Below are positions 1 to 64,000 of a stretch of 64,000 nt of DNA, piece after piece; positions within the stretch are counted from its first letter, which is position 1, and each line of letters begins with the position of its first letter. The notes below the pieces were generated by a model. That model did not search any database, was not told where the DNA came from, and was given only the letters and a program-made list of their open reading frames with translations. Made by a program: the position numbers and the translations under genes. The DNA is from Zygnema cylindricum (Eukaryota > Streptophyta > Zygnematophyceae > Zygnematales > Zygnemataceae): assembly GCA_037447655.1 (NCBI GenBank), contig JBBHKE010001207.1, positions 29,942 to 93,941 of the forward strand, read 5' to 3'.

Positions 1-564
1 TAAATATTGTTCTGAAAAGTTGCTTCTGGAGTACCTTTTGTACCTGCTTTGAGTGTACTATCAGTTGTGGCTATTATCTTTTCGAAACCGCAAATCTCCC
101 CTACTTCACCACTTTATATGACTACAACGGCCTCTTCCGCTTAGGTACTGAGAGTACCACGCTGATTCATCTCCCCACTTGCGAGAGTCGCACCATGAGA
201 GTCATGGATTCGCCTCCTCCGGCAACATCAATATATTTCACCACTTCGTCCCCTCTAAACGCCAAAGCTTTTCCATTATCGGTGTTGACTATCATGTGAG
301 TTTCGTCCATGTTTTCCATGAGGTCTTCGTTGAAAAGTCTTGTTATAAATTCGCCGCCAAACCAAAACAAATTTAGTTATTTTTTTTATACGCCGTTAAG
401 TAGGGAATACAACGAAAACAAAACACAAAAAAAGGAAACGTCATTAAACTATATTCGTAATGAAGAGTGACTCACCGGATTCAAACCCCCGCTTTAGAAC
501 GCCCATGTGGAAGGCTACGGTACGCTCAATGTATTCCTCTTTCTCGTGACTACATTGTATTTTG
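1..564 (-). pseudogene. DDE transposase (pogo/CENP-B type), downstream part
   Basis: This is the catalytic-side portion of a cut-and-paste transposase whose N-terminal part lies at 12358-12757. Reading leftward from 564, about 28 codons contain EKEEYIERTVAFHMGVLKRG, then a likely intron (GTGAGT donor near 472), then a second exon ending near 167 with ENMDETH and FRGDEVVKY. ENMDETH followed by a conserved block is typical of the DDE_1 superfamily, where the D of MDET is catalytic. A stop at 167 and loss of recognisable sequence further left show decay; the simplest donor and acceptor do not keep frame. The gap between the halves is exactly the outer copia element, and the codons meet in frame once one 5-bp target copy is discounted. 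Function is inferred from motifs only. Confidence 0.72.
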
Positions 565-1614
565 TGTTGTTCTAAAACCACCGTTGCAGGCAGAGAACCA
601 GCCGTAGTAGTGGAAGTAGGCATGAAAAAACAACAGAAACTATCAAAGTACCTTCTCAACAGCCATTTTTGAACTGACACAAAATATGACTCAGAAAGCT
701 AATATGCTTCAAATTTGCCACATTGATACACAATATAGTAAACTGACATTTCCCAAAATTGTAGCCCAGATGACTCCTTAAACCATAAGATATGATTTTT
801 GGAAGTTTCCCAAAAATTGCCCTTAGAAAATCATATTCCCAAAACTGGATACTACAAAATTGGCTAAGTCCTAAGTTATATACTCACAATGTCTATCTAC
901 TAATCTACACTAATTTGGGTTACCGTTACTACGGTTGTTATCCTGACCAACGACAAAGCATCCTACCCGTACGTCACTGTACCTCAAAACCCTAATTATT
1001 ATTTTCTAAAAACCTGATTAATGGAACATTATTTTTTATCACACTAAACTACAAACTAAGGTTATTCAGATATTTACAGAAATTGAACCGTACACAAAAC
1101 GTTCTAACCGTACACAAAACGTTCTAACCGTACACAAAACGTTCCAAATGCTTAGTCAGCGGTAACCGCTAAAGTCCAGCCGAATGTGGTCGTGTAGTAC
1201 GAAGCACCTGAGTGCTTCGTCACTTGTGGTCCCACGCCAATCACGCTTGTGGTCCCTCGTGAATCACGCTTGTGGTTCCAGGTGAATCACGTCCGTTGGA
1301 ACACATTCGATCGACGATGGTACGGTCGAACTGTACCATATGTTTTTGGAATACATGGGACAGATCGCGTTCGTCCGATCATGTGAACCACATCGTCAAT
1401 TTTTTGACACGTATGGCTGACTGTCGCTGCTACTCCGAAAAACTTGCATACGTTCTTTCGCGAACACGTGTCCCTGCAAAAGTACGATGCACTCTATTGT
1501 ACTTTTTACTACTGTAACACTAGTTAAGGTAAGTATTACAGTAGACTACTAGGAAAAATATTCTAAGTTGTTTTTACCCCTATTTACTGAAATAAAGATT
1601 TATAAATTACAACA
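565..1614 (-). repeat. 3' LTR of outer copia element
   Basis: A 1050-bp LTR, TGTTGTTC at 565 and TTACAACA ending at 1614 on the plus strand. Its partner is 11329-12357. A polypurine tract (minus strand ATTTACGGGAG) abuts the right end at 1615-1625. The left 80 bp contain an ATG and codons homologous to the gag start of the 5' copy, showing that the gag initiation codon belongs to the LTR. A 20-bp unit containing CCGTACACAAAACGTT is present three times near 1086-1145 and fewer times in the partner. Confidence 0.85.
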
Positions 1615-1637
1615 CTCCCGTAAATCTTTAGACTCAG

Positions 1638-3370
1638 TTACTCACTTAGTCCAATACCATCTCTACAAAACTGTAACTTAGGAGCAGGAAGGGCTTTTGT
1701 TAACGTGTCAGCCACCATCTTCTCATCCCGTAAATAACACAATTTAACAACTTTTGCAAGTACTTTTTCTCTAACAAAATGAAGTCTAACATCCATGTGT
1801 TTGCTCTTAAAGTGATGGTTGGGGTTAGAGGCAATTGCAATGGCTGCGTGGTTGTCACACCAGATAGCTTGAGGACCAGTTTGGATATACCCAAGTTCTT
1901 GTAAAATGGACTTGACCCATAGGAGCTCCTTGAGGGCGGAAGCTGCAGCTATATATAGTGACTCCATTGTGGATTGAGCTGTAACCTTTTGTAATTTGCT
2001 ACTCCAGCAACAAGTTCCATCTCCAATCTTCAAAACAAAGCCGGTCGTAGATTTCCGGCTTGGCATGTCTCCATAGCTAGCATCGCTCCATGTATGTATT
2101 TTCACCTCTCCTCCTCCGAGTACAAGTTTGAGATTTTGAGTACCTGCAAGATATCTCAACACCCTTTTTGCTGCTTCCCAATCTGCCTTTTTAGTATTCT
2201 GCAGACTCCTACTCAGGACTCCCACAGTTGTTGCAATGTCGGGTCTCGTACAGTTCATAAAATATATAAGACTTCCAACTACTTGTCTATATGGCTTTGA
2301 AGCCATAAACTCTTCCTCCCCTGTCTCTAGATTCTCACAAACCATTATGCCTGAGTCTGACTCAATTCCTTCCAATTTCTGCTTGAATTCCATGGGAGTT
2401 ATAGATCCCTTTACATCTTTCATTTCAAACCTTTCCAGCATGTTACCTATTGCTTCTCCCTGAGTGAACATAATCAGCCTCTTGTTTTCTGTCTCTTTCT
2501 ACCTGTATTCCTAAGATGTATTTGGCCTCACCGAGGTGCTTCATCTCGAACCTAGACCTTAAAGCCGCTTTAATGCGGTTTATTTCATTCATTGACTTAC
2601 TTATTAATAATAGATCATCCACATATACAGCAATGTAAATTATCCCATCCTCTCCTTGTAAAACATATACAGAATGATATGAGCTAATTCTCTTAAAACC
2701 TAGCCCAGTCAAAAACTCATCAAACTTCAGACTCCACTAACGCGGGGCTTGTTTTAGCCCATACAAAGATTTCATCAATTTACACACTAATTTTTCCTTT
2801 CCCTTTTCAACATACATTTCAGGTTGTTTCATATAAATGGTTTTTTCTAACTCTCTATGCAAGAAAGCAGTTTTAACATCCATTTGTTGTATTTCCATAT
2901 TCTCTATAGCCGCTAGACTAAGCAAAATTCTGACAGTGGGAAATCTGACATCTGGAGAGAAGGTTTCTTTAAAGTCAATTCATTCTTTTTTATTCTACCC
3001 TTTGGCCACTAGTCTGGCTTTATACCTTTCGATAGTGTTGTCTAGGGTCAGCTTCACCTTGAATACCCATTTGCTGCCGATAACTTTTCTACCCGGAGGA
3101 TGATCCACCAGCTCCCATGTATGTGCCTCCATAATAGATTTCATTTCATCGTTTGCCGCCTCGATCCACTGATTTCTCTCGGGTGATAAGAAGGCCTTCT
3201 GGATCGTTAGAGGCTCCTTTGTCGCTGGAGAAAAAGCAAAGTGAGAGCTTGCTTGTAGATGGATGCCATATCTCTTTCCCTCCGGAAATTCTGAGGCTGA
3301 AATTGTCGGCAACCTCTGATTTTTCTGTTTAGTTTGAACCATAACTTGAACTGGTACAGAGTGTGTAGCA
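1638..3370 (-). pseudogene. Outer copia reverse transcriptase and RNase H
   Basis: Read leftward: the RT N-terminal block (ending IERYKARLVAKG near 2995), MDVKTAFLH and [10 protein letters not shown] (2737-2925), AVYVDDLLL with intact YVDD catalytic residues (2443-2712), then the connection and RNase H domain (1638-2471) with TWSDASYGD, an altered MESLY where family members have MESEY, and WCDNHAA. The pieces lie in three frames separated by frameshifts at about 2460, 2725 and 2960. The region continues the pol gene whose integrase is at 9037-10140, the two being separated by the inserted inner element. Sequence is closely similar to the inner element's RT at 4396-5955. Confidence 0.9.
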
Positions 3371-3375
3371 GTTCT

Positions 3376-4372
3376 TGTTGTTCTACAACCACTGTTGCAA
3401 GTGGAGGACCACCAGTAATAGTAGATGTAGACATAGACTTCAGCAAAAACTACCAAAAAACCTATCAAACAGCCAACTTTGATATAACACAAAAATCACT
3501 TGAGGTGTTCAAATAACACCAAAATCCACACTAATACAATATCACATACAGTCTTTCAATTCCCAAAATTGCTGCCCAATTGAACCAGTAAACCATAAGA
3601 TGTAACACTTGGAATTTTCCCAAAAACTATTCTTAAGAGAGTTAGATCTCAATACTAGATAGTTACAATTTTGGCTAAGTCCTAACTTTATACTCACAGA
3701 GAGAAGCTACTGAAAAATAACTAATCCGATGTCTACACCTGGAACAGCAGTACTGTACTACACTATGACAAGGTACCGAATCAGTACGCTATTTGTAGTG
3801 TGAGTACGTCTAACCCTATTTTACTACTAGACAAAAATATACTTAGTGGAACACTACATTCTAATTCGCTAAGTAAATACAACTGTGTTTCAGATATGCA
3901 AATAGATTCCCGTACAGTAGTGTTCAAGGTGCTTAGTTAGCAGTGGATGCTAGCGTCCAGCCGACTGTTGATTAAGTGCTCCAAGTCACGTGAGGTCGTA
4001 CAAAGTGATGAGTCATTTTGTGGTCCCACGTGAATCTCGTCTGTTCACTCAATTCACATCTACGGTCGTTGTTGAATGTTGCACCACTATCTTTGCGGAC
4101 AATCGGTAGAGTCTCCGTCCGACCAATTTTTCAACAGTATTCTTTCGATGTGTGACGCGTGGTAAAGTGTGCTGACGCCTTTCCGAAAAACCCGTATGAT
4201 GTTCTTTTTCTGACGCGTGTCCCTGTAGAAGTCCAATACACTCAAAAGTACTACTGCTACTGTCACACTTAATGAGGTAAGTATTACAACTTACTTAGAT
4301 CAAAAATATTCCAAGTACTTGGTCTCTCCTCATAGCTCTGTTTACTGAGTATTAAGATTTTTTATTTCAACA
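3376..4372 (-). repeat. 3' LTR of inner copia element
   Basis: A 997-bp LTR with TGTTGT and ACA ends. The polypurine tract (minus strand AGATTTAGGGGAG) adjoins at 4373-4385. The end nearest 3376 carries an ATG followed by codons MSTSTITGG, the gag start copied in the LTR. Its right part matches 8657-9031. Confidence 0.85.
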
Positions 4373-4395
4373 CTCCCCTAAATCTTTAGACTCAC

Positions 4396-5955
4396 TTACT
4401 CACTCAACCTAACAGACTCTCTGCAATACTTCAACTTAGGAGCTGGAAGAGCTTTAGTCAGCATATTAGCCACCATCTTTTCATCTGGTAAATAACTCAT
4501 TTTTATCACTCTTGCAAGCACATTTTCTCTCACAAAGTGTAGTCTGACATCCATATGTTTGCTTTTAAATTGATGACTAGGGTTAGAGGCAATGGCAATT
4601 GCTGCCTGGTTGTTACACCAGATAACTTGAGGACCGGTTTGCATATACCCAAGTTCCTAAAAAAAGGCATTAACCCATAGCAGTTCTTTGAGGGCCGAAC
4701 TAGCTGCCATATATTCCGACTCCATCGTGGACTGAGCCGTGACCTTCTGTAATTTGCTGCTCCAGTAGCAAGTTCTATTCCCAATTTTCAGAACAAAACC
4801 AGTTGTTGATTTTTGGCTTGGCATATCTCCATAGCTGGCATCGCTCCAAGTCTCTCCTCCTCCGAGTATAAGCTTGAGGTTTCGTGTACCTGCCAGGTAT
4901 CTCAGAACCCTCTTTGCTGCTTCCCAATATGCTCTTTTACGATTCTGAAGACTCCTACTTAGGACTCCCACAGCTGTAGCAATATCAGGTCTCGTACAAT
5001 TCATAAAATAAATGAGACTCCCAACTACCTGTCTGTATGGCTTTGTAGCCATAAACTCTTCCTCCCCTGACTCTAAGCTTTCACTAACCATTATGCCCGA
5101 GTTTGATTCACTCCCCTCCAGCTTCTGTCTAAATTCCATGGGAGTTACAGATCCTTTCACATTGTTCATCTCAAATTTTTCCAGCATGTTCCCTATAACT
5201 TCTTTCTGGGTTAGCATAATCAATCTGTTATTTCTATCCCTTTCAACTTGTATGCCCAAGATATATTTGGCCTCACCTAGGTCTTTCATTTCAAACCTAG
5301 ACCTCAAAGTTGCTTTAATACGGTTTATTTTATTTATGGATTTACTTATTAGTAACATATCATCCACATATACAGCGATATAAAGTAACCCATCCTCCCC
5401 TTGTAAGACATAGACTGAATGGTCTGAACTAATTGTTTTGAATCGTAGACTAGTCAAAAATTCATCTAACTTTAGATTCCATTGTCTAGGGGCTTGTTTC
5501 AGCCCATACAGAGATTTAATCAGTTTGCAGACTAACTTTTCTTTCCCTTTTTCTTCGTACATTTCAGGCTGCTGCATATAAATAGTCTCTTCTAACTCTC
5601 CATGCAAAAAGGCTGTCTTAACATCCATCTGATGTATTTCTATGTTTTCTATAGCAGCTAAACTCAACAAAATTGTGACAGTAGGAAATCTGACGACTGG
5701 GGAGAAGGTTTCCTCAAAGTCAATACCTTCTTTCTGGTTCTACCATTTGGCCACCAGTCTGGCCTTATACCTTTCAATAGTGTTGTCCAGATTGAGTTTG
5801 ACTTTGAAGATCAACTTGCTCCCAATGGCTTTCCTCCCCGGGGGCAGGTCCACCAGCTCCCATGTGTGCGCCTCCATAATCGACTTCATCTCGTCGTTGA
5901 CCGCCTCAATCCAGTGGTTTCTCTCCGGTGATGAGAAGGCCTCTTTGATGGTCAT
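4396..5955 (-). pseudogene. Inner copia reverse transcriptase and RNase H
   Basis: Polymerase domain with ARLVAK (near 5740), [39 protein letters not shown] with intact YVDD, and LGIQVERDR; then SLIYFMNCTRPDIATAVG and RNase H residues TWSDASYGD and MESEYMAAS. The last RNase H block (4396-4644) is frameshifted and reads WCNNQAA, where the family has WCDN, so one metal-binding Asp is Asn. A frameshift near 5700 separates the first block. RT copies element RNA into DNA; RNase H removes the RNA strand. This copy is better preserved than the outer one but not intact. Confidence 0.9.
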
Positions 5956-5999
5956 AGGCTCCCTTGATGCTGTAGAAAAATTAAAGTGAGAACCGGTTT

Positions 6000-6456
6000 G
6001 CAGACGACTGCTAGATCATTTCCCCCCCGAAAAGTTTGAGGCTGAAATGGTCAACAATCTCCGATTTCGTGGTTCTCAAACTGCCGCAAGATCCGAAGGT
6101 GTAGCAGTATGTTCCTCCGGAGTTTGATGCAGTGGAGAAGCATGCGTAGCAGGAACAACGGTGTAGTAGCAGAAGGTGTACTTGTGGGAAGAGATGGCAC
6201 TGGAAAATACACCTGTTGTTGGTGGTTAAAAATGACATACTCATGTTTCTTGTTTTCTGTTGGTGTATCTGTTGCTTTGAACAGATCAACCGAATCCTGT
6301 TCATCTTTAATCTGAATATTCCGAGACACAAAAATCTTTTGTTTTATCTAAGACGTACACTCTCTATCCCTTTGCATTATCATCATAACCCAAGAGAATT
6401 CCTGTTAAGCCTTTGGCTTCCATTTTCTACTTATCTGGTGAGTTATCTAAAATAAA
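6000..6456 (-). pseudogene. Inner copia pol linker between integrase and RT
   Basis: Low-complexity linker of copia pol, frameshifted and without clear domain. It contains the region homologous to the outer element's insertion target (near 6085-6130) and a block EQDSVDLFKA matched by the outer element at about 9150-9219. Recognised only through its similarity to the outer copy. Confidence 0.6.
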
Positions 6457-7040
6457 TCACTTACTTCCAAAAACTTTAAAGTGACTAAAATCTGGGACCT
6501 TCCCTGTCCACAACTCATAAGGTGTGGAGCTGATAGATCTGGATGCAACTCTATTCTTTATATAGACTGCACAGTTAAGTGCTTCAGCCCATAATTTTAG
6601 ATCTATAACCTTGTTTGCAAGCATGGACCTAACAATCTCTGTGACTGTCCTATTTAGTCTTTCCGAAATTCCATACTGCTCAGGAGTGTATGGAACAGTC
6701 AGATTTTGACTTATACCCTCATCAAGTAGAAATTGCTTAAATTCGTTAGAGGTGTATTCACCTCCATTATCCAATCTGAACGCCAAGATCGGAAATCCGT
6801 GTAGTTTCTCCGCCCATACCTTGTAGTGCTTGAAGTGAGTAAATACTTCACTTTTGTTCTTCATAAAATAAACTTTCGTGTACCTTGAGAAATCATCATT
6901 GAATATGACCATATACTGAACTCTTCTAGCCGATGCTACTTGGGATGGTTCGAGGACATCCGAATGAACGAGCTGGAGAACTTTTGTGGATCTATTTTCG
7001 GTCTCCTGTGGAAATGGCAATTTATGAATTTTGCCATATG
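6457..7040 (-). pseudogene. Inner copia integrase core (N-terminally replaced)
   Basis: Retroviral-type integrase catalytic core that inserts cDNA into the host genome. The DDE triad is visible: HSDV, RLDNGGEY and SERLNRTVTE, followed by the copia signature WAEALNCAVYIKNR and TPYELWTG. The open frame extends to 7254, but from about 7041 rightward the sequence (poly-Pro, Ser/Lys-rich) is not integrase; the zinc-binding HHCC part, protease and gag are missing. The join near GKIHKLPFP marks the border of the foreign block at 7041-8656. Confidence 0.88.
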
Positions 7041-8656
7041 GGGTTCCCTGTGTGTGTGACGCTTTGGCCGGGCCCTGGGAGACACTCGGTTCCTTTCTTG
7101 GGCTTGAGCCCGGGCTTCTTTCCTTTCTTTCCTCAGCATAGGCCTTAGCAGCCTCCGCCAAGGAAAGGTAATGTTCGGGCATCAGACTGAGAGGAGGAGG
7201 AGGAGAAGAAGCACCAGCCGGTTCCTTGGCGGGAGAATCAAAGACAATCTCCATGGGTTCAGACTCCTCGGACCTTTGAGGATGTCCCTCCTATACAAGC
7301 CGCTCCTGCTGACCTTGCTTTCTAGATTCCGTTATCCGGAGTCCCTCCTCCCGCCATGATGATAGAGGTAACGAGAGAAAGAGAAATGAATGTCACTAGA
7401 GCTCACTTCCAAAAAGAGAGCTTCCAAATTCAAAGCTCTTATCCCCTCTAATCCGAGCAAACAGGTGGGCTTTTCAGTATTGTGCTTTGTCTACGGGAAG
7501 TCTATTGCACATGTTCCCTTAAAACCCACTCTCCTGATCCAGGGGGTTTCAGTTTACTCCGCAACGGTCACTCTAAAGCAAAGAGAACTCGAGATGATGA
7601 CACATATGCACTACCACGTAGAAATATATATATAAATATGATTGGATTTCCAGATTTAACAATATCACCTTGCCCCAGAAAAGAGAATAAAACATAGAAA
7701 ATGAGAAATGTAGTGAAGCAAGCTTAACATACCCCAGCAATTAACGATGACAATTAGAAAAAGGCCACCCCTCTCCCGATAGTATCGTCAAAAGGTATGG
7801 TACTCCTGCAACCCTTCGGTGTCCGCGGCTCAGAACCGACCAGACTCTTCTTGGTTCCAAACAGCAAAAAGTCCCAAATCTCCCAAAAGGAAGATAGTGC
7901 CAACTACCCGCCCGGACTGTGATTTCCACAAAAGACAGATCTAAAACTAAGATGGCAATAGAGTCGAAACAACACAAAGATTCTCCAAAAGAAGGTTTGT
8001 TGGAATTTCTGAGGATTTTCACAAGAGAGAGCACTAAAAAGCAACCTGTCTCTTTCGACCCCAAGTGCTTTATACATCAAAGTTTGTCAAATTGCAAGTC
8101 AAAAGGCAACGCTATGCTATTAACCAATGAGCAACAAGCAAGTGTAATGGAACGAAGATGAGACAAAATTATCCGTACTACACTCGGGGCAAAAAGTTCT
8201 GCTCTGGACCGCGGCTAGATCCGCGGCCGGGAGTAATTATTTGGTCCACTACTATAAGACAAAGTCTTGAAAAGGACACTAACTTGCCAGACTTTGACCT
8301 AACGTAATTAATGGACCAAAAGTCAGCTGAGACTGAACTAAATACCTACTAACAACTTCCGCATAATCTAAATGCAAATTCGGGAAGTAACGTGGCAATC
8401 CACAATGTACCCCCCACGGGGGCTGTTGGAAAATGGTCCCATGTAACGGAATTGCAATCTTTGAGACGGTAAAACTTTGTCGTCCGGCCTCCATTAGGCG
8501 CCAAATAAAATGCGTTCCGCTCGGTTTAGGAAATACAAGGATCTCGTCCAGCTTGGTGCACTCACTCCTCCGTACTCTGAAGACCTTACAGGGTAAAAAG
8601 GGCCCGGAAATCCTTGGTGATATAATGGTATACCTGAAAAGCACATGAGCTTGACA
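7041..8656 (-). other. Unrelated insert replacing gag and part of the 5' LTR
   Basis: No similarity to the surrounding copia sequence. On the minus strand it resembles a promoter and 5' end: a CCAAT-like ATTGGTTAAT near 8115, a TATA-like TGTATAAAG near 8068, a leader, then an ATG near 7357 (MAGGGTPDNG, then stop) and a second open stretch beginning ATG at 7254 with Pro-, Ser- and Lys-rich codons that fuses into the integrase. The right border (8656) reads CTTGACA, compatible with the TGTCA start of another LTR. It could be the 5' end of a gypsy element or of a captured host gene; I cannot tell which. Confidence 0.5.
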
Positions 8657-9031
8657 GTACAAAGTGATGAGTCATTTTGTGGTCCCACGTGAATCTCGTC
8701 CGTTCACTCGATTCACATCTACGGTCGTTTTTCAATGTTGTACCACCATTCTCCCGGACAATCAGTTGAGTCTCCGTCCGTCTGATTCTTCAACAATATT
8801 CGTTCGATGTGTGACACGTGGTAAAGTGTGTCGGCGCCTTTCTGTAAAACCCGTATGATGTTCATTTTTTGACGCGTGTCTTTGCAGAAGTATAATACAC
8901 TCAAAAGTACTACTGCTACTGTCACACTAAATGAGGTAAGTATTACAACTTACCTAGACCAAAAATATTCTAAGTACTTGGTCTCTTTTCACAGCTCTGT
9001 TTACTGACTATTAAGATTTCTTATTTCAACA
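8657..9031 (-). repeat. 5' LTR remnant of inner copia element
   Basis: 375 bp matching the right part of LTR 3376-4372 from GTACAAAGTGATGAG to the terminal TTTCAACA. The left two thirds of the LTR are lost at the border with the unrelated block. The target duplication GTTCT follows at 9032. Confidence 0.85.
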
Positions 9032-9036
9032 GTTCT

Positions 9037-10140
9037 TTCCGCTTGAGGTGTAACTTGTGATGAAGCATCCTGTGAAGGCAGTAGAGGACTTGAAGGAAGA
9101 GGTGTCCCACTTGCCGATGGAAAGTAGACTCGCTGCGTATGGTGAAAAATGACATATTCCTGCTTTTTCCTTTGACGGTTGATCCGGCACTTTAAAAAGG
9201 TCAACCGAATCCTGTTCATCTTTAATCTAGATATTCCTAGAGATAATCACTTTTTGTTTCTCAAATACAAAAACTCTATATCCTTTTGCATTATCATCAT
9301 ACTCCATAAATATTCCAAGTAGGCTTTTAGCCTCCATTTTCCATCTATCTTGTGAAGTATCTAAAATAAAACACTTGCTGCCAAAGATCTTAAAGTGACT
9401 TACATCAGGTTTTTCCCTGTCCAAAGCTCATAAGGTGTAGTGCTAACAGACCTAGAAGCAATTCTATTCTTAATATAAACAACACAGTTAAGTGCTTCAG
9501 CCCAGAATTTCAAATCTAGCCCTTTATCTGCAAGCATGGACCGAGCACTTTCTGTCACTGTCCTATTTAATCTCTCAGAAACACCATTTTGTTCCAATCT
9601 ATATGGAACTGTAAGATTGTGACTGATACCTTTCTGAAGGAGAAATTCTTTGAATTTCTTCAATGTGTATTCTCCTCGTTGTCCGATCTCAGCGCCAATA
9701 TTGGAACTCCATGAAGCTTTTCCGCCTACGCTTTGTAGTGTTTGAAGTGAGTAAACACTTCACTTTTATGTTGCATGAAGTAAAATTTGGTGTACCTCGA
9801 GTAGTCATCGAAAAATGTGACCATATAGTGGACCCCTCCAGCCAAAGCCACTTGTGAAGGGCCAAGAAAATCAGAATGTATTACCTACATAACTTTTCTG
9901 ATCTATGGTTTGTTTTTTGTGGAAATGGCAATTTGTGGATCTTGCCAAGTGAACAACCATCACATTTTTTATAGGATGAGATGTGAGAGAAACTTCATCA
10001 ACTTTTCCCGAATTCACCATTTTCTTTAGACTATCATAATTCATGTGTCCTAATCTCTTATGCCATAACTCATTATCAAATTGGACACTAGAGTAGAGAA
10101 CATCAATTTCCTTATATTCAGCCATGTCCATCTGGTACAT
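9037..10140 (-). pseudogene. Outer copia integrase
   Basis: Reads leftward from the pre-integrase zinc region (LWHKRLGHMNYDSLKKM near 10070) through a frameshifted core to FLLQKGISHNLTVPY and VSERLNRTVTE (catalytic Glu) at 9400-9663, then VFGSKCFILD (9227-9424). The pol linker then runs to the insertion point of the inner element at 9037. Several frameshifts lie between 9660 and 9870, so the first two acidic residues cannot be read in one frame. Closest relative in the window is the inner integrase at 6457-7040. Confidence 0.85.
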
Positions 10141-10576
10141 TTTGCTAGCATCTCTAGTTCCTGTTAATGTGAATTTCCTTTCTTGCTAACAACCTGTCTC
10201 CCTCCTTTCAAAACAACTTCAAAGCCTTTGATCTCCACTAATCATGTAGAAAAAATATTTTTCTTAAAATTTGGAACATAAACAACATTGTGTTGTGGAG
10301 ATGTTTGCTGCAAATTGGTAAAAGCCGCTTTGTTCCAACACATGTGGGCAGACGCTCCCGTGTCTATGATCCATCCTTCATCCTTTGAACCCTCCATGGC
10401 AGTCGCCATAGCAAATAAATCTGCCTCCTCTTGCTCATTGAAGCTTAGAGACTCATCTGCATGAGTTGCAAAAGCTGAGAAAAGAGCATTTCCACGGGAA
10501 GGATTTCCAAAAAAACCTTTGAGATACTAGCTCTGCTGCCAACTTGGCCTGTATAAACCTGTGTCATTAGCTTTCT
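10141..10576 (-). pseudogene. Outer copia protease region
   Basis: Between gag and integrase, fragments can be read on the minus strand, including a stretch like GWIIDTGASAHMCWN near 10340-10380 (plus strand CACATGTGGGCAGACGCTCCCGTGTC). A D-T-G-A motif is the catalytic signature of the retroelement aspartic protease that cleaves the polyprotein. The frame is broken on both sides. Assigned by motif and position. Confidence 0.6.
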
Positions 10577-11387
10577 TCAGTTTAGGACAGTACCTGTATC
10601 CATGACCCTTCTCAGAACAATAGAAACAAGTAGTAGTAGATGGCCTATTCTGCCTATGATTAAACTGATTATGAATCTAGTTAAACTGATTCTAGCTAAA
10701 CTGATTCCTGTGATGATTAAACTAATTTCTTTTGTCAAAGTCTGTTGCAAAAGCTTCAATCTTTCCTTCTCCCTCAAGGATTTTAGTATTAGTTTCTTCC
10801 TCCAATATAAGTTTATACGTTGACTGAAATGACCAGCTAGCTTTATCATGACTTTTTAATTGAACAGACACACCCTTCATGTTACCAGGGAGACCCCTAA
10901 TAAGCAGAGCTGCTTGTTGAAACTCAGGAAATGACCCCCCAGCAGAAGAGTGAGCATCAATGAGCGCACGAAAATTGTCACAATACTCAACCATAGTTCC
11001 CCCCGTGTATTTGTATCCCCAAATTTTTCGAGCCACCAAGAGCTCCTCTTGAACATTCGCTTTCTTAAAAGCGGATTTCAGGGATGTCCAAATCTCGCTC
11101 GCCTTCTTCATTTTCAGTCGAGACATGACCAATTTTTCTGAAATACAAAGAATTAGATTGTTCCTTGCCATTGAATTCTTTTTCGCCCAAGTTGGATCTA
11201 TTTCACCAAGGGAGCCATCCAAGACCCCCAATAAGTCGACAGTTTCAAACGACGATTCAACCATCGCCGCCCAGTACGCATACTTTTGGCCATTGAAGAT
11301 AGGAATTCTTGACGAAAGGCCCCTAACCTGTTATTCTACAACCACCGTTGCAGGCGGAGAACCAGCAATAGTAGTGGAAGTAGACAT
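10577..11387 (-). pseudogene. Outer copia gag
   Basis: Nucleocapsid/capsid polyprotein that packages element RNA. The start used is the ATG at 11387 inside the LTR (MSTSTT...), which reads across the primer-binding site into IPIFNGQKYAYWAAM, the typical copia gag opening; an in-frame TAA lies at the LTR border. The 10722-11264 stretch carries the UBN2-like helical region (LILCISEKLVMSRLKMKKASEIW, LLIRGLPGNMKG). A zinc knuckle with CxxC near 10580-10620 is frameshifted. Loss by stop and frameshift only. Confidence 0.85.
11318..11328 (-). other. Primer-binding site of outer copia (half-tRNA iMet type)
   Basis: Minus strand GGTTAGGGGCC starts directly after the 5' LTR. It differs at one base within these 11 from GGTTATGGGCC, the primer site of Drosophila copia that pairs with the anticodon region of initiator-Met tRNA rather than its 3' end. 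The same sequence occurs without change in two other copia elements of this window. Confidence 0.65.
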
Positions 11388-12357
11388 GAAAAAACAACAA
11401 AAACTATCAAAATACCAACTCAACAGCCAACTTTGAACTGACACAAAATATGACTCAGAAAGCTAATATACTTCAAATTTACCACAATGTTACACAATAG
11501 AGTAAAATGATAATTCCCAAAATTGCAGCCCAAATGACCTAGTATACCATAAGATATGATGTTTGGAAGTTTCCCAAAAACTGCCCTTGGAAAATCATAT
11601 TCCCAAAAATGGATACTACAAAATTGGCTAAGTCCTAAGTTATATAGTCATAGTGTCTATCTATTGATCTACAATAATTTGGGTATCCGTTACTACGGTT
11701 ATTATCCTGACTAACGACAAAGCATCCTACCTGTACGTCACTGTACCTCAAAACCCTAATAATTATTTTCTAAAAACCTGATTCATGGAACATTATTTTT
11801 TATCACACTAAACTATAAACTAAGGTTATTCAGATATTTACAGAAATTGAACCGTACAAAAAACGTTCTAACCGTACACAAAACGTTCCAAATGCTTAGT
11901 CAGCGGTAGCCGCTAAAGTCCAGCCGAATGTGGTCGTGTAGTACGAAGCACCTGAGTGCTTCGTCACTTTTGGTCCCACGCGAATCACGCTTGTGGTCCC
12001 TCGTGAATCACGCTTGTGGTTCCAGGTGAATCACGTCCGTTGGAACACATTCGATTGACGATGGTACCGTCGAACTGTACCATATGTTTCCGGAGTACCC
12101 GGGACAGATCCCGTTCGTCCGATCATGTGAACCACATCGTCAACTTTTTGACACGTATGGCTGACTGTCGGTGCTACTCCGAAAAACTTGCATACGTTTT
12201 TTCGCCGGCAAGTGTCTCTGCAAAAGTATGATACACTCTACTGTACTTTTTGTTATGTAACACTAGTTAACGTAAGTATTACAGTAGACTTCTAGGAAAA
12301 ATATCCTAAGTTATTTTTACCCCTATTTACTGAAATAAATATTTATAAATTACAACA
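11329..12357 (-). repeat. 5' LTR of outer copia element
   Basis: A 1029-bp LTR partner of 565-1614, TGTTATTC at 11329 and TTACAACA ending at 12357. It contains the gag ATG at 11387. Polymerase II promoter elements were not pinned down. Confidence 0.87.
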
Positions 12358-12757
12358 GTTTCCCCTTTTGTGCACGCACAACGATGTTGTGCTTCTCTTC
12401 ACACCTCTGCACCCACCTTTTATTTTTGATTGGATTTATTTCTGACCCGTCATTGTTGAACCATTCCGGGCCGTACTCTTTCCTCCTTTCTCTTATTATG
12501 TCCCTAGCAATGTCCCTGAGAATTGTGGTGGACATCTTCATACCCGCTTTCTTAAAACGTTCGAAATCCGAAAGTAACTCCTCGTGTATAATAGTGACCC
12601 AAACAGCTTCCTTCGTTCCTCGTCCCGGCAAATCCTTGGTAACCGCCACCGATCTCATCCCAAAACTAGAAGTAGAGGACGTCTGGGTTGTCTCTCATAT
12701 TCCGTCAAGCGTGGACCTCCTCTCTACCCACCATCGCTTGGTCTTTTGGTACCTTGT
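12358..12757 (-). pseudogene. DDE transposase (pogo/CENP-B type), N-terminal part
   Basis: The DNA-binding half of the transposase split by the outer copia element. The continuous frame runs from about 12658 to the junction, with homologous codons upstream to 12757 (KRWWVERRSTLDG) after one in-frame stop. Visible blocks are LPGRGTKEAVWV, LLSDFERFKKAGMKMS and EEKHNIVVRAQKGKL, matching the helix-turn-helix to DDE linker of CENP-B/Tc5-like transposases. The copia LTR cuts it after GKL. The catalytic part resumes at 564 and below. Confidence 0.7.
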
Positions 12758-13240
12758 AAACAATAAACAATGTCAAAAGTATTGATGAGATTCTTAAATG
12801 GAAAGTCGTATAAAAAATTGGAACAACTCTAAAAGGAAACGTCAATATTCAGCGACGAATAGTTGCTGTCGCAAATTCAGCGACGACAGTAACTCGTCGT
12901 TATATGTGCAGAGTTAAATTCTTTTTTTAGAGACATCATTGATACGTAGTGAGCTTCCGACCACCAATGAGAAATCCTCACTTCGTCGACGAACCAGCGA
13001 CGACCTTGTGTTGTCGTTAAGCCGAGAAAGAGGATTATCAAACACAATGGTGATATCAAAAAAACCCAATGTATGACTTAAAGTCGAATTTACATTCATT
13101 TTGTGAAAAAAAGGGAGAGAAATATTAAATTCACACTTGTATGATAAATAATAAAAAAAATAAACAAAACATTGTGGCACTCAATGTAGACTTAGGGCTA
13201 AATCGGGATACCTCTCCTTCGAATGAAGGCTACAAAATTG
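12758..13240. other. Intergenic; GTCGTCG-rich repeat-like DNA
   Basis: No gene recognised. The stretch 12840-13030 has several GCGACGA/TCGTCG words like those in the non-coding spacers of copies A and B (14750-15060, 18360-18680), so it may be part of the same repeat family. Confidence 0.35.
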
Positions 13241-13249
13241 ACCCTCGTC

Positions 13250-14666
13250 ATCTCCCATCAATGTCGCCTAATGCCAGCAAGCTCTTGAGTTAAATTATTA
13301 ATTAAGCGACGAACCGTTATCATCGCTATTTCTTGAGCCTCCAAACGGCAATTGAGATTTTGAACTTCATTCCTCAATCGTTCTACTGTGGTGTAGGGGG
13401 CTCATCAACATTTGGGACCCTCGGATTTTCCCAAAGATACGTACGTATCACTTGCACATTTCGGAAGCATTGTAAAACCGTACTTCGAGCATCTAAAAAT
13501 TCCTTTAGCTCCGGTGTACGAATTGCACAACGTAAAATGGTAAATAACCGTGGTTCCCAATGGTGATAATAGCGGATTAACTTCGGGACATCTATTTCCA
13601 ATCTAATCGGTTAACGTACAATCCATGCTAAACGTTCATCATTAGGCTGAAAATGCCTAATGTATGGAAAATTTGACGAATGGTTGTATGATGCGATATA
13701 CAACCATGTTGGGTGGTCCCGGACATCCGAAGGGATGCCTTGAATTTTTGAGACGCGGTTCAACCACCGGTCAATAGGCCGAGCCTCCCCATAACGCCAA
13801 TAGTCTGGCCAATCCTCGACCGGGATGTAATGGGTAGCCGTCGGTCGAAACCATCCCTGGCCTCATCTCCGACTGGAGGCGAGAAAAACCAATCAGGTTC
13901 TTCCTCTCGATTTAATACATCACGCTCGGCCTTAATTTGAGGTCCTTGTACCGCCACGAGAGCTCTATCACGATTCGGTGATGGTGGAAAAGCGACAAAT
14001 TCGTCTTCCTCTCCATATTCTTCCTCCATGCCTCTCTCCGAGCTCTCCGAAGATATCCGGTCCGAGGTTGTGAGATCGTCATCGTATTTTCACTGGAAAG
14101 TCTAATAATTCGGTAAATTCTGGTAATTCCTCCTCTTCCGTAGGCTCTTCCCCTTCCTCTATAGGCTCTTGCTACGCGGTTCCGGAGAGTTCGTATTCTT
14201 CGTCTACTTCCTTACCCCCTTCTACTTCGCGGACACCTTCTTCGTCCGTTCTAATCCCTTCATCCGGTAACTCCACCTCCGGCTCACTTCCCTATCCTAC
14301 CCTCTTTGTACCCGTCCCTTCCCTCACCACCGCCTCTGTTTCCTCCATCTCATCTATTTCAGCACCCGATTCCTCCCCCTCCCTCAAAACCAACTCCATT
14401 CCGGCCCTTTCCCTACCACCTGTTTCCGTTTCCACCCTATTCCCCAACACTTCTCTGGTTGCATCCCTTTCCCTCTCTAAGTTCTCCCTTATAGGTATAT
14501 GATCCCCCATCTCGACTGCCGATGGTAGTGGACAATATCGCCGCCTAATGGCAGAGCGAAGTCGCTTGAATGGTCGTCGGCCGCTCTCCATTGAAAAACA
14601 AATATTGGTTAACAAGAAAATCCAAAAAACACAGTCGACGGAGAAAAAAAACCCTAAAACACACAC
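13250..14666 (-). pseudogene. Unrecognised mobile ORF family, copy A, main ORF
   Basis: Starts at ATG 14666 or the nested ATGGAGAG at 14592 (MESGRRPFKRLRSAIRRR), preceded by a plant-like leader. Then an acidic Glu-rich stretch, SESSE plus EEEYGEEDEFVAFPPSP (near 14040), EEEPDWFF, WPDYWRYGEARPIDRW and IPSDVRDHP (near 13730-13810), RYYHHWEPRLFTILRCAIR with TPEL (13500-13575), and a C-terminal heptad region (ERLRNEVQNLNCRLEAQE, near 13290-13380). Frameshifts at about 14130, 13810 and 13390 break it. Copy B (17434-18193) is nearly collinear and the chromovirus ORF at 26878-28158 shares the block order. No known domain recognised; it may be DNA-binding given the basic N-terminus, but that is speculation. 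Confidence 0.6.
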
Positions 14667-15350
14667 TTTTACTCTGGCCTTTACTCAGCTTGTCCAACTG
14701 TAAATGTAGTCCAATGTTCACAGTTGGAAAATTAAACTGTTGGTCTTATAATTTTTAACTCGACATTCAAGCGACGACACAATGTCGTCAAACGTTCGAT
14801 TGTATTCGATTTTCCCAATAGTGAATCGACGATAGAGCATCGTTGTCCGCGAATCACATTTGAGAATACAAATGTTAAATTGTTTGAACTGATGTCGTCG
14901 GTGGTGTAGTCAAAATGACGAAGCACTGTTGTCCGTCATTCGCACTTTCGACCTAACGAGCAATCATCATCTATTCAATTATTTTGTCGTACCTATCATT
15001 GAAGCGATAAGATGATGTCGTTGCATACACCGCAACAAAGACACGTCATCGCTAATACACTGTCGCCATAAAGAAATAGCAAGACACCTCGAAAATAATA
15101 CTTAAAAACAACTAATCAATGCATAGTAGTTGGCGACATAGATAAACACGCACTAATGGAAAGTTAGTGAGAAGTCAGTGTCTAATTTGAGAGAGAAAGG
15201 GGACGTTCCAAAATAATACTGTACAAATAATTTAGGAGCATTAGAAAATTAAGATATAGCTAGACATTCTCAATGAGAATAAAAACACAAATGGAAAGAG
15301 GAAACAAAATCATTTAATAAATGGGAGAACGTTTCGTTGAAATGGCTTAC
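14667..15350 (-). other. Spacer or intron of copy A
   Basis: AT-rich and GTCGTCG-word-rich; collinear with 18194-18955 of copy B. A donor-like GTAAGC at 15345-15350 on the minus strand suggests an intron between the upstream exon and the main ORF. An alternative is that it holds the promoter of the main ORF. Confidence 0.45.
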
Positions 15351-15747
15351 TTGTACCGTACACTCTGGTAAAATGCTCGGGAAACTTTTTTATGGTCCTT
15401 GGAATGAGTTCGGCTGAGCCGTTATATTCACAGTCCTTCAGCATCCAGCTTATTACTCGCATTCGCGTTGCCTTAGTCGACACTTGTTGAACTTTATGGT
15501 GGGAGACACGTCCTCTAGTATTGGTCGAGGATAGAAAAAACCCTTCCACAATGGCCGCCGAGTGTACCAATGTTTAGATTTCTGCCTCACTCTCTTCCTT
15601 GTTCGAAAATGCGTTTTCCTCATCATTCCTCTCATTTTACTCATCTTTTTCAACCTGAACGTTATGGGGATTGATGTTGTTGTTGGTAGGGTTGGCGCCC
15701 CAAATTTTATTAAGGGTCCATATACTTTGAAACACTTGATATCACTT
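15351..15747 (-). pseudogene. Copy A, upstream exon
   Basis: Minus-strand exon homologous to 18956-19352. It encodes an Asn/Glu-rich start, then EGFFLSSTNTRGRVSHHK, TKATRMRVISWMLKDC and IPRTIKKFPEHFTRVYG, ending at a GTAAGC donor. Two in-frame stops in the acidic part mark it as decayed. Homology to copy B ends abruptly at about 15747, where copia protease sequence begins. Function unknown; the block MRVIxWML followed by IPRTIxxFPxHF is conserved between the copies and looks like part of a real domain. Confidence 0.55.
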
Positions 15748-16024
15748 TAAAACTAGCTGTAAAGACTCCTTTTCTGGTGCTAGTTTCAAATCCTTTATCA
15801 TCTAATACAGACGTAGAGATAAGATTCTTGTTTAACTCCGGAATAAACAATACTTCGGAGAACGTAACTATTGAGGTTTTTCCCTCCACTACGACTTTCA
15901 GATCTACCGATCCTACATAAGTAGTGGTCACTACCCTCCCATCCCCATATTCAATCTCTACTGTAGGGATCTTTCTCAGCTTAGTAAACAGATGCTTATC
16001 TTTGCACATGTGCATAGATGCACA
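15748..16024 (-). pseudogene. Copia II protease fragment
   Basis: Continues gag after WIVD. The catalytic D-S/T-G motif is destroyed: the codons read D, stop, C, A. Downstream residues HMCKDKHLF, VEIEYGDGRVV and LFIPELNKNLISTSVL are typical of copia proteases. Cut at 15748 by copy A sequence. Confidence 0.8.
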
Positions 16025-17194
16025 TTAATCCACAATCCAGCCTCCTTCACCTTTCAGTCCACCAAAAGCACATTTCTGCTTTCGTGGAATATCGACTTCT
16101 GTTTTTGCCTCCAACTCCTCATCCAAAAGAAGTTCGTCGTCCTCCTCATCGGATTCCTCCTCGAGTACCTGTGTGACAGGTGCCTTTTTCTTCCCTCGTG
16201 TTTGACCCCCGGTCTGCCCCTCTTTTATCCGAAGCTTGGTCAGTTTGGTGCATTCTGCCATGTAATGCCCGGGTTTCTTACAAAAGTGACAAAGCCCCTT
16301 TGGTCCCCTCGTTCCGGATTCATCGGATTGATTTTTCAGGTCTTCCCCTCCATGACTTCCAAGGGGTTTCCGTGAATCTTTGTTTCTCCAACTTGCTCCA
16401 GCCGCCAAGGCTTGTCCGTTCTTAACTCCACTTCGGATTTCGATTGTATTCTCTCGGACGAGAATCATACCAACTACTGAATTCCATACCCACCTGGAGT
16501 CCGGTAGATCGTGTACCCGGTTTACAATGTTCTCATACTCATCGGGTAGTTTCATGAGCAAACAATGTACCTTTGCCTTCTCGGTTTCTACTTTTCCGGC
16601 ACACTCTAACTCCATCAAAAGTATAGCCAGCTCATTGCAGAAATCGAGCATCTTCTCTCCTTTGTGAAAGTATCCATTGATCCTTTGATCTGCTAGCTTA
16701 TATTCCAAAATAGTACCGCTACGGTACATCTCTATAAGCGCATCCCACAGATCGGATGCCCTTTCCACCTGCAAATGAGGACCTGCAAGTCCTTGTGTGA
16801 GATGACGGAGGACAAAATGCTTGGCTGCCATATTGTTGTAGTCCCAGGTATCGATATCATTCTCCTCATTCCTCGGAATAGGAGACATGAAAGTAGATCT
16901 GGTTGCTATAGGTGTGGATTTCTCTTTTTCTTTCCCTTTTTCCATCACGATGCTTTCTCCGTCTTCTGATTCCTCTGATGACTGTGGATCTGGTTTCCTA
17001 CCAAATCTGCTTCCTCCAAACCTTGGAGGAATAGCAGGACCGGATGGGCGCTTCAGTCGCCCACTCACTATTCCCCAAAATCTTTTCTCATATAGGGCTC
17101 CCATCATCATACTCTCCCAGTAGATGAACCCAGTCCCATTAAAAATGGGCACCCTAGAGGGTGGGCCCATAACCTGCAACTCTGAGACCTCCAT
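16025..17194 (-). CDS. Copia II gag, open reading frame of 389 codons
   Basis: The longest well-preserved transposon ORF here. Start ATG 17194 (MEVSELQVMGPPSRVPIFNG) lies inside the LTR, 20 bp before the primer site, which is itself translated as QVMGP. Domains: gag N-terminus with VPIFNGTGFIYWESMM, a UBN2-like capsid region (AAKHFVLRHLTQGLAGP to NRVHDLPDSRWVW), and one CCHC zinc knuckle, CHFCKKPGHYMAEC, near residues 305-318. An acidic tail leads to the protease. Gag forms the particle and binds RNA. The ORF runs in frame to WIVD and then a stop. Confidence 0.88.
   Translation of the reverse strand: MEVSELQVMGPPSRVPIFNGTGFIYWESMMMGALYEKRFWGIVSGRLKRPSGPAIPPRFGGSRFGRKPDPQSSEESEDGESIVMEKGKEKEKSTPIATRSTFMSPIPRNEENDIDTWDYNNMAAKHFVLRHLTQGLAGPHLQVERASDLWDALIEMYRSGTILEYKLADQRINGYFHKGEKMLDFCNELAILLMELECAGKVETEKAKVHCLLMKLPDEYENIVNRVHDLPDSRWVWNSVVGMILVRENTIEIRSGVKNGQALAAGASWRNKDSRKPLGSHGGEDLKNQSDESGTRGPKGLCHFCKKPGHYMAECTKLTKLRIKEGQTGGQTRGKKKAPVTQVLEEESDEEDDELLLDEELEAKTEVDIPRKQKCAFGGLKGEGGWIVD
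17163..17174 (-). other. Primer-binding site of copia II (half-tRNA iMet type)
   Basis: Minus strand GGTTATGGGCCC lies directly after the LTR end TTGCA. This is the exact form known from Drosophila copia, complementary to the anticodon stem-loop of initiator-Met tRNA. It is inside the gag reading frame. Confidence 0.75.
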
Positions 17195-17433
17195 AGGTAC
17201 TCAGAGTAGGCAGCTTGCTAGAAGCCTCAAGGATAACCACAGTTCTTTAAGCTTTGTCTGAATATTGCTGATACCCTGACAGAATACAGACTGACCAAAC
17301 TGCACCCCTTGGAAGGGTTGACTCCCCTAAGTCTGCCACAAAAAGAATCCTTGAATTTGCTCCCCTGAGAAGTTTTTTTCCTGCTCCTATTAAAATCATT
17401 TAAATAACCTAGGAAATACCTTTAATTTCAACA
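17175..17433 (-). repeat. 5' LTR of copia II
   Basis: A 259-bp LTR with TG and CA ends. The last ~190 bp (CTCAGGGGAGCAAATTC to CTATGGAGGTCTCAGAGTT) are shared with the ends of the longer solo LTRs at 19822-21376 and 61457-62504, which otherwise differ. Confidence 0.8.
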
Positions 17434-18193
17434 CAGCCGTCGGTCGGAAGCTATCCATGGCCTCATCTGCGACTAGAGGCGGAAAAAACCAATCGGGTTC
17501 TTCCTCTCGAATTATGACATCACGCTCGGCCGGAATTTGAGGTCCTTGTACTGCCACGAGAGCTCTATCACGATTCGGGGATGGTGGAAAAGCGACAACC
17601 TCGTCCTTGTCTCCATATTCTTCCTCCATGGGTCTCTCCGAGCTCTCCGAAGATTGCCGGTCTGAGGTTGAGGGATCGTCGTCGTATTTTTTGACCGGAA
17701 TGTCTGACGATTCGGTTTCTTCTGGTTCTTCCTCCTCTTACGTAGGCTCTTCCCCTTCCTGAATAGGCTCGTCCGACGCAGTTCTTGAGGGTTTATATTC
17801 CTCGTCTACCTCTTTACCCTCTTCTACTTCGCGGACACCTTCTTCGTCCGCTCTAATCCCTTCATTTGGTAAATCCCCCACCGGCACACTTCCCCTTACT
17901 ACCCTCTCCGTACTCGTCCCTTCCTTCCCCACCTCCTCAGTTTCCTCCAACTTATCTATGTCAAAACCCGATTCTTCCCCATCCCTCAAAATCAACTCCA
18001 TTCCAACCCTTTCCCTACCGCCCTCTTCCGTTTCCACCTTATTTCCCAACACTCCTTTGGTTGCACCCCTTTGCCTCTCAAAGTTCTCCCCTCCAAGTAT
18101 ATCACCCCCCATCGCGGTTGCCGTTGGTAGTGGACGAAGTCGCCTCGGAATGGCAGAGCGCATTCTTTTGAATGGTTGTTGGCCGCCCTCCAT
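17434..18193 (-). pseudogene. Mobile ORF family, copy B, main ORF (C-terminally cut)
   Basis: Start ATG 18193 (MEGGQQPFKRMRSAIPRR), acidic stretch (REVEEGKEVDEEYKPSRT), a frameshift near 17740, then EEEYGDKDEVVAFPPSPNRDRALVAVQGPQI and EEEPDWFFPP. It stops being homologous to copy A at 17434 where a copia LTR begins, so the WPDYWR block, the TPEL helix and the coiled coil are not present here. The N-terminal KR-rich block, acidic middle and PPSPNRDRALVAVQGPQI segment are strongly conserved with copy A. Role unknown. Confidence 0.6.
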
Positions 18194-18955
18194 TTAAAAA
18201 CAAAACTATTGTTTAAGAGAAAAAAATGAAAGTACACAATTGAGGGAGACAAAAACAAACTAAAAGACGCTCTTTTACTCAGACCTTAACTCAGATAGTC
18301 CAGCTGTAAAAATAATCCAATATTCACAATAGGAAAAGTGAACCGTTGGCCCTTCGACTTAAAAACCGACATTCAAGCGACAATATAATGTCGTCGAGCA
18401 TTCGACTTTATTCGAGTTTCCCAATATTGGTTCGACAAAACAACGCCGTCCTCCGCGAATTACATTCGAGAATACCAACGTCCGATTATCTGAACTAATG
18501 TCGTCGGAGGTTTAGTTAAAACGACGAACCACTCTCGTCCGTCATTCGCACTTTCGACCTAATGAGGTATCCTCATCCATTCAATTATTTTGTCGTATCC
18601 ATCATTGAGGCGCCGACATGATGTCGTCGCGTCCACCGCGACAAAGACCATCATCGCTAGTACATTGTCGCCATAAAGAAATCGCAAGACACTCGGAAAA
18701 TAATACTAAAAAACAACAAAACAATGCAAAGTAGTCGACAACATAGAAAAACACGCACTAATGGAGAGTTAGTGAGAAGTCAGTATGTAGTTTGAGAGAG
18801 AAAGGCGACGTTCCAAAATAATACTGTACAAATAATTTAAAAGCACAACAAAATTAAAATATAACAACACATTGTGAATGAGAATAATAACACAAAAGGA
18901 AGGAGGAAACGAAATCATTTAATAAATGGGAGAACGTTTGGTTGAAATTGCTTAC
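18194..18955 (-). other. Spacer or intron of copy B
   Basis: Collinear with 14667-15350. Minus-strand donor GTAAGC at the right border. Contains GTCGTCG words in diverse contexts; no ORF conserved between the copies. Confidence 0.45.
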
Positions 18956-19352
18956 TTGTACCGTACACTCCGGTAAAATGCTTGGGAAACTTTCTTATGG
19001 TCCTTGGAATGAATTCAGCTAAGCCGTTATTTTCACAGTCATTCAGCATCCAGTGTATTACTCGCATCCGAGTTGCCTTAGTTGACACGTGTTGAACTTT
19101 ACGGTGGGAGACACGTCCTCTAGTATTGGCCGAGGACGGAAAAAAACCTTCCACAATGGCCGCCGGGTCTACCGACGTTTTGATTTCCGCCTCACTCTCT
19201 TCCTCGTTCGGGAATGCGTTTTCCTCATCATTCCTCTCATTTTCCTCCTCTAATTCAACCTGAGTGTTATGGTGATTGTTGTTGTTTTTGCCCGGGTTGG
19301 CGCCCCAAATTCAATTAAGGGTCCACATACTCTCAAACACTTAATATCACCT
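18956..19352 (-). CDS. Copy B, upstream exon
   Basis: Open in one frame without the stops seen in copy A: Asn-rich (GKNNNNHHNTQVELEEENER), acidic (NEEESEAEI), then EGFFPSSANTRGRVSHRK, TKATRMRVIHWMLNDC and IPRTIRKFPKHFTGVYG up to a GTAAGC donor at 18950-18955. Its 5' border is probably a splice acceptor at about 19353 (minus strand TTTTTTTTAG before GTGATATTAAG). No start codon is visible in this exon, so it is internal or non-AUG. No known family recognised. Confidence 0.55.
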
Positions 19353-19821
19353 AAAAAAAAGTAGGAGCAGCCGAAAAAGAAGAAAATGGCAACCCAAGCA
19401 AATGAGGAAAAAATAGCGATAGTGTTGTTGCCATTATCACAAATACATTTATATAATACACGAAATGCAAGTGAAAATGATTTTACGCGGTAATAAGGGA
19501 GGGATTTGCCATTTTAAATTTTTCGTTTAAAATCCAAATTTTGACATTTAGCACGGCTTTCAATTTAAAAATATTTCAAAACGCGGGAATAGAAGCGGGA
19601 TCTCGTAAAAATTTGCTTCAAAATTGCCAAAATATTTCAAATTTTACGTTGTCGGTGTAATGTTCATTGCGCCATGGAAACACCTCCAGCTTACATGTTG
19701 TACGACAAAAAGATGATTGGAAAAAATGCGGCGTCGTTACCCCGACAATCGGTTGTTCTAACGTCATCTATAAAACGCGACCAACTTTGGGAATGCGTGG
19801 ATGATAAACATGCCACGTGTT
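19353..19821. other. No gene; upstream flank of copy B
   Basis: AT-rich DNA with no recognised gene apart from the possible TATA box. It ends at the solo LTR starting at 19822. Confidence 0.4.
19445..19461 (-). promoter_or_regulatory. Possible TATA box upstream of copy B
   Basis: Minus strand TATTATATAAATG lies about 95 bp upstream of the copy B exon border. Copy A lacks this region because copia sequence replaces it. Position fits a promoter for copy B, but this is inference from sequence alone. Confidence 0.35.
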
Positions 19822-21376
19822 TGTAGAAATTAATGGTCTTTTAAAGTATTTTCTAGGTTTGAATAGAAATATAGAAAAAAGTCGAGGCAGTCTACCTCTA
19901 ACTTCTCTCTCCAACTCTCAAACTTGTCGCAGTCTTTGAGAAATTGGAGAGGAAGTTAGAGCCATGGCTACTTAGGCTGTCATGAGGTTTACGGGATATA
20001 AATATTAGTTTATTTATAATTAGGGGTTTATTTACTACAATTATATGTGACATCTCCAAGATTTGATCTTGGAACCTGCCGGCCGGTAAATAGCCGGTAG
20101 CCGGTAGCTTTAACCGTTAAGTCTAAACATAGTGTTACGTACTATAGGGTTTGATAATTAATTAAACATTAATACGTAAGACAGTTCATTTAACTGGAAT
20201 AGTTTTACGGGAGACATAGATCTAGTAATGTAAAAGTACGGATTACTGTATGGATAAGAAACGAATACCGCGCATTTATTTCTTTAGCGAAACGAATATC
20301 GCGCATGTATTTATTACGGCTACGATTAAATGTGAATTTAATCGGACGGCCGGAATTAAACGCCGAGATCGCGGAAGAGGATTTCGGCGGTTTTTGGTCA
20401 TCGCCACATCGGATGACACTTGGCGAGATGACATTGGATCGCGGCATCTCCGAGGATTAAAGAAGCGAATCCGAATATACCAAGTGTCGACATTTAGGCC
20501 ATGTCGTACAATGTTCGTACAGAAAGTACACCTGCAGCTGTACTTTTGTTTACGGAAGTGTAATCTGATTGGCTCCGTACATTAGTAGATAGAGTCTGTG
20601 AGAGAGATAGGACTTAGAAAAATTAGGAGAGATGACTCTCTCTCCCAGAGAGCTTCTCTACAAAAGGTCAACTTTGACCCTCCATAACTTAGTGTAATAG
20701 GGTTACAGGATTCGGGTACTTAGTGGCTAGGGCTAGGCTGCTATGGTTGCGATTCTGAGCAGCGCAGCTGCGATTTTAGACCAGCGCAGCGTAGCAGCAT
20801 AGCAACTTAGCGGCGTAACAATTTAGTAGCGCCGCAACATAGCAGCCCAGCATAACAATGCCGCAGAATGTAGAATGAACGGTATAGTTCTAGAAGAACG
20901 TTTGGATAGATCTAGTTTGACCGAGAGGTTCCACGTGTATAGTTGTACCGTACTAGTTTGACTAGCAGCTAGTTAATTTAAATTGTCAGGTAGGCTTGTG
21001 AATAGAACACTTAAAGTAGACCTACGAAGCGAGCGCAACCTTGTACTCTCTTCCAAGTAATAAAACGCAACCTTGTCAGCTAGAGATGTGTGCTCTTACT
21101 GTTGCTACGGGAAGTTCCTAGGCGATTTCCGTAGTGCATTGTGGTGTGCTGTGTGCACCATTGACCCTTTTTCACTTAATGCTCAGGGGAGCAAATTCAG
21201 AGATTCTTTTTGCAATCGACTCAGGGGAGTCTTGCCTTCACATGATTGAAGTTGGTTAGTGTTTTTGTCTGCCAGGGTGGCAGTTGTTCTTGCTGAAACA
21301 CAAAGGGTTCAAGGTTATCCTATAGGCTTCTTAGAAGATGTCCACTCTGAGGACTTATGGAGGTCTCAGAGTTTCA
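19822..21376 (+). repeat. Copia LTR (solo) with a nested gypsy solo LTR
   Basis: Begins TGTAGAAATTAATGG and ends CAGAGTTTCA. Without its insert it is about 1070 bp and collinear with the LTR at 61457-62504. No internal element sequence follows on the right, so it is a solo LTR or a stranded LTR. Flanking pentamers (GTGTT left, AACTC right) do not match, so a simple solo-LTR history is not demonstrated. The final 50 bp carry an ATG and MEVSEF codons of the gag start. Confidence 0.75.
20693..21174 (+). repeat. Gypsy solo LTR inserted in the copia LTR
   Basis: 482 bp, TGTAATAGGG to CCTTTTTCA, flanked by CTTAG (20688-20692) and CTTAA (21175-21179), a 5-bp duplication with one mismatch. It matches the chromovirus LTRs at 21422 and 28203, including the GTAGC-rich internal stretch. 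Confidence 0.82.
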
Positions 21377-21421
21377 AACTCATATTCTAACTTTGCATTT
21401 TGTGGTGGAACTGAGCACACA

Positions 21422-21820
21422 TGTAACAGGGTTACAGAGTTGGGTACTTAGTGGCTAGCAACTAGGTTGCTATAGTTGCGGTGTCAGAGCAGCGCAGCTG
21501 CGATTCCAGACCAGCGCAACATAGCAGCGTAGCAACTTAGCAGCGTAGCAACTAAGTAGCGTAGCAGCATAGTAGCGTAGTATAGGAGCGCAACATAGCA
21601 ACGCAGCGTAGCAGTGTAGCAACGCCGCAGAATGTAGATTGAATCGAATAGTTCTATAAAGATGTTTTGAGATTGAGCTAGGAAGACCTTGAAGGTCCAC
21701 GTGTGCACCTGTATTGTACAATAGTGACTAGCAACTAGTGAGTTTAAATAGTCGGGCACACTTAGTTAAGGGACAGACTCTTCGAGTAGACCTTCATCGC
21801 GAGCGCTGGATGTTGTAATC
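21422..21820 (+). repeat. 5' LTR of chromovirus, truncated
   Basis: TGTAACAGGGTTACAGAG start. Homologous to 28203-28697 and 20693-21174 until TTGTAATC at 21820, after which homology stops at TGTTGAAATG, possibly the border of another inserted LTR. Contains a degenerate GTAGCA/ACTTAGCA tandem stretch at about 21515-21620. Confidence 0.72.
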
Positions 21821-22204
21821 TGTTGAAATGTATGTATTTTCTAAGTCTCTATTGGAAAAATAAATAGAGTTGTGGAACAAAACGTAAACATAGAATACCT
21901 TCCGTTATAATTTCGTTCATTATACAATACAAATCTAACTGAATGAACATATTGAAATTGTACGGTTACATAGCGTTATAACGTAACCGCGTATTACCAC
22001 CCGATGCATGGAGTCGACTATACGACGCGACAATGTACGTTTTGCCTCTGTTGTCCTCACACTTTTTTTACTATTATCAATTCACCCCATGCAAAACAAA
22101 CGCTTATTAGAATCATGAATGAACTTAAAGTGAAAGTACATAAACCTGTACATTTCAACGGTTTTTGCTCATACTTATTTTAGTGTATAATTATGAATGC
22201 CGCA

Positions 22205-22473
22205 ATGATTGTATATCCGCATACCCAAAATATAATTATGGATTTTTACGTTGGAAGGACGCGACGTCGTACGGATTGTCAAAATTTGTATCTCTACCTA
22301 TTTTAACGTATATGTTATGACGGCGGATCATGTATACCCAAAACAGCATTACGAAAAAATTATAATTAAATATTTTTTTGAAAATGGAATTGATACACAA
22401 ATTAGAATCCATGACATAATTCTTTATTCACACTAATAATTTCTATACGATAATAACGATTCACGGTGTAGTT
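22205..22473 (-). repeat. CAGTACACCG-type TIR element, left copy
   Basis: Reading the minus strand from 22473: TACACCGTGAATCGTTATTA, then about 250 bp closely matching the right copy at 22854-23115. The outer terminus is weathered (CTG lost). Likely a non-autonomous Tc1/mariner- or pogo-like DNA element by TIR type. Confidence 0.6.
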
Positions 22474-22853
22474 GCAACAGGTGACTCTCAAACAGTTCAG
22501 AATCGACGTCATCGCTCTCGTATGGTGTCATCCTAACATGCGTACTTTTGAGCCTTCGAACATTTCAGTTCAAAGTTCAAACGTTTCGAAAACTCTTTGT
22601 TCGTGCGATGTTTTGAGTTCGAACAAAGGCTCGCAAGCAAGCGGGGGGAGTATTCGTATGGGATTCTGCCACGTCGTCACGACAATAATGAGAACCTAAA
22701 GAGCGCGCACATTCCAAGGAAACCCTTAAATCATAGTACAAATGTGCAAAAACAATTACATTGCTATATGCGGTGTCTCCGTACTGGACCCATATGATAC
22801 TTAATAAAGTGGTAAAATACCCATGGGCCATGCGCGTCAACTCATGATGTACA

Positions 22854-23115
22854 GTACACCGTGAATCGTTATTAGACTATAGAAATTATTTGTATCAATA
22901 ATAAATTAGTGTCATTGATTCTAATTTGTGTATCAATATCATTATGAAAAAAATGTTTAATTGTAATTTCTCTATAACGCTGATTTAGGTATAGAGAATC
23001 TGTCGTCATTACTATACGTTAAAATAGGTAAAAGTACAAGATTTGACAATCCGTACCACGTCACGTCCTTTAAGTGTAATTTATCGATAATTCTAATTTG
23101 GGTTTGCGAACGCGT
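22854..23115 (+). repeat. CAGTACACCG-type TIR element, right copy
   Basis: A TA dinucleotide at 22854-22855 is followed by CAGTACACCGTGAATCG, a terminus of the CAGT type expected for Tc1/mariner and pogo families. It is an inverted near-copy of 22205-22473. The far end of this element was not found before the assembly gap. Confidence 0.6.
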
Positions 23116-23439
23116 TTGTCGCAAACTCGACTCCACGTTTATTCTAAGCGCAGTTCTGTATGCAACCGACATAAGTTAATTACAAATTCCGTACAATTTT
23201 CGGTAATCAAGTACAGTTTTGTACCAGCAAACACATTCCGTACACCACACTATTCATGAAATAAGTACGGTAATTCCATTGACGCTAATTCACAAGAACC
23301 GTAATTAACGTCACGGATAAAATAGAATCAGTCACTGTATTTCGGGTATCAATGTCAAAATTTTGGGGCGCCGATATAGAGTACATAAGTCTAATAACGG
23401 GTTTTAAAACTGTAACTATGGGCTTTATGTCACTGACTA

Positions 23440-23449
23440 NNNNNNNNNN
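23440..23449. other. Assembly gap (10 N)
   Basis: Ten consecutive N bases. Real length unknown; sequence on either side may not be contiguous. Confidence 0.99.
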
Positions 23450-23699
23450 CAGTGTAAACGAGGAGAAACGCATGTTGGATAAAAGGGTTTCCTGAACATC
23501 CTGGCAAGCATTCACGAAGTACACTAGGAGGTTGCAAGCCGATATGTGTTTCTAAAGCAGATCTTTCTGCTAATGTTTGCGTAGGTCTATACCGGCTTTC
23601 TACCTCAAGTAGTCTACGTATTTTCAACGACCGCGTAACCAATTGGGCTTGCCGTAATGGGCTTTGACCTTTACCGGTATGGCTCAAGATTTGCGGGAG

Positions 23700-24970
23700 A
23701 AAAGGTATAGGAGGAGACGTTAAGATCCGAGCGCTAAACAAGTTAACGGTCAAGAATGCGTACCCTTTACCGAGAATACACGAATTGCTAGACCGACTTC
23801 GAGGTGCTAAATATTTCTCAAAGATAGATCTGCATGCGGTTATCACCGAATTAGAATTGCAGAGGAGGATATGGAAAAGAGGGCGTTTAGAACTCGGTAT
23901 GGCCATTTCCAGTTTCGGGTAATGCCGTTCGGGTTAACCAATGCGCCAGCAACTTTTATGCATCTGATGAACTCCATCTTTCGGCCATATCTGGATGCGT
24001 TTGTAATCGTCTTTCTAGACGAAATCTTTGTGTATAGCCGAACGTTGGAGGATCACATGAAGCACTTACGAACGGTCCTACAAGTCCTTTGGGAAAATAG
24101 GTTGTACGCAAAGAGGAGCAAATGTGACTTCTTGAAGGAGAAAATTGATTTTTGGGCCATGTGGTGAGCCGGGACGGAATCGTAGTGGATCCGAACAAAA
24201 CAAGGGCAGTGAAGGAGTGGTCGGAGCCGATGAACATTACAGAATTAGGGAGCTTTATGGGATTATGCTCCTACTATCGACGTTTTGTTGAAGGTTTCGC
24301 CAAAATCGCTGCACCACTCACGGAATTATTTAAGAATGACGCGCCCTACGAGTGGAAATCGGCGCAAGGGGCAGCTTTTAACACGCTAAAGGAACGGTTG
24401 GTTACCGCCCTTGTGTTAGCTGTTCCCGACCCGGACTTACCTTGGACGATAATTACAAACGCCAGCAATACAGCTATTAGAGCGATCCTTATAAAGGATC
24501 AAAGAAAAGGCTTACGACAGTCGAAAACTAAAGGCAACGGAGCATGGGGCCACCCATGAAAAGGAGAAAATTGCGATAATTAATGCGCTGGAGGTTTGGA
24601 AATGTTACATTCAAGGGAAGCGGATCATAGTTATCACGGATCAGCACGCCCTGCAGTACCTGCAAACACAGCCGAAATTGTCCAAGAAAACAAGTGCGCT
24701 CATAGCCGAAATTGTCCAAGAAACAAGTGCGCTGGATGACGTTTCTCTAGACCTTCGGGTCGGAACTTGTCATTGAATATAAGCCGGGCAAGACGAACCT
24801 GGCAGATGCGCTGTTGAGAAGACTCGCAGTCGCTGCTACAGTGGCGGAGCACCGATCGCAAACATCGCAGGATGTCGACGTTAGCTATGTGAAAGAGAAC
24901 ACCGCAGCGGCGGCCACAGCTCAAGATTCGAAACTCAGCGCAGTCACCAGTATGGTGCAAGTGGACGAGC
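23700..24970 (+). pseudogene. Chromovirus reverse transcriptase and RNase H
   Basis: RT blocks [25 protein letters not shown], then after a one-base frameshift near 23837 [30 protein letters not shown] broken into motifs NAPATF and FLDEIFVYS. The catalytic YVDD is replaced by FLDE. A second frameshift near 24150 leads to [29 protein letters not shown] and the RNase H start ([15 protein letters not shown], where the family has TDAS). Later RNase H and tether residues (ITDQHALQYL, GKTNLADALLRR) follow in another frame. A 31-bp duplication at 24670-24734 adds damage. Inactive. Confidence 0.9.
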
Positions 24971-25129
24971 AGTGGCTAAGTTGAATCAAGGCAGCATAAG
25001 ACGACGACGAGACATTAAAAGAACTGATAAAACGGAAGGTATTGGTTCGGAGCGCCAAATGGTATTTGGGGATACCGACCTAGTCAAACAACGAGACTTT
25101 ACGTATCGACAAACCAGGAGCTATGTCAT

Positions 25130-26535
25130 TCGATACTAAAATTAAGTTATGATGAACCACTCAGTGGACACTTCGGCGGGGATAAAACAACCGCACATGT
25201 CGTTGAGGCGTATAATTGGCCAAACATGACTTGGGACATTGCGGAGTATGTCCGGACGTTTGACTCGTGTAACAAAAACAAAGCGGAATCGGGTCACAAG
25301 GGTCTGTTACAACCCCTTCACATACCATTTGTTCCTTGGGAAGCGATTTCGATGGACTTCATCGTTGCTCTCTCGTTAACCAGGGAAGGTTATGACTCTA
25401 TTTTCGTCGTCGTGGATTACCTGACAAAAATGGCTCATTTCTTACCCACGACAACCACCGCCATAGCACGAGATGTAGTAGACTTATTCTTTCGAGAGAT
25501 ATTCCGCTATCACGGACTCCCAAAGAGGATCGTCAGCAACCGGGATCGGAAATTTGTGAGTCACTTTTGGAGAGGTCTTTTTGCGCTATGTGGAACGCAG
25601 TTGGCGATGTCCACAACTTACCACCCTCAAACGGAGGGTCAAACTGAAAGGGTGAATCGGACTTTGGAGGAGGCATTACGGACTTATGTTTCGGTGCACC
25701 AAACGGATTGGGTAACCATCTAACAACTATTCAGGTGGCGTACAACGGTGCGGCGCACTCGTCCACGATTGCTACGCCATTCTCCCTAAACGGACGACAG
25801 CCCACTTTTCCGCAAAACTTATTGGTCACGGACTGCCCTATGCCGGCAGCTCTGAAGTTTGCCACAACGTTGCAAGGGAACCTGGAAAAGGTGGCGAAGG
25901 CGCTCCAGCTGGCAAAGAATCATCAAAAGTCGCAAGCCGACTCTCACCCGAAGGAAACCATTTTTCGCGTGGGTGATAGGGTTCGCCTTAATATGGCAAA
26001 CCTCTCCTTACCATTCGCCCTCTTTAAGAAATTGGCACCGAAATTCACGCGCCCATTCACAATTCTGTCACGTGTGGGAGAGGTGGTTTATAAGATGGAT
26101 ATTCCGACGGAGTGGCATATCCACAATGTCTTCCTTGTTTCCCTACTTAAACCATTCACAAACCGTGATTCGATGTTTCTTAATCGACGCCAAAATACTC
26201 CTTTGCCCCCCGTTCACGGTACCTCGGACGAGTATGAGGTGGAGGATATCTTTCAGTCACGCCGCTCTCGGAATTCCAACTCCAGACAGTATCTAGTGTG
26301 TTGGAAGGGCTACGGCGCTGAGGACGACTCTTGGGTGAACGAGGGGGATCTGCATTCTCCTGAGTTGTTGCGCCGGTTTCAGAAGAGTGAGGACACACAA
26401 CTTCACCGGAGGGGCAATCGCAGCGGCTGCGGTAAAGGAACGAATCGCAGTGTCACAACGTTTGCAATTATATTGGGGACGCCGCGAAGAAACGCAACGA
26501 CGATGTTACCTCACTTCGGCGATACAGCGGCGTAG
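25130..26535 (+). pseudogene. Chromovirus integrase with C-terminal chromodomain
   Basis: Integrase core 25226-25723: SMDFIV (first Asp), SNRDRKFVSHFW (second), TEGQTERVNRTLEE (Glu), all typical of Ty3/gypsy. A frameshift near 25715 leads into the second ORF (25708-26535) with the GPF/Y-like region (IFRVGDRVRLNMANL, KLAPKFTRPFTILSRVGEVVYKMDIP) and a chromodomain at about residues 173-222 (EYEVEDIF, YLVCWKGYGAEDDSWV). The chromodomain directs integration to marked chromatin in chromoviruses. The upstream zinc-binding part near 25150-25225 is broken by stops. Confidence 0.92.
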
Positions 26536-26619
26536 TCACCGCAGCGCAGCATGGATACCGTACCATGAGAGGAACGCAGCGCCACCGCTGGGCTGATAGG
26601 AAAGCGCAACGGCGCAATT

Positions 26620-28158
26620 TTGTTTCACCACATTGGTGACAACGAACCCTCGGTTTCGCCGCTGCAGCGTAGTTTTATAAATGTTGGACGCTGCGATACC
26701 CTCGCACACTGCGACGCGTCAAAGTGTCCAAATGTAAAACCCTCAACCCTCTGTAACAAAGCCGCCATCCGCCCTCGCGCCCAGCTTAGTTTAGGCGACT
26801 TAGAGAGTGCTTCACTCTGCACAGCCTGCTTACCCTCCCTTCTCGCACTACCAGAATTATCCGACGCCACAACATTTATGGCATCGTCGTCTTCTCCACC
26901 GCCAAAAAGACAAAGACTGGTACGAGTAGGGCAAGGTGATGTACCACGCCCGGATAGATTGTTAGAGGCGGCAGAGGCCATGGTAGAGGCAGGCAAGAGG
27001 AGGGAGGTGGTGGCACTACCTGAACCAGAGGAGACAGCTAGTAGCGGGGTAGGGCCAGCGGAGACCTGCGGAGGAGAGGGGTCAGAAAATTCACAAGACC
27101 CCGAGTACAACCCACTCAAGGAAGGGGATCAGGAGGATGAGGAAGACCATGTGATTTCAGATGCGGAGGAGCCGGAACGGGAACTGACACCTCCGCCAAT
27201 TGAGGAGCGTGCCTCTGACCTGAAGGTGATGAGGGACCCTAATAAGGAGAGCACCGCGGACGAGTAACCCTCCGAAAGCTCCGAGAAGAAAGCGGAAGCA
27301 CAATATCCTAGCGGAGACGAGGTATTTCTCCACGGAAGGGAAAGAGGGGACACGGACAGGGAAAGTGAGCGGGAAGAAGAAACCCCCGATTATCTCTTTC
27401 CATCTTCTATGGACACTGGGCATCCGAACCGTACTTTCAGCTTCGCCAAGCGTCTGTACTGGGACCCTTCGGAGTGGCCTGCAACTTGGCGCACAAGAAA
27501 ATCTGGGGACCCTATCTATATCCCCGCAGACGTGCCGTCACACCCAGCCTAGAATTTCATGAGAACGAAGGACCTGGGGAACAACCATAAGGGTTAAGTA
27601 CAACTAAACCCTCATGCCCTGCCATTTGTGGAAGTAGTCGAAGAGCACTATCGGTACAGGGTGCATATTCTCGGGTTACTTCGTCGTTACCACCCGTGGG
27701 ATGTTCGTCTGCATGACATCATCTTTTGGGCGGAGGTTACACCCGAGCTACGAGCACTCAAGATGGCGCGGAAGAACGCTATGCAGCGGGCCCGAGCCGC
27801 CAGGAAACACATCTTCTTCAAATTAAGGAAAGTACCGCGGTGGGAACCGGCAGAGGGGATAGCATATAGGGCACAGCAAGCCGAGGAACCCGAAGCTCCC
27901 CAAGCCTCGGCACCAGAAGAATCTGCACCGCCAACCATTCCGCAGCAACCTGCGGCACCAACACAGGCACCGGAGGAAGGGGAGGACCGGGTTCGGGAGC
28001 GAATCACTCGGAGACGTTTGGCAGCGGTGGATCACTATATTACGCTGCTGGAGACTCGTTGTGAGCAGCTCCAACACCAACTTGGCACCCTACGACAGGA
28101 AATCGAGGAGCACCTTGAAGAGACATACGGCATGCTCTGGAAATTACAGTTTCCCTGA
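26620..28158 (+). pseudogene. Extra 3' ORF of chromovirus, same family as copies A and B
   Basis: Likely start ATG 26878 (MASSSSPPPKRQRLVRVG). Open to TAA 27265, continuing in the same frame to TAG near 27552, then resuming at 27628-28158. Block order matches copies A/B: KR-rich N-terminus, acidic region (EEDHVISDAEEPERE), SESSEKKAEAQYPSGDE, EEETPDYLFPSS, WPATWRTRKSGDP, IPADVPSHP, RYHPWDVRLHDIIFWAEVTPEL, a Pro/Ala-rich linker and a C-terminal heptad region (RLAAVDHYITLLETRCEQLQHQ). It lies between pol and the 3' LTR, on the element's strand. No known domain; a structural or nucleic-acid-binding accessory protein is one guess. Confidence 0.65.
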
Positions 28159-28202
28159 GGAAACAAAGTTCAGCGGGACGCTAAATCCTTAGTGGGAGGC
28201 AC

Positions 28203-28697
28203 TGTAACAAGGTTACAAGGTTGGGAACTTAGTGGCTAGAAACTCGGCTGCTATAGTTGCGATTGCAGAGCAGCGCAGGTGCGATTCCATATTAGCGCAA
28301 CATAGCAGCATAGCAACTTGGTAGAATAACGTAGCGCACCATTGCAACGCAGCGTAGCTGTATAACAACGCCGCAGAATGTAGATTTTACCGTATAGTTC
28401 TAGAAAAATATTGTGGATAGATCTCGGTTGACCGCGAAGGTCCACATGTACATTTGTACACTATTGGGTTGACTAGCGGTTAGTTAGTTTATATAGTGAG
28501 ACAGACGTAGTACGAGACCGACTCTTTGAGTAGACCCTCGCAGCGTGTGTTGAATCTTGTAATCCTCTCTTGAGTAATAAAGCGCCATCTTGTCAATCAC
28601 AGCTGTGTGCACCTGTTGTTGCTACGGGAGGATCCTTGGAGCTTTTCGTTGTGCATTGTGGTGTATTGTGGTGCCTATAATTCCTGCCTCTTTTACA
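28203..28697 (+). repeat. 3' LTR of chromovirus
   Basis: 495 bp, TGTAACAAGG to CTCTTTTACA, directly after the purine tract AGTGGGAGGCAC. Matches 20693-21174 and 21422-21820. Confidence 0.85.
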
Positions 28698-28739
28698 CTT
28701 TGCTGAGATCTCGGTTCAAGCTTTTGTCACTAAATGTAG

Positions 28740-29181
28740 TGACTATGAATGCCTTGTGGGATAGGACGTTATATTTCGTGTAGGGGGTGGAGTTGACATG
28801 CACGATCAGATATTTTGTTATAGGCCCACTAACTTCTTGGAATGCAAAATCTGCATTCCGCTAATTTCTGCTAGGAAGTCCATGCCTATTATGTCAAATT
28901 CGGCCACATCCATACCTGCATTTTCAGGGAATTTGGTGGGGGCCGAAATATTTCATTCATTGCCAGAAAAAGAAATTCTTCCCGATAGTTCTTACTTACC
29001 ATAAATTTTCACTGACCCAGGTTTTCTTATAGATACGAGGGAATTTGACCGTATCTAAATCCAAACCTTGTCAATTCCACTTTCTCCGGCCTCTCTTACA
29101 ATCCCAGTCCGTATAGACTCTTTTGGGTTTCTTCCCATTAATTGGAATCTGGTCTAATTGGAACCTCATCCAAATGGATTG
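28740..29181 (+). pseudogene. Unidentified coding upstream of the methyltransferase
   Basis: Same frame as the methyltransferase with three stops; open part 28798-29004 reads MHDQIFCYRPTNFLECKI. Position suggests a gag-protease remnant or the N-terminal extension of the methyltransferase polyprotein. Codons just before motif I (INWNLV, PHPNGL) run into it without a frameshift. Confidence 0.45.
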
Positions 29182-30160
29182 GTGATTTTGGACCTTTTTG
29201 CTGGAATAGGCACTTCCCTCTTTGCATGTTTGCGGAATGGATTATTAAACTAATTTTATTATTCGGTTGAGATTGATCCGTTAGCACGGAAAGCACAATT
29301 ACATCATTGTAATCTGTTGCATTCCCAATACCCGCATTTGTTACCTAAATCTGCATACGAGCATATGCATACTGCCCTCCCACAAGACATTCGGATTGTG
29401 GGCAACCATCACTTACTGGAGATTGGTCCAATCGATCTAGTTTTTGGCGGATGGGAGTTCCAAGGAATGTCTCGGGCCGGGAAAGGTCTTGGATTAGCCG
29501 ATCCCCGCACCAAATTATTTTTTGAGTTGGTTCGCATCCTGCATTTTCTACAAACTTTAGATCATCCTATGGGGTATATCTTGGAAAATGTCGCAGCCTA
29601 TAATGATCCAAGACCTACAGTCTTGGCTGATTATCAACGGATTGAACAATTAATTGGTCCGCCTCTTATTATTGACGCGGCTCGCCATGGTTCACTAGCA
29701 CACTAGGTTCGCTCCAAATGGACAAACCTGATCAATATTGGTAGACTTTGTGAGGCCAACTTGTTAGTTCGTCCTCCTCCTACATACATTCAGGCTGCCA
29801 TTCTTCCTTTCCATAAGGTGCAGCCTTGCATTCAAAAGGACTGTCCCCCTAATTTCAGTGTCAATGTCCTAGGTTAACCTCTCAAGGTGCTTCCTACCTT
29901 AGTTTCTTACCCACATTCACATGCATTCTCTAATGACGGTCCGGGCATGCTTTGAAACATTCATATCGGTGAGCTTGAAGAGCCTACCTCTACGGAACGA
30001 GAACACCTCTTGCATTTCATTCCTGGCACAGCGGCCGCTCATGGTCTTACTGAACGTCAAAGATGCACTTTATTAGGTCGTGTCATGGATTCTCAGTCTT
30101 TGTCTTTTGTTCTAGGTCTTGGGTTTGCTGCTGGTCCTCACTCTCAGGCACATCCGTCTC
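29182..30160 (+). pseudogene. Cytosine-5 DNA methyltransferase domain in a retrotransposon
   Basis: About 325 codons in one frame, interrupted only by stops at 29251, 29704, 29875 and 29953. C5-methyltransferase motifs in order: I (VILDLFAGIG, S-adenosylmethionine binding), II (YYSVEIDPLA), IV (GGWEFQGMSRAG), VI (YILENVA), VIII (AH-stop-VRSKWTNL) and a C-terminal region with ERQRCTLLGRVMDSQSLSFVLGLGF. In active enzymes motif IV has Pro-Cys-Gln; here the Cys position is Phe (TTC at 29458-29460), one base from TGC. Frame continues through the spacer towards RT, so the domain was part of the element's polyprotein, not a chance neighbour. Presumed original role: methylating element or host DNA. 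Inactive now. Confidence 0.88.
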
Positions 30161-30640
30161 AACCAGCTGGGGGGGGGAATGCATCACTAAAAAAATCTTT
30201 CCGTCCCACTCTCCAAGGGACCACATTTCAATTTTTCCTCTTTTTTTCTCCAATTCCACCAGTCTCGGAGATCTTTATCTACGATTTTCTCAATCCTAGC
30301 CAAATGTCTTGGTCTATTCCAGAATACACGGCTGTCCAGTTTACAAGTCCCATGTATATTCCATCCACTCCTCATTGGAGTGCTGCTTTTCCAACACGCA
30401 TTTTGAATCATTCAGTTAATTGCCTTAAATGGACACCTGTAGCTGTTGAGTTAGGTCAAACGCTTATTGCAGATGAGCAGTTGGCCATTGCACAACCTAT
30501 GGAAGCTATGACAACCGAAAATTCCGATGCTTCTAAATGGAAATTTGGCACCAATCTAACAAAGGCCGAACAAGAGTTACTGAATGATGTAGTTTTACGG
30601 AATATTGATGCTTTCTATGAACCATTTAGGTCGTCACACC
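30161..30640 (+). pseudogene. Linker between methyltransferase and RT
   Basis: Open in the methyltransferase frame to 30648. Pro/Ser-rich first, then WKFGTNLTKAEQELLNDVVLRNIDAF, the usual lead-in to a gypsy RT. The RT continues in another frame after about 30615. Confidence 0.6.
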
Positions 30641-31900
30641 GCTTATAAGATGTCGATAGATCTCGAAGATGATCGTCCGATATTTAAACCGAAACATTGT
30701 TTGTCAGAAACTGAATGGGAAATGGTAGACAAGCGATGTGGTGAACTAGAGGAAGCTGGCCTAATCTATCGGCCAGACACCACATTTGCAGCTCCCACTG
30801 TCATGCCTCGGAAAAAGGATTCCGATGGTAATTTTACTGAACATCATATGTGTGGTGACTATCGTGAACTAAATGTTAGAATGGTTCAAGATCGTCATCC
30901 CATGCCTCTTGCCGAAGAAATATTTGATCACGTCGGCGGAGCAAATTATTTTAGTATCCTTAACCTCTGTCAGGGATTCAATCAAATTGAGATAGAGGAA
31001 AATGACCGGCATAAAACTGCCTTTTGGGGTAGCGACGGCCAATGGGAATGGGTTGTAATGCCATTCAGACTGAAAAATGCTCCGTCAGTATTTCAAAAAG
31101 TCATGGACTCCGTTCTTGGAGGTTGTAAGTTTGCGAGATGTTACATCGATGACCTCATCATAACCTCCGCTACTATCGAAGAGCATGCTGCTCACATCGA
31201 ATGGGTATCGACTGAATTGAAAAAGGTCAGATTAAAATGTCATCCAGCAAAATGCACCTTTGGAGCTGAGGGAGTGCCTTACCTCGGCCATTTTATCTCG
31301 GCTGAGGGAATCACTCCTCTCGAAGCAAACATAGAGGCAATCAGTAAATTGCCTGCTCCCACGGACCTTACAAGTCTGCGAGCTTTTCTCGGACTTGCTT
31401 ATTATTATCGCAGTTTTGTATCTAATTTTAGCACCATCGCATCACCGTTAAACGACCTTCTTAAGAATGAAGTGGCGTTTATATGGGGTCCCAATCAGAT
31501 TTCCGCATTTCAAAAATTAAAAACCGCTTTATCGAGTGATCTAATTCTCGGTCCTCCCAATCACAAACTCCCTTTTTGTCTCCAAACAGATTTTGGGAAA
31601 CCCGGAATCGCTGCCATCTTGACACAAAGAGAGTTGAGCGGAGACGAATACGTGGTTGCTTACGCGAGTAGAAGAAATAACCGGGTTGAATCAAATTATA
31701 GTAGCTATGAAGGAGAGTGTCTAGCCGCGGTTTGGGGAGTCGTTCACTTCCGCCATTATTTGTACGGAAAACTTTTCACACTCCTAACTGACTATCATCT
31801 CTTACATTGGCTAATGACGAACAATAAGCTTTTTGGGAAGCTAGCGCGATAGGCTTTAATTTAACATGAATATGACGTTGAAATAATACACCGATTCGGT
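30641..31900 (+). pseudogene. Gypsy reverse transcriptase and RNase H
   Basis: Open from 30605 to 31852 and the best-preserved pol in the window. Residues: YKMSIDLEDDRPIF, MCGDYRELN, FSILNLCQGFNQIEIEE (first catalytic Asp position reads N in LNLCQG where LDLxxG is usual), MPFRLKNAPSVFQ, CYIDDLIITS with intact YIDD-type pair, YLGHFISAEGI, then the RNase H domain (LQTDFGKPGIAAIL, NYSSYEGECLAA, LLTDYHLLHWL). Reading stops at 31852 just after LLHWL; remaining codons to about 31900 (NEYDVEIIHRFG) are in another frame. Confidence 0.92.
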
Positions 31901-32921
31901 CTGCTTAGTCTAAACGCAGACGGAATTTCCCGAAATCCTTTGCCCCGAACAACAGATAAATGAGTTCATCAGGATTTCGATGACGATGATGTTCTCGTCA
32001 TGTCAATGGGTTCTTATCTTACTTACTGCCTGGCCTCTATTTCGAACCCCCGTCCCGCCATAGATCCTTGGCGTGATGGGGCTCTCATCCTTTTCCTATC
32101 CTCCCAAACCTTCAGGTCCGGCATTACCTATGACAAAAAAGACAGAGTGAAAAAGAGGGCCAAAAGTTATCTTTGGCTCGGGGGATCTTTAGTTCGGTTG
32201 TTGGCAGACGGAAGCCATAGCCACGTTCCACGGCCTACCAACGTCTTTCTCTCATTCAGCAAATTCACACTAGGCTTGGTCACTACGGTACCAAGCGTAC
32301 GTTAAGTCTAGTTCAGGCACGGTATTGGTGGTCAGGAATGCAAGCTGATGTCGTTGCTTTTCTGCACAAGTGTGCCACTTGTGACCGTCTTCGAACTTCT
32401 TTTTCTAACCGGCAGATTACGCTCCAACCTCTATTTATTAGGGGTTTGTTCTATCGATGGTCGGTGGATTTGGCCTGACCTTTTCCTTTATCACGTAGAG
32501 GGAAACAATACATCATGATTATGATCGAAAATTTCAGTAAGTGGGTAGAAGTCGTAGCCCTGTCTCATAAGACAGCTAAGTTAACCACCGCAGCTTTTAA
32601 GGAACTTGACCTTATGAGATACGGTGCCCCAGCCGAGGTCCTTACGGATGAAGGTACATAATTTCGGGGAGAATTTCAAGAGATGCTTGATGAGGCTCTC
32701 ATCGATCATCGTTGTACTAGTCGGGATCACCCCCAGGCCGATGGCCTGGCTAAACGGGCAGTCCAAACATTTAAGCGTGCCTTGCGTAAGCATTGCCTAG
32801 AGAAACACATTTCGGTTTGGGACAAGTCCCTCGGTTACATTACCATGGGATATCGCTTGTTTTTGCCACGGATGTCGCGAGCTTTCGGTAGTGTTGGCCA
32901 ACTTTTTTGCCGGCTAAAGAG
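31901..32921 (+). pseudogene. Gypsy integrase
   Basis: Frameshifted. Zinc-binding part recognisable around 32260-32400 (HTRLGHYGTKRT, KCATCDRLR), core with WSVDLA (first Asp, 32462-32479), VLTDEGT (second Asp, 32640-32660) and HPQADGLAKRAVQTFKRALRK (32730-32790), where the expected Glu is Lys. WDKSLGYITMGYR fits the helix after the core. The integrase ends at the G-tract at 32922. Confidence 0.82.
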
Positions 32922-32931
32922 CTGGGGGGGG

Positions 32932-33117
32932 AATAAACCGACCTAACCATAACCAGCTAAGTCGTTGACCTTTCATTTTCTTTCACCTTGCCTGTTGTTA
33001 TATTTATTCATTTTTCTCTTTCATGTCTTATTTCATTCGCAACATATTTTCATCATTTCGGTTTTAAGTGGAGCACAACTAATGATATTGCATGCATCTT
33101 CACGTTATTTGACACAT
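32932..33117 (+). repeat. 185-bp direct repeat, left copy
   Basis: AATAAACCGACCTAACCATA to TATTTGACACAT; matches 34535-34719 with scattered substitutions. It directly follows the G-tract of the gypsy element, so it may be the start of that element's 3' LTR or UTR. Confidence 0.75.
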
Positions 33118-34534
33118 ACAGGACAGCTGTCATGCCGCATCTCGTCGACCATTTTAATTATTTATATTTAGGTGTTAGGACAGGCAGCCGCCACACTAAT
33201 TTGTATTTGGGTGTTATTTGGGTTTTACAGGACCGTACATACCTACATTTCTCGTTCGCATCGACTGTTTATTTTTACATTGACGTACTCGTCGACCGTA
33301 CATATGTATTTTTGACTGTAAGACCTATATTTCGTGCAATTCCCGTGATGACGATTTGGACCGTACTCGCAGTCATACCGTACGACATATATTTTTCACG
33401 ATTTCCACCGACGGAAGATTCGATTATTCTGCGTCGACCGTATGACTTACGTTGACCAGAATTCCCGCGGCCACAAATCGGCCCGTTCCTGCGGTCCTGC
33501 CGTACCTGCTTTCATTTCCCCGATTATCTGCCGACGACCCATTTTGAATTCACGACGGTACAAATCTACTGTACCTGCATCTCTCGCAATTCTGGCTAAG
33601 GACAAATTTGAATCATTTCGAGCGAGGGAGCATCTCGACCGTCGACGCAAACTATATGATTTTCGTTATATCTCATCTGGACCGTTGATGTGAGTGACAG
33701 ACAAATCGGCTGTGAGTGCTGACGAAGTGACGTGATTGTACCATTTTAAGTCGTGAACCATTTGAAGGTTCACGCATTCACATGTTGATAGGAAGGGTTT
33801 TAATCCGTAGGTTATAGATTCAGTAACGTAGGGCATAGGATTTCAGCCTCCTATTGGCTGAATCCAAACTAGACGCAAATACATACATAGCACGCTGTAC
33901 TCTGATGGCCTGTTTTCACTAGGCGTAGAATTTGTTACTTAGATCATTTCTGATCATTTCTTGCACACAATTTTCAAGCCTTGGAATTATTTATTTTCAG
34001 GATTGAGGATTTTCTCCAGCCATCTTTTTACTTGTAAAATTTTCCGGACAGCTTAGAGGCGATTTTCTGCCTTTGCGTGAAGTGTCTAGTTTTCCATTAC
34101 ATTATCAATATCTTTTAAAGCCTTACATATTAATCTTTACGGCTTTGGCCAAGACCTACACGGTTTCCATTCACTTTTCTCGTCCTTTTAAGTGGATTTT
34201 GACCGCGTTCTCGCGACACAAACTTCTTTCCCCGGCTGTGGCTGAACTTTAATTAGTGTGGAAGTTGCATGTTGGGATTATTGATTTGTTGTTTTTATTT
34301 CTTGTGATTGTGTATTTATTTCTATTTGCTTATGCGCATCTTTTGAGTTTGGCTATCTCAAACATCATAAGTGTCAGGCATATTGTCATTTTCAGTTTGT
34401 TGTTTGTCTTTCTCGGTTGTTTATGCTTTGATTTGTTTTATTTAAGTATAAATTCAGATTATCCTTGATAAGATAACTCCTGCAAGGAATATAAATAGAC
34501 CGTGGGGCCTAGTGGTCATCCATCGGCTTAGTAG
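33118..34534 (+). other. Between direct repeats: no gene recognised
   Basis: Short open stretches only (33442-33693 includes AREHLDRRRKLYDFRY, which might be a remnant). Ends in a promoter-like motif. May be the body of a long LTR. Confidence 0.4.
34491..34499 (+). promoter_or_regulatory. TATA box
   Basis: TATAAATAG at 34491-34499 about 35 bp upstream of the second direct repeat. Compatible with an LTR promoter with the transcript starting near 34525. Confidence 0.45.
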
Positions 34535-34719
34535 AATAAACCGACCTAACCATAACCAGCTAAGTCGTTGACCTTTTATTTTCTTCCACTTTGCCTATTG
34601 TTATATTTATTCATTTTTCTCTTTCATGTCTTATTTCATTCACAACATCTTTTCATCCTTGCGGTTTAAGTGGAGCACAGCTGATGATATTGCATGCATC
34701 TTCACGTTATTTGACACAT
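34535..34719 (+). repeat. 185-bp direct repeat, right copy
   Basis: Copy of 32932-33117, 1.6 kb downstream; runs directly into the satellite array. Confidence 0.75.
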
Positions 34720-34727
34720 GCATATAA

Positions 34728-36335
34728 TCCGTCGAGCATACGACGAATGAACCAAGAAACACCATAATTGCGCAAACTTTGAAACCGTAACACCTATAAA
34801 ATTATTGGTGGCCACAACCCTATAAACTTATATAAAACCCTACGATAGGGTGAAAACCAAGTGTTTCGCCGATATATTGAGAAATGTAACGAGGCGTTTT
34901 TGTAGAAGTGCGTGTTTTGCCAACGCTTTGTAGTAACCCACCTATTCATCCATCAAACAAACGACAAATGAACTAAGACGCACCATAATTGCCCAAACTT
35001 TGAAAACGTAGAACCTTTAAGTTTATCGGCGGCCACAACCCTATAAACTTATATAAAAGACTAAGAGAGGGTGAAAACCAAGTTTTCCGCCGATATATTG
35101 AGACATGCAACAAGGTTTTTTTGTAGAAGTGTGTGTTTCGACCACGCTTTGTAATAACCCACTTATTCATCCATCGAGCATACGACCAATGAACTAAGAC
35201 GCAACATAATTGCATAAAATTTGAAAACGTAAAACCTTAAAAATTATCGGTAGCCACAACCCTATAAAATTATATAAAAGACTACGAGAGGGTGAAAACC
35301 AAGTTTTCCGTAGATATATTGAGACATGCAACGAGGTTTTTTTGAAGAAGTGTGTGTTTCGACCATGCTTTGTAATAACCCACCTATTCATCCGTCGAGC
35401 ATAGGACGAATGAACCAAGAAGCACCATTATTGCGCAAACTTTGAAAAAGTAGAACCTTTAAATTTATCGGTGGCCACAACCTTATAAACTTATATAAAA
35501 GACTACGAGAGGGTGAAAACAAAGTTTTCCATCGATATATTGGGACATGCAACGAGGTTTTTTTGAAGAGTGTGTGTTTCCACCATGCTTTGTAATAACC
35601 CACCTATTCATCCGTCGAGCATAGGACGAATGAACTAAGACGCACCAAAATTGCATAAACTTTGAAAACGTAGAACCTTTAAAATTATCGGTGGCCACAA
35701 CCCTATAAACTTATATAAAACCCTACGAGAGGGTGAAAACCAAGTTTTCCGCTGATATATTGAGACATACAACGAGGTTTTTTTGTAAAAGTGCGTGTTT
35801 CGACCAAGCTTTGTAATTACCCACCTATTCATCCGTCAAGCATACGACGAATGAACCAAGAAGCACCATAATTGTGCAAACTTTGAAACCATATAACCTT
35901 TAAAATTATCGGTGGCCACAACCGTATAAACTTATATAAAAGACTACAAAAGGGTGAAAACCAAGTTTTACGTTGAAATATTGAGACATGGAACGAGGTT
36001 GTTTTGTAGAAGTGTGTGTTTCGACCACGCATTGTAATAACCCACTTATTAATCCATCGAGCATACGACGAATGAACCAAGAAGCACCATAATTGTGCAA
36101 AATTTGAAAATGTAGAACCTTTAAAATTATCGGTGGCCACAACCTTATAAACTTATATAAAACCCTACGAGAGGGTGAAAACCAATGTTTTCCGCCGATA
36201 TATTAAGACATGCAACGAGGTTTTTTTTGTAGAAGTGTGTGTTTCGACCACGCTTTGTAATAACCCATCATTCATCCGTCGAGCATACAACGAATGAACT
36301 AAGACACAACATAATTACATAAACTTAGAAAAATA
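34728..36335 (+). repeat. Satellite array, unit about 221 bp, seven-plus copies
   Basis: Units start at a CATCCRTCGAGCATACGACG-like word near 34728, 34951, 35169, 35390, 35610, 35830, 36052 and 36276. Each contains AATTATCGGTGGCCACAACC, TATATAAAA, GAGGGTGAAAACCAAG and GTGTGTTTCGACCACGC. The last unit is partial. Short minus-strand ORFs recur once per unit and are a by-product of the repeat. Confidence 0.93.
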
Positions 36336-36349
36336 TGAATATATATAGG

Positions 36350-36457
36350 GGCAGCTGAGAGGGGAAGAAATAGTGTGGTAGAGGGACTAAGAGGTGGGAA
36401 ATGAGGGATGGAGGGAAGACAAAAAAAATTTGAGGGAGAGATGAAGATTGAGGGGCT

Positions 36458-36502
<45 letters not shown>

Positions 36503-37040
36503 TATTATAGATATAATATTATATATCTATATATATATATGTATTTATATGTATTTATATGTATATCTGTATGTAAATATATATAATTATATATATATAT
36601 ATATAAATATATAAATACATATATTATATACATCGTATAGTATAACATATATAGTATATACTGTATATATGTATATAATATATTCCTATCCCACACTTCC
36701 CGCTATTTTTTTTTCCCTCCCTCCATCTCTCATTTCCTACCTCCTTGTGGCACAAGAGACCAAGGGGCCACCTAACGCCATCGCCGAGCCGTCGCCGATC
36801 TCTTTCCTTCCCTATCTCCCCCCCCACCTCTCTTCCCTCCTCTTCCCTCCTCTTCCCCTTTTACCCATTCCTCTTTCGCCAACCCTCTCTTTGTCATACC
36901 CTCCCTCTCTCTCCATCTCTCCATCTTTCCCTCTCTCTCTCTCATTCTCTCCTCCCTCCTCCCCCTCTCCCCTCTTCTCTATCTCTATTTATTCCCCTTT
37001 CCCCCTTCCAACCTTTTCCACCCTCTTCCTATTTTTTTTG
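36350..37040 (+). repeat. Low-complexity block: purine-rich, (TA)n, pyrimidine-rich
   Basis: 36370-36450 purine-rich, 36461-36680 TA-rich microsatellite, 36700-37040 C/T-rich. Long ORFs here (36669-37206) are compositional. Confidence 0.85.
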
Positions 37041-37395
37041 TTCATTTAGATTACGTACCTCTTTAACATCTTTAAGTGCGTTGTCGGCCCAGGGAAAGTA
37101 CGACGAAGAAGGCAATCGGGGACTTCGACCCGATCTCGGTGGAGAAGGTAGGTACTTTTATTATTATCAAACCTGGCTTTTACCAATAAAACCTCCAAGG
37201 GGATAGAGGTGAGGTAGGAGAGGTACATATGGGCATTAACCTTTCTCCCCAGGGCGCAATATGCGCTTCAAAATCCCTGTTAACATTGGAGTTTTGTTAT
37301 GTCAATACAAGATTATAAACACATAATAAAATACATAACCATTATATTTAAAAATTGAAATTGAATGGAAAACCAACAACAAGGGAAATTCTCAC

Positions 37396-38825
37396 CCCTT
37401 GCTTTCAGCGGCCCTCGCACCTGCCCGTCGCATTGCGTGTGTCTTCGAGTTGGAGACAATGCCAAGAGAAAAAAACATTGCTTGAAATAAGCGAAGATGG
37501 GTGTGGTAATCTGTAATTGTTTCATTCTTCGACGACTTCGGGAATAAGAACAAGTTGTACCTGTTCATACATCACAAATGTTTGTTTTACAAAAGAACGA
37601 TATTGTCAATGAAATCACGCATAGAAATACTTATACGAAAGTAAATTGAATACCTATCGAATTGAATTAATTACACATCGAATTGAGTTTATGAGTAAAA
37701 TATTGTTAACATACCACGACTGTCTGGAAGACAAATCCAAGCAACCCCTACTTGTTCCTCCTTTCATGTGAAACAAGTATAGCAGCCACATAAAAATCCC
37801 TCCAACAAGACAAACGTCCCAATCCCTGTTTCGGATAACACCGAAATGCTCCTTTCGGCCATTCCGCATTACAAATAACAATGTACAGCTAGTTGTTACA
37901 AGCACAAAAAAATGTCGTTGATTAAGCTGTTTTATACAAAGCAAAGACAACAAAATTGTATTTACCTTGTTTGTCTTGCTGTTCATGTTAAGAAATCCTA
38001 ACATGTGGCAAGACGAGGGACCCACACTATCCACTTCCATGTTAAACAAATCGTATGAGTTTTCTACACGGGCACTATTCCCTCTCCCTGCTGCAAAATG
38101 GGTTAACACACTAAAGCCACGAGCAAACATGTTCTCATGCACAAAATCCATCGTCGTACATGCATCAAGCCATTTCTTACTTATTTGCTTCAGCTGCTTG
38201 CTGTTGTAACCATCGCTAACAACCTCCGATTGTAGATCCAAATATTCTTTTTTGCACCTCACACCGGTTAGGCGTATCATTCTCTTCATAATATTTGATG
38301 TATGAGGTCCATTTCCATTGTCTTCATATGTAATCCCTATGATATCACATTGTGTTTTATGGAAGAACTTTAATGCTTTCATCATGGCTTGTAAATAACC
38401 TTGTGTCTGCAAAAGACAAAAAAAATAAAAAAAATGGAACCATAAATCCTTCAATGTCAAATTCTTTTGTGCTCAAAACTAAAACTTGTGTTGCTTTCCA
38501 CTCTCCATACCACTTCGGCCACACCTTTTCATTCTCTAAATGTTTTAAATTCATAACCTTGTTTTGTCAATTGAAAAAACACGAATGCCTAACGTACCTG
38601 TTTTGGATGGGACACATAAAAATCATCTACCGACTTCTGTGTAATTACCGACTTCTGTGCAATTAATACTGTCTCCGAGAAGGGCTCATCCATGTGAGGC
38701 CCATGGGCTCCCATATCCCTCCCTCCTATTTTTCGAAGGTAGTCAGGAGGAAAAGCATTCCCTTTCTCAAGTTGTATCTTCTCTTGCTCAGCCCACCAGT
38801 TTTGTACAATAACACACATCACCAA
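37396..38825 (-). CDS. Crypton-like tyrosine recombinase (NDC10-type), multi-exon
   Basis: Exons on the minus strand with consensus splice sites: 38598-38825 (donor GTACGT), 37966-38406 (acceptor TTTTGCAG, donor GTAAAT), 37715-37888, and 37396-37560, phases joining in frame as QSW-YNLFLFPKS. An exon near 38450-38560 (KVWPKWYGEWKATQVLVL) is uncertain. Blocks: YEDNGNGPHTSNIMKRM, FARGFSVLTHFAAGRGNSARVENSYDL, GRKEHFGVIRNRDWDVCLVGG, and SNSKTHAMRRAGARAAESK. The last holds an H-x-x-R pair as in tyrosine recombinases, and the CLVGG block resembles the NDC10/Crypton domain. The exon with the nucleophilic Tyr was not found. It could be a decayed Crypton element or a domesticated gene. Confidence 0.6.
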
Positions 38826-38959
38826 AAAAAAACCCTTAACCTCTTAAATCAAATGAAACAAGACTTAAAAAAAATCAAGACATAAAAATATCAACCACTA
38901 CCGTTCATGAGTTAAATGATTGTTCAAAATTATTCAAGCCCCCTAAAATCAATTATATT

Positions 38960-39100
38960 GATTGCGAAAGAGAGAGGGGGAGGGGGAAAGGGAGGGGGAA
39001 GAAGTGGGGGATTGTTCGAAATTATTCAAACCTAGTAAAATAAATTATAAATTTGGCAAAAGAGAGAAATGGAGGGAGAAAGGGAGGGGGATGAGGGGGG

Positions 39101-39150
<50 letters not shown>

Positions 39151-39290
39151 GGGGGGGCAAAAAGGGTGAAAAGGGGAATAACTTCCTCAAAATCACGATG
39201 ATAATGACACGAAAAAAGGGTAAAAGCGGAAAAAAAATAGTATAATCTTTCTTTAGGTTGAAAGACGACCGTTGGGAGGGGGGGAAGAGA
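38960..39290 (+). repeat. GA-rich low-complexity and (GA)n microsatellite
   Basis: Purine-rich, with an almost pure GA run at 39107-39151. ORFs on both strands here are compositional. Confidence 0.85.
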
Positions 39291-39299
39291 AAAATCATA

Positions 39300-39929
39300 T
39301 GTCTTGACGTTCAGTTAAAAGCCTGTCGGTTGCACGGTCCAAAAGCACAACCGAGCGCGAATGTCGAAAAAAAACAAAAAGGGGCACGCTAAAATTTTCG
39401 TGTTTTGTGTTTGACGTCCGTTAATTTTGGGTTGTGAAAACGTCCGCGCGCAGCGAGGCGTTGTAACCCGAAATTGGAGGGGGGGCGACGTGGCCGCTTT
39501 ACCGGAGACCTGCACACCTCCACACGGCCTCCGAAGGCCGAAAATCGCTCGGTTCAGTAACGTTGGTTGCATATTCGGTATGACGATACGCAGTGAACAC
39601 ACATGGAGTACTTCATCAATTTTGTTGCTTTGTTTACAACTTTATTGCCACGTGTTTTTTTTTTATTTTCTAACTTTTCCTGTTAACCAGAATACGTCCA
39701 GCGTGGCATCATTTACCTGCTGTCACAATTTTTGTCTCCTCTCGCACGACGGCGATCTTGCTCTGTATCCGACAACGTGGCGCTTCCGCGTGTTTTCTGC
39801 CCCCTGGGCTAGACGTGTAAAATTGACGGCGACGGCGACGGCGACAGAAGGCTTTATTGTGAAGCGGGCTTCATTTTGCTGCTGGAGAATCCTGCAGTGA
39901 AGAAAGGATCGTCTTTTTCGCCTTTAACT
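39300..39929 (+). other. Upstream region of the GDT1-like gene
   Basis: No coding support. More GC-rich than its surroundings (39440-39560), consistent with a promoter. No clear TATA box was found. Confidence 0.35.
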
Positions 39930-42900
39930 ATGGCTGCCTCTCTTCCTGCCACGTGGCTGCCGTGCACCGGCTATGGCCGTGGCGCTCGGCAGCCATCCAG
40001 TGGACCAGCAGAAGCGTCTCTTAGAGCTACATATGACATTTCTCCTCTCTCGCACGTGTCACGACGTCATAGGCGAGCTTTATTTAGTCAGCGACAGAGA
40101 CGAGGTGAGTTTCCGTCGAGCTAATAAGAGCTCTGTCACGATGCCAGTCCAATATGTCTTGTAAGTTGAAGCTGCTCTGAAACTTTCCTTTCCAAGTCAA
40201 CCTTGTGACAGCTTCCCTGCACCTATCTGTTTTTTTTGTTGAACACATTTAAGTTTTCAAGAGAAAGTAGATTTTTTCCTCATTGTGCCGCTCGCCAGGG
40301 CCATTGCATTTATTCAGGAGGGCCTCCATGGCGCTCTGACTGTCCCTGTGTTACCTCGTCTTCTGCAAGCAGCTCTCATGAAGGCAGTGGAGACTATGTG
40401 ACACGTGGCGTCAGTGATGACGTCGGCAGTCAAACGTGGGGCCTCTTTATCTTTCCAATGCCGCTTCCTTCGTTTGCAACAATGGCATGAATTCATTAAA
40501 GATGATCCCTGTCCTTGGACTGTTGCACATAATTTACAGACCCTCAACCCTCGACAATGTTCTTCTTCATCCTTTTCATTTGCATGAGTGTGAGCGTTGT
40601 TTCCTGTTAAATAGTATTGAAATAGGACTAATCATATCATACATGACAAGTCATCCATAATTGTCAATCGCCATACTGTTTAAAATTGTTTAACTAATAC
40701 ATGTGTTACGCATGGTCTTGCGATAATCGTCTTCACTGATTTTGATTCCGTCATTGTCACATCTTTGTGTGTTTTTTAAATTGCCAGTCACTCATTTTTG
40801 CATTTTTCTGATAAGGCTGGATGGTCTCTGATGGGCTCTCCTTGGACTCTTGCACATAATTTCCACACCTTCTATAATATTGGACCCTCGACCCTGTTCC
40901 TCCTCATCCCATTCCATTTGCGTCAGTGTGAGCGTCATCAATTGTGGCGCCGATCACTCTTTTTGCATTTTCTGATGAGGCTGGTGGATGGGCTCGCTGG
41001 CTGTACGGACAGCACACCTCCTCAGAAGGCTCCTCAAGGAGCTGCCATGCGTCTTCTTCAGGTGGCCATGGCGGCAGTTGGAGTGGCGGGAATCTTAGCG
41101 GCAGGAGCCACTGTGGCCCAAGGAGGTCCGGCGGCACTCGTGGCTGCGTTTACCAAGTCCGGCTTTACAGCAGCTTTCAGTCTTATCTTCGTCTCAGAGA
41201 TTGGGGACAAGGTGAATTTGAGTGGTTTTTTTTTGTCTTTTTTCTTTTTCCTTTCCTTTTTCCTTTCTTTTTTTCATTCCCTTTTTCCTTTTTTTTTTCC
41301 GTTTTCCGTTTTCCTTTTTCCTTTTTCCTTTTTCTTTTTCCCTTTTCCTTTCCCTTTTTCCTTTTCCTTCCGCCTTTCCCTTTGCCTTTCCCTCTTCCCT
41401 TTTCCTTCCCATTTTCATTTCCTTTTCCTTTCCCTTTTCCTTATCCTTTCTTTTTGCCTTTGCTTTTCCTTTTCCTTCACTTTTCCTTTCTCTTTCTCTT
41501 TCCCTTTTTTTTTTTTGTCCTTTACTTTCTCTTTTCTTTTCTTTTTCGGACTATGCGTGAGCTTCGCTTGTGGGAGACAAAGGAAGGATAGGAGCGACTG
41601 CCGGTATTAAGTGTTCTAGTGCTTTTTTAATATTTTGGGGCTGAAAGCTATGCAGTTGCTGCAACAACGTCAACGGGTGGACAAGGACCAGGACTGGACT
41701 GGACTGGACTGGTATACTGGAGTGAACTAACTGGTGTTTTTTCGCTGGTCAATGTCGTTTAAATTGCTCCAATGGTATTTTGGGGTGGCCGCATTGACAG
41801 ACTTTTTTTATTGCGGCTCTTTTGGCGATGCGGCATTCACGTGTCATGGTGAGTGAGGTTCCTTTATTTGTCCAAGAGGATTTATGTGGATATAGGTCAT
41901 TTCTATGGATATGGTTGTACACATTATTAATGATCTTTCACATTAGTTTGGCTTAACACTTGTACAACAGTCAAACGAATCGTGTGTAGGACTTGCTCGC
42001 ATTTTTCTTAACTATGAAGTCACAGAGCTTGCTGGTTTAATTTTTGTGATTGAAATATGTTAAGCTGTATCCCGTTAGTGTTTTTTGTTTGTAAAACGGA
42101 GGGTAGGCACTGTTTATGGTTTTGACTATGCATCTACAAGCCCAAAACTGGCCAGAAGGTTCTGTGGTTTCTTTTTTCTTTGGCTCCTCTCCTACCTTCA
42201 CGGGCTTCAGAGGGTCTTGGCCCCCCTGTCATGGGCGTTTGTTGCTTTTAAACCTTTTGAATTCTTATGACGGGCAATGATGTTTTTTTTTTTTTAAAGT
42301 GCCTCCATGTATCTTTTTCCGTTTAAAGTGCTGATTGTGCGTACATTTGAGCAGGTCTTGGCAGGTGCTTCAACAGCTCTGGCTCTGATGTCAGTCATTT
42401 CGGTTGTGATTGGTCGCCTTTTCCGACAAGTTCCCTCACAGCTACAGACCTGTGAGTTCCTTGAGCTGGTTACCGCAGTTTCCTGCTTGTTGGCAACTGA
42501 AACGACCTAACTTTGGAACTTTTCATGTAGCGACCGTTAGTTATACTTTCTTTCTTTCTTTCTTTCTTATCATTTGTAACTTATCGTTTGTTCTCTGATG
42601 TCCTTTGACACACTCTGTAGTGCTTCTTCAGCCCTATGGCCTGCCTTGTGAAGCGGGGGATTCCTGGGCATTCTGTGTATGAAATTCTGATGCTTTTGTG
42701 TGCTGATTTAATGGGAGTGCTTGTTGGGAAAATTGTTGAGAGGAGAGGGAAGGAGGGAGGGAAGGCATGGAGCGAGGGAGGGAGGGCATGGAGCGAGAGG
42801 AGGGCATGGGCGAGGAGCTGGCTGGTGATGGATAGCCGGGATCAATCGATCGATCGGAGAATCGGGGCGGTCGATCGCTCGGCAACAGTGGAAGATAATG

Positions 42901-44908
42901 CCGGAGATGATGAAGGGGCTGGAGGAGAGTTAGCCGAAGCAGAAGAGTTTTTAAGCAAAGTGGAGGTGAGCTTGACAATAGCCTTCAGTTGACCGCCAGC
43001 GATGCAGCTTTCCTCTCAATGGTATTTTCTTGTTTTTTTCCTTTTCTTTTAGTGTCCTGACTCTCTTTTCGCCGCTGACCGTTGTGATGGGATCATGTGC
43101 TCCCTCGTGTTTCAAAGTGTGCAGACAGACAAGCTTGATACTGCTTTTGGGGTCTTCTCAGAAGCCTTCTCCCTCGTATTTGTTGCGGTGAGTGCCCTCA
43201 GCTCTACTACACCATCACCGCCCGTGGCTATTAGAGTTAGTGAATTATTAGCTTTAACACTTCATTAGAATCAACTGCACTAAATTATGTTTTGCAATGT
43301 GGCTCAATTGGGCCCACTCAAACATTGTTGTTAACACCAATTCATACATTTGGGTCGGAGAAACACCGACTCAAAATTAGAGTGATTAACTGTCATAGCG
43401 ATGGACAGTGTAGAGGCATCTGACAGGGATCTTTTCTTATCTCCGTGACAAGATTTCAAAGAGGCGAATTCTTTTTGTATAATAGGGAGCTCATGACTTG
43501 CGGGGCTTTTTGTTTGTAGGAATGGGGGGACCGTTCTATGCTTGCCACCATCGCACTCGGTGCAGCACAGGTAAGCTGCTTTAATTGACACTGGCAATAT
43601 CTGAAGAGATTTTAACGATTCATTTACAGTTGTCACTTTCTTGGCTCTGCCAGGGCTATATGGGAAGCAGGATGTGAAGGAGAAGGATTACGTGTTCCAG
43701 CATGCTTGCTTTATCTGTTTGTTTGTGCTTTGTTGTCACGGATTAACTGTTTGACTGTCAAATCCTCCTTTTGTCTCTGCAGTCTCCTGTGAGCCTAGCA
43801 TGTTGGTCAATTTGCATAGACTATTGTAATTTTCCCTTAAGCCTATAAATGACGTAGGGCAATGTCATATACTTTTGCAGTCAATTACCCACCTGTTTTT
43901 TTTTTATTCACGTGATAATTGTGGCACCAGTAAAGTATGGAATGGTTTCTGTATAAAATGGAGTTCTGGACAGTACCATTTTCATTATCTGCTTGCTCCT
44001 TGACAGTGCTACGCCTTCGCTGAAATTCACTGATAACAACTTATCAACAGCTTATCAATTTATCAACTTATTAACGACTAGCCAATTTGTCAACTTCTCA
44101 TCTGATACACTTATCAACCACTTATCTCTAAATTTGTTATCTTGTCAGCCTATCAACAACTTATTCATTTTTAAACCTATCACTTTATTAATTTCTGAAC
44201 TTCTGAGCTTCTCAAGTTCTCAACTTATCAATTTATCAACTTATCAATTTATCAACTTATCATCAACCTATGGACTTATCAATTTATCAACTTATCATCA
44301 ACTTATTCATTTTACCAACTTATTTACTTATGGGTAAGTTTATTTAACAGTGTTTTGTTCCACTGGGATGTCTTGCAGTCTCCTGTTGGAGTGGCTCTGG
44401 GAGCAAGTTTAGGCCACGTAGTCGCGACGGGGATCGCCGTGATGGGTGGGGCGCTGCTTGCAGAGCACATATCAGAGAGAGCGGTACGTATGGTTTTCTG
44501 TACCACAAAGGTAACATCAGAACATATACGTGGCAAAACTAGAGGGCGAGGGAGAAAGCATCCTTCTTAGTGGAGAGGGAGAGGGAGAAGCTTCCTTTAC
44601 AATCTTTCCATTCCTTGGGAAGGGTGAGAAGCAGTTTCATTTTTGTTTTGTTTCTCCACTATTGAAAGTGTGGACGAATCACCTAAGATTCTTTGGAATG
44701 GACGGGTTAAGGTGGCCGATGAGCCCACCTCATGGGAACATCGAAAAAATGCCCAATTTTTGTCCCATTTTTTTTGCAATAGAAAGACGACTTGGTTCTT
44801 TTTGGGCTGAAGAGGGTGAGTTAGTTTTCACTTTGGGTGCAGGTAGGGCTTCTTGGAGGTGTCTTGTTTCTCGTATTCGCCGTCGCGACACTCTGTGGCG
44901 TGTTCTGA
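39930..44908 (+). CDS. GDT1-like protein (UPF0016/TMEM165 family), probably plastid
   Basis: Cation transporter family (plant members move Mn2+ or Ca2+ across chloroplast and Golgi membranes). Exons supported: 39930-40104 (MAASLPATWLP, Ser/Arg-rich, transit-peptide-like; GTGAGT donor), about 40980-41211 (LLQVAMAAVGVAG...SLIFVSEIGDK), 41801-41848 (TFFIAALLAMRHSRVM), 42355-42451 (VLAGASTALALMSVISVVIGR), one ending at 42965 (ELAEAEEFLSKVE), 43125-43187, 43520-43570 (EWGDRSMLATIALGAAQ), 44379-44483 and 44843-44908 (VGLLGGVLFLVF...GVF, stop TGA). Both family signatures, ExGDK-T and ExGDR-S, are present, one in each half. I could not place the exon encoding the usual LPIGEYAA segment between 42451 and 42900, nor the exon joins between 40104 and 40980. 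Confidence 0.9.
40513..40934 (+). repeat. Local duplication in GDT1 intron
   Basis: 40513-40596 and 40840-40934 are diverged copies (CCTTGGACTSTTGCACATAA ... CAGTGTGAGCG). A second short pair, 40795-40825 and 40960-40995 (TTTGCATTTTCTGAT), flanks the acceptor of the second supported coding exon. Confidence 0.7.
41225..41555 (+). repeat. Intronic CCTTTTT-type pyrimidine tract
   Basis: Over 300 bp of almost pure C/T in units like TTTTTCC within the GDT1 intron. ORFs of 70-270 codons here are artefacts. Confidence 0.9.
44030..44335 (+). repeat. Intronic CTTATCAA tandem repeats
   Basis: Degenerate repeats of AACTTATCAATTTATC in the intron before the penultimate GDT1 exon. A stretch at 44215-44300 is nearly regular. 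Confidence 0.85.
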
Positions 44909-45813
44909 GGAATGACAAGATGGTATTTATTGACGCAAAACTGTACCACAGAAACTAGAAATGGTGTGAATGATGTTGCAAATTACTTCGCGCAGTTGAA
45001 GGCATTAGAAATGAAAGAGAAGCCGTTTTACATGTTGCTTATTGCTGGTTAAGGTGTTCTTTAACTTGATATAGATTTCAGAGGAGTTTTATGTTCGAGC
45101 TTAATTGGGATCATGGTTCTATCAAGGGGAGTCAGAAGATGTTAAAAAGGGCATCTCCATGTAAGGTGATTGTTGACATTTTTTAACTAACAGATGTTTT
45201 ACTTCTTCATGATGTTAGGGATATAGTTTCAAACACTGGTAAGCAAAAGAGGGCAAAGAAAGAGATTGTGTACAATTACAATTATGGATTTGGGCAGGGG
45301 GGGATATCTCAACTGTTGTTTTATGGTCAACCACACTCGATAAAATTGCGGATCATTCTATCAGCTGAGTGAACGTGTACTGGGTAAACCGGCAACTTTA
45401 AATATTAACTGAGGGGCAGTAAATACTGTCGTCACTGTTCAAATGTGTGGAGACTCCAACTTTAGCTCTTAAGTAGCCTTTAAACAATATGTCAAACAGC
45501 AAGGAGTATGTCATAACGTTCTGTTCTCTTGTCTATTCTCATTGATAATCACAAAGGCATAGAACTGAAGGACAGGCTCAGCACACCTCTTTAAATCCTG
45601 ACAAATTCCTTAACTGTTGCCGCAACAGCAAGGTTTGTATCTTGTTTACTGGTCGTCATTTTTAAATAATGCCTCGGAAGCTTGAACCAAAATTGGTGTT
45701 GCATATTGAATCGTTATTGTCGATCTTTTATTTTCCAATTTTTGGAAGGTCTTCATCTTTCTTAATTATAAAGATAACTATCCATATCAACCTTCTTCAA
45801 TAGATCAATTTAC
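44909..45813. other. 3' flank of GDT1-like gene; no gene recognised
   Basis: Probably 3' UTR then intergenic. No recognisable domain on either strand. Confidence 0.4.
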
Positions 45814-46169
45814 TAGTGTTGGGTATCGAGGACCAATTGCCGATATTCGATATATATCGAATTTTAGGTATCCGATAATCGATATATCGAATTCATGTAC
45901 CTAGACGCTAAATATCCGGATATTTACGCTATTTTTTTTTTCTCAAACCCTTCGTGGCGCGCAGTGGGAAGGAGGGTGGGGACAGGATTCCGTACAATCT
46001 TCTGAACGAATTTCTGTACTTTGGCTGTACGGACACCCATTTTTTGCGATATATATCGCAATAATTTATGTTGGTCCCGGTACGATATATCGAGGACTCT
46101 GCTCGATTGATATTCGACATATCGAATATCAAAATTATTGCGATATGAATTACCCGATATCCAACACTA
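45814..46169 (+). mobile_element. hAT-type MITE with 8-bp target duplication
   Basis: 356 bp, termini TAGTGTTGGGTATCG and CGATATCCAACACTA (one mismatch between them), flanked by the perfect 8-mer CAATTTAC at 45806-45813 and 46170-46177. TIR sequence and 8-bp duplication are those of hAT elements. The interior is full of ATCGATAT words and partly palindromic; no ORF, so non-autonomous. Confidence 0.9.
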
Positions 46170-46177
46170 CAATTTAC

Positions 46178-47171
46178 AATTTCTCTTCTTTACCAGCTAA
46201 AAGGGCAACAAAATGTTGATATCACAGTTGAAAGAGAAAGTACCTGTAATAAACCTCAAGAATGCCTGACAGAACTGTTGCAATGTTCAATTGTAGCTTG
46301 ACATTAGCCACTTCAGATTTTCACATTTAACTTTACTGTCATGGTTGTATACTGCTTTTTGAAAGGCCAGCATAGTTCGATACAAAAATCGCTAATGAGG
46401 AGAATGTGAGCCTTGATAATCCAAATTTGGAAAATCATACGTTTGGAAGTTAGCTGATTACTCAAGCACAGTACACACATTCTATGACATAAGACAGCTG
46501 AGGAGAAAATATGTTGGTGGTAGTGGATTACTTGGGTCAAGATTAGGAATTCGAGGAAGATTTCAGTAATGGCAAAACCAGCACTTTTACCAGTTTCAGA
46601 CATCGTAAGAACCTCCTTCACTTTACAAGACACATAAGATAGTCTAGTAATATAAACATCCGCATCAACACAGGTGAAACCTACCAATCTGTTGAAACAG
46701 CGTCAGTTTTTACATCACAAGATGCAATTTCTTCGTCATCATCATCAGACTCAGGCAAGACAATAGCTTGCCAATACATTTGGTGTTGCAATCTAAAAAA
46801 ATCCTCCCAACCAATAACTCAAATGACCAGGAAAACATTGCCTTTCACTGGTAGTTTTATTTTTTTCTCCCAATTCTGTAGAGGACACTATGCTCCACAT
46901 TTTTATCCTCGACAGTTTAAGCTAATATGTCGTCCAATTTGACGCCGTTGAGACTTTCAGACTTTCCTCCATAACCAAAGACTGGTAACGTCAAACTTCC
47001 TTAATTCTCGTAGATATAACGTCTCCTTTGTTACGCCCGAAAAAAAGGCATAACTTCAAATATCCTCGTGACGTTACTCTTCAACTATCCGTAATCAATA
47101 CCAGACAACGCCCGTGGTTAGGGATTTGCAAATATTAATTGCTCCTTCCCGAAACTCCCTAAGGAGGTAGC
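46178..47171. other. Between MITE and CBS gene; no gene recognised
   Basis: A minus-strand stretch near 46705-46785 reads acidic codons (PESDDDDEEIASCD) and might be a stray exon; support is weak. Confidence 0.35.
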
Positions 47172-50100
47172 TCAGGCTGTCCGCCTTAAGTAAAACGACA
47201 CACCTATTCCCACACAAAGGACAGTTGCTGCCACAAGAATGGTAGTAGAATAGCTGTTGACGACATTTGCTTCTAGTTCGGGGCTCTCGACCACAACAGG
47301 CAAAGGGACAGAGCTTCCAACACTCTTCTTCAGTGGTTTCGAGGCAACAGGTTGTGGATCCTTGGGAGTAACGTCAACAGGCTGTGGATCCTTGCGAGTA
47401 AAGTCCAAGTGTATTTTAAGGCTCTGAGAACACCAATTACCTGAGTGCAATTAGATGGCAAACTCGCTACATCTGCTGAGAGAAGTACAACTATTCACAG
47501 CTTACAAAAAGCAGCTCGACAATAAGGAGAGGGAAGATGCTACATAGCAGGAACATCACAGGCACACTCTAACACTCTGACTTACAAGGCTGTAATGCAT
47601 ATCTACAGCAGACACTAAATGATTGGATGTTCACATTACCACGTCACAAAAGACTAAATACAGAACAACTAATTACTTGTCACCTTTTCATTTTACGGTC
47701 TCTCATTTTCTTTCATCCTAAACCTACGTGGTCAATCACTGATGCAATACAACATGCGCTGCCGTTCTATGTGGCTTGAAAGTAGGGCATACAAAGATGT
47801 AACAGTACCTTGGCTTGAGAAGTCCGAGCAAACTGGACAGCGGCGCTCAAGTCATCATCGTTGCTCAAAATCACTTTGTCCCCGTCCTCATCGACATACT
47901 GCAGTACTTCCCACAGATCTTCTCAGCGAGACCTCTCTATACAGCCTTTACTCAAAGACGCCAGAAACAAAAACTGGAGATTTTTTTCTCCTTATCCATA
48001 GACAAGTTTGTTTGTAGTCACGTGAGACTTCTTTGGGCCTCAGCTCAAAGACGAATACACCTGTCTAGAATCTAGTTGCTATTATTTGTGGAAAAAAAAC
48101 AAATGGAGACATAAATGTTATATTCCACAAGGCACAATGCGTGCAAATTTGTGTACAGGCGTCAGATTTACAAGTTTAACTTTGTATAGAGTAGTTCTAG
48201 TCTGAATAATACGTCGAGCAACTTCATTGCGCGAGGGCCATCGTGCATTTGAAACTTCTCTCAGAACCTCGGAAAGCATTAACAACCACGTAAATGCCTT
48301 CATATTCGGCTGTGCACTTGTATAATACAATAATACAAGACTCCACCAGTTAATGAATCAATGCCATTCTATGCCGTGAACAAGAAACTGAGACCATAAG
48401 GATTTTTAGAAATGTCTTCTCCACTTTCGTATCAACCGGTTAAGAAATCAATAGCAAAGAAACCAAAGAAACCAAAGGAAAAAACTTTACCGTTATAAAA
48501 GGAGGGTGTTCATGGTCATAATCGCTCCCACACCTTGACGCAACAGAGGCAGCTAACTCAGTCAAGCTTTCAGTTCCTGTAAGATTGGCATTGCTTCTTA
48601 GTGTTAAGTAAAACAATCATAACGACTCTTACATTCGGCAGTTCTATTGAGTACTTACATTCAGAAAAATCTATTAAAACTGGAAAGGGTGTGTAAATCC
48701 TTAGAGCTGGAAACTGCTTGAAAAACTGTGAAGGTACTTCACATCTAGAAACAGTAATTAAGGGACAAAAACAAGCAGAGGGCACTCAGAGCAGCTCAAC
48801 GGTTTGCTTCCTTGCCCTGTAACAAAACAAAACTTTCCGAGAAAAACCAGAGAGCAAAAGTAAAAAAAAGGTGCTTTGCGGCGTTCACCTCATCACCGTG
48901 TGACCTAGCTCTAATTCTGTACATACTTTCAGAGGCAATATGACTTTTGAGAGTTAGAGCCGTCAGAAGAAGAATTCGAATCATTCTACTGATAAATCTA
49001 CAAAACAATTCTAAAAAGTGAAAACAAAAGAACAAACTTAGGTCGGGAGATCCCATATGGAAAAAAAACTTACCACAGTTGAACCTGTGTACACGGCCTC
49101 GTTTATCCTCCATCTTAAAAGCAAACGTACCAGCTGGTGGTCCTGTGCCTATTCTGTCACCTGGAACCTGCTCTGAAAACTCGCTGCTCCGTACACTGTA
49201 AGGATGCACCAACTTGCATTCATGAGATGGTCAAACATCTACGTCTCCGAGGTCTGCAAGACCACTAATTTAAGCTATGAATATAGGATGGGTTCCTAAG
49301 AATCTGAACTTCAAAGAAAACAAGAGACCCTTCACATTCAACTGATTCGCATTGCCTCTGTTGACTTCCCCACAAAGACAACACGTTCATCTCAAAACAT
49401 CGCTCCAGCTATGTGACATCAGAGCTCATGCTCCTTTTCACGAGTTCATTTAGATATCACAATAAGCCTTTGCAGAAGCAATGCCAGGAAAAAATGAACA
49501 AATTTCACCTGGTGGCGTCATCCTCGGCCTCAGGAGGTTCAAGTGCAAGAGCGGAATCCCAGAACTTCTGCATCATTGTGTCAGCTTGTTCCATTCCTCC
49601 TCCACTATTCCCAACCTGCAGGAAAAACCCAGCATGCATTTCCATCACGCTGACATGTCAGCCTGTCATACCCTAAGGCTTCATTTGTGCACTGTAAACG
49701 TTTCCCGTGAATCATAAACGATTAACACAGACAATCTACCCTCGTGGAAAGCATTCAGCAGTGTCATTGTCATGCAAGAGCGGAAAAGGCCGCATGCAAA
49801 TCAGAGACGTCAGTCTCCACAAGGAAAAAATCCCAAGGAGACTATAAGGCAATAAGGTAACAACAGACGCGACATCCTGTAGAAATGATGGATTCTACAG
49901 ATGAATGACAGGTAGAAAATCATATGTCCACAACACTTTTGCTGTAGCAGGATACAGCAAAGGTGCTTCAGCTCTCAAAACTTACAGCCTCAAGCTCCTT
50001 GTGAGAGGCCAAAAGCTGCCTTGGCTTGAATTCATGTGTAATGCCTGATCTACCCCAAAAAAGTTAATCAACAACTCAACACACTGCTTTTGGTTTCTTG

Positions 50101-53100
50101 ATGGATACGAGTGTAACTCTTGAATAATCCATTTAATTCTTGAACTTCCGCAAAAGTTTTACAGTGACAGACATCATCAGAACACGGAGAAGATTAAACA
50201 AGCACACACATCAGAAGAACTATTAGGAGCAATCACTTACTGCCGTCTTCACAGCTCCATGGGTGAGCTGAATTACATCCACACACGCTACTGCATTCCC
50301 ATCTGTGAAGTCCCAGCACCACAATCCAATGGCATTTAAACCAAACAATTAGGCAGCATGTGCAAGAGCTTGATTGCACCTCCAAAAGCAGCATGCCTAG
50401 GCATTGCTTATCTCCTAAAGCGACTTCAAGGTGCAATGAAACTGGATAGAAGATAATTTGCATAAACCTTCATACCCCCATGTTTGATTTATCTACTGGG
50501 TAAAGGATCAACACAACACTTTTACTGCAGCCTAAACTTCAATGCACTCCTTTCAAATGCAAACCTGAGAAGACACCAAGGTAAGTTTAAGGTACATACT
50601 GCGGTCTATCAGAGGCAAATGCAAAAATTTCCCATCGTGCATGGTGTGCAAGGCATCCACGATCGTGGTGTCCAGGTTTGCACATTCTGGATTGGGTGTC
50701 ATCACCTGAAGGGAGACACAAGAGCACTCCAAATCCGTTAAACCGAGGGCTATAACAAAGTATAGCAGTGACACGCTTGTAGAAAACCAGCTAGTCCTTG
50801 TGGAACAGATTTTGAAGAAATCATTAAAAGACTTTTTCAAGCAGCCATTAGACCTCTTTGAGGGGAACATACAAGCGAGCACAACTTCAATAGACAAATA
50901 CCTTCTCGATCGGTGTTTCTTCGGGAGACAGGCCTAGCGCCATAACCCGCATCAGAATATCCTTCGACCTGTGTGCCAAGAGATGAAATCTGGCTTCCTG
51001 TGAACTTCCTAACCAGCGGAAGATGCTTCAAGACCTGAGTGACTGCCGTGCATGCATCTCCATCCGTCAGTGAGTTAAAGAAGCAGGAAGGTTTAACATC
51101 TTTATTCACATGTTACTTGTATGACATGCAGCTGAACAGTTGCAGAGACATGCTAAGAGTTTAAATAACAGGTGTACTGGTAGCGCAAATAGTCAAAACA
51201 TTTTAGACAATCCAGTCATTTTAGAAAAGAAATGGCATACTTCATTCAAATGGAAGTGTCCTTCAAACTTGCTGCAATTCAATGCAGATGCTCAACAAAA
51301 TACCAACAAACTCAACTAAATACCAACAAAGGGAGACGTGTGCACTACAATACATAAGCACGACCCAGGAACGTTCCAGAACACCTGCAACGTAACAGAT
51401 CTCCACGAGCTTCAAGAGGAACATGGATTAAGTCCATATACAAAACACACATACAAACATCATGCTGCAACGGTCAATACTCAGGCCAGGAAAAACACCA
51501 GCCCACAAGTTCAACCAAACCATCAAAGTAGTTAAACACATTTACAAACTGCACAGACACCGGAGAAAGTCCAAAATTGCATTATGCATGTTCTGGTTTT
51601 TGCTCTAAAATTACACAAGCGCAACTTTAACTGCATTCCAATCATTTTGGGCATTCAGTGTGTGTGTTTTTTTTTGTTTGAGTTGAATAACGCACGTCAA
51701 TATGCCACGAGGCTTGTTGCTGTTCTCTCCAGTAACTATGACTGAACTCACTTTAAGCTCCCGCATCTTTTTTGCAGCAACATAAACAGCGTCTGTGCCC
51801 TGCACCGTGGCCAGCCTATAGGATAGACATAACAAAACCCAAACATGCAGAGAGAAAGAATTAAAAAATTTCCTCAATTTTTGAGATACATTCAACAAAC
51901 ATGTACAAACATACAGAGAGAAAGAATAAGATTTATCATAATTGACATAAAATCACATGTTTGAGAACTTCTATGCGGTTTTTTGTGACAGTGTCCAAAG
52001 AAACAGGAACACATCAACAGTAAGAAAATGCATCCAATGACTGGACTGCCTTAGCCAATATGTCATTGAACAAAAAATACAAGAGACAAGGCCAAGACAA
52101 CAAGACTGAACAAAACTAAAGAACAGATCAACGAAATACTGGAAACTAAATGTTATCCAACCATATTTAAATCCACCTTAAACCGACATAAATTCTTGGC
52201 TATAGAGCCACTTCCTAATGGGTAGACAATGACTGATGAAATTGAAACTCAGCACACTCGTCAATTTGAGCAAGCGACCTTTATACAGTTCCACTACATC
52301 AAAAAATACATACAGACTATAGACACTGTAAACCAGCTAAATATCTTGAAGGATACAGTTTTGTCTGCAGAAGGAACTTAGCAATTTACTGCACCACTTT
52401 TACTACAAACAAACCTTTAACAAACGAATATGGCTAATCAAAGAAGAATATCTTCCAAGGAAACAGAAATTCACTTCTTGACCAGCATTCTACAACAAAG
52501 TCTTACATCAACTTGCCTTCCCGACCTTGTTTTGGATCAGTTGAGTGTAAGTTCAGCCTAAGATACAAAAGATAACTAAAAATCAAATGAACCAAATAAA
52601 GGTATATCGCACAGCTCTAATGTTTTCCACCACAAAATATCATTTACAGATTCTTACTTGTTCTGTTCACCCACCAACGAGCCCAATGTTGGGCGGAACA
52701 TCTTGTCTCGAAAGGTTTCGATGAAGCTCGGAGTGGCTGGAAATAGTCAAACCAGTTGAGAAAATTGAATGCAAAACAATTCATGTAACAAAAGAGCAAG
52801 AACAGAGGAGAATTAGATGCTCGGACATAACAATTTCTTAACAGTAATTGGTTAGAAGTGACTGCAAAATTAGCTTAATGACATGGTTTATGCAAAACAT
52901 TAAAATTACAGAGACGATTGTCCAGGATGAATCTCCATAAACTACGAGCTTGATGTTGAGGGCTGTTACCAAAATGATTTGACCTTAGCTCTAACATCAA
53001 TGGCCTCAGCCATATAACTCACCTATTGAATTGCCATACTGACGTTCCACTCCTTCTAGTGCTGCTGCCATAGCATGTCCTTTCTCAGCAGCACGTTCCA

Positions 53101-54242
53101 TGCGAGCAATGGCATCGTAAAGGCATTTGGTTATGTCTAACAATGCGACAACTTCATTATCCTCAACAACTGGAAGATGACGAAACTTTCCTGCAATATA
53201 TTCCAAAAAATGGCAACTCAGAGGAATTGGCTTTATGGACTATGCTTTCAAGCTTGCGTTGTGAAACAGAGCAAGCTGTTTTAAAAATGCGTATTTTTAG
53301 ACAATATAAACAAACAACGATTGATTAAAATATCAAAATGGCACAACCGATGCACAAATTCTCTTAGCTACCTGAGAGTTCATAACCTAACCAAACGTTA
53401 GTCAAAAAGGAGTGTCATTTACAGAGGAGGAAAGTAGAATGGTCTCTACAGATAATCGTGCTTTTTTTGCTTTCAGCAACCATACCTTGAACCATCTTTT
53501 GCAGAGCGTCAACAGCAGATGAATCAATTGTTACAAAGACAGGATTCCTTGTCATGACCCTTGAAACTGGAGTATCCACCATGCTCAGACCTTCTCCCAC
53601 CACTTTCATGGACAAATCCTGAAGTATGCATGATAATAAATTAATAATGGAGTCATTTCATATAAATTCAACAACTATCATCCAAGAGGGCTATAACCAT
53701 AAGAAACAAAATTACATGAGAAAAGGTGCACCAATGACAGAAAGGACACCTTTAAGACAACAGAATTCTACTTAAGTAAAATGTTCTCAACAGCGAATAC
53801 ATATGTCCACAACAATTAAACAACAAAATTACCATAGTGCAACAAGCACCCTGTAAACAACATTGAAAAGGACCAGAAAGCAAGCTGATTTAAATATAAG
53901 AAACCTAATTGCCTGGAATAAACATTTGCGTTATTTCCCTCGGCTGAATACACCTTGATGAACAAAACAGTTGGAAAAATGGACAATATATAAACAGTAT
54001 ATTGACTGCAGAACTGATGGAACTAAGGTAGAAATTTTAGGCTGAGTGAAATTTAAACGAATATAAATCTGAGTCGACTCACCCTATCGGTGACAATACC
54101 ACAAAGCAGGCCTTTGGAATCTGTTAAGAGGACAGCATCTGTTCGGCGAGCAGCCATTCTCCGACAGGTTTCAGCAACCGAGATTTCATCTGGAATAGTG
54201 AGAGCTTTTGAAAGACGCAGTCTTCGCACAGTGCGATCAGCA
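47172..54242 (-). CDS. CBS-domain and PB1-domain protein with C-terminal membrane anchor
   Basis: Thirteen exons with GT-AG ends: 54083-54242, 53486-53618, 53023-53190, 52658-52736, 51696-51815, 50902-50968, 50600-50705, 50241-50302, 49509-49615, 49074-49195, 48491-48576, 47809-47898, 47172-47423. The product has four CBS motifs (TVRRLRLSKALTIPDEISV; VSRVMTRNPVFVTIDSSAV; a third starting VQGTDAVYVAAKKM; VMTPNPECANLDTTIVDAL), a PB1 domain (FAFKMEDKRGRVHRFNC to YVDEDGDKVILSNDDDLSAAV) and a terminal hydrophobic helix (TILVAATVLCVGIGVSFYL). This is the order of the plant CBSCBSPB family. CBS pairs usually bind adenine nucleotides, PB1 mediates protein pairing. The first coding exon with the start Met, expected upstream of 54242, was not found. 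The donor of 51696-51815 (GAC then GTGCGT) is unusual but acceptable. Confidence 0.9.
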
Positions 54243-54619
54243 CTGCAATTAAATAATTACAACAACAAGGAAAAAAATCCGCCAACTTCTGAATCCCGAG
54301 TAATGAACATCGACATTTTTTATTTATTTAATAAGAAGCAAAAATTTATAAGCTCTATTGGTTAAAAAAAGAGAAACAAAAAAAAAGGACCCAGTTAATG
54401 AAAACAAAAGTCATCGTGGTTTAACCTGCAGACTGTGACAAAGTTACTACCAATGTAGGATCTAAGCTCTCCACAGAAGGCGACTAGTAACCAAGGGACG
54501 AGGTAAAAACGTTTAGGGATCAGGCGCGGAGGGTGGAAGGTTAAAATTCACCCGGAAGCTCTTTTCGGTGGGCCTGAGTAGGTAAAATGAAAAATGAAAG
54601 AATACTTGTTCCTTAGGGG
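54243..54619. other. 5' flank or first intron of the CBS-PB1 gene
   Basis: No convincing start-codon exon found. An acceptor TTGCAG at 54243-54248 (minus) shows that an upstream exon exists or existed. Confidence 0.45.
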
Positions 54620-55345
54620 ATAGAAGAAAGGTAGTTGAAAAAGCTTGCGGTCGACCGGACGCTAGATTTGGCGCCAGATACAAAAGGAAGGCCGAAAAAC
54701 GCTAGTAGGAAACCATGGCCAAAGCGTTCGAGCCGTCGACTTAAAAGAAAGTCTCCAAAATACTCGCAAATATCACCGCAAATTGAGTGGTAAAGATGGT
54801 AGGAGACGTCCACGAAGGGAAAAAAGGAAATCGGCTGAAATTGGCAAAGTTGATGATGAAAAAACGGGAAAACAGGATGGAGCCGAGTTGCCCACGAATA
54901 GAAAGGTCCTTGAAAATAAGTTTTGTAGAACGCATGTGCGTCAATTTTAGCGCCGGATACTCGAAGAGGATGGCAAAAAATAAAACCCTAAGAGGAAACC
55001 TTGGCCGAAGCTTCTAGAATGGTGTCGGCGAAAGAGAATTCCCCTCCAAAACGAGCTGAGCTTACGTAATATTGACGCTTGACTAATGGCACGCCAAATC
55101 GGGCGGCCAAGATAGCAAAGGATGGCCTCAAAAGGTAAGAAAGATGTCGGCCGAAACTTGCAAATTCGATTAATAGAAAACGAGAGAGCGGATAAAGGTG
55201 ATTCTCTCACCAATAGAAAGAGTGTTGAAAATACGTTCTTTTAAGTATCCGCACGCCAAATTTGACGGCGGATACACGATGAAACGGTCAGAAAACCCTA
55301 TGTGGAAGCCATGGCCGAAGCTTCTGGAAGGCCGCCGGGGGCAAC
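54620..55345 (+). repeat. Three diverged repeats, about 300 bp each
   Basis: Words TTTGGCGCCAGATAC / TTTAGCGCCGGATAC / TTTGACGGCGGATAC at about 54666, 54940 and 55260, each followed by AAAACCCTA-like and CCATGGCCGAAGCTTC-like words. Likely an old tandem array. Confidence 0.6.
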
Positions 55346-55775
55346 GATTTTCTCAAATCGTTGAATGCTTTATTTACGTATAATTCACGCGATTGAATCG
55401 TCAACAATATACGATTTGAACAACCATGGTGCTGGCCCCATTGAACTCGTATTATTCGTCATTTTTAGTATAATACGCGTTTTTTTTACAGAAACCACAC
55501 TCCGTTTTAGTCACCCTGGCGATCGTAAAAATCCCGGCAATTTTTTTTCGCGTTAGACGCGTCCAGTATTCTTTTATGGATATAAGTTCAATACCATGCA
55601 AAACGCAAGAAATAAAAAATAAATGTTAAAAATTGTCCATAATACTAATTCAGTTTCGTGTTCGTATTCTAATTCGAACTATTTAGTATTCAAAGTTTAA
55701 TACCGAGGGCCGTCTCGATTTCACCAATATGGCAAGTCTCTCTTGTATCGGCGATATGGCGCCCAAACCAAGCCC
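55346..55775. other. No gene recognised
   Basis: AT-rich. The last 60 bp contain CGATAT words resembling the hAT MITE interior. Confidence 0.35.
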
Positions 55776-56360
55776 CAGAGGTCGCAAAAGTCAAATGTTT
55801 ACATAACCGAAAGCGACATTTTTTTTTTCAAAATCTGAGTAACCGACGCCCGACCGGGTTATGTCACGCTCCAAAATTGTTAACCGTTAACCGCCCGGCG
55901 TTTACGAAAATAAAAGTTAACTGAAACTTGATTTCTCGCGACTAACCGTGCCCGCCCGTAAAGTACAAAATTACAACGCTCATTGTTATTAGCGTTAATG
56001 TACTTTGCAATAATGTACGACGTATGAATAAGCAAATAATTACGATTTGTCGCGTTCCCTAAGATTTGCGAAATGAATAGTGTTACTACCGTGTCAGATT
56101 TGCGACGCTAATTATGATGTCACGTACTTCCACGATACCAAAGAGTACAAAGTACAATAATGTTGGATTGTATGGGCAGTACAATTTTTTTTTTTTTTGT
56201 TTTTTGGTTAACCGACCGTAGCCGACTTTTTTTTTTTTGGTGAATCAACCAACCAAAACCGCCCAGCCCCCAAAATCTGGCAACAGAATCCGTTCCGGAT
56301 CAAGCGCAGGCGGTCGGTTAACGGTCGGTCATGGTTTCGGTTGACCGTTTGCGACCTCTG
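55776..56360 (+). mobile_element. TIR element (CAGAGGTCGCAAA), hAT-like
   Basis: 585 bp with CAGAGGTCGCAAAAGTCAA at the left and TTGACCGTTTGCGACCTCTG at the right. GGTTAAC/CGGTCGG words fill the interior. No target duplication at the exact ends (CCAAGCCC versus CCCTACGT), so class is provisional. It may sit inside another CGATAT-rich element (55700-55770 and 56361-56530). Confidence 0.6.
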
Positions 56361-56963
56361 CCCTACGTCACTTTCAATATATCGCCATAAAAATATATCA
56401 TATTATCGGCAGATGTATGTTACATTTTTGCGATATTCAACTTTTAGATATATCGGAGCGATATATAAATTATTGGGTTCTAAAAATTAAGTACATATCG
56501 AATATCGGAAAGAGGCTTTCGATACAAAACTGTGCTGTACTGTAGCTTCAAGAGGCCAAACTGCCAATACGGCCGAATGAGTTTTCCCATAATATTGTAT
56601 TTTATGGACTTTCAATTGCATTTGAACGATGCGTATTGCCCATGTGGCCTATGCGATGCCTTACGCATCGGTCCACAAAATCTTCTCGCGTCCAATACAT
56701 TATACATGAATGCATAGATAAAAGGTGCGAAAATGCGTGCAAAACTGCAAAGTGCAAACGCTATATGTAGCAAACCGTATTGTAAGCATATCATGCCAAG
56801 AAAACACTTGTATTGCACATTAAAATAATACCGCGTTTGTATACGTTTTCGTACTTTTGATCTATAGTCCAGAGAATGGGATACACTCAACTTTCCAGTC
56901 GAAAACGAGAGTCACAGACCAGGTTGCTGAAATGCCCAGCGAAAAAACTACAAAACTACAGTA
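56361..56963. other. No gene recognised
   Basis: First 170 bp CGATAT-rich like the hAT MITE at 45814; remainder without recognised content. Confidence 0.35.
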
Positions 56964-57518
56964 CAGTACACCGCCAATCGCTATTAGCGTTGTGTACGCT
57001 AACTCCGTCCCGCTTTTTTTTTGTTTTATTCTCCATTAGTGTAGTTCATTCTATTTTTTTCTTTATTTTATTTAGGGTTATTTTCAGTAAGTTGTCTCTT
57101 AAATAGAGTGGTGTACAGTCAGTGTCGGACCGTACATAAATGTACCTTTTTAAGTTAAAAAGTACAATAAATTAGTTTTAGTAACCGCGGACGCATGAGA
57201 ATGTGCGTTCTGAAAAGGATAAAAATCCAGGTCGTAAAAAATCCCGCTCGCACATATTCGTCCGACAGCCGCGTTTCGACCGTGTGAATGTACGATTTGT
57301 GTACGATTTGTCAGATTTTGTACGAAGACCTATATTAGTGTAAGCATGTTTGCGTACAACGAATATTCCATTTTTGCTGTTCCCAAATTAGCATAAACGC
57401 CAAAATTAGAATACACCTTTTTAAAAAAAAATATAAAATTCTTAATTAGCGTCAATGACGGTATATTTACTTCCACACTATTTAAACTTTGACACTAATA
57501 ACGATGCGCGGTGTACTG
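56964..57518 (+). mobile_element. CAGTACACCG-type TIR element
   Basis: 555 bp. Left CAGTACACCGCCAATCGCTA, right reverse complement CAGTACACCGCGCATCGTTA: about 24 bp of TIR with a few mismatches. TA precedes the left end (56962-56963); the right flank is GA, so the duplication is lost or the end is off. Same termini as 22205-22473 and 22854-23115. Confidence 0.65.
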
Positions 57519-58503
57519 GAAGAACGAAAACATAAGGAAACAATCCGCTTTTTCACATAAGCTACGCGGCTCAACGTTTTTTCAGGAATAACTCAAAACT
57601 TTGGGCGAATCAGAATCGTTTCTGCGACGGCCAAGATTGTCTTTCAAAATTTTCACGCGCAATTCCGGTGTCCCGAGTTATTTTTCCTTTCGGTAATCTA
57701 CACGCGTATGAAAATTGTAGGTCAACGGATTTGCCGCCTCTGTGCCAATCGTTCAGCTTTTGCAGGTTCGTTTTCGTGGTTCACGTTTTTTTCAAAAACG
57801 AGCGTTTTGTGAACCGGAAAGATCGCCCATTGGGACCATTTCCGTATTTTTGAGCGATAAAATGATTGATGGTTCTATTCATGCATGAATCGTGTTAAAA
57901 TTTTGGCCATTCATAAATACACAACGTGTGCCAAGACGAGCACGGGCTTAACAAAAAAATGTGATTTTTTTTTTTTTAACGACTCAATTTGTTTTACTCA
58001 ATTTTTGTTGGAATCCCCCAAACTCCAACTTTGTGCGAGTCAGATTCCATAATGAGACAAACCTTCTCAAAGGTCCACGTGTAATTTCAAAACATGCTTT
58101 CCTGTTTTTTCCCTTTCCGTACAATACACGCGTAAGAAAATTTAGGATTATTCTATCCCAATCATCGAGCCCCTGTAGGTCGCGTTTTTCGTACATGTAA
58201 CGTTTGTACACGGAATACGGCGCAAAATAATGCACAGCTATTCGTACGATTACCAAGATGTACTTCCCGGCAAACTTGTCCACATCCCGCCGAGATAAGA
58301 AATTACCCCGCAGCTTCGCTTGATATTTTTGTCGGTCTTTGTAAACGATCTCTCTCAGCCGCCACTGCCGGCCATGGAGCCGTACAAATATGCGCCTCCG
58401 TACAAATATGCGCCTCCCAACCGACCGCCGAACCAATATTAACCAAAAAGCATTCCTTCGAGGAAACAAAAACAAACAAGCATCCCAGAAAGCAGCAAAT
58501 TAA
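57519..58503. other. No gene; possible diverged duplication
   Basis: 57600-57790 and 58020-58205 share scattered words in order (CGAGTCAGATTCC-like, TACACGCGTAWGAAAAT, CCAATCRT, GTAGGTC). No recognisable coding sequence. Confidence 0.35.
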
Positions 58504-59281
58504 GGGTGCGTCTCCATGTGCCTAAGTAATGGTTTTTTCCTGTCGTTTTCCTGTAAAACTTAGAGCCGTACCGCGTAAGTTTCAACCGTACAGAAAAAAG
58601 AAAAAATTAGAAGTACATTTTGCGCCATCATCGAATTTAAGATGTACTACATATTGTCGTTTTGTGTTCTTCGACCCACGGCCACGCCAAAAAACGTCAT
58701 CTTCAAACTTTTCTTTAAAACACAGGGAAGATGTGTTTTAAAACAAAGATTTTTCGAAAAACAGATAAAAACACGTAGTCCCACGTGTAAGAAATTTCCA
58801 GGAAATTTCAAAAGAATTCAAGCGACGACGAAAAGTGCACGATCCGCTATGTTTTGTCCGTTGGCGTTCAGGTATGACAAAGCAAAGTACACAATTTGTT
58901 TGGTTTTGTCCATTTGCGCCTGGTACGGATTTTATTTCGCCAGGGGTCTCAAGATCCGATGCCATTTCACGTCGCGCGGACAAGAGACGCAAAGGCAAAG
59001 TGCATCTTCCTCAACCGTGAAACCGTACAGGCTGGATGGCGGTACGTCGAGAATGTCACGAAAACTCATGCGACGTCACAACCTGCTACAAAAAATAGCG
59101 TGCGTCATCACAGATTGTAGACGTTAACAACCGTCACGGGCATTGTCAGCGTATACAATCGTCACACGCTTAAGTAACTATGTCGTTGTTACACATAGGG
59201 ACACCCGAAATCCGGGTCCGCCGGATCTGCGCTAAAAAACAAAGTTTTTTCTCTAAGATTCAAGTAAATGGAGACGCACCC
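58504..59281 (+). mobile_element. PIF/Harbinger-like MITE with TAA duplication
   Basis: 778 bp from GGGTGCGTCTCCATG to AAATGGAGACGCACCC, flanked by TAA at 58501-58503 and 59282-59284. A 3-bp TWA duplication with GGG-type termini is characteristic of PIF/Harbinger. The plus-strand ORF at 58642-59127 has no recognisable domain. Confidence 0.78.
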
Positions 59282-59328
59282 TAATTCTCCATGAGTGTCG
59301 GGAGAGGCCATTAAACCTAAGAGGAAGA

Positions 59329-59747
59329 TGTTAAGGGTAATTTCCAGTCTGTTTCCGTACGTCCACCTTAGTCTCATCTCGTCCTAGGTCAACCGAGACC
59401 GTACTCCATTTATTCAAGTGCGGTCTCGTCCACTTTAGTCTCATTTGTCCTACGTGAACAAAACCGTATTCCACTTATTCAAGTGCGGTCTTATAATTGT
59501 ACTTTTGGTCTTATTCTTTCATTTTCTTTTCGTCGGTCAACTTTGTCGAATAGATCTGGTCTTTGTGTAGCCGCCCAAATCTACTTTGTGTAGCGTAATA
59601 TAGTACTATCCACAGTAATTAGCATTTTGTCACTTTGTATAAAAGGATCTCGTTTCATAATGAAATCATCAATCTCGATCACACAAATTCCAAATGTTTT
59701 GACGCTCTCTGTCTTTTATTATGGCGTCCAATAATCCTACTCCTATA
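59329..59747 (+). repeat. 5' LTR of copia III
   Basis: 419 bp from TGTTAAGGGTAATTTCC to the primer site; the end reads CTATA instead of the usual CA. Contains repeated GTGCGGTCT/CTTATTCAAG words and a TATA-like TATAAAAGG at 59638-59646. The 3' LTR (63702 on) is collinear with three instead of two repeats. Confidence 0.8.
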
Positions 59748-60530
59748 GGTTATGGGCCAAACCACGCAACTTCCAATAATATTCAGAAGTTCGATGGTTC
59801 AAATTTTTATGATTGGTCATTTTCTGCCATGCATCTTTTTAAGTTAGAGAAAATTTGGGATTTTTTCACTGGCGCATCTAAACCACCAGTCATTAATGCT
59901 ACAGATGAGGCGACGACCAAAACAACCAAAACTCAAGAAATCGCGGAATGGAAAGTCAAGGACGACAACGCTCACGCGCGCCTAGTAATGGCGCTAACAA
60001 CAGAAAAAAACGCGACTCATTTGAGGCGCCCTCACGTCTGCCGACGCTTGCTCTCGTTTGACGCCGCATACGTACTAACTGGTTGGGCGGCTTGTCGCAT
60101 TCAAAAGCGAGCTTTTTTCAATTTATTGAAGAAGACGACGGAATCGATGCAAGATTGTATAAGTACAGTTGACCTATTTTCTGGGAAGTGTGAAATGATT
60201 GGCGTAATCTTGTCTGATGAAGATTTGTCATCCACTTTATAAGGGGGCTTGCCAGAATCTTTCGCACCTTTCATCTCATCTTTTGACAATCTCGAAAATC
60301 CGATCCTTTTTTACGTTTTATGTACGAAATTAATGCATGAAGAAACAAAAATCTTGTCTTTTTTTGCATCTAACCCTTCCCAAGTCAACGCGTACTTTGC
60401 TTCCAATTTTAAACCTAACTTGGGGGGGGCCGCCGTCTATCATTTGCAATTATTGCAAAAATCCAGGACACACGACAACTGAATGTCGCAAGTTGGCACG
60501 CAAAAAAGCTGCAGAGGCGTCAAATTCCAA
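59721..60530 (+). pseudogene. Copia III gag
   Basis: Starts at ATG 59721 inside the LTR, 27 bp before the primer site. Residues IQKFDGSNFYDWSFSAMHLF open the capsid region; a stop at 60240 follows DLSSTL, and the reading continues with LPESFAPFISSF and, after a frameshift near 60420, a CCHC zinc knuckle (CNYCKNPGHTTTEC). Gag is cut by the deletion that removes protease and integrase. Confidence 0.88.
59748..59758 (+). other. Primer-binding site of copia III (half-tRNA iMet type)
   Basis: GGTTATGGGCC, identical to the copia II site and inside the gag frame (translated IGYGP). Confidence 0.75.
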
Positions 60531-60559
60531 TTCCAGCGGTGACGCCAAAACGACTCACG

Positions 60560-61456
60560 TTCTCCCCACGCCTACTCCATCTCTCCCGTCCTCCCCTTCC
60601 CTCCTCTCTCGTCGACCTCTCCTCTTATCCCTCTCTTTGTGATTTCCCCACCTCTATCCAATCCCCACCCGACTTTATTTCTCTCTTAGTTCCCCCACTT
60701 TCCCCACCTCCACTCCCCTCTCTTCATCCCACCCCTCTTATTAATGACCCCATCATCTCAAAAGATCCCTCTCCCTCCCCATCTCGGTCCTTTCACCTCA
60801 CCTATGATGACGATCCTCTCTTTTCCTCTCTTATGGCCACTATAATCCCTCCCCCTCCCCTCCTTTCAGATCCCCACCCTCTTTTATCCCCCACAGATGT
60901 CCCCCTTGATACTTCTCATCGATACCCGACCAGATCTCGTGGTCCTCCGTCTTGCCTCATTGAGACTATAGGTCATGCATCCCTTGCTTGCGCTTATTCA
61001 ACTAGTGCCTCTGCCTCTCTCATCTCCACTCCTCTCTCTCTCAAATCCCCTCTCAAACGCCCTGACTCTCACCTTTGGAAAAGTGGAGTTGATGAAGAGT
61101 ATTCCGCCCTCATATCCAACAACACTTGGATTCTTGTTCCTCTTCCTCCAGGTCGCAAAGCCATAGGTTCAAAATGGGTTTTTCGCGTTAAACAAAAAGT
61201 GGACGGATCCGTCGACAAATACAAAGCCTGATTGGTAGCCAAGGGATTCTCACAAATTGAAGGTATAGATTTCACTGAAACTTATGCTCCAGTTGCTCGT
61301 CTCACATCAATTCGCGCTCTCTTTGCATTAGCTGTTGAACATGATTTCCATATTCATCAAATGGACGTCAAAAATGCCTTTTTGAACGATGTCCTCTCAG
61401 AAAATTTATATGCAGCAACTTGAAGGGTATGTGTCTCCTGGCTCTGAACACTTAGT
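60560..61456 (+). pseudogene. Copia III reverse transcriptase, first part
   Basis: Long Pro/Ser-rich lead-in ending SHRYPTRSRGPP, then the RT start: WILVPLPPGRKAIGSKWVFRVKQ, a TGA for Arg at 61228, LVAKGFSQIEGIDF, TYAPVARLTSIR and IHQMDVKNAFLN. A frameshift near 61418 leads to GYVSPGSEHL at the border with the solo LTR. Confidence 0.9.
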
Positions 61457-62504
61457 TGTAGAAACTAATGGTTTTATTAGTATTTTCTAGGTCTGAAAAG
61501 AAATATAGAAGTCGAGGCAGTCTATCTCTAACTTCTCTCTCCAACTCTCAAACTTGTCGCAGTCACTGAGAAATTGGAAAGGAAGCTAGAGCCATGGCTA
61601 CCTTGGCTATCCTGAGGTTTACGGGAATTTTATATTAGGGTTTATTTATTTAATTAAAAGGTATGTGCCGGCGGCAGGATTTGATCCTTGTACCTTCCGG
61701 ACGGAAGATAGGATATAGCCGGTAGCCTTAGCCGTTAAGTCTAGCGGTAGTGATATGTAGCATATAGTTTGATATTTATTTAAATATGTATACGTGCGAT
61801 AAACCATTTAACTGAAATGAATTACGGGATACATAGATCCAGTAATATATAATGTACGACTTACGGTACGGACAAAAATCAGTACCGCGCATTTGTTTCG
61901 TAAATGAAACAAATACCGCGCATGTATTTATTACGGCTACGATTAAAGCCGAATTTAATCGGACGGCCGGGATTAGCGCCGAGATCGCGGAGGAAGATTT
62001 CGGCGGTTTGTGGCCATCGCCACATCGGATGACGCGTGGCGAAATTCCGTTGGATTGTGGAATCTCCGGAGATTATGGCACCGAATCCGGATTTGACATG
62101 TGTCGACATTTTGGCCATGTCGTACAATGTCGTACATAAAGTACACCGGTAGCTGTACTTTTGCGTACGGAACTCAATTCTGATTGGTTCCGTACATCAG
62201 TAGATAGAGTCTGTGAGAGAGATAGGACTTAGAAAAATTAGAAGATAGGACCCCCTCTCCCAGAGAGCTTCTGTACAAAAGGTCAACTTTGACCCTCCAT
62301 AACTTACTGCTCAGGGGAGCAAATTCAGAGATTCTTTTTGCTATCGACTCAGGGGAGTCTTGCCTTCACAGGGGTGAAGTTGGTCAGAGTTTTTGTCTGC
62401 CAGGGTGGCAGTTATTTTTGCTTAAACACAAAGGGGTCAGGATTATCCTAGAGGCTTCTTCGAAGCTGTCCACTCTGAGGACTTATGGAGGTCTCAGAGT
62501 TTCA
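61457..62504 (+). repeat. Copia solo LTR inserted in copia III RT
   Basis: 1048 bp, TGTAGAAACTAATGG to GAGTTTCA, flanked by the perfect 5-mer TTAGT at 61452-61456 and 62505-62509. Removing the LTR and one TTAGT rejoins the RT codons in frame (EHL to VCHLIK). Homologous to 19822-21376. Confidence 0.93.
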
Positions 62505-62509
62505 TTAGT

Positions 62510-63650
62510 CTGTCACCTCATCAAAACAATGTACGGTTTGAAACAATATCCTCGTGTTTGGAACCATACTATCGATTTCACTATGAAGAAAGAAGGCTTC
62601 ACTCGCATTGATGCTGACTTTAACATCTATTCCCGTGGCTCGGGTGCTTCCTTAATCATTGTTGCTATTTTTTTTGATGACCTCATCCTTGTTGGTCCGT
62701 CTCTTTCTGAGATTTCCACCATTAAACTTCTCTTTAACGTCATTTTGACATAAGTGACCTCGGTGAACTCACATACTACCTTGGAATCCAAGTCCTCCGT
62801 AATCGCTCCACTAAGACTCTTTGCCTCTCCCAGGAAACCTTTGTCTCTGATCTCTTTGACCGTTTTCGTATGAACGATTGCTCTTCTATCTCCACCCCCT
62901 TGGATGCCAATTCTCCTCTTGTCCCCTCCACCGACACCCTCCTCTCCCCTCCCCACCATGCCACTTACCGCTCCATAGTGGGCGCTCTTATGTATGCCAT
63001 GCAAGCCACTCGGCCAGATATTGCTACAGCGGTTACAAAACTTTGTCAATTTCTTCACAGGCCTTCTCCAGATCATCATGCGGCTGCTAAACGAGTCTTT
63101 CGTTATCTGCAAGGCACTTAATCCTTCTGCCTCACTTACTCCTTCTTTGGTTCTACTGCCCTCATCAGCTTTGTTGACTCCGATTGGGCGCAAGATGAGC
63201 TTTTTCGCCGTTTTACTACTGGCTTGTCTTTTTTCTTGGGAAATAGGCTTATCTCTTCGTTTTGCAGGAAATAACCTACTACAACTTGCTCCATTACTGA
63301 GGCCGAATACATGGCTGCCTGCCATGTGGCTAAGGAGGCTGTTTGGCTTCGAACCCTCCTCACCAATCTTGGTTTTCCTCCACCCGGACCCACTCCCATC
63401 TACTCCGATTCTCAAGGTGCCCTTGCTTTTATCAAGAATCCAGTTCACCACAAGCGCACCAAGCAGATCGACATCCAATATCACTATTCTCGGGAGCGTG
63501 TCGAGGATGGTTACCTTTAATTTCTCTATGTGATATATGCGGATCAAGTTGTTGACTTTCTCACCAAAGCTCTTCATCGCCCCCATTTTGAGCAGCATCG
63601 TTTCTCCTCCGGCCTTCGTCCTCCACCTTCCTCCTAATTCTTCCAATTAC
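62510..63650 (+). pseudogene. Copia III reverse transcriptase end and RNase H
   Basis: Continues with VCHLIKTMYGLKQYPRVWN, IVAIFFDDLILVG (the YVDD position reads FFDD), LTYYLGIQVLRNR, the TYRSIVGALMYAMQATRPDIATAV block and RNase H: SFVDSDWAQD, ITEAEYMAACH, IYSDSQGALAFIKNPVHHKRTKQIDIQ. Frameshifts near 62755 and 63000 and stops at 63119, 63277 and 63518 break it. It ends about 50 bp before the polypurine tract. Confidence 0.9.
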
Positions 63651-63701
63651 CCTTTATTTTTCATCTAAATTACTCCTTTGTAGTTTTAGATTGAGGGGGG
63701 G

Positions 63702-64000
63702 TGTTAAGGGTAATTTCCGGTCAGTTTCCGTACGTCAACATTAGTCTCATTTCGTCTTATGTCAACCGAGACCGTACTCCACTTATTCAAGTACGGTCTC
63801 GTCAACTTAGTCTTTTGTCCTACGAGAACAAAGACCGTACTCCAGTTATTCGAGTGCGGTCTCGTCCACTTTAGTCTCATTTGTCCTATGTGAACAAAAC
63901 CGTACTCCACTTATTCAAGTGCGGTCTTATAATTGTACTTTTGGTCTTATTCTTTCCTTTTCTTTTCGTCGGTCAACTTTGTCTAATAGATTTGGTCTTT
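63702..64000 (+). repeat. 3' LTR of copia III, partial
   Basis: Starts TGTTAAGGGTAATTTCCGG after the G-tract; collinear with the 5' LTR and truncated by the window end. It has one extra GTACGGTCT repeat unit. Confidence 0.88.

Follow-up and report, generated by a model that had tools for sequence, protein, structure and literature searches.

The closest described system is KnitGypsy-Dnmt3 of Klebsormidium nitens (de Mendoza 2018; PMC5890265), and the kind of element reported here has itself been known since that year. The legend of Fig. 4c in that paper gives it a DIRS-like A-coding-B-A-B layout. As regards the METHYLTRANSFERASE role, DNMTs of the dinoflagellate SymbioDIRS elements give CG methylation in yeast; the KnitGypsy DNMT gave no activity in yeast, a result judged inconclusive by its authors (PMC5890265). 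The main text of the paper does not contain the words 'PHD', 'proline' or 'circular'.

Retroviruses provide another point of reference. A circular route to integration was proposed for them in 1984 and was later displaced by linear DNA, and 4-base extensions are predicted for the circle (PMC11054761). HIV-1 and foamy virus integrases cut the palindromes formed by joined ends (PMC1905944, PMC1180852). Among titles and listings, no literature on a DDE element with split direct repeats stood out beyond the KnitGypsy legend. Relative to the known kind, the PHD finger, the Glu-type motif IV under purifying selection, and the palindromic junction accompanied by target duplications are apparently new in the element described here.

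The window and its truncated element

The window is the whole stretch of 64,000 nucleotides of Zygnema cylindricum DNA that was analysed. The element in it is an old, dead, truncated copy, with stops, a frameshift and a lost motif IV Cys. It is longer than earlier outlined, from about 28697 to 34722, and carries gypsy RT, RNase H and integrase downstream of the methyltransferase and a protease remnant upstream. Its parts are as follows.

28203–28696, + strand: LTR of a different gypsy-type element, adjoining the cut 5′ side (repeats with 20693–21153 and 21422–21820; sibling similarity starts at 28697)
28697–34722 (about), + strand: remnant of a DNMT-carrying gypsy element, lacking gag, most of the protease and the A repeat at the 5′ side (full-length siblings match at 86–93% over 28697–32860 in the own-genome DNA search; 3′ part common to L041 up to 34722)
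28708–28827, + strand: retropepsin (protease) remnant, C-terminal end (tblastn with P0001 residues 21–60, E 6.8e-5; longer match in siblings, e.g. L042 2657–3103, E 3e-31)
29182–30135, + strand: DNMT3-like C5 cytosine methyltransferase domain with 4 internal stops (PF00145; PDB DNMT3 matches; 48% identity to P0001)
29446–29466, + strand: motif IV region, GGWEFQG, reading GWECQG in siblings (sequence; sibling copies)
29584–29592, + strand: motif VI Glu-Asn-Val, intact (sequence)
30614–31849, + strand: reverse transcriptase and RNase H, read in a different frame (PF00078 7.6e-23, PF17919, PF17917; frame change at about 30613)
32221–32478, + strand: integrase zinc-binding domain, H2C2 (PF17921 2.6e-16)
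32479–32858, + strand: integrase core, stop-broken and cut by a deletion (rve 5.6e-6, 27 bits, below the curated cut-off of 32.6; about 0.6 kb missing relative to L041)
32916–32930, + strand: polypurine tract abutting B1 (the same purine run precedes B1 in siblings)
32931–33125, + strand: repeat B1 (32931–33120 is 93.7% identical to 34534–34722)
33122–33131, + strand: palindrome GACAGCTGTC where B1 meets A2; its 2-bp spacer GC occupies 33126–33127 (sequence and sibling comparison)
33128–34533, + strand: repeat A2, its 5′ counterpart A1 being absent from the window (resembles the A2 region of L041; comparing the window with itself showed no other copy)
34534–34722, + strand: repeat B2, cut a few bases short of its terminal GACA, at the start of a 221-bp satellite (window repeats)

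The PF00145 profile matches a 150-residue open piece of the domain with E 1e-7 (Pfam), and with the stops masked as X it matches at E 8.2e-8, 32.5 bits against a cut-off of 22. Motifs I, IV, VI and VIII and a C-terminal block share one frame from 29182. Protein P0001 aligns to 28708–30027 over 467 columns with 38% identity (tblastn, E 3.6e-84), far above chance, and since this alignment starts at 28708 the C-terminal end of a retropepsin is placed upstream of the methyltransferase. Most of what the earlier note had said of this domain holds: it is a C5 methyltransferase, the profile search that the note proposed returns PF00145, the frame has four stops (29251, 29704, 29875 and 29953), and the copy is dead. 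The copy is also truncated. The domain ends at about 30135, short of the 30648 given there. The note had also read a single frame into the RT lead-in; the methyltransferase motifs do share a frame, which continues to about 30613, and the RT then lies in another. With P0003, P0005 and P0008, tblastn alignments to the window break at 30614–30615. These three proteins read through the methyltransferase-RT join in one frame, so the frame change in the window is damage. The PHD finger, present in L041 (5.6e-9), has been lost almost wholly with the deletion of about 0.6 kb.

As a possible footprint of methylation, CpG depletion was compared within the window: observed/expected is 0.63 for the methyltransferase, 0.81 for the element, 1.01 for the RT, 0.48 for a copia element and 1.14 for the other gypsy element. 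An Rfam scan of the window gave no match at the gathering threshold.

A DNMT3-type methyltransferase in a gypsy polyprotein

A PDB search with the window domain gave DNMT3A, 3B or 3C in 29 of 31 matches and M.HaeIII in the other two. The PDB profile search ranked DNMT3A/B/C at 2e-19 to 4e-14, HhaI at 3e-10 at best, and DRM2-type chains at 2e-9 at best, the latter with alignments limited to positions 5–132 of 326. Profile positions 6–222 align to DNMT3 in one run, and the C-terminal block aligns weakly, at 4–6 bits. The domain is thus closest to DNMT3, with the motifs in unrearranged order, and is a DNMT3-type cytosine-5 methyltransferase. The DRM, DNMT1 and bacterial classes are ruled out by the PDB ranking; DNMT1 is absent among the 57 matches listed. 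An AlphaFold model of P0001 is confident in the Rossmann core only (blocks in the 90s, mean 59), and the 50 Foldseek matches listed for this model belong to DNMT3 complexes, with TM-scores of 0.25–0.50. A quick tree, with long branches meeting and rows other than DNMT1 and DRM, joins the window with P0001–P0003 (support 95), the sole grouping used here, and then with P0006 (82), forming the Glu group.

Relatives outside the genome came from protein searches (P0001–P0008), among which P0002 combines an aspartyl protease with the methyltransferase and P0008 combines a methyltransferase tail with RVT_1. A profile search listed at least 70 proteins, non-exhaustively, as P0001–P0006 and P0008 are not in it; 53 of these (P0007 and P0009–P0060, from JGI sources) form a protease-methyltransferase cluster, several carrying an aspartyl protease, and the other 17 resemble ordinary C5 methyltransferases. 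Motif IV was caught by pattern in 29 of the 53 and is Pro-Cys-Gln in every case, P0013 and P0015 also reading Pro-Cys-Gln. It is GWPCQG in P0004, GWECQG in P0001 and P0002, and TWECQA in P0006. Scans of the viral collection yielded pattern matches at most and confirmed no relative, and a scan of prokaryote genomes with P0002 confirmed none either.

In the genome itself (352.8 Mb, 2689 contigs), the PF00145 profile search gave 123 scored matches among 782 candidates, all above the cut-off. Thirty loci were read. One of them, L007, encodes another enzyme: its exon matches 4fsx, the maize chromomethylase ZMET2, and two similar sequences at 1e-28, and the next matches, called DNMT1, at 1e-12. Chromomethylases are described as plant-specific and as appearing earliest in charophytes (PMC6453930). 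The other 29 loci encode the element-type methyltransferase, in one frame at 20 of them. Within flanks of about 1.5 kb, 24 of the 29 have an RT, 20 a protease and 16 both.

Motif IV is readable at 28 of these 29 loci. It is Glu-Cys-Gln at six (L004, L005, L015, L016, L025 and L029) and Pro-Cys-Gln at 22, so that the catalytic Cys is present in all 28. Searching the genome's DNA with the element found 39 matches, several of which can be pieces of a single copy. They comprise the window copy itself, one duplicate of it (L032, contig C2165; 97%, flank included) and others at 86–93%. Among the ten loci L031–L040, the window copy and its duplicate are without the Cys, and Glu-Cys is retained in all eight siblings L033–L040, of which L037 and L040 coincide with L025 and L029. 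Motif IV is Glu-Phe in the window, Glu-Cys in its own subfamily and Pro-Cys in the sister subfamily. Because the siblings read Glu-Cys-Gln, the Cys alone is a loss private to the window copy. This corrects in part the earlier note, which had rightly seen a Cys changed to Phe and had looked to Pro-Cys-Gln in younger copies; copies with Pro-Cys-Gln do occur, in the sister subfamily, and the window's own siblings are Glu-Cys-Gln.

In L042 (contig C1344) the polyprotein is a single open frame of 2395 residues. Its order is zf-CCHC, protease, DNA_methylase, RVT_1, RNase H, H2C2, rve and PHD finger, with protease, RT and RNase H ahead of a DDE integrase as in Ty3/gypsy elements. The zf-CCHC (0.0086) and the aspartyl protease (0.012) are below the Pfam cut-off, the latter being matched at 3e-31 in tblastn with P0002; DNA_methylase reaches 2e-11 and the PHD finger 1.5e-9. 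In the Pro-type locus L043, a 1520-residue frame extends from the methyltransferase to a weak PHD match (0.0044, below the cut-off), and a protease match lies in the preceding frame. No tyrosine recombinase domain was found in the two scanned frames of 2395 and 1520 residues, and the dinoflagellate type with a tyrosine recombinase is not supported, an rve domain being present instead. None of the papers listed concerns, by title or abstract opening, a gypsy retrotransposon with a PHD finger.

The earlier note had linked the methyltransferase to gypsy RT and placed it N-terminal to the RT. Both points are upheld by the sibling loci with RT in the flank, by the protease-methyltransferase-RT order in siblings, and by the single frame of L042, and neither outcome that the note had named as a refutation was seen. 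Its description of the element as charophyte-type also fits, by the DNMT3 class, the DIRS-like repeats as given for KnitGypsy-Dnmt3 (PMC5890265), and the chromomethylase-like exon, which suggests a streptophyte host.

Pairwise NG86 Ka/Ks was calculated among copies with the methyltransferase in one frame, which were picked for that unbroken frame, and the pairs are non-independent. For the Glu type (8 copies, 28 possible pairs), nine pairs gave a value with Ks >0.02, and the eight with Ks also <1.5, three of which include the window copy, have a median of 0.17 (0.11–0.25). The median for the Pro type is 0.24 (0.08–0.75), from 60 usable of 136 possible pairs among 17 copies. For the RT, the Glu type gives 0.38 (4 pairs, the window copy being part of three) and the Pro type 0.17 (31 of 39 pairs). 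The methyltransferase domain has been kept under purifying selection, whatever its role.

Split terminal repeats and a palindromic junction

In C1344, repeat A1 (85514–86444, 931 bp) recurs with 100% identity as A2, downstream of the frame. A2 lies between B1 and B2 (243 bp, 99.6% identical). The Pro-type copy C1374 has the same A-coding-B-A-B layout, with A repeats 97.8% and B repeats 99.5% identical, and so has C2526, an older copy. Full direct LTRs at both termini, as expected of Ty3/gypsy elements, are absent from these three copies, which have A at the 5′ end and B-A-B at the 3′ end. A polypurine tract lies directly 5′ of B1 in siblings, and the primer site that follows A departs from a usual TGG.

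The element starts with TGTC and ends with GACA. The B1-A2 junction, GACA-GC-TGTC, is a perfect palindrome of these TG...CA ends. It is exact in L031, L032, L034, L036, L037, L038 and L042 and, among Pro-type copies, in C1374 (L047) and C1974. Another spacer occurs in L039 and L040/L041, and the palindrome was not found in L033 and L035 with two patterns. Across seven copies, one of them the window copy, the A2-B2 seam varies by 0–2 bases, with both sides nearly constant; C1374 has one extra base there. C1548 carries other sequence at this seam, without the A end and without the polypurine tract before B.

Target duplications were sought in 23 copies; both ends were found in nine, and one or both were missing in 14. 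Exact 4-bp duplications surround four of the nine (TTGG, AAGG, GACA and CCCT), 9/256 being expected by chance among nine copies, and the GACA of C262 has the same letters as the element's own end. Three of four bases are duplicated in C2573 and C1811. The remaining three of the nine have none or a non-end: C2526 and C1374 show no target duplication with both ends read, and the apparent 5′ end of C1807 is itself a B-A junction. Short target duplications accompany TG...CA ends in some of the copies, as in Ty3/gypsy elements.

Role of the methyltransferase and route of integration

We consider it likely that this is a gypsy element of the order Gag-protease-DNMT3 methyltransferase-RT-RNase H-integrase-PHD, in which the methyltransferase would premark the cDNA, the PHD finger would steer insertion, and integration would proceed from a circle. 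The protease would free the methyltransferase from the polyprotein. The methyltransferase would then add de novo cytosine methylation to the element cDNA or its surroundings, and the new copy would enter the genome premarked and hence tolerated. The PHD finger may read a histone tail and direct integration. These steps, like the use of a circle, we infer from the domains and from the structure of integrated copies.

For the circle, U3 would begin after the polypurine tract and U5 extend up to the primer site, so that the reverse-transcribed LTR would be B-GC-A. The cDNA would close into a 2-LTR-like circle, coding-B-GC-A-B-GC-A, and the integrase would cut the palindrome CA|GC|TG within one of the two B-A units. 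A single such cut would yield A-coding-B-GC-A-B with TG...CA ends, GC lost, an imprecise A-B seam and a 4-bp target duplication, which matches the observed layout, ends, GC loss and seam. If the precursor were linear, cuts at both palindromes would leave only A-coding-B. A further reading, on which we are evenly poised, is that a DDE-integrase element here integrates naturally from a circle, keeping the palindromic B1-GC-A2 attachment site stored inside its integrated copies, where one staggered cut would make both processed ends. Such an element would use the route once put forward and then abandoned for retroviruses, and would have converged on the DIRS layout, with the Glu methyltransferase aboard and the PHD finger choosing the chromatin.

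The window alone, with stops and a frame change between methyltransferase and RT, could suggest a chance or host-derived methyltransferase fragment beside an unrelated gypsy element. The siblings have protease, methyltransferase and RT in the same order and L042 holds methyltransferase and RT in one frame, which refutes an unlinked fragment and makes such an origin vanishingly improbable. Large genomes often hold tandem or recombinant copies, and the A-B-A-B structure might be the scar of a tandem insertion, recombination or template switching in a conventional LTR element using linear DNA. Retroviruses use linear DNA (PMC11054761), and some copies show no target duplication. We nevertheless hold this explanation unlikely: the layout and palindrome recur in a Glu-type and a Pro-type copy, with RTs whose likeness to that of the window is about 48% or less, the repeats are near 100% identical in young copies, the target duplications surround the whole A...B unit, and A-coding-B-A-B is also stated for the Klebsormidium element (PMC5890265). 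The circle stays the preferred reading, as a proposal.

Past DNA methylation by the element, as the earlier note had proposed, is plausible, with the Glu in motif IV as a reservation. The Pro of motif IV is described as invariant and as contacting the cytosine, and a Cys without it is predicted to be inactive (PMC2965745). For this reason the Glu subfamily may be an enzyme that still works with a modified pocket, or it may be a non-catalytic partner. The latter would bind DNA or a host methyltransferase and recruit or block it, as is supposed for Dnmt3L and DRM3; the Glu is common to P0001, P0002, P0006 and the window's subfamily, and the Pro-type subfamily in the same genome could supply activity. 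A non-catalytic partner has no need of the Cys, which all 28 readable motifs among the 30 loci retain, as do 8 of 8 siblings (two loci being in both sets), and the methyltransferase Ka/Ks is low. We regard a partner role as doubtful, with perhaps a minority share of the probability, and keep de novo methylation as the working view.

Transposons are usually on the receiving end of DNA methylation, whereas this large family carries the writer itself and a probable chromatin reader. The family includes at least one very young copy, in which the A repeats are identical over 931 bp. Two subfamilies differing in the catalytic motif offer a natural comparison within one genome, and the stored end-to-end palindrome makes natural use of a circular precursor by a DDE integrase directly testable.

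The junction resembles that of retroviral 2-LTR circles (HIV-1, foamy virus) in being a palindrome of joined ends open to cutting by a DDE integrase. In the retroviral circle junction 4 bp lie between the conserved CA and TG, whereas the spacer in the present element measures 2 bp and is stored within integrated copies. The split direct repeats are shared with DIRS/PAT elements, by the layout given in PMC5890265. Unlike DIRS/PAT elements, which have a tyrosine recombinase and no target duplication, the frames scanned here are without a tyrosine recombinase and some copies have 4-bp duplications. SymbioDIRS-Dnmt3 of dinoflagellates likewise has DNMT3 in the Pol frame and A-coding-B-A-B, but with a tyrosine recombinase, whereas the Zygnema element has a DDE integrase and target duplications (PMC5890265). 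The nearest match is KnitGypsy-Dnmt3, with an unrearranged DNMT3 domain in a gypsy Pol frame, DIRS-like repeats and purifying selection (PMC5890265); DNMT3 in a gypsy Pol frame together with A-coding-B-A-B is what the Zygnema element also has. Compared with KnitGypsy-Dnmt3 by its published description, the Zygnema element differs in its PHD finger, Glu-Cys-Gln subfamily, palindromic junction and 4-bp duplications.

Copia-type and gypsy-type neighbours of the element

The features flanking the methyltransferase-carrying element, and one locus elsewhere in the genome, are listed below.

Features in the window and at locus L007
565-17800, minus strand: nested copia-type elements (gag by Pfam, remainder by eye)
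20693-28696: second gypsy-type element
44199-44567, plus strand: exon from a gene for a cation antiporter of the GDT1 type (PF01169, 6e-8)
50556-51952, minus strand: exons of a probable CBS-domain protein (matches of 6e-5 and 0.0016, both under cut-off)
L007 1501-1749: exon coding for part of a host enzyme that resembles chromomethylases

The copia-type gag was identified by Pfam at 16028-17200. The CpG observed/expected ratio is 0.48 across 1641-7290, which is copia-type, whereas it reaches 1.14 in the neighbouring gypsy element. The reverse transcriptase of the second gypsy-type element matches P0008, a related database protein, at 23701-24343 (tblastn), and an integrase and a chromodomain-like end were recognized in this element by eye only. 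Window self-comparison places a solo LTR-like copy at 20693-21153, within a repeat found again at 61456-62504.

Host genes

Judging from the two matches, the minus-strand exons at 50556-51952 probably encode a CBS-domain protein. Among the 30 loci read that match PF00145, L007 is the sole one outside the methyltransferase-carrying gypsy family.

Ends of the element and its siblings

A 221-bp satellite of about 7 copies occupies 34723-36332, and its start (34723) is the cut point of the B2 repeat of the element. At the expected primer-binding site, after the A1 end, the TGG start is absent in L044, L046, and L048. The sibling copy C1807 (L078) carries GACA-GT ahead of its 5′ A repeat, as if a circle junction or a tandem unit had been retained on that side.
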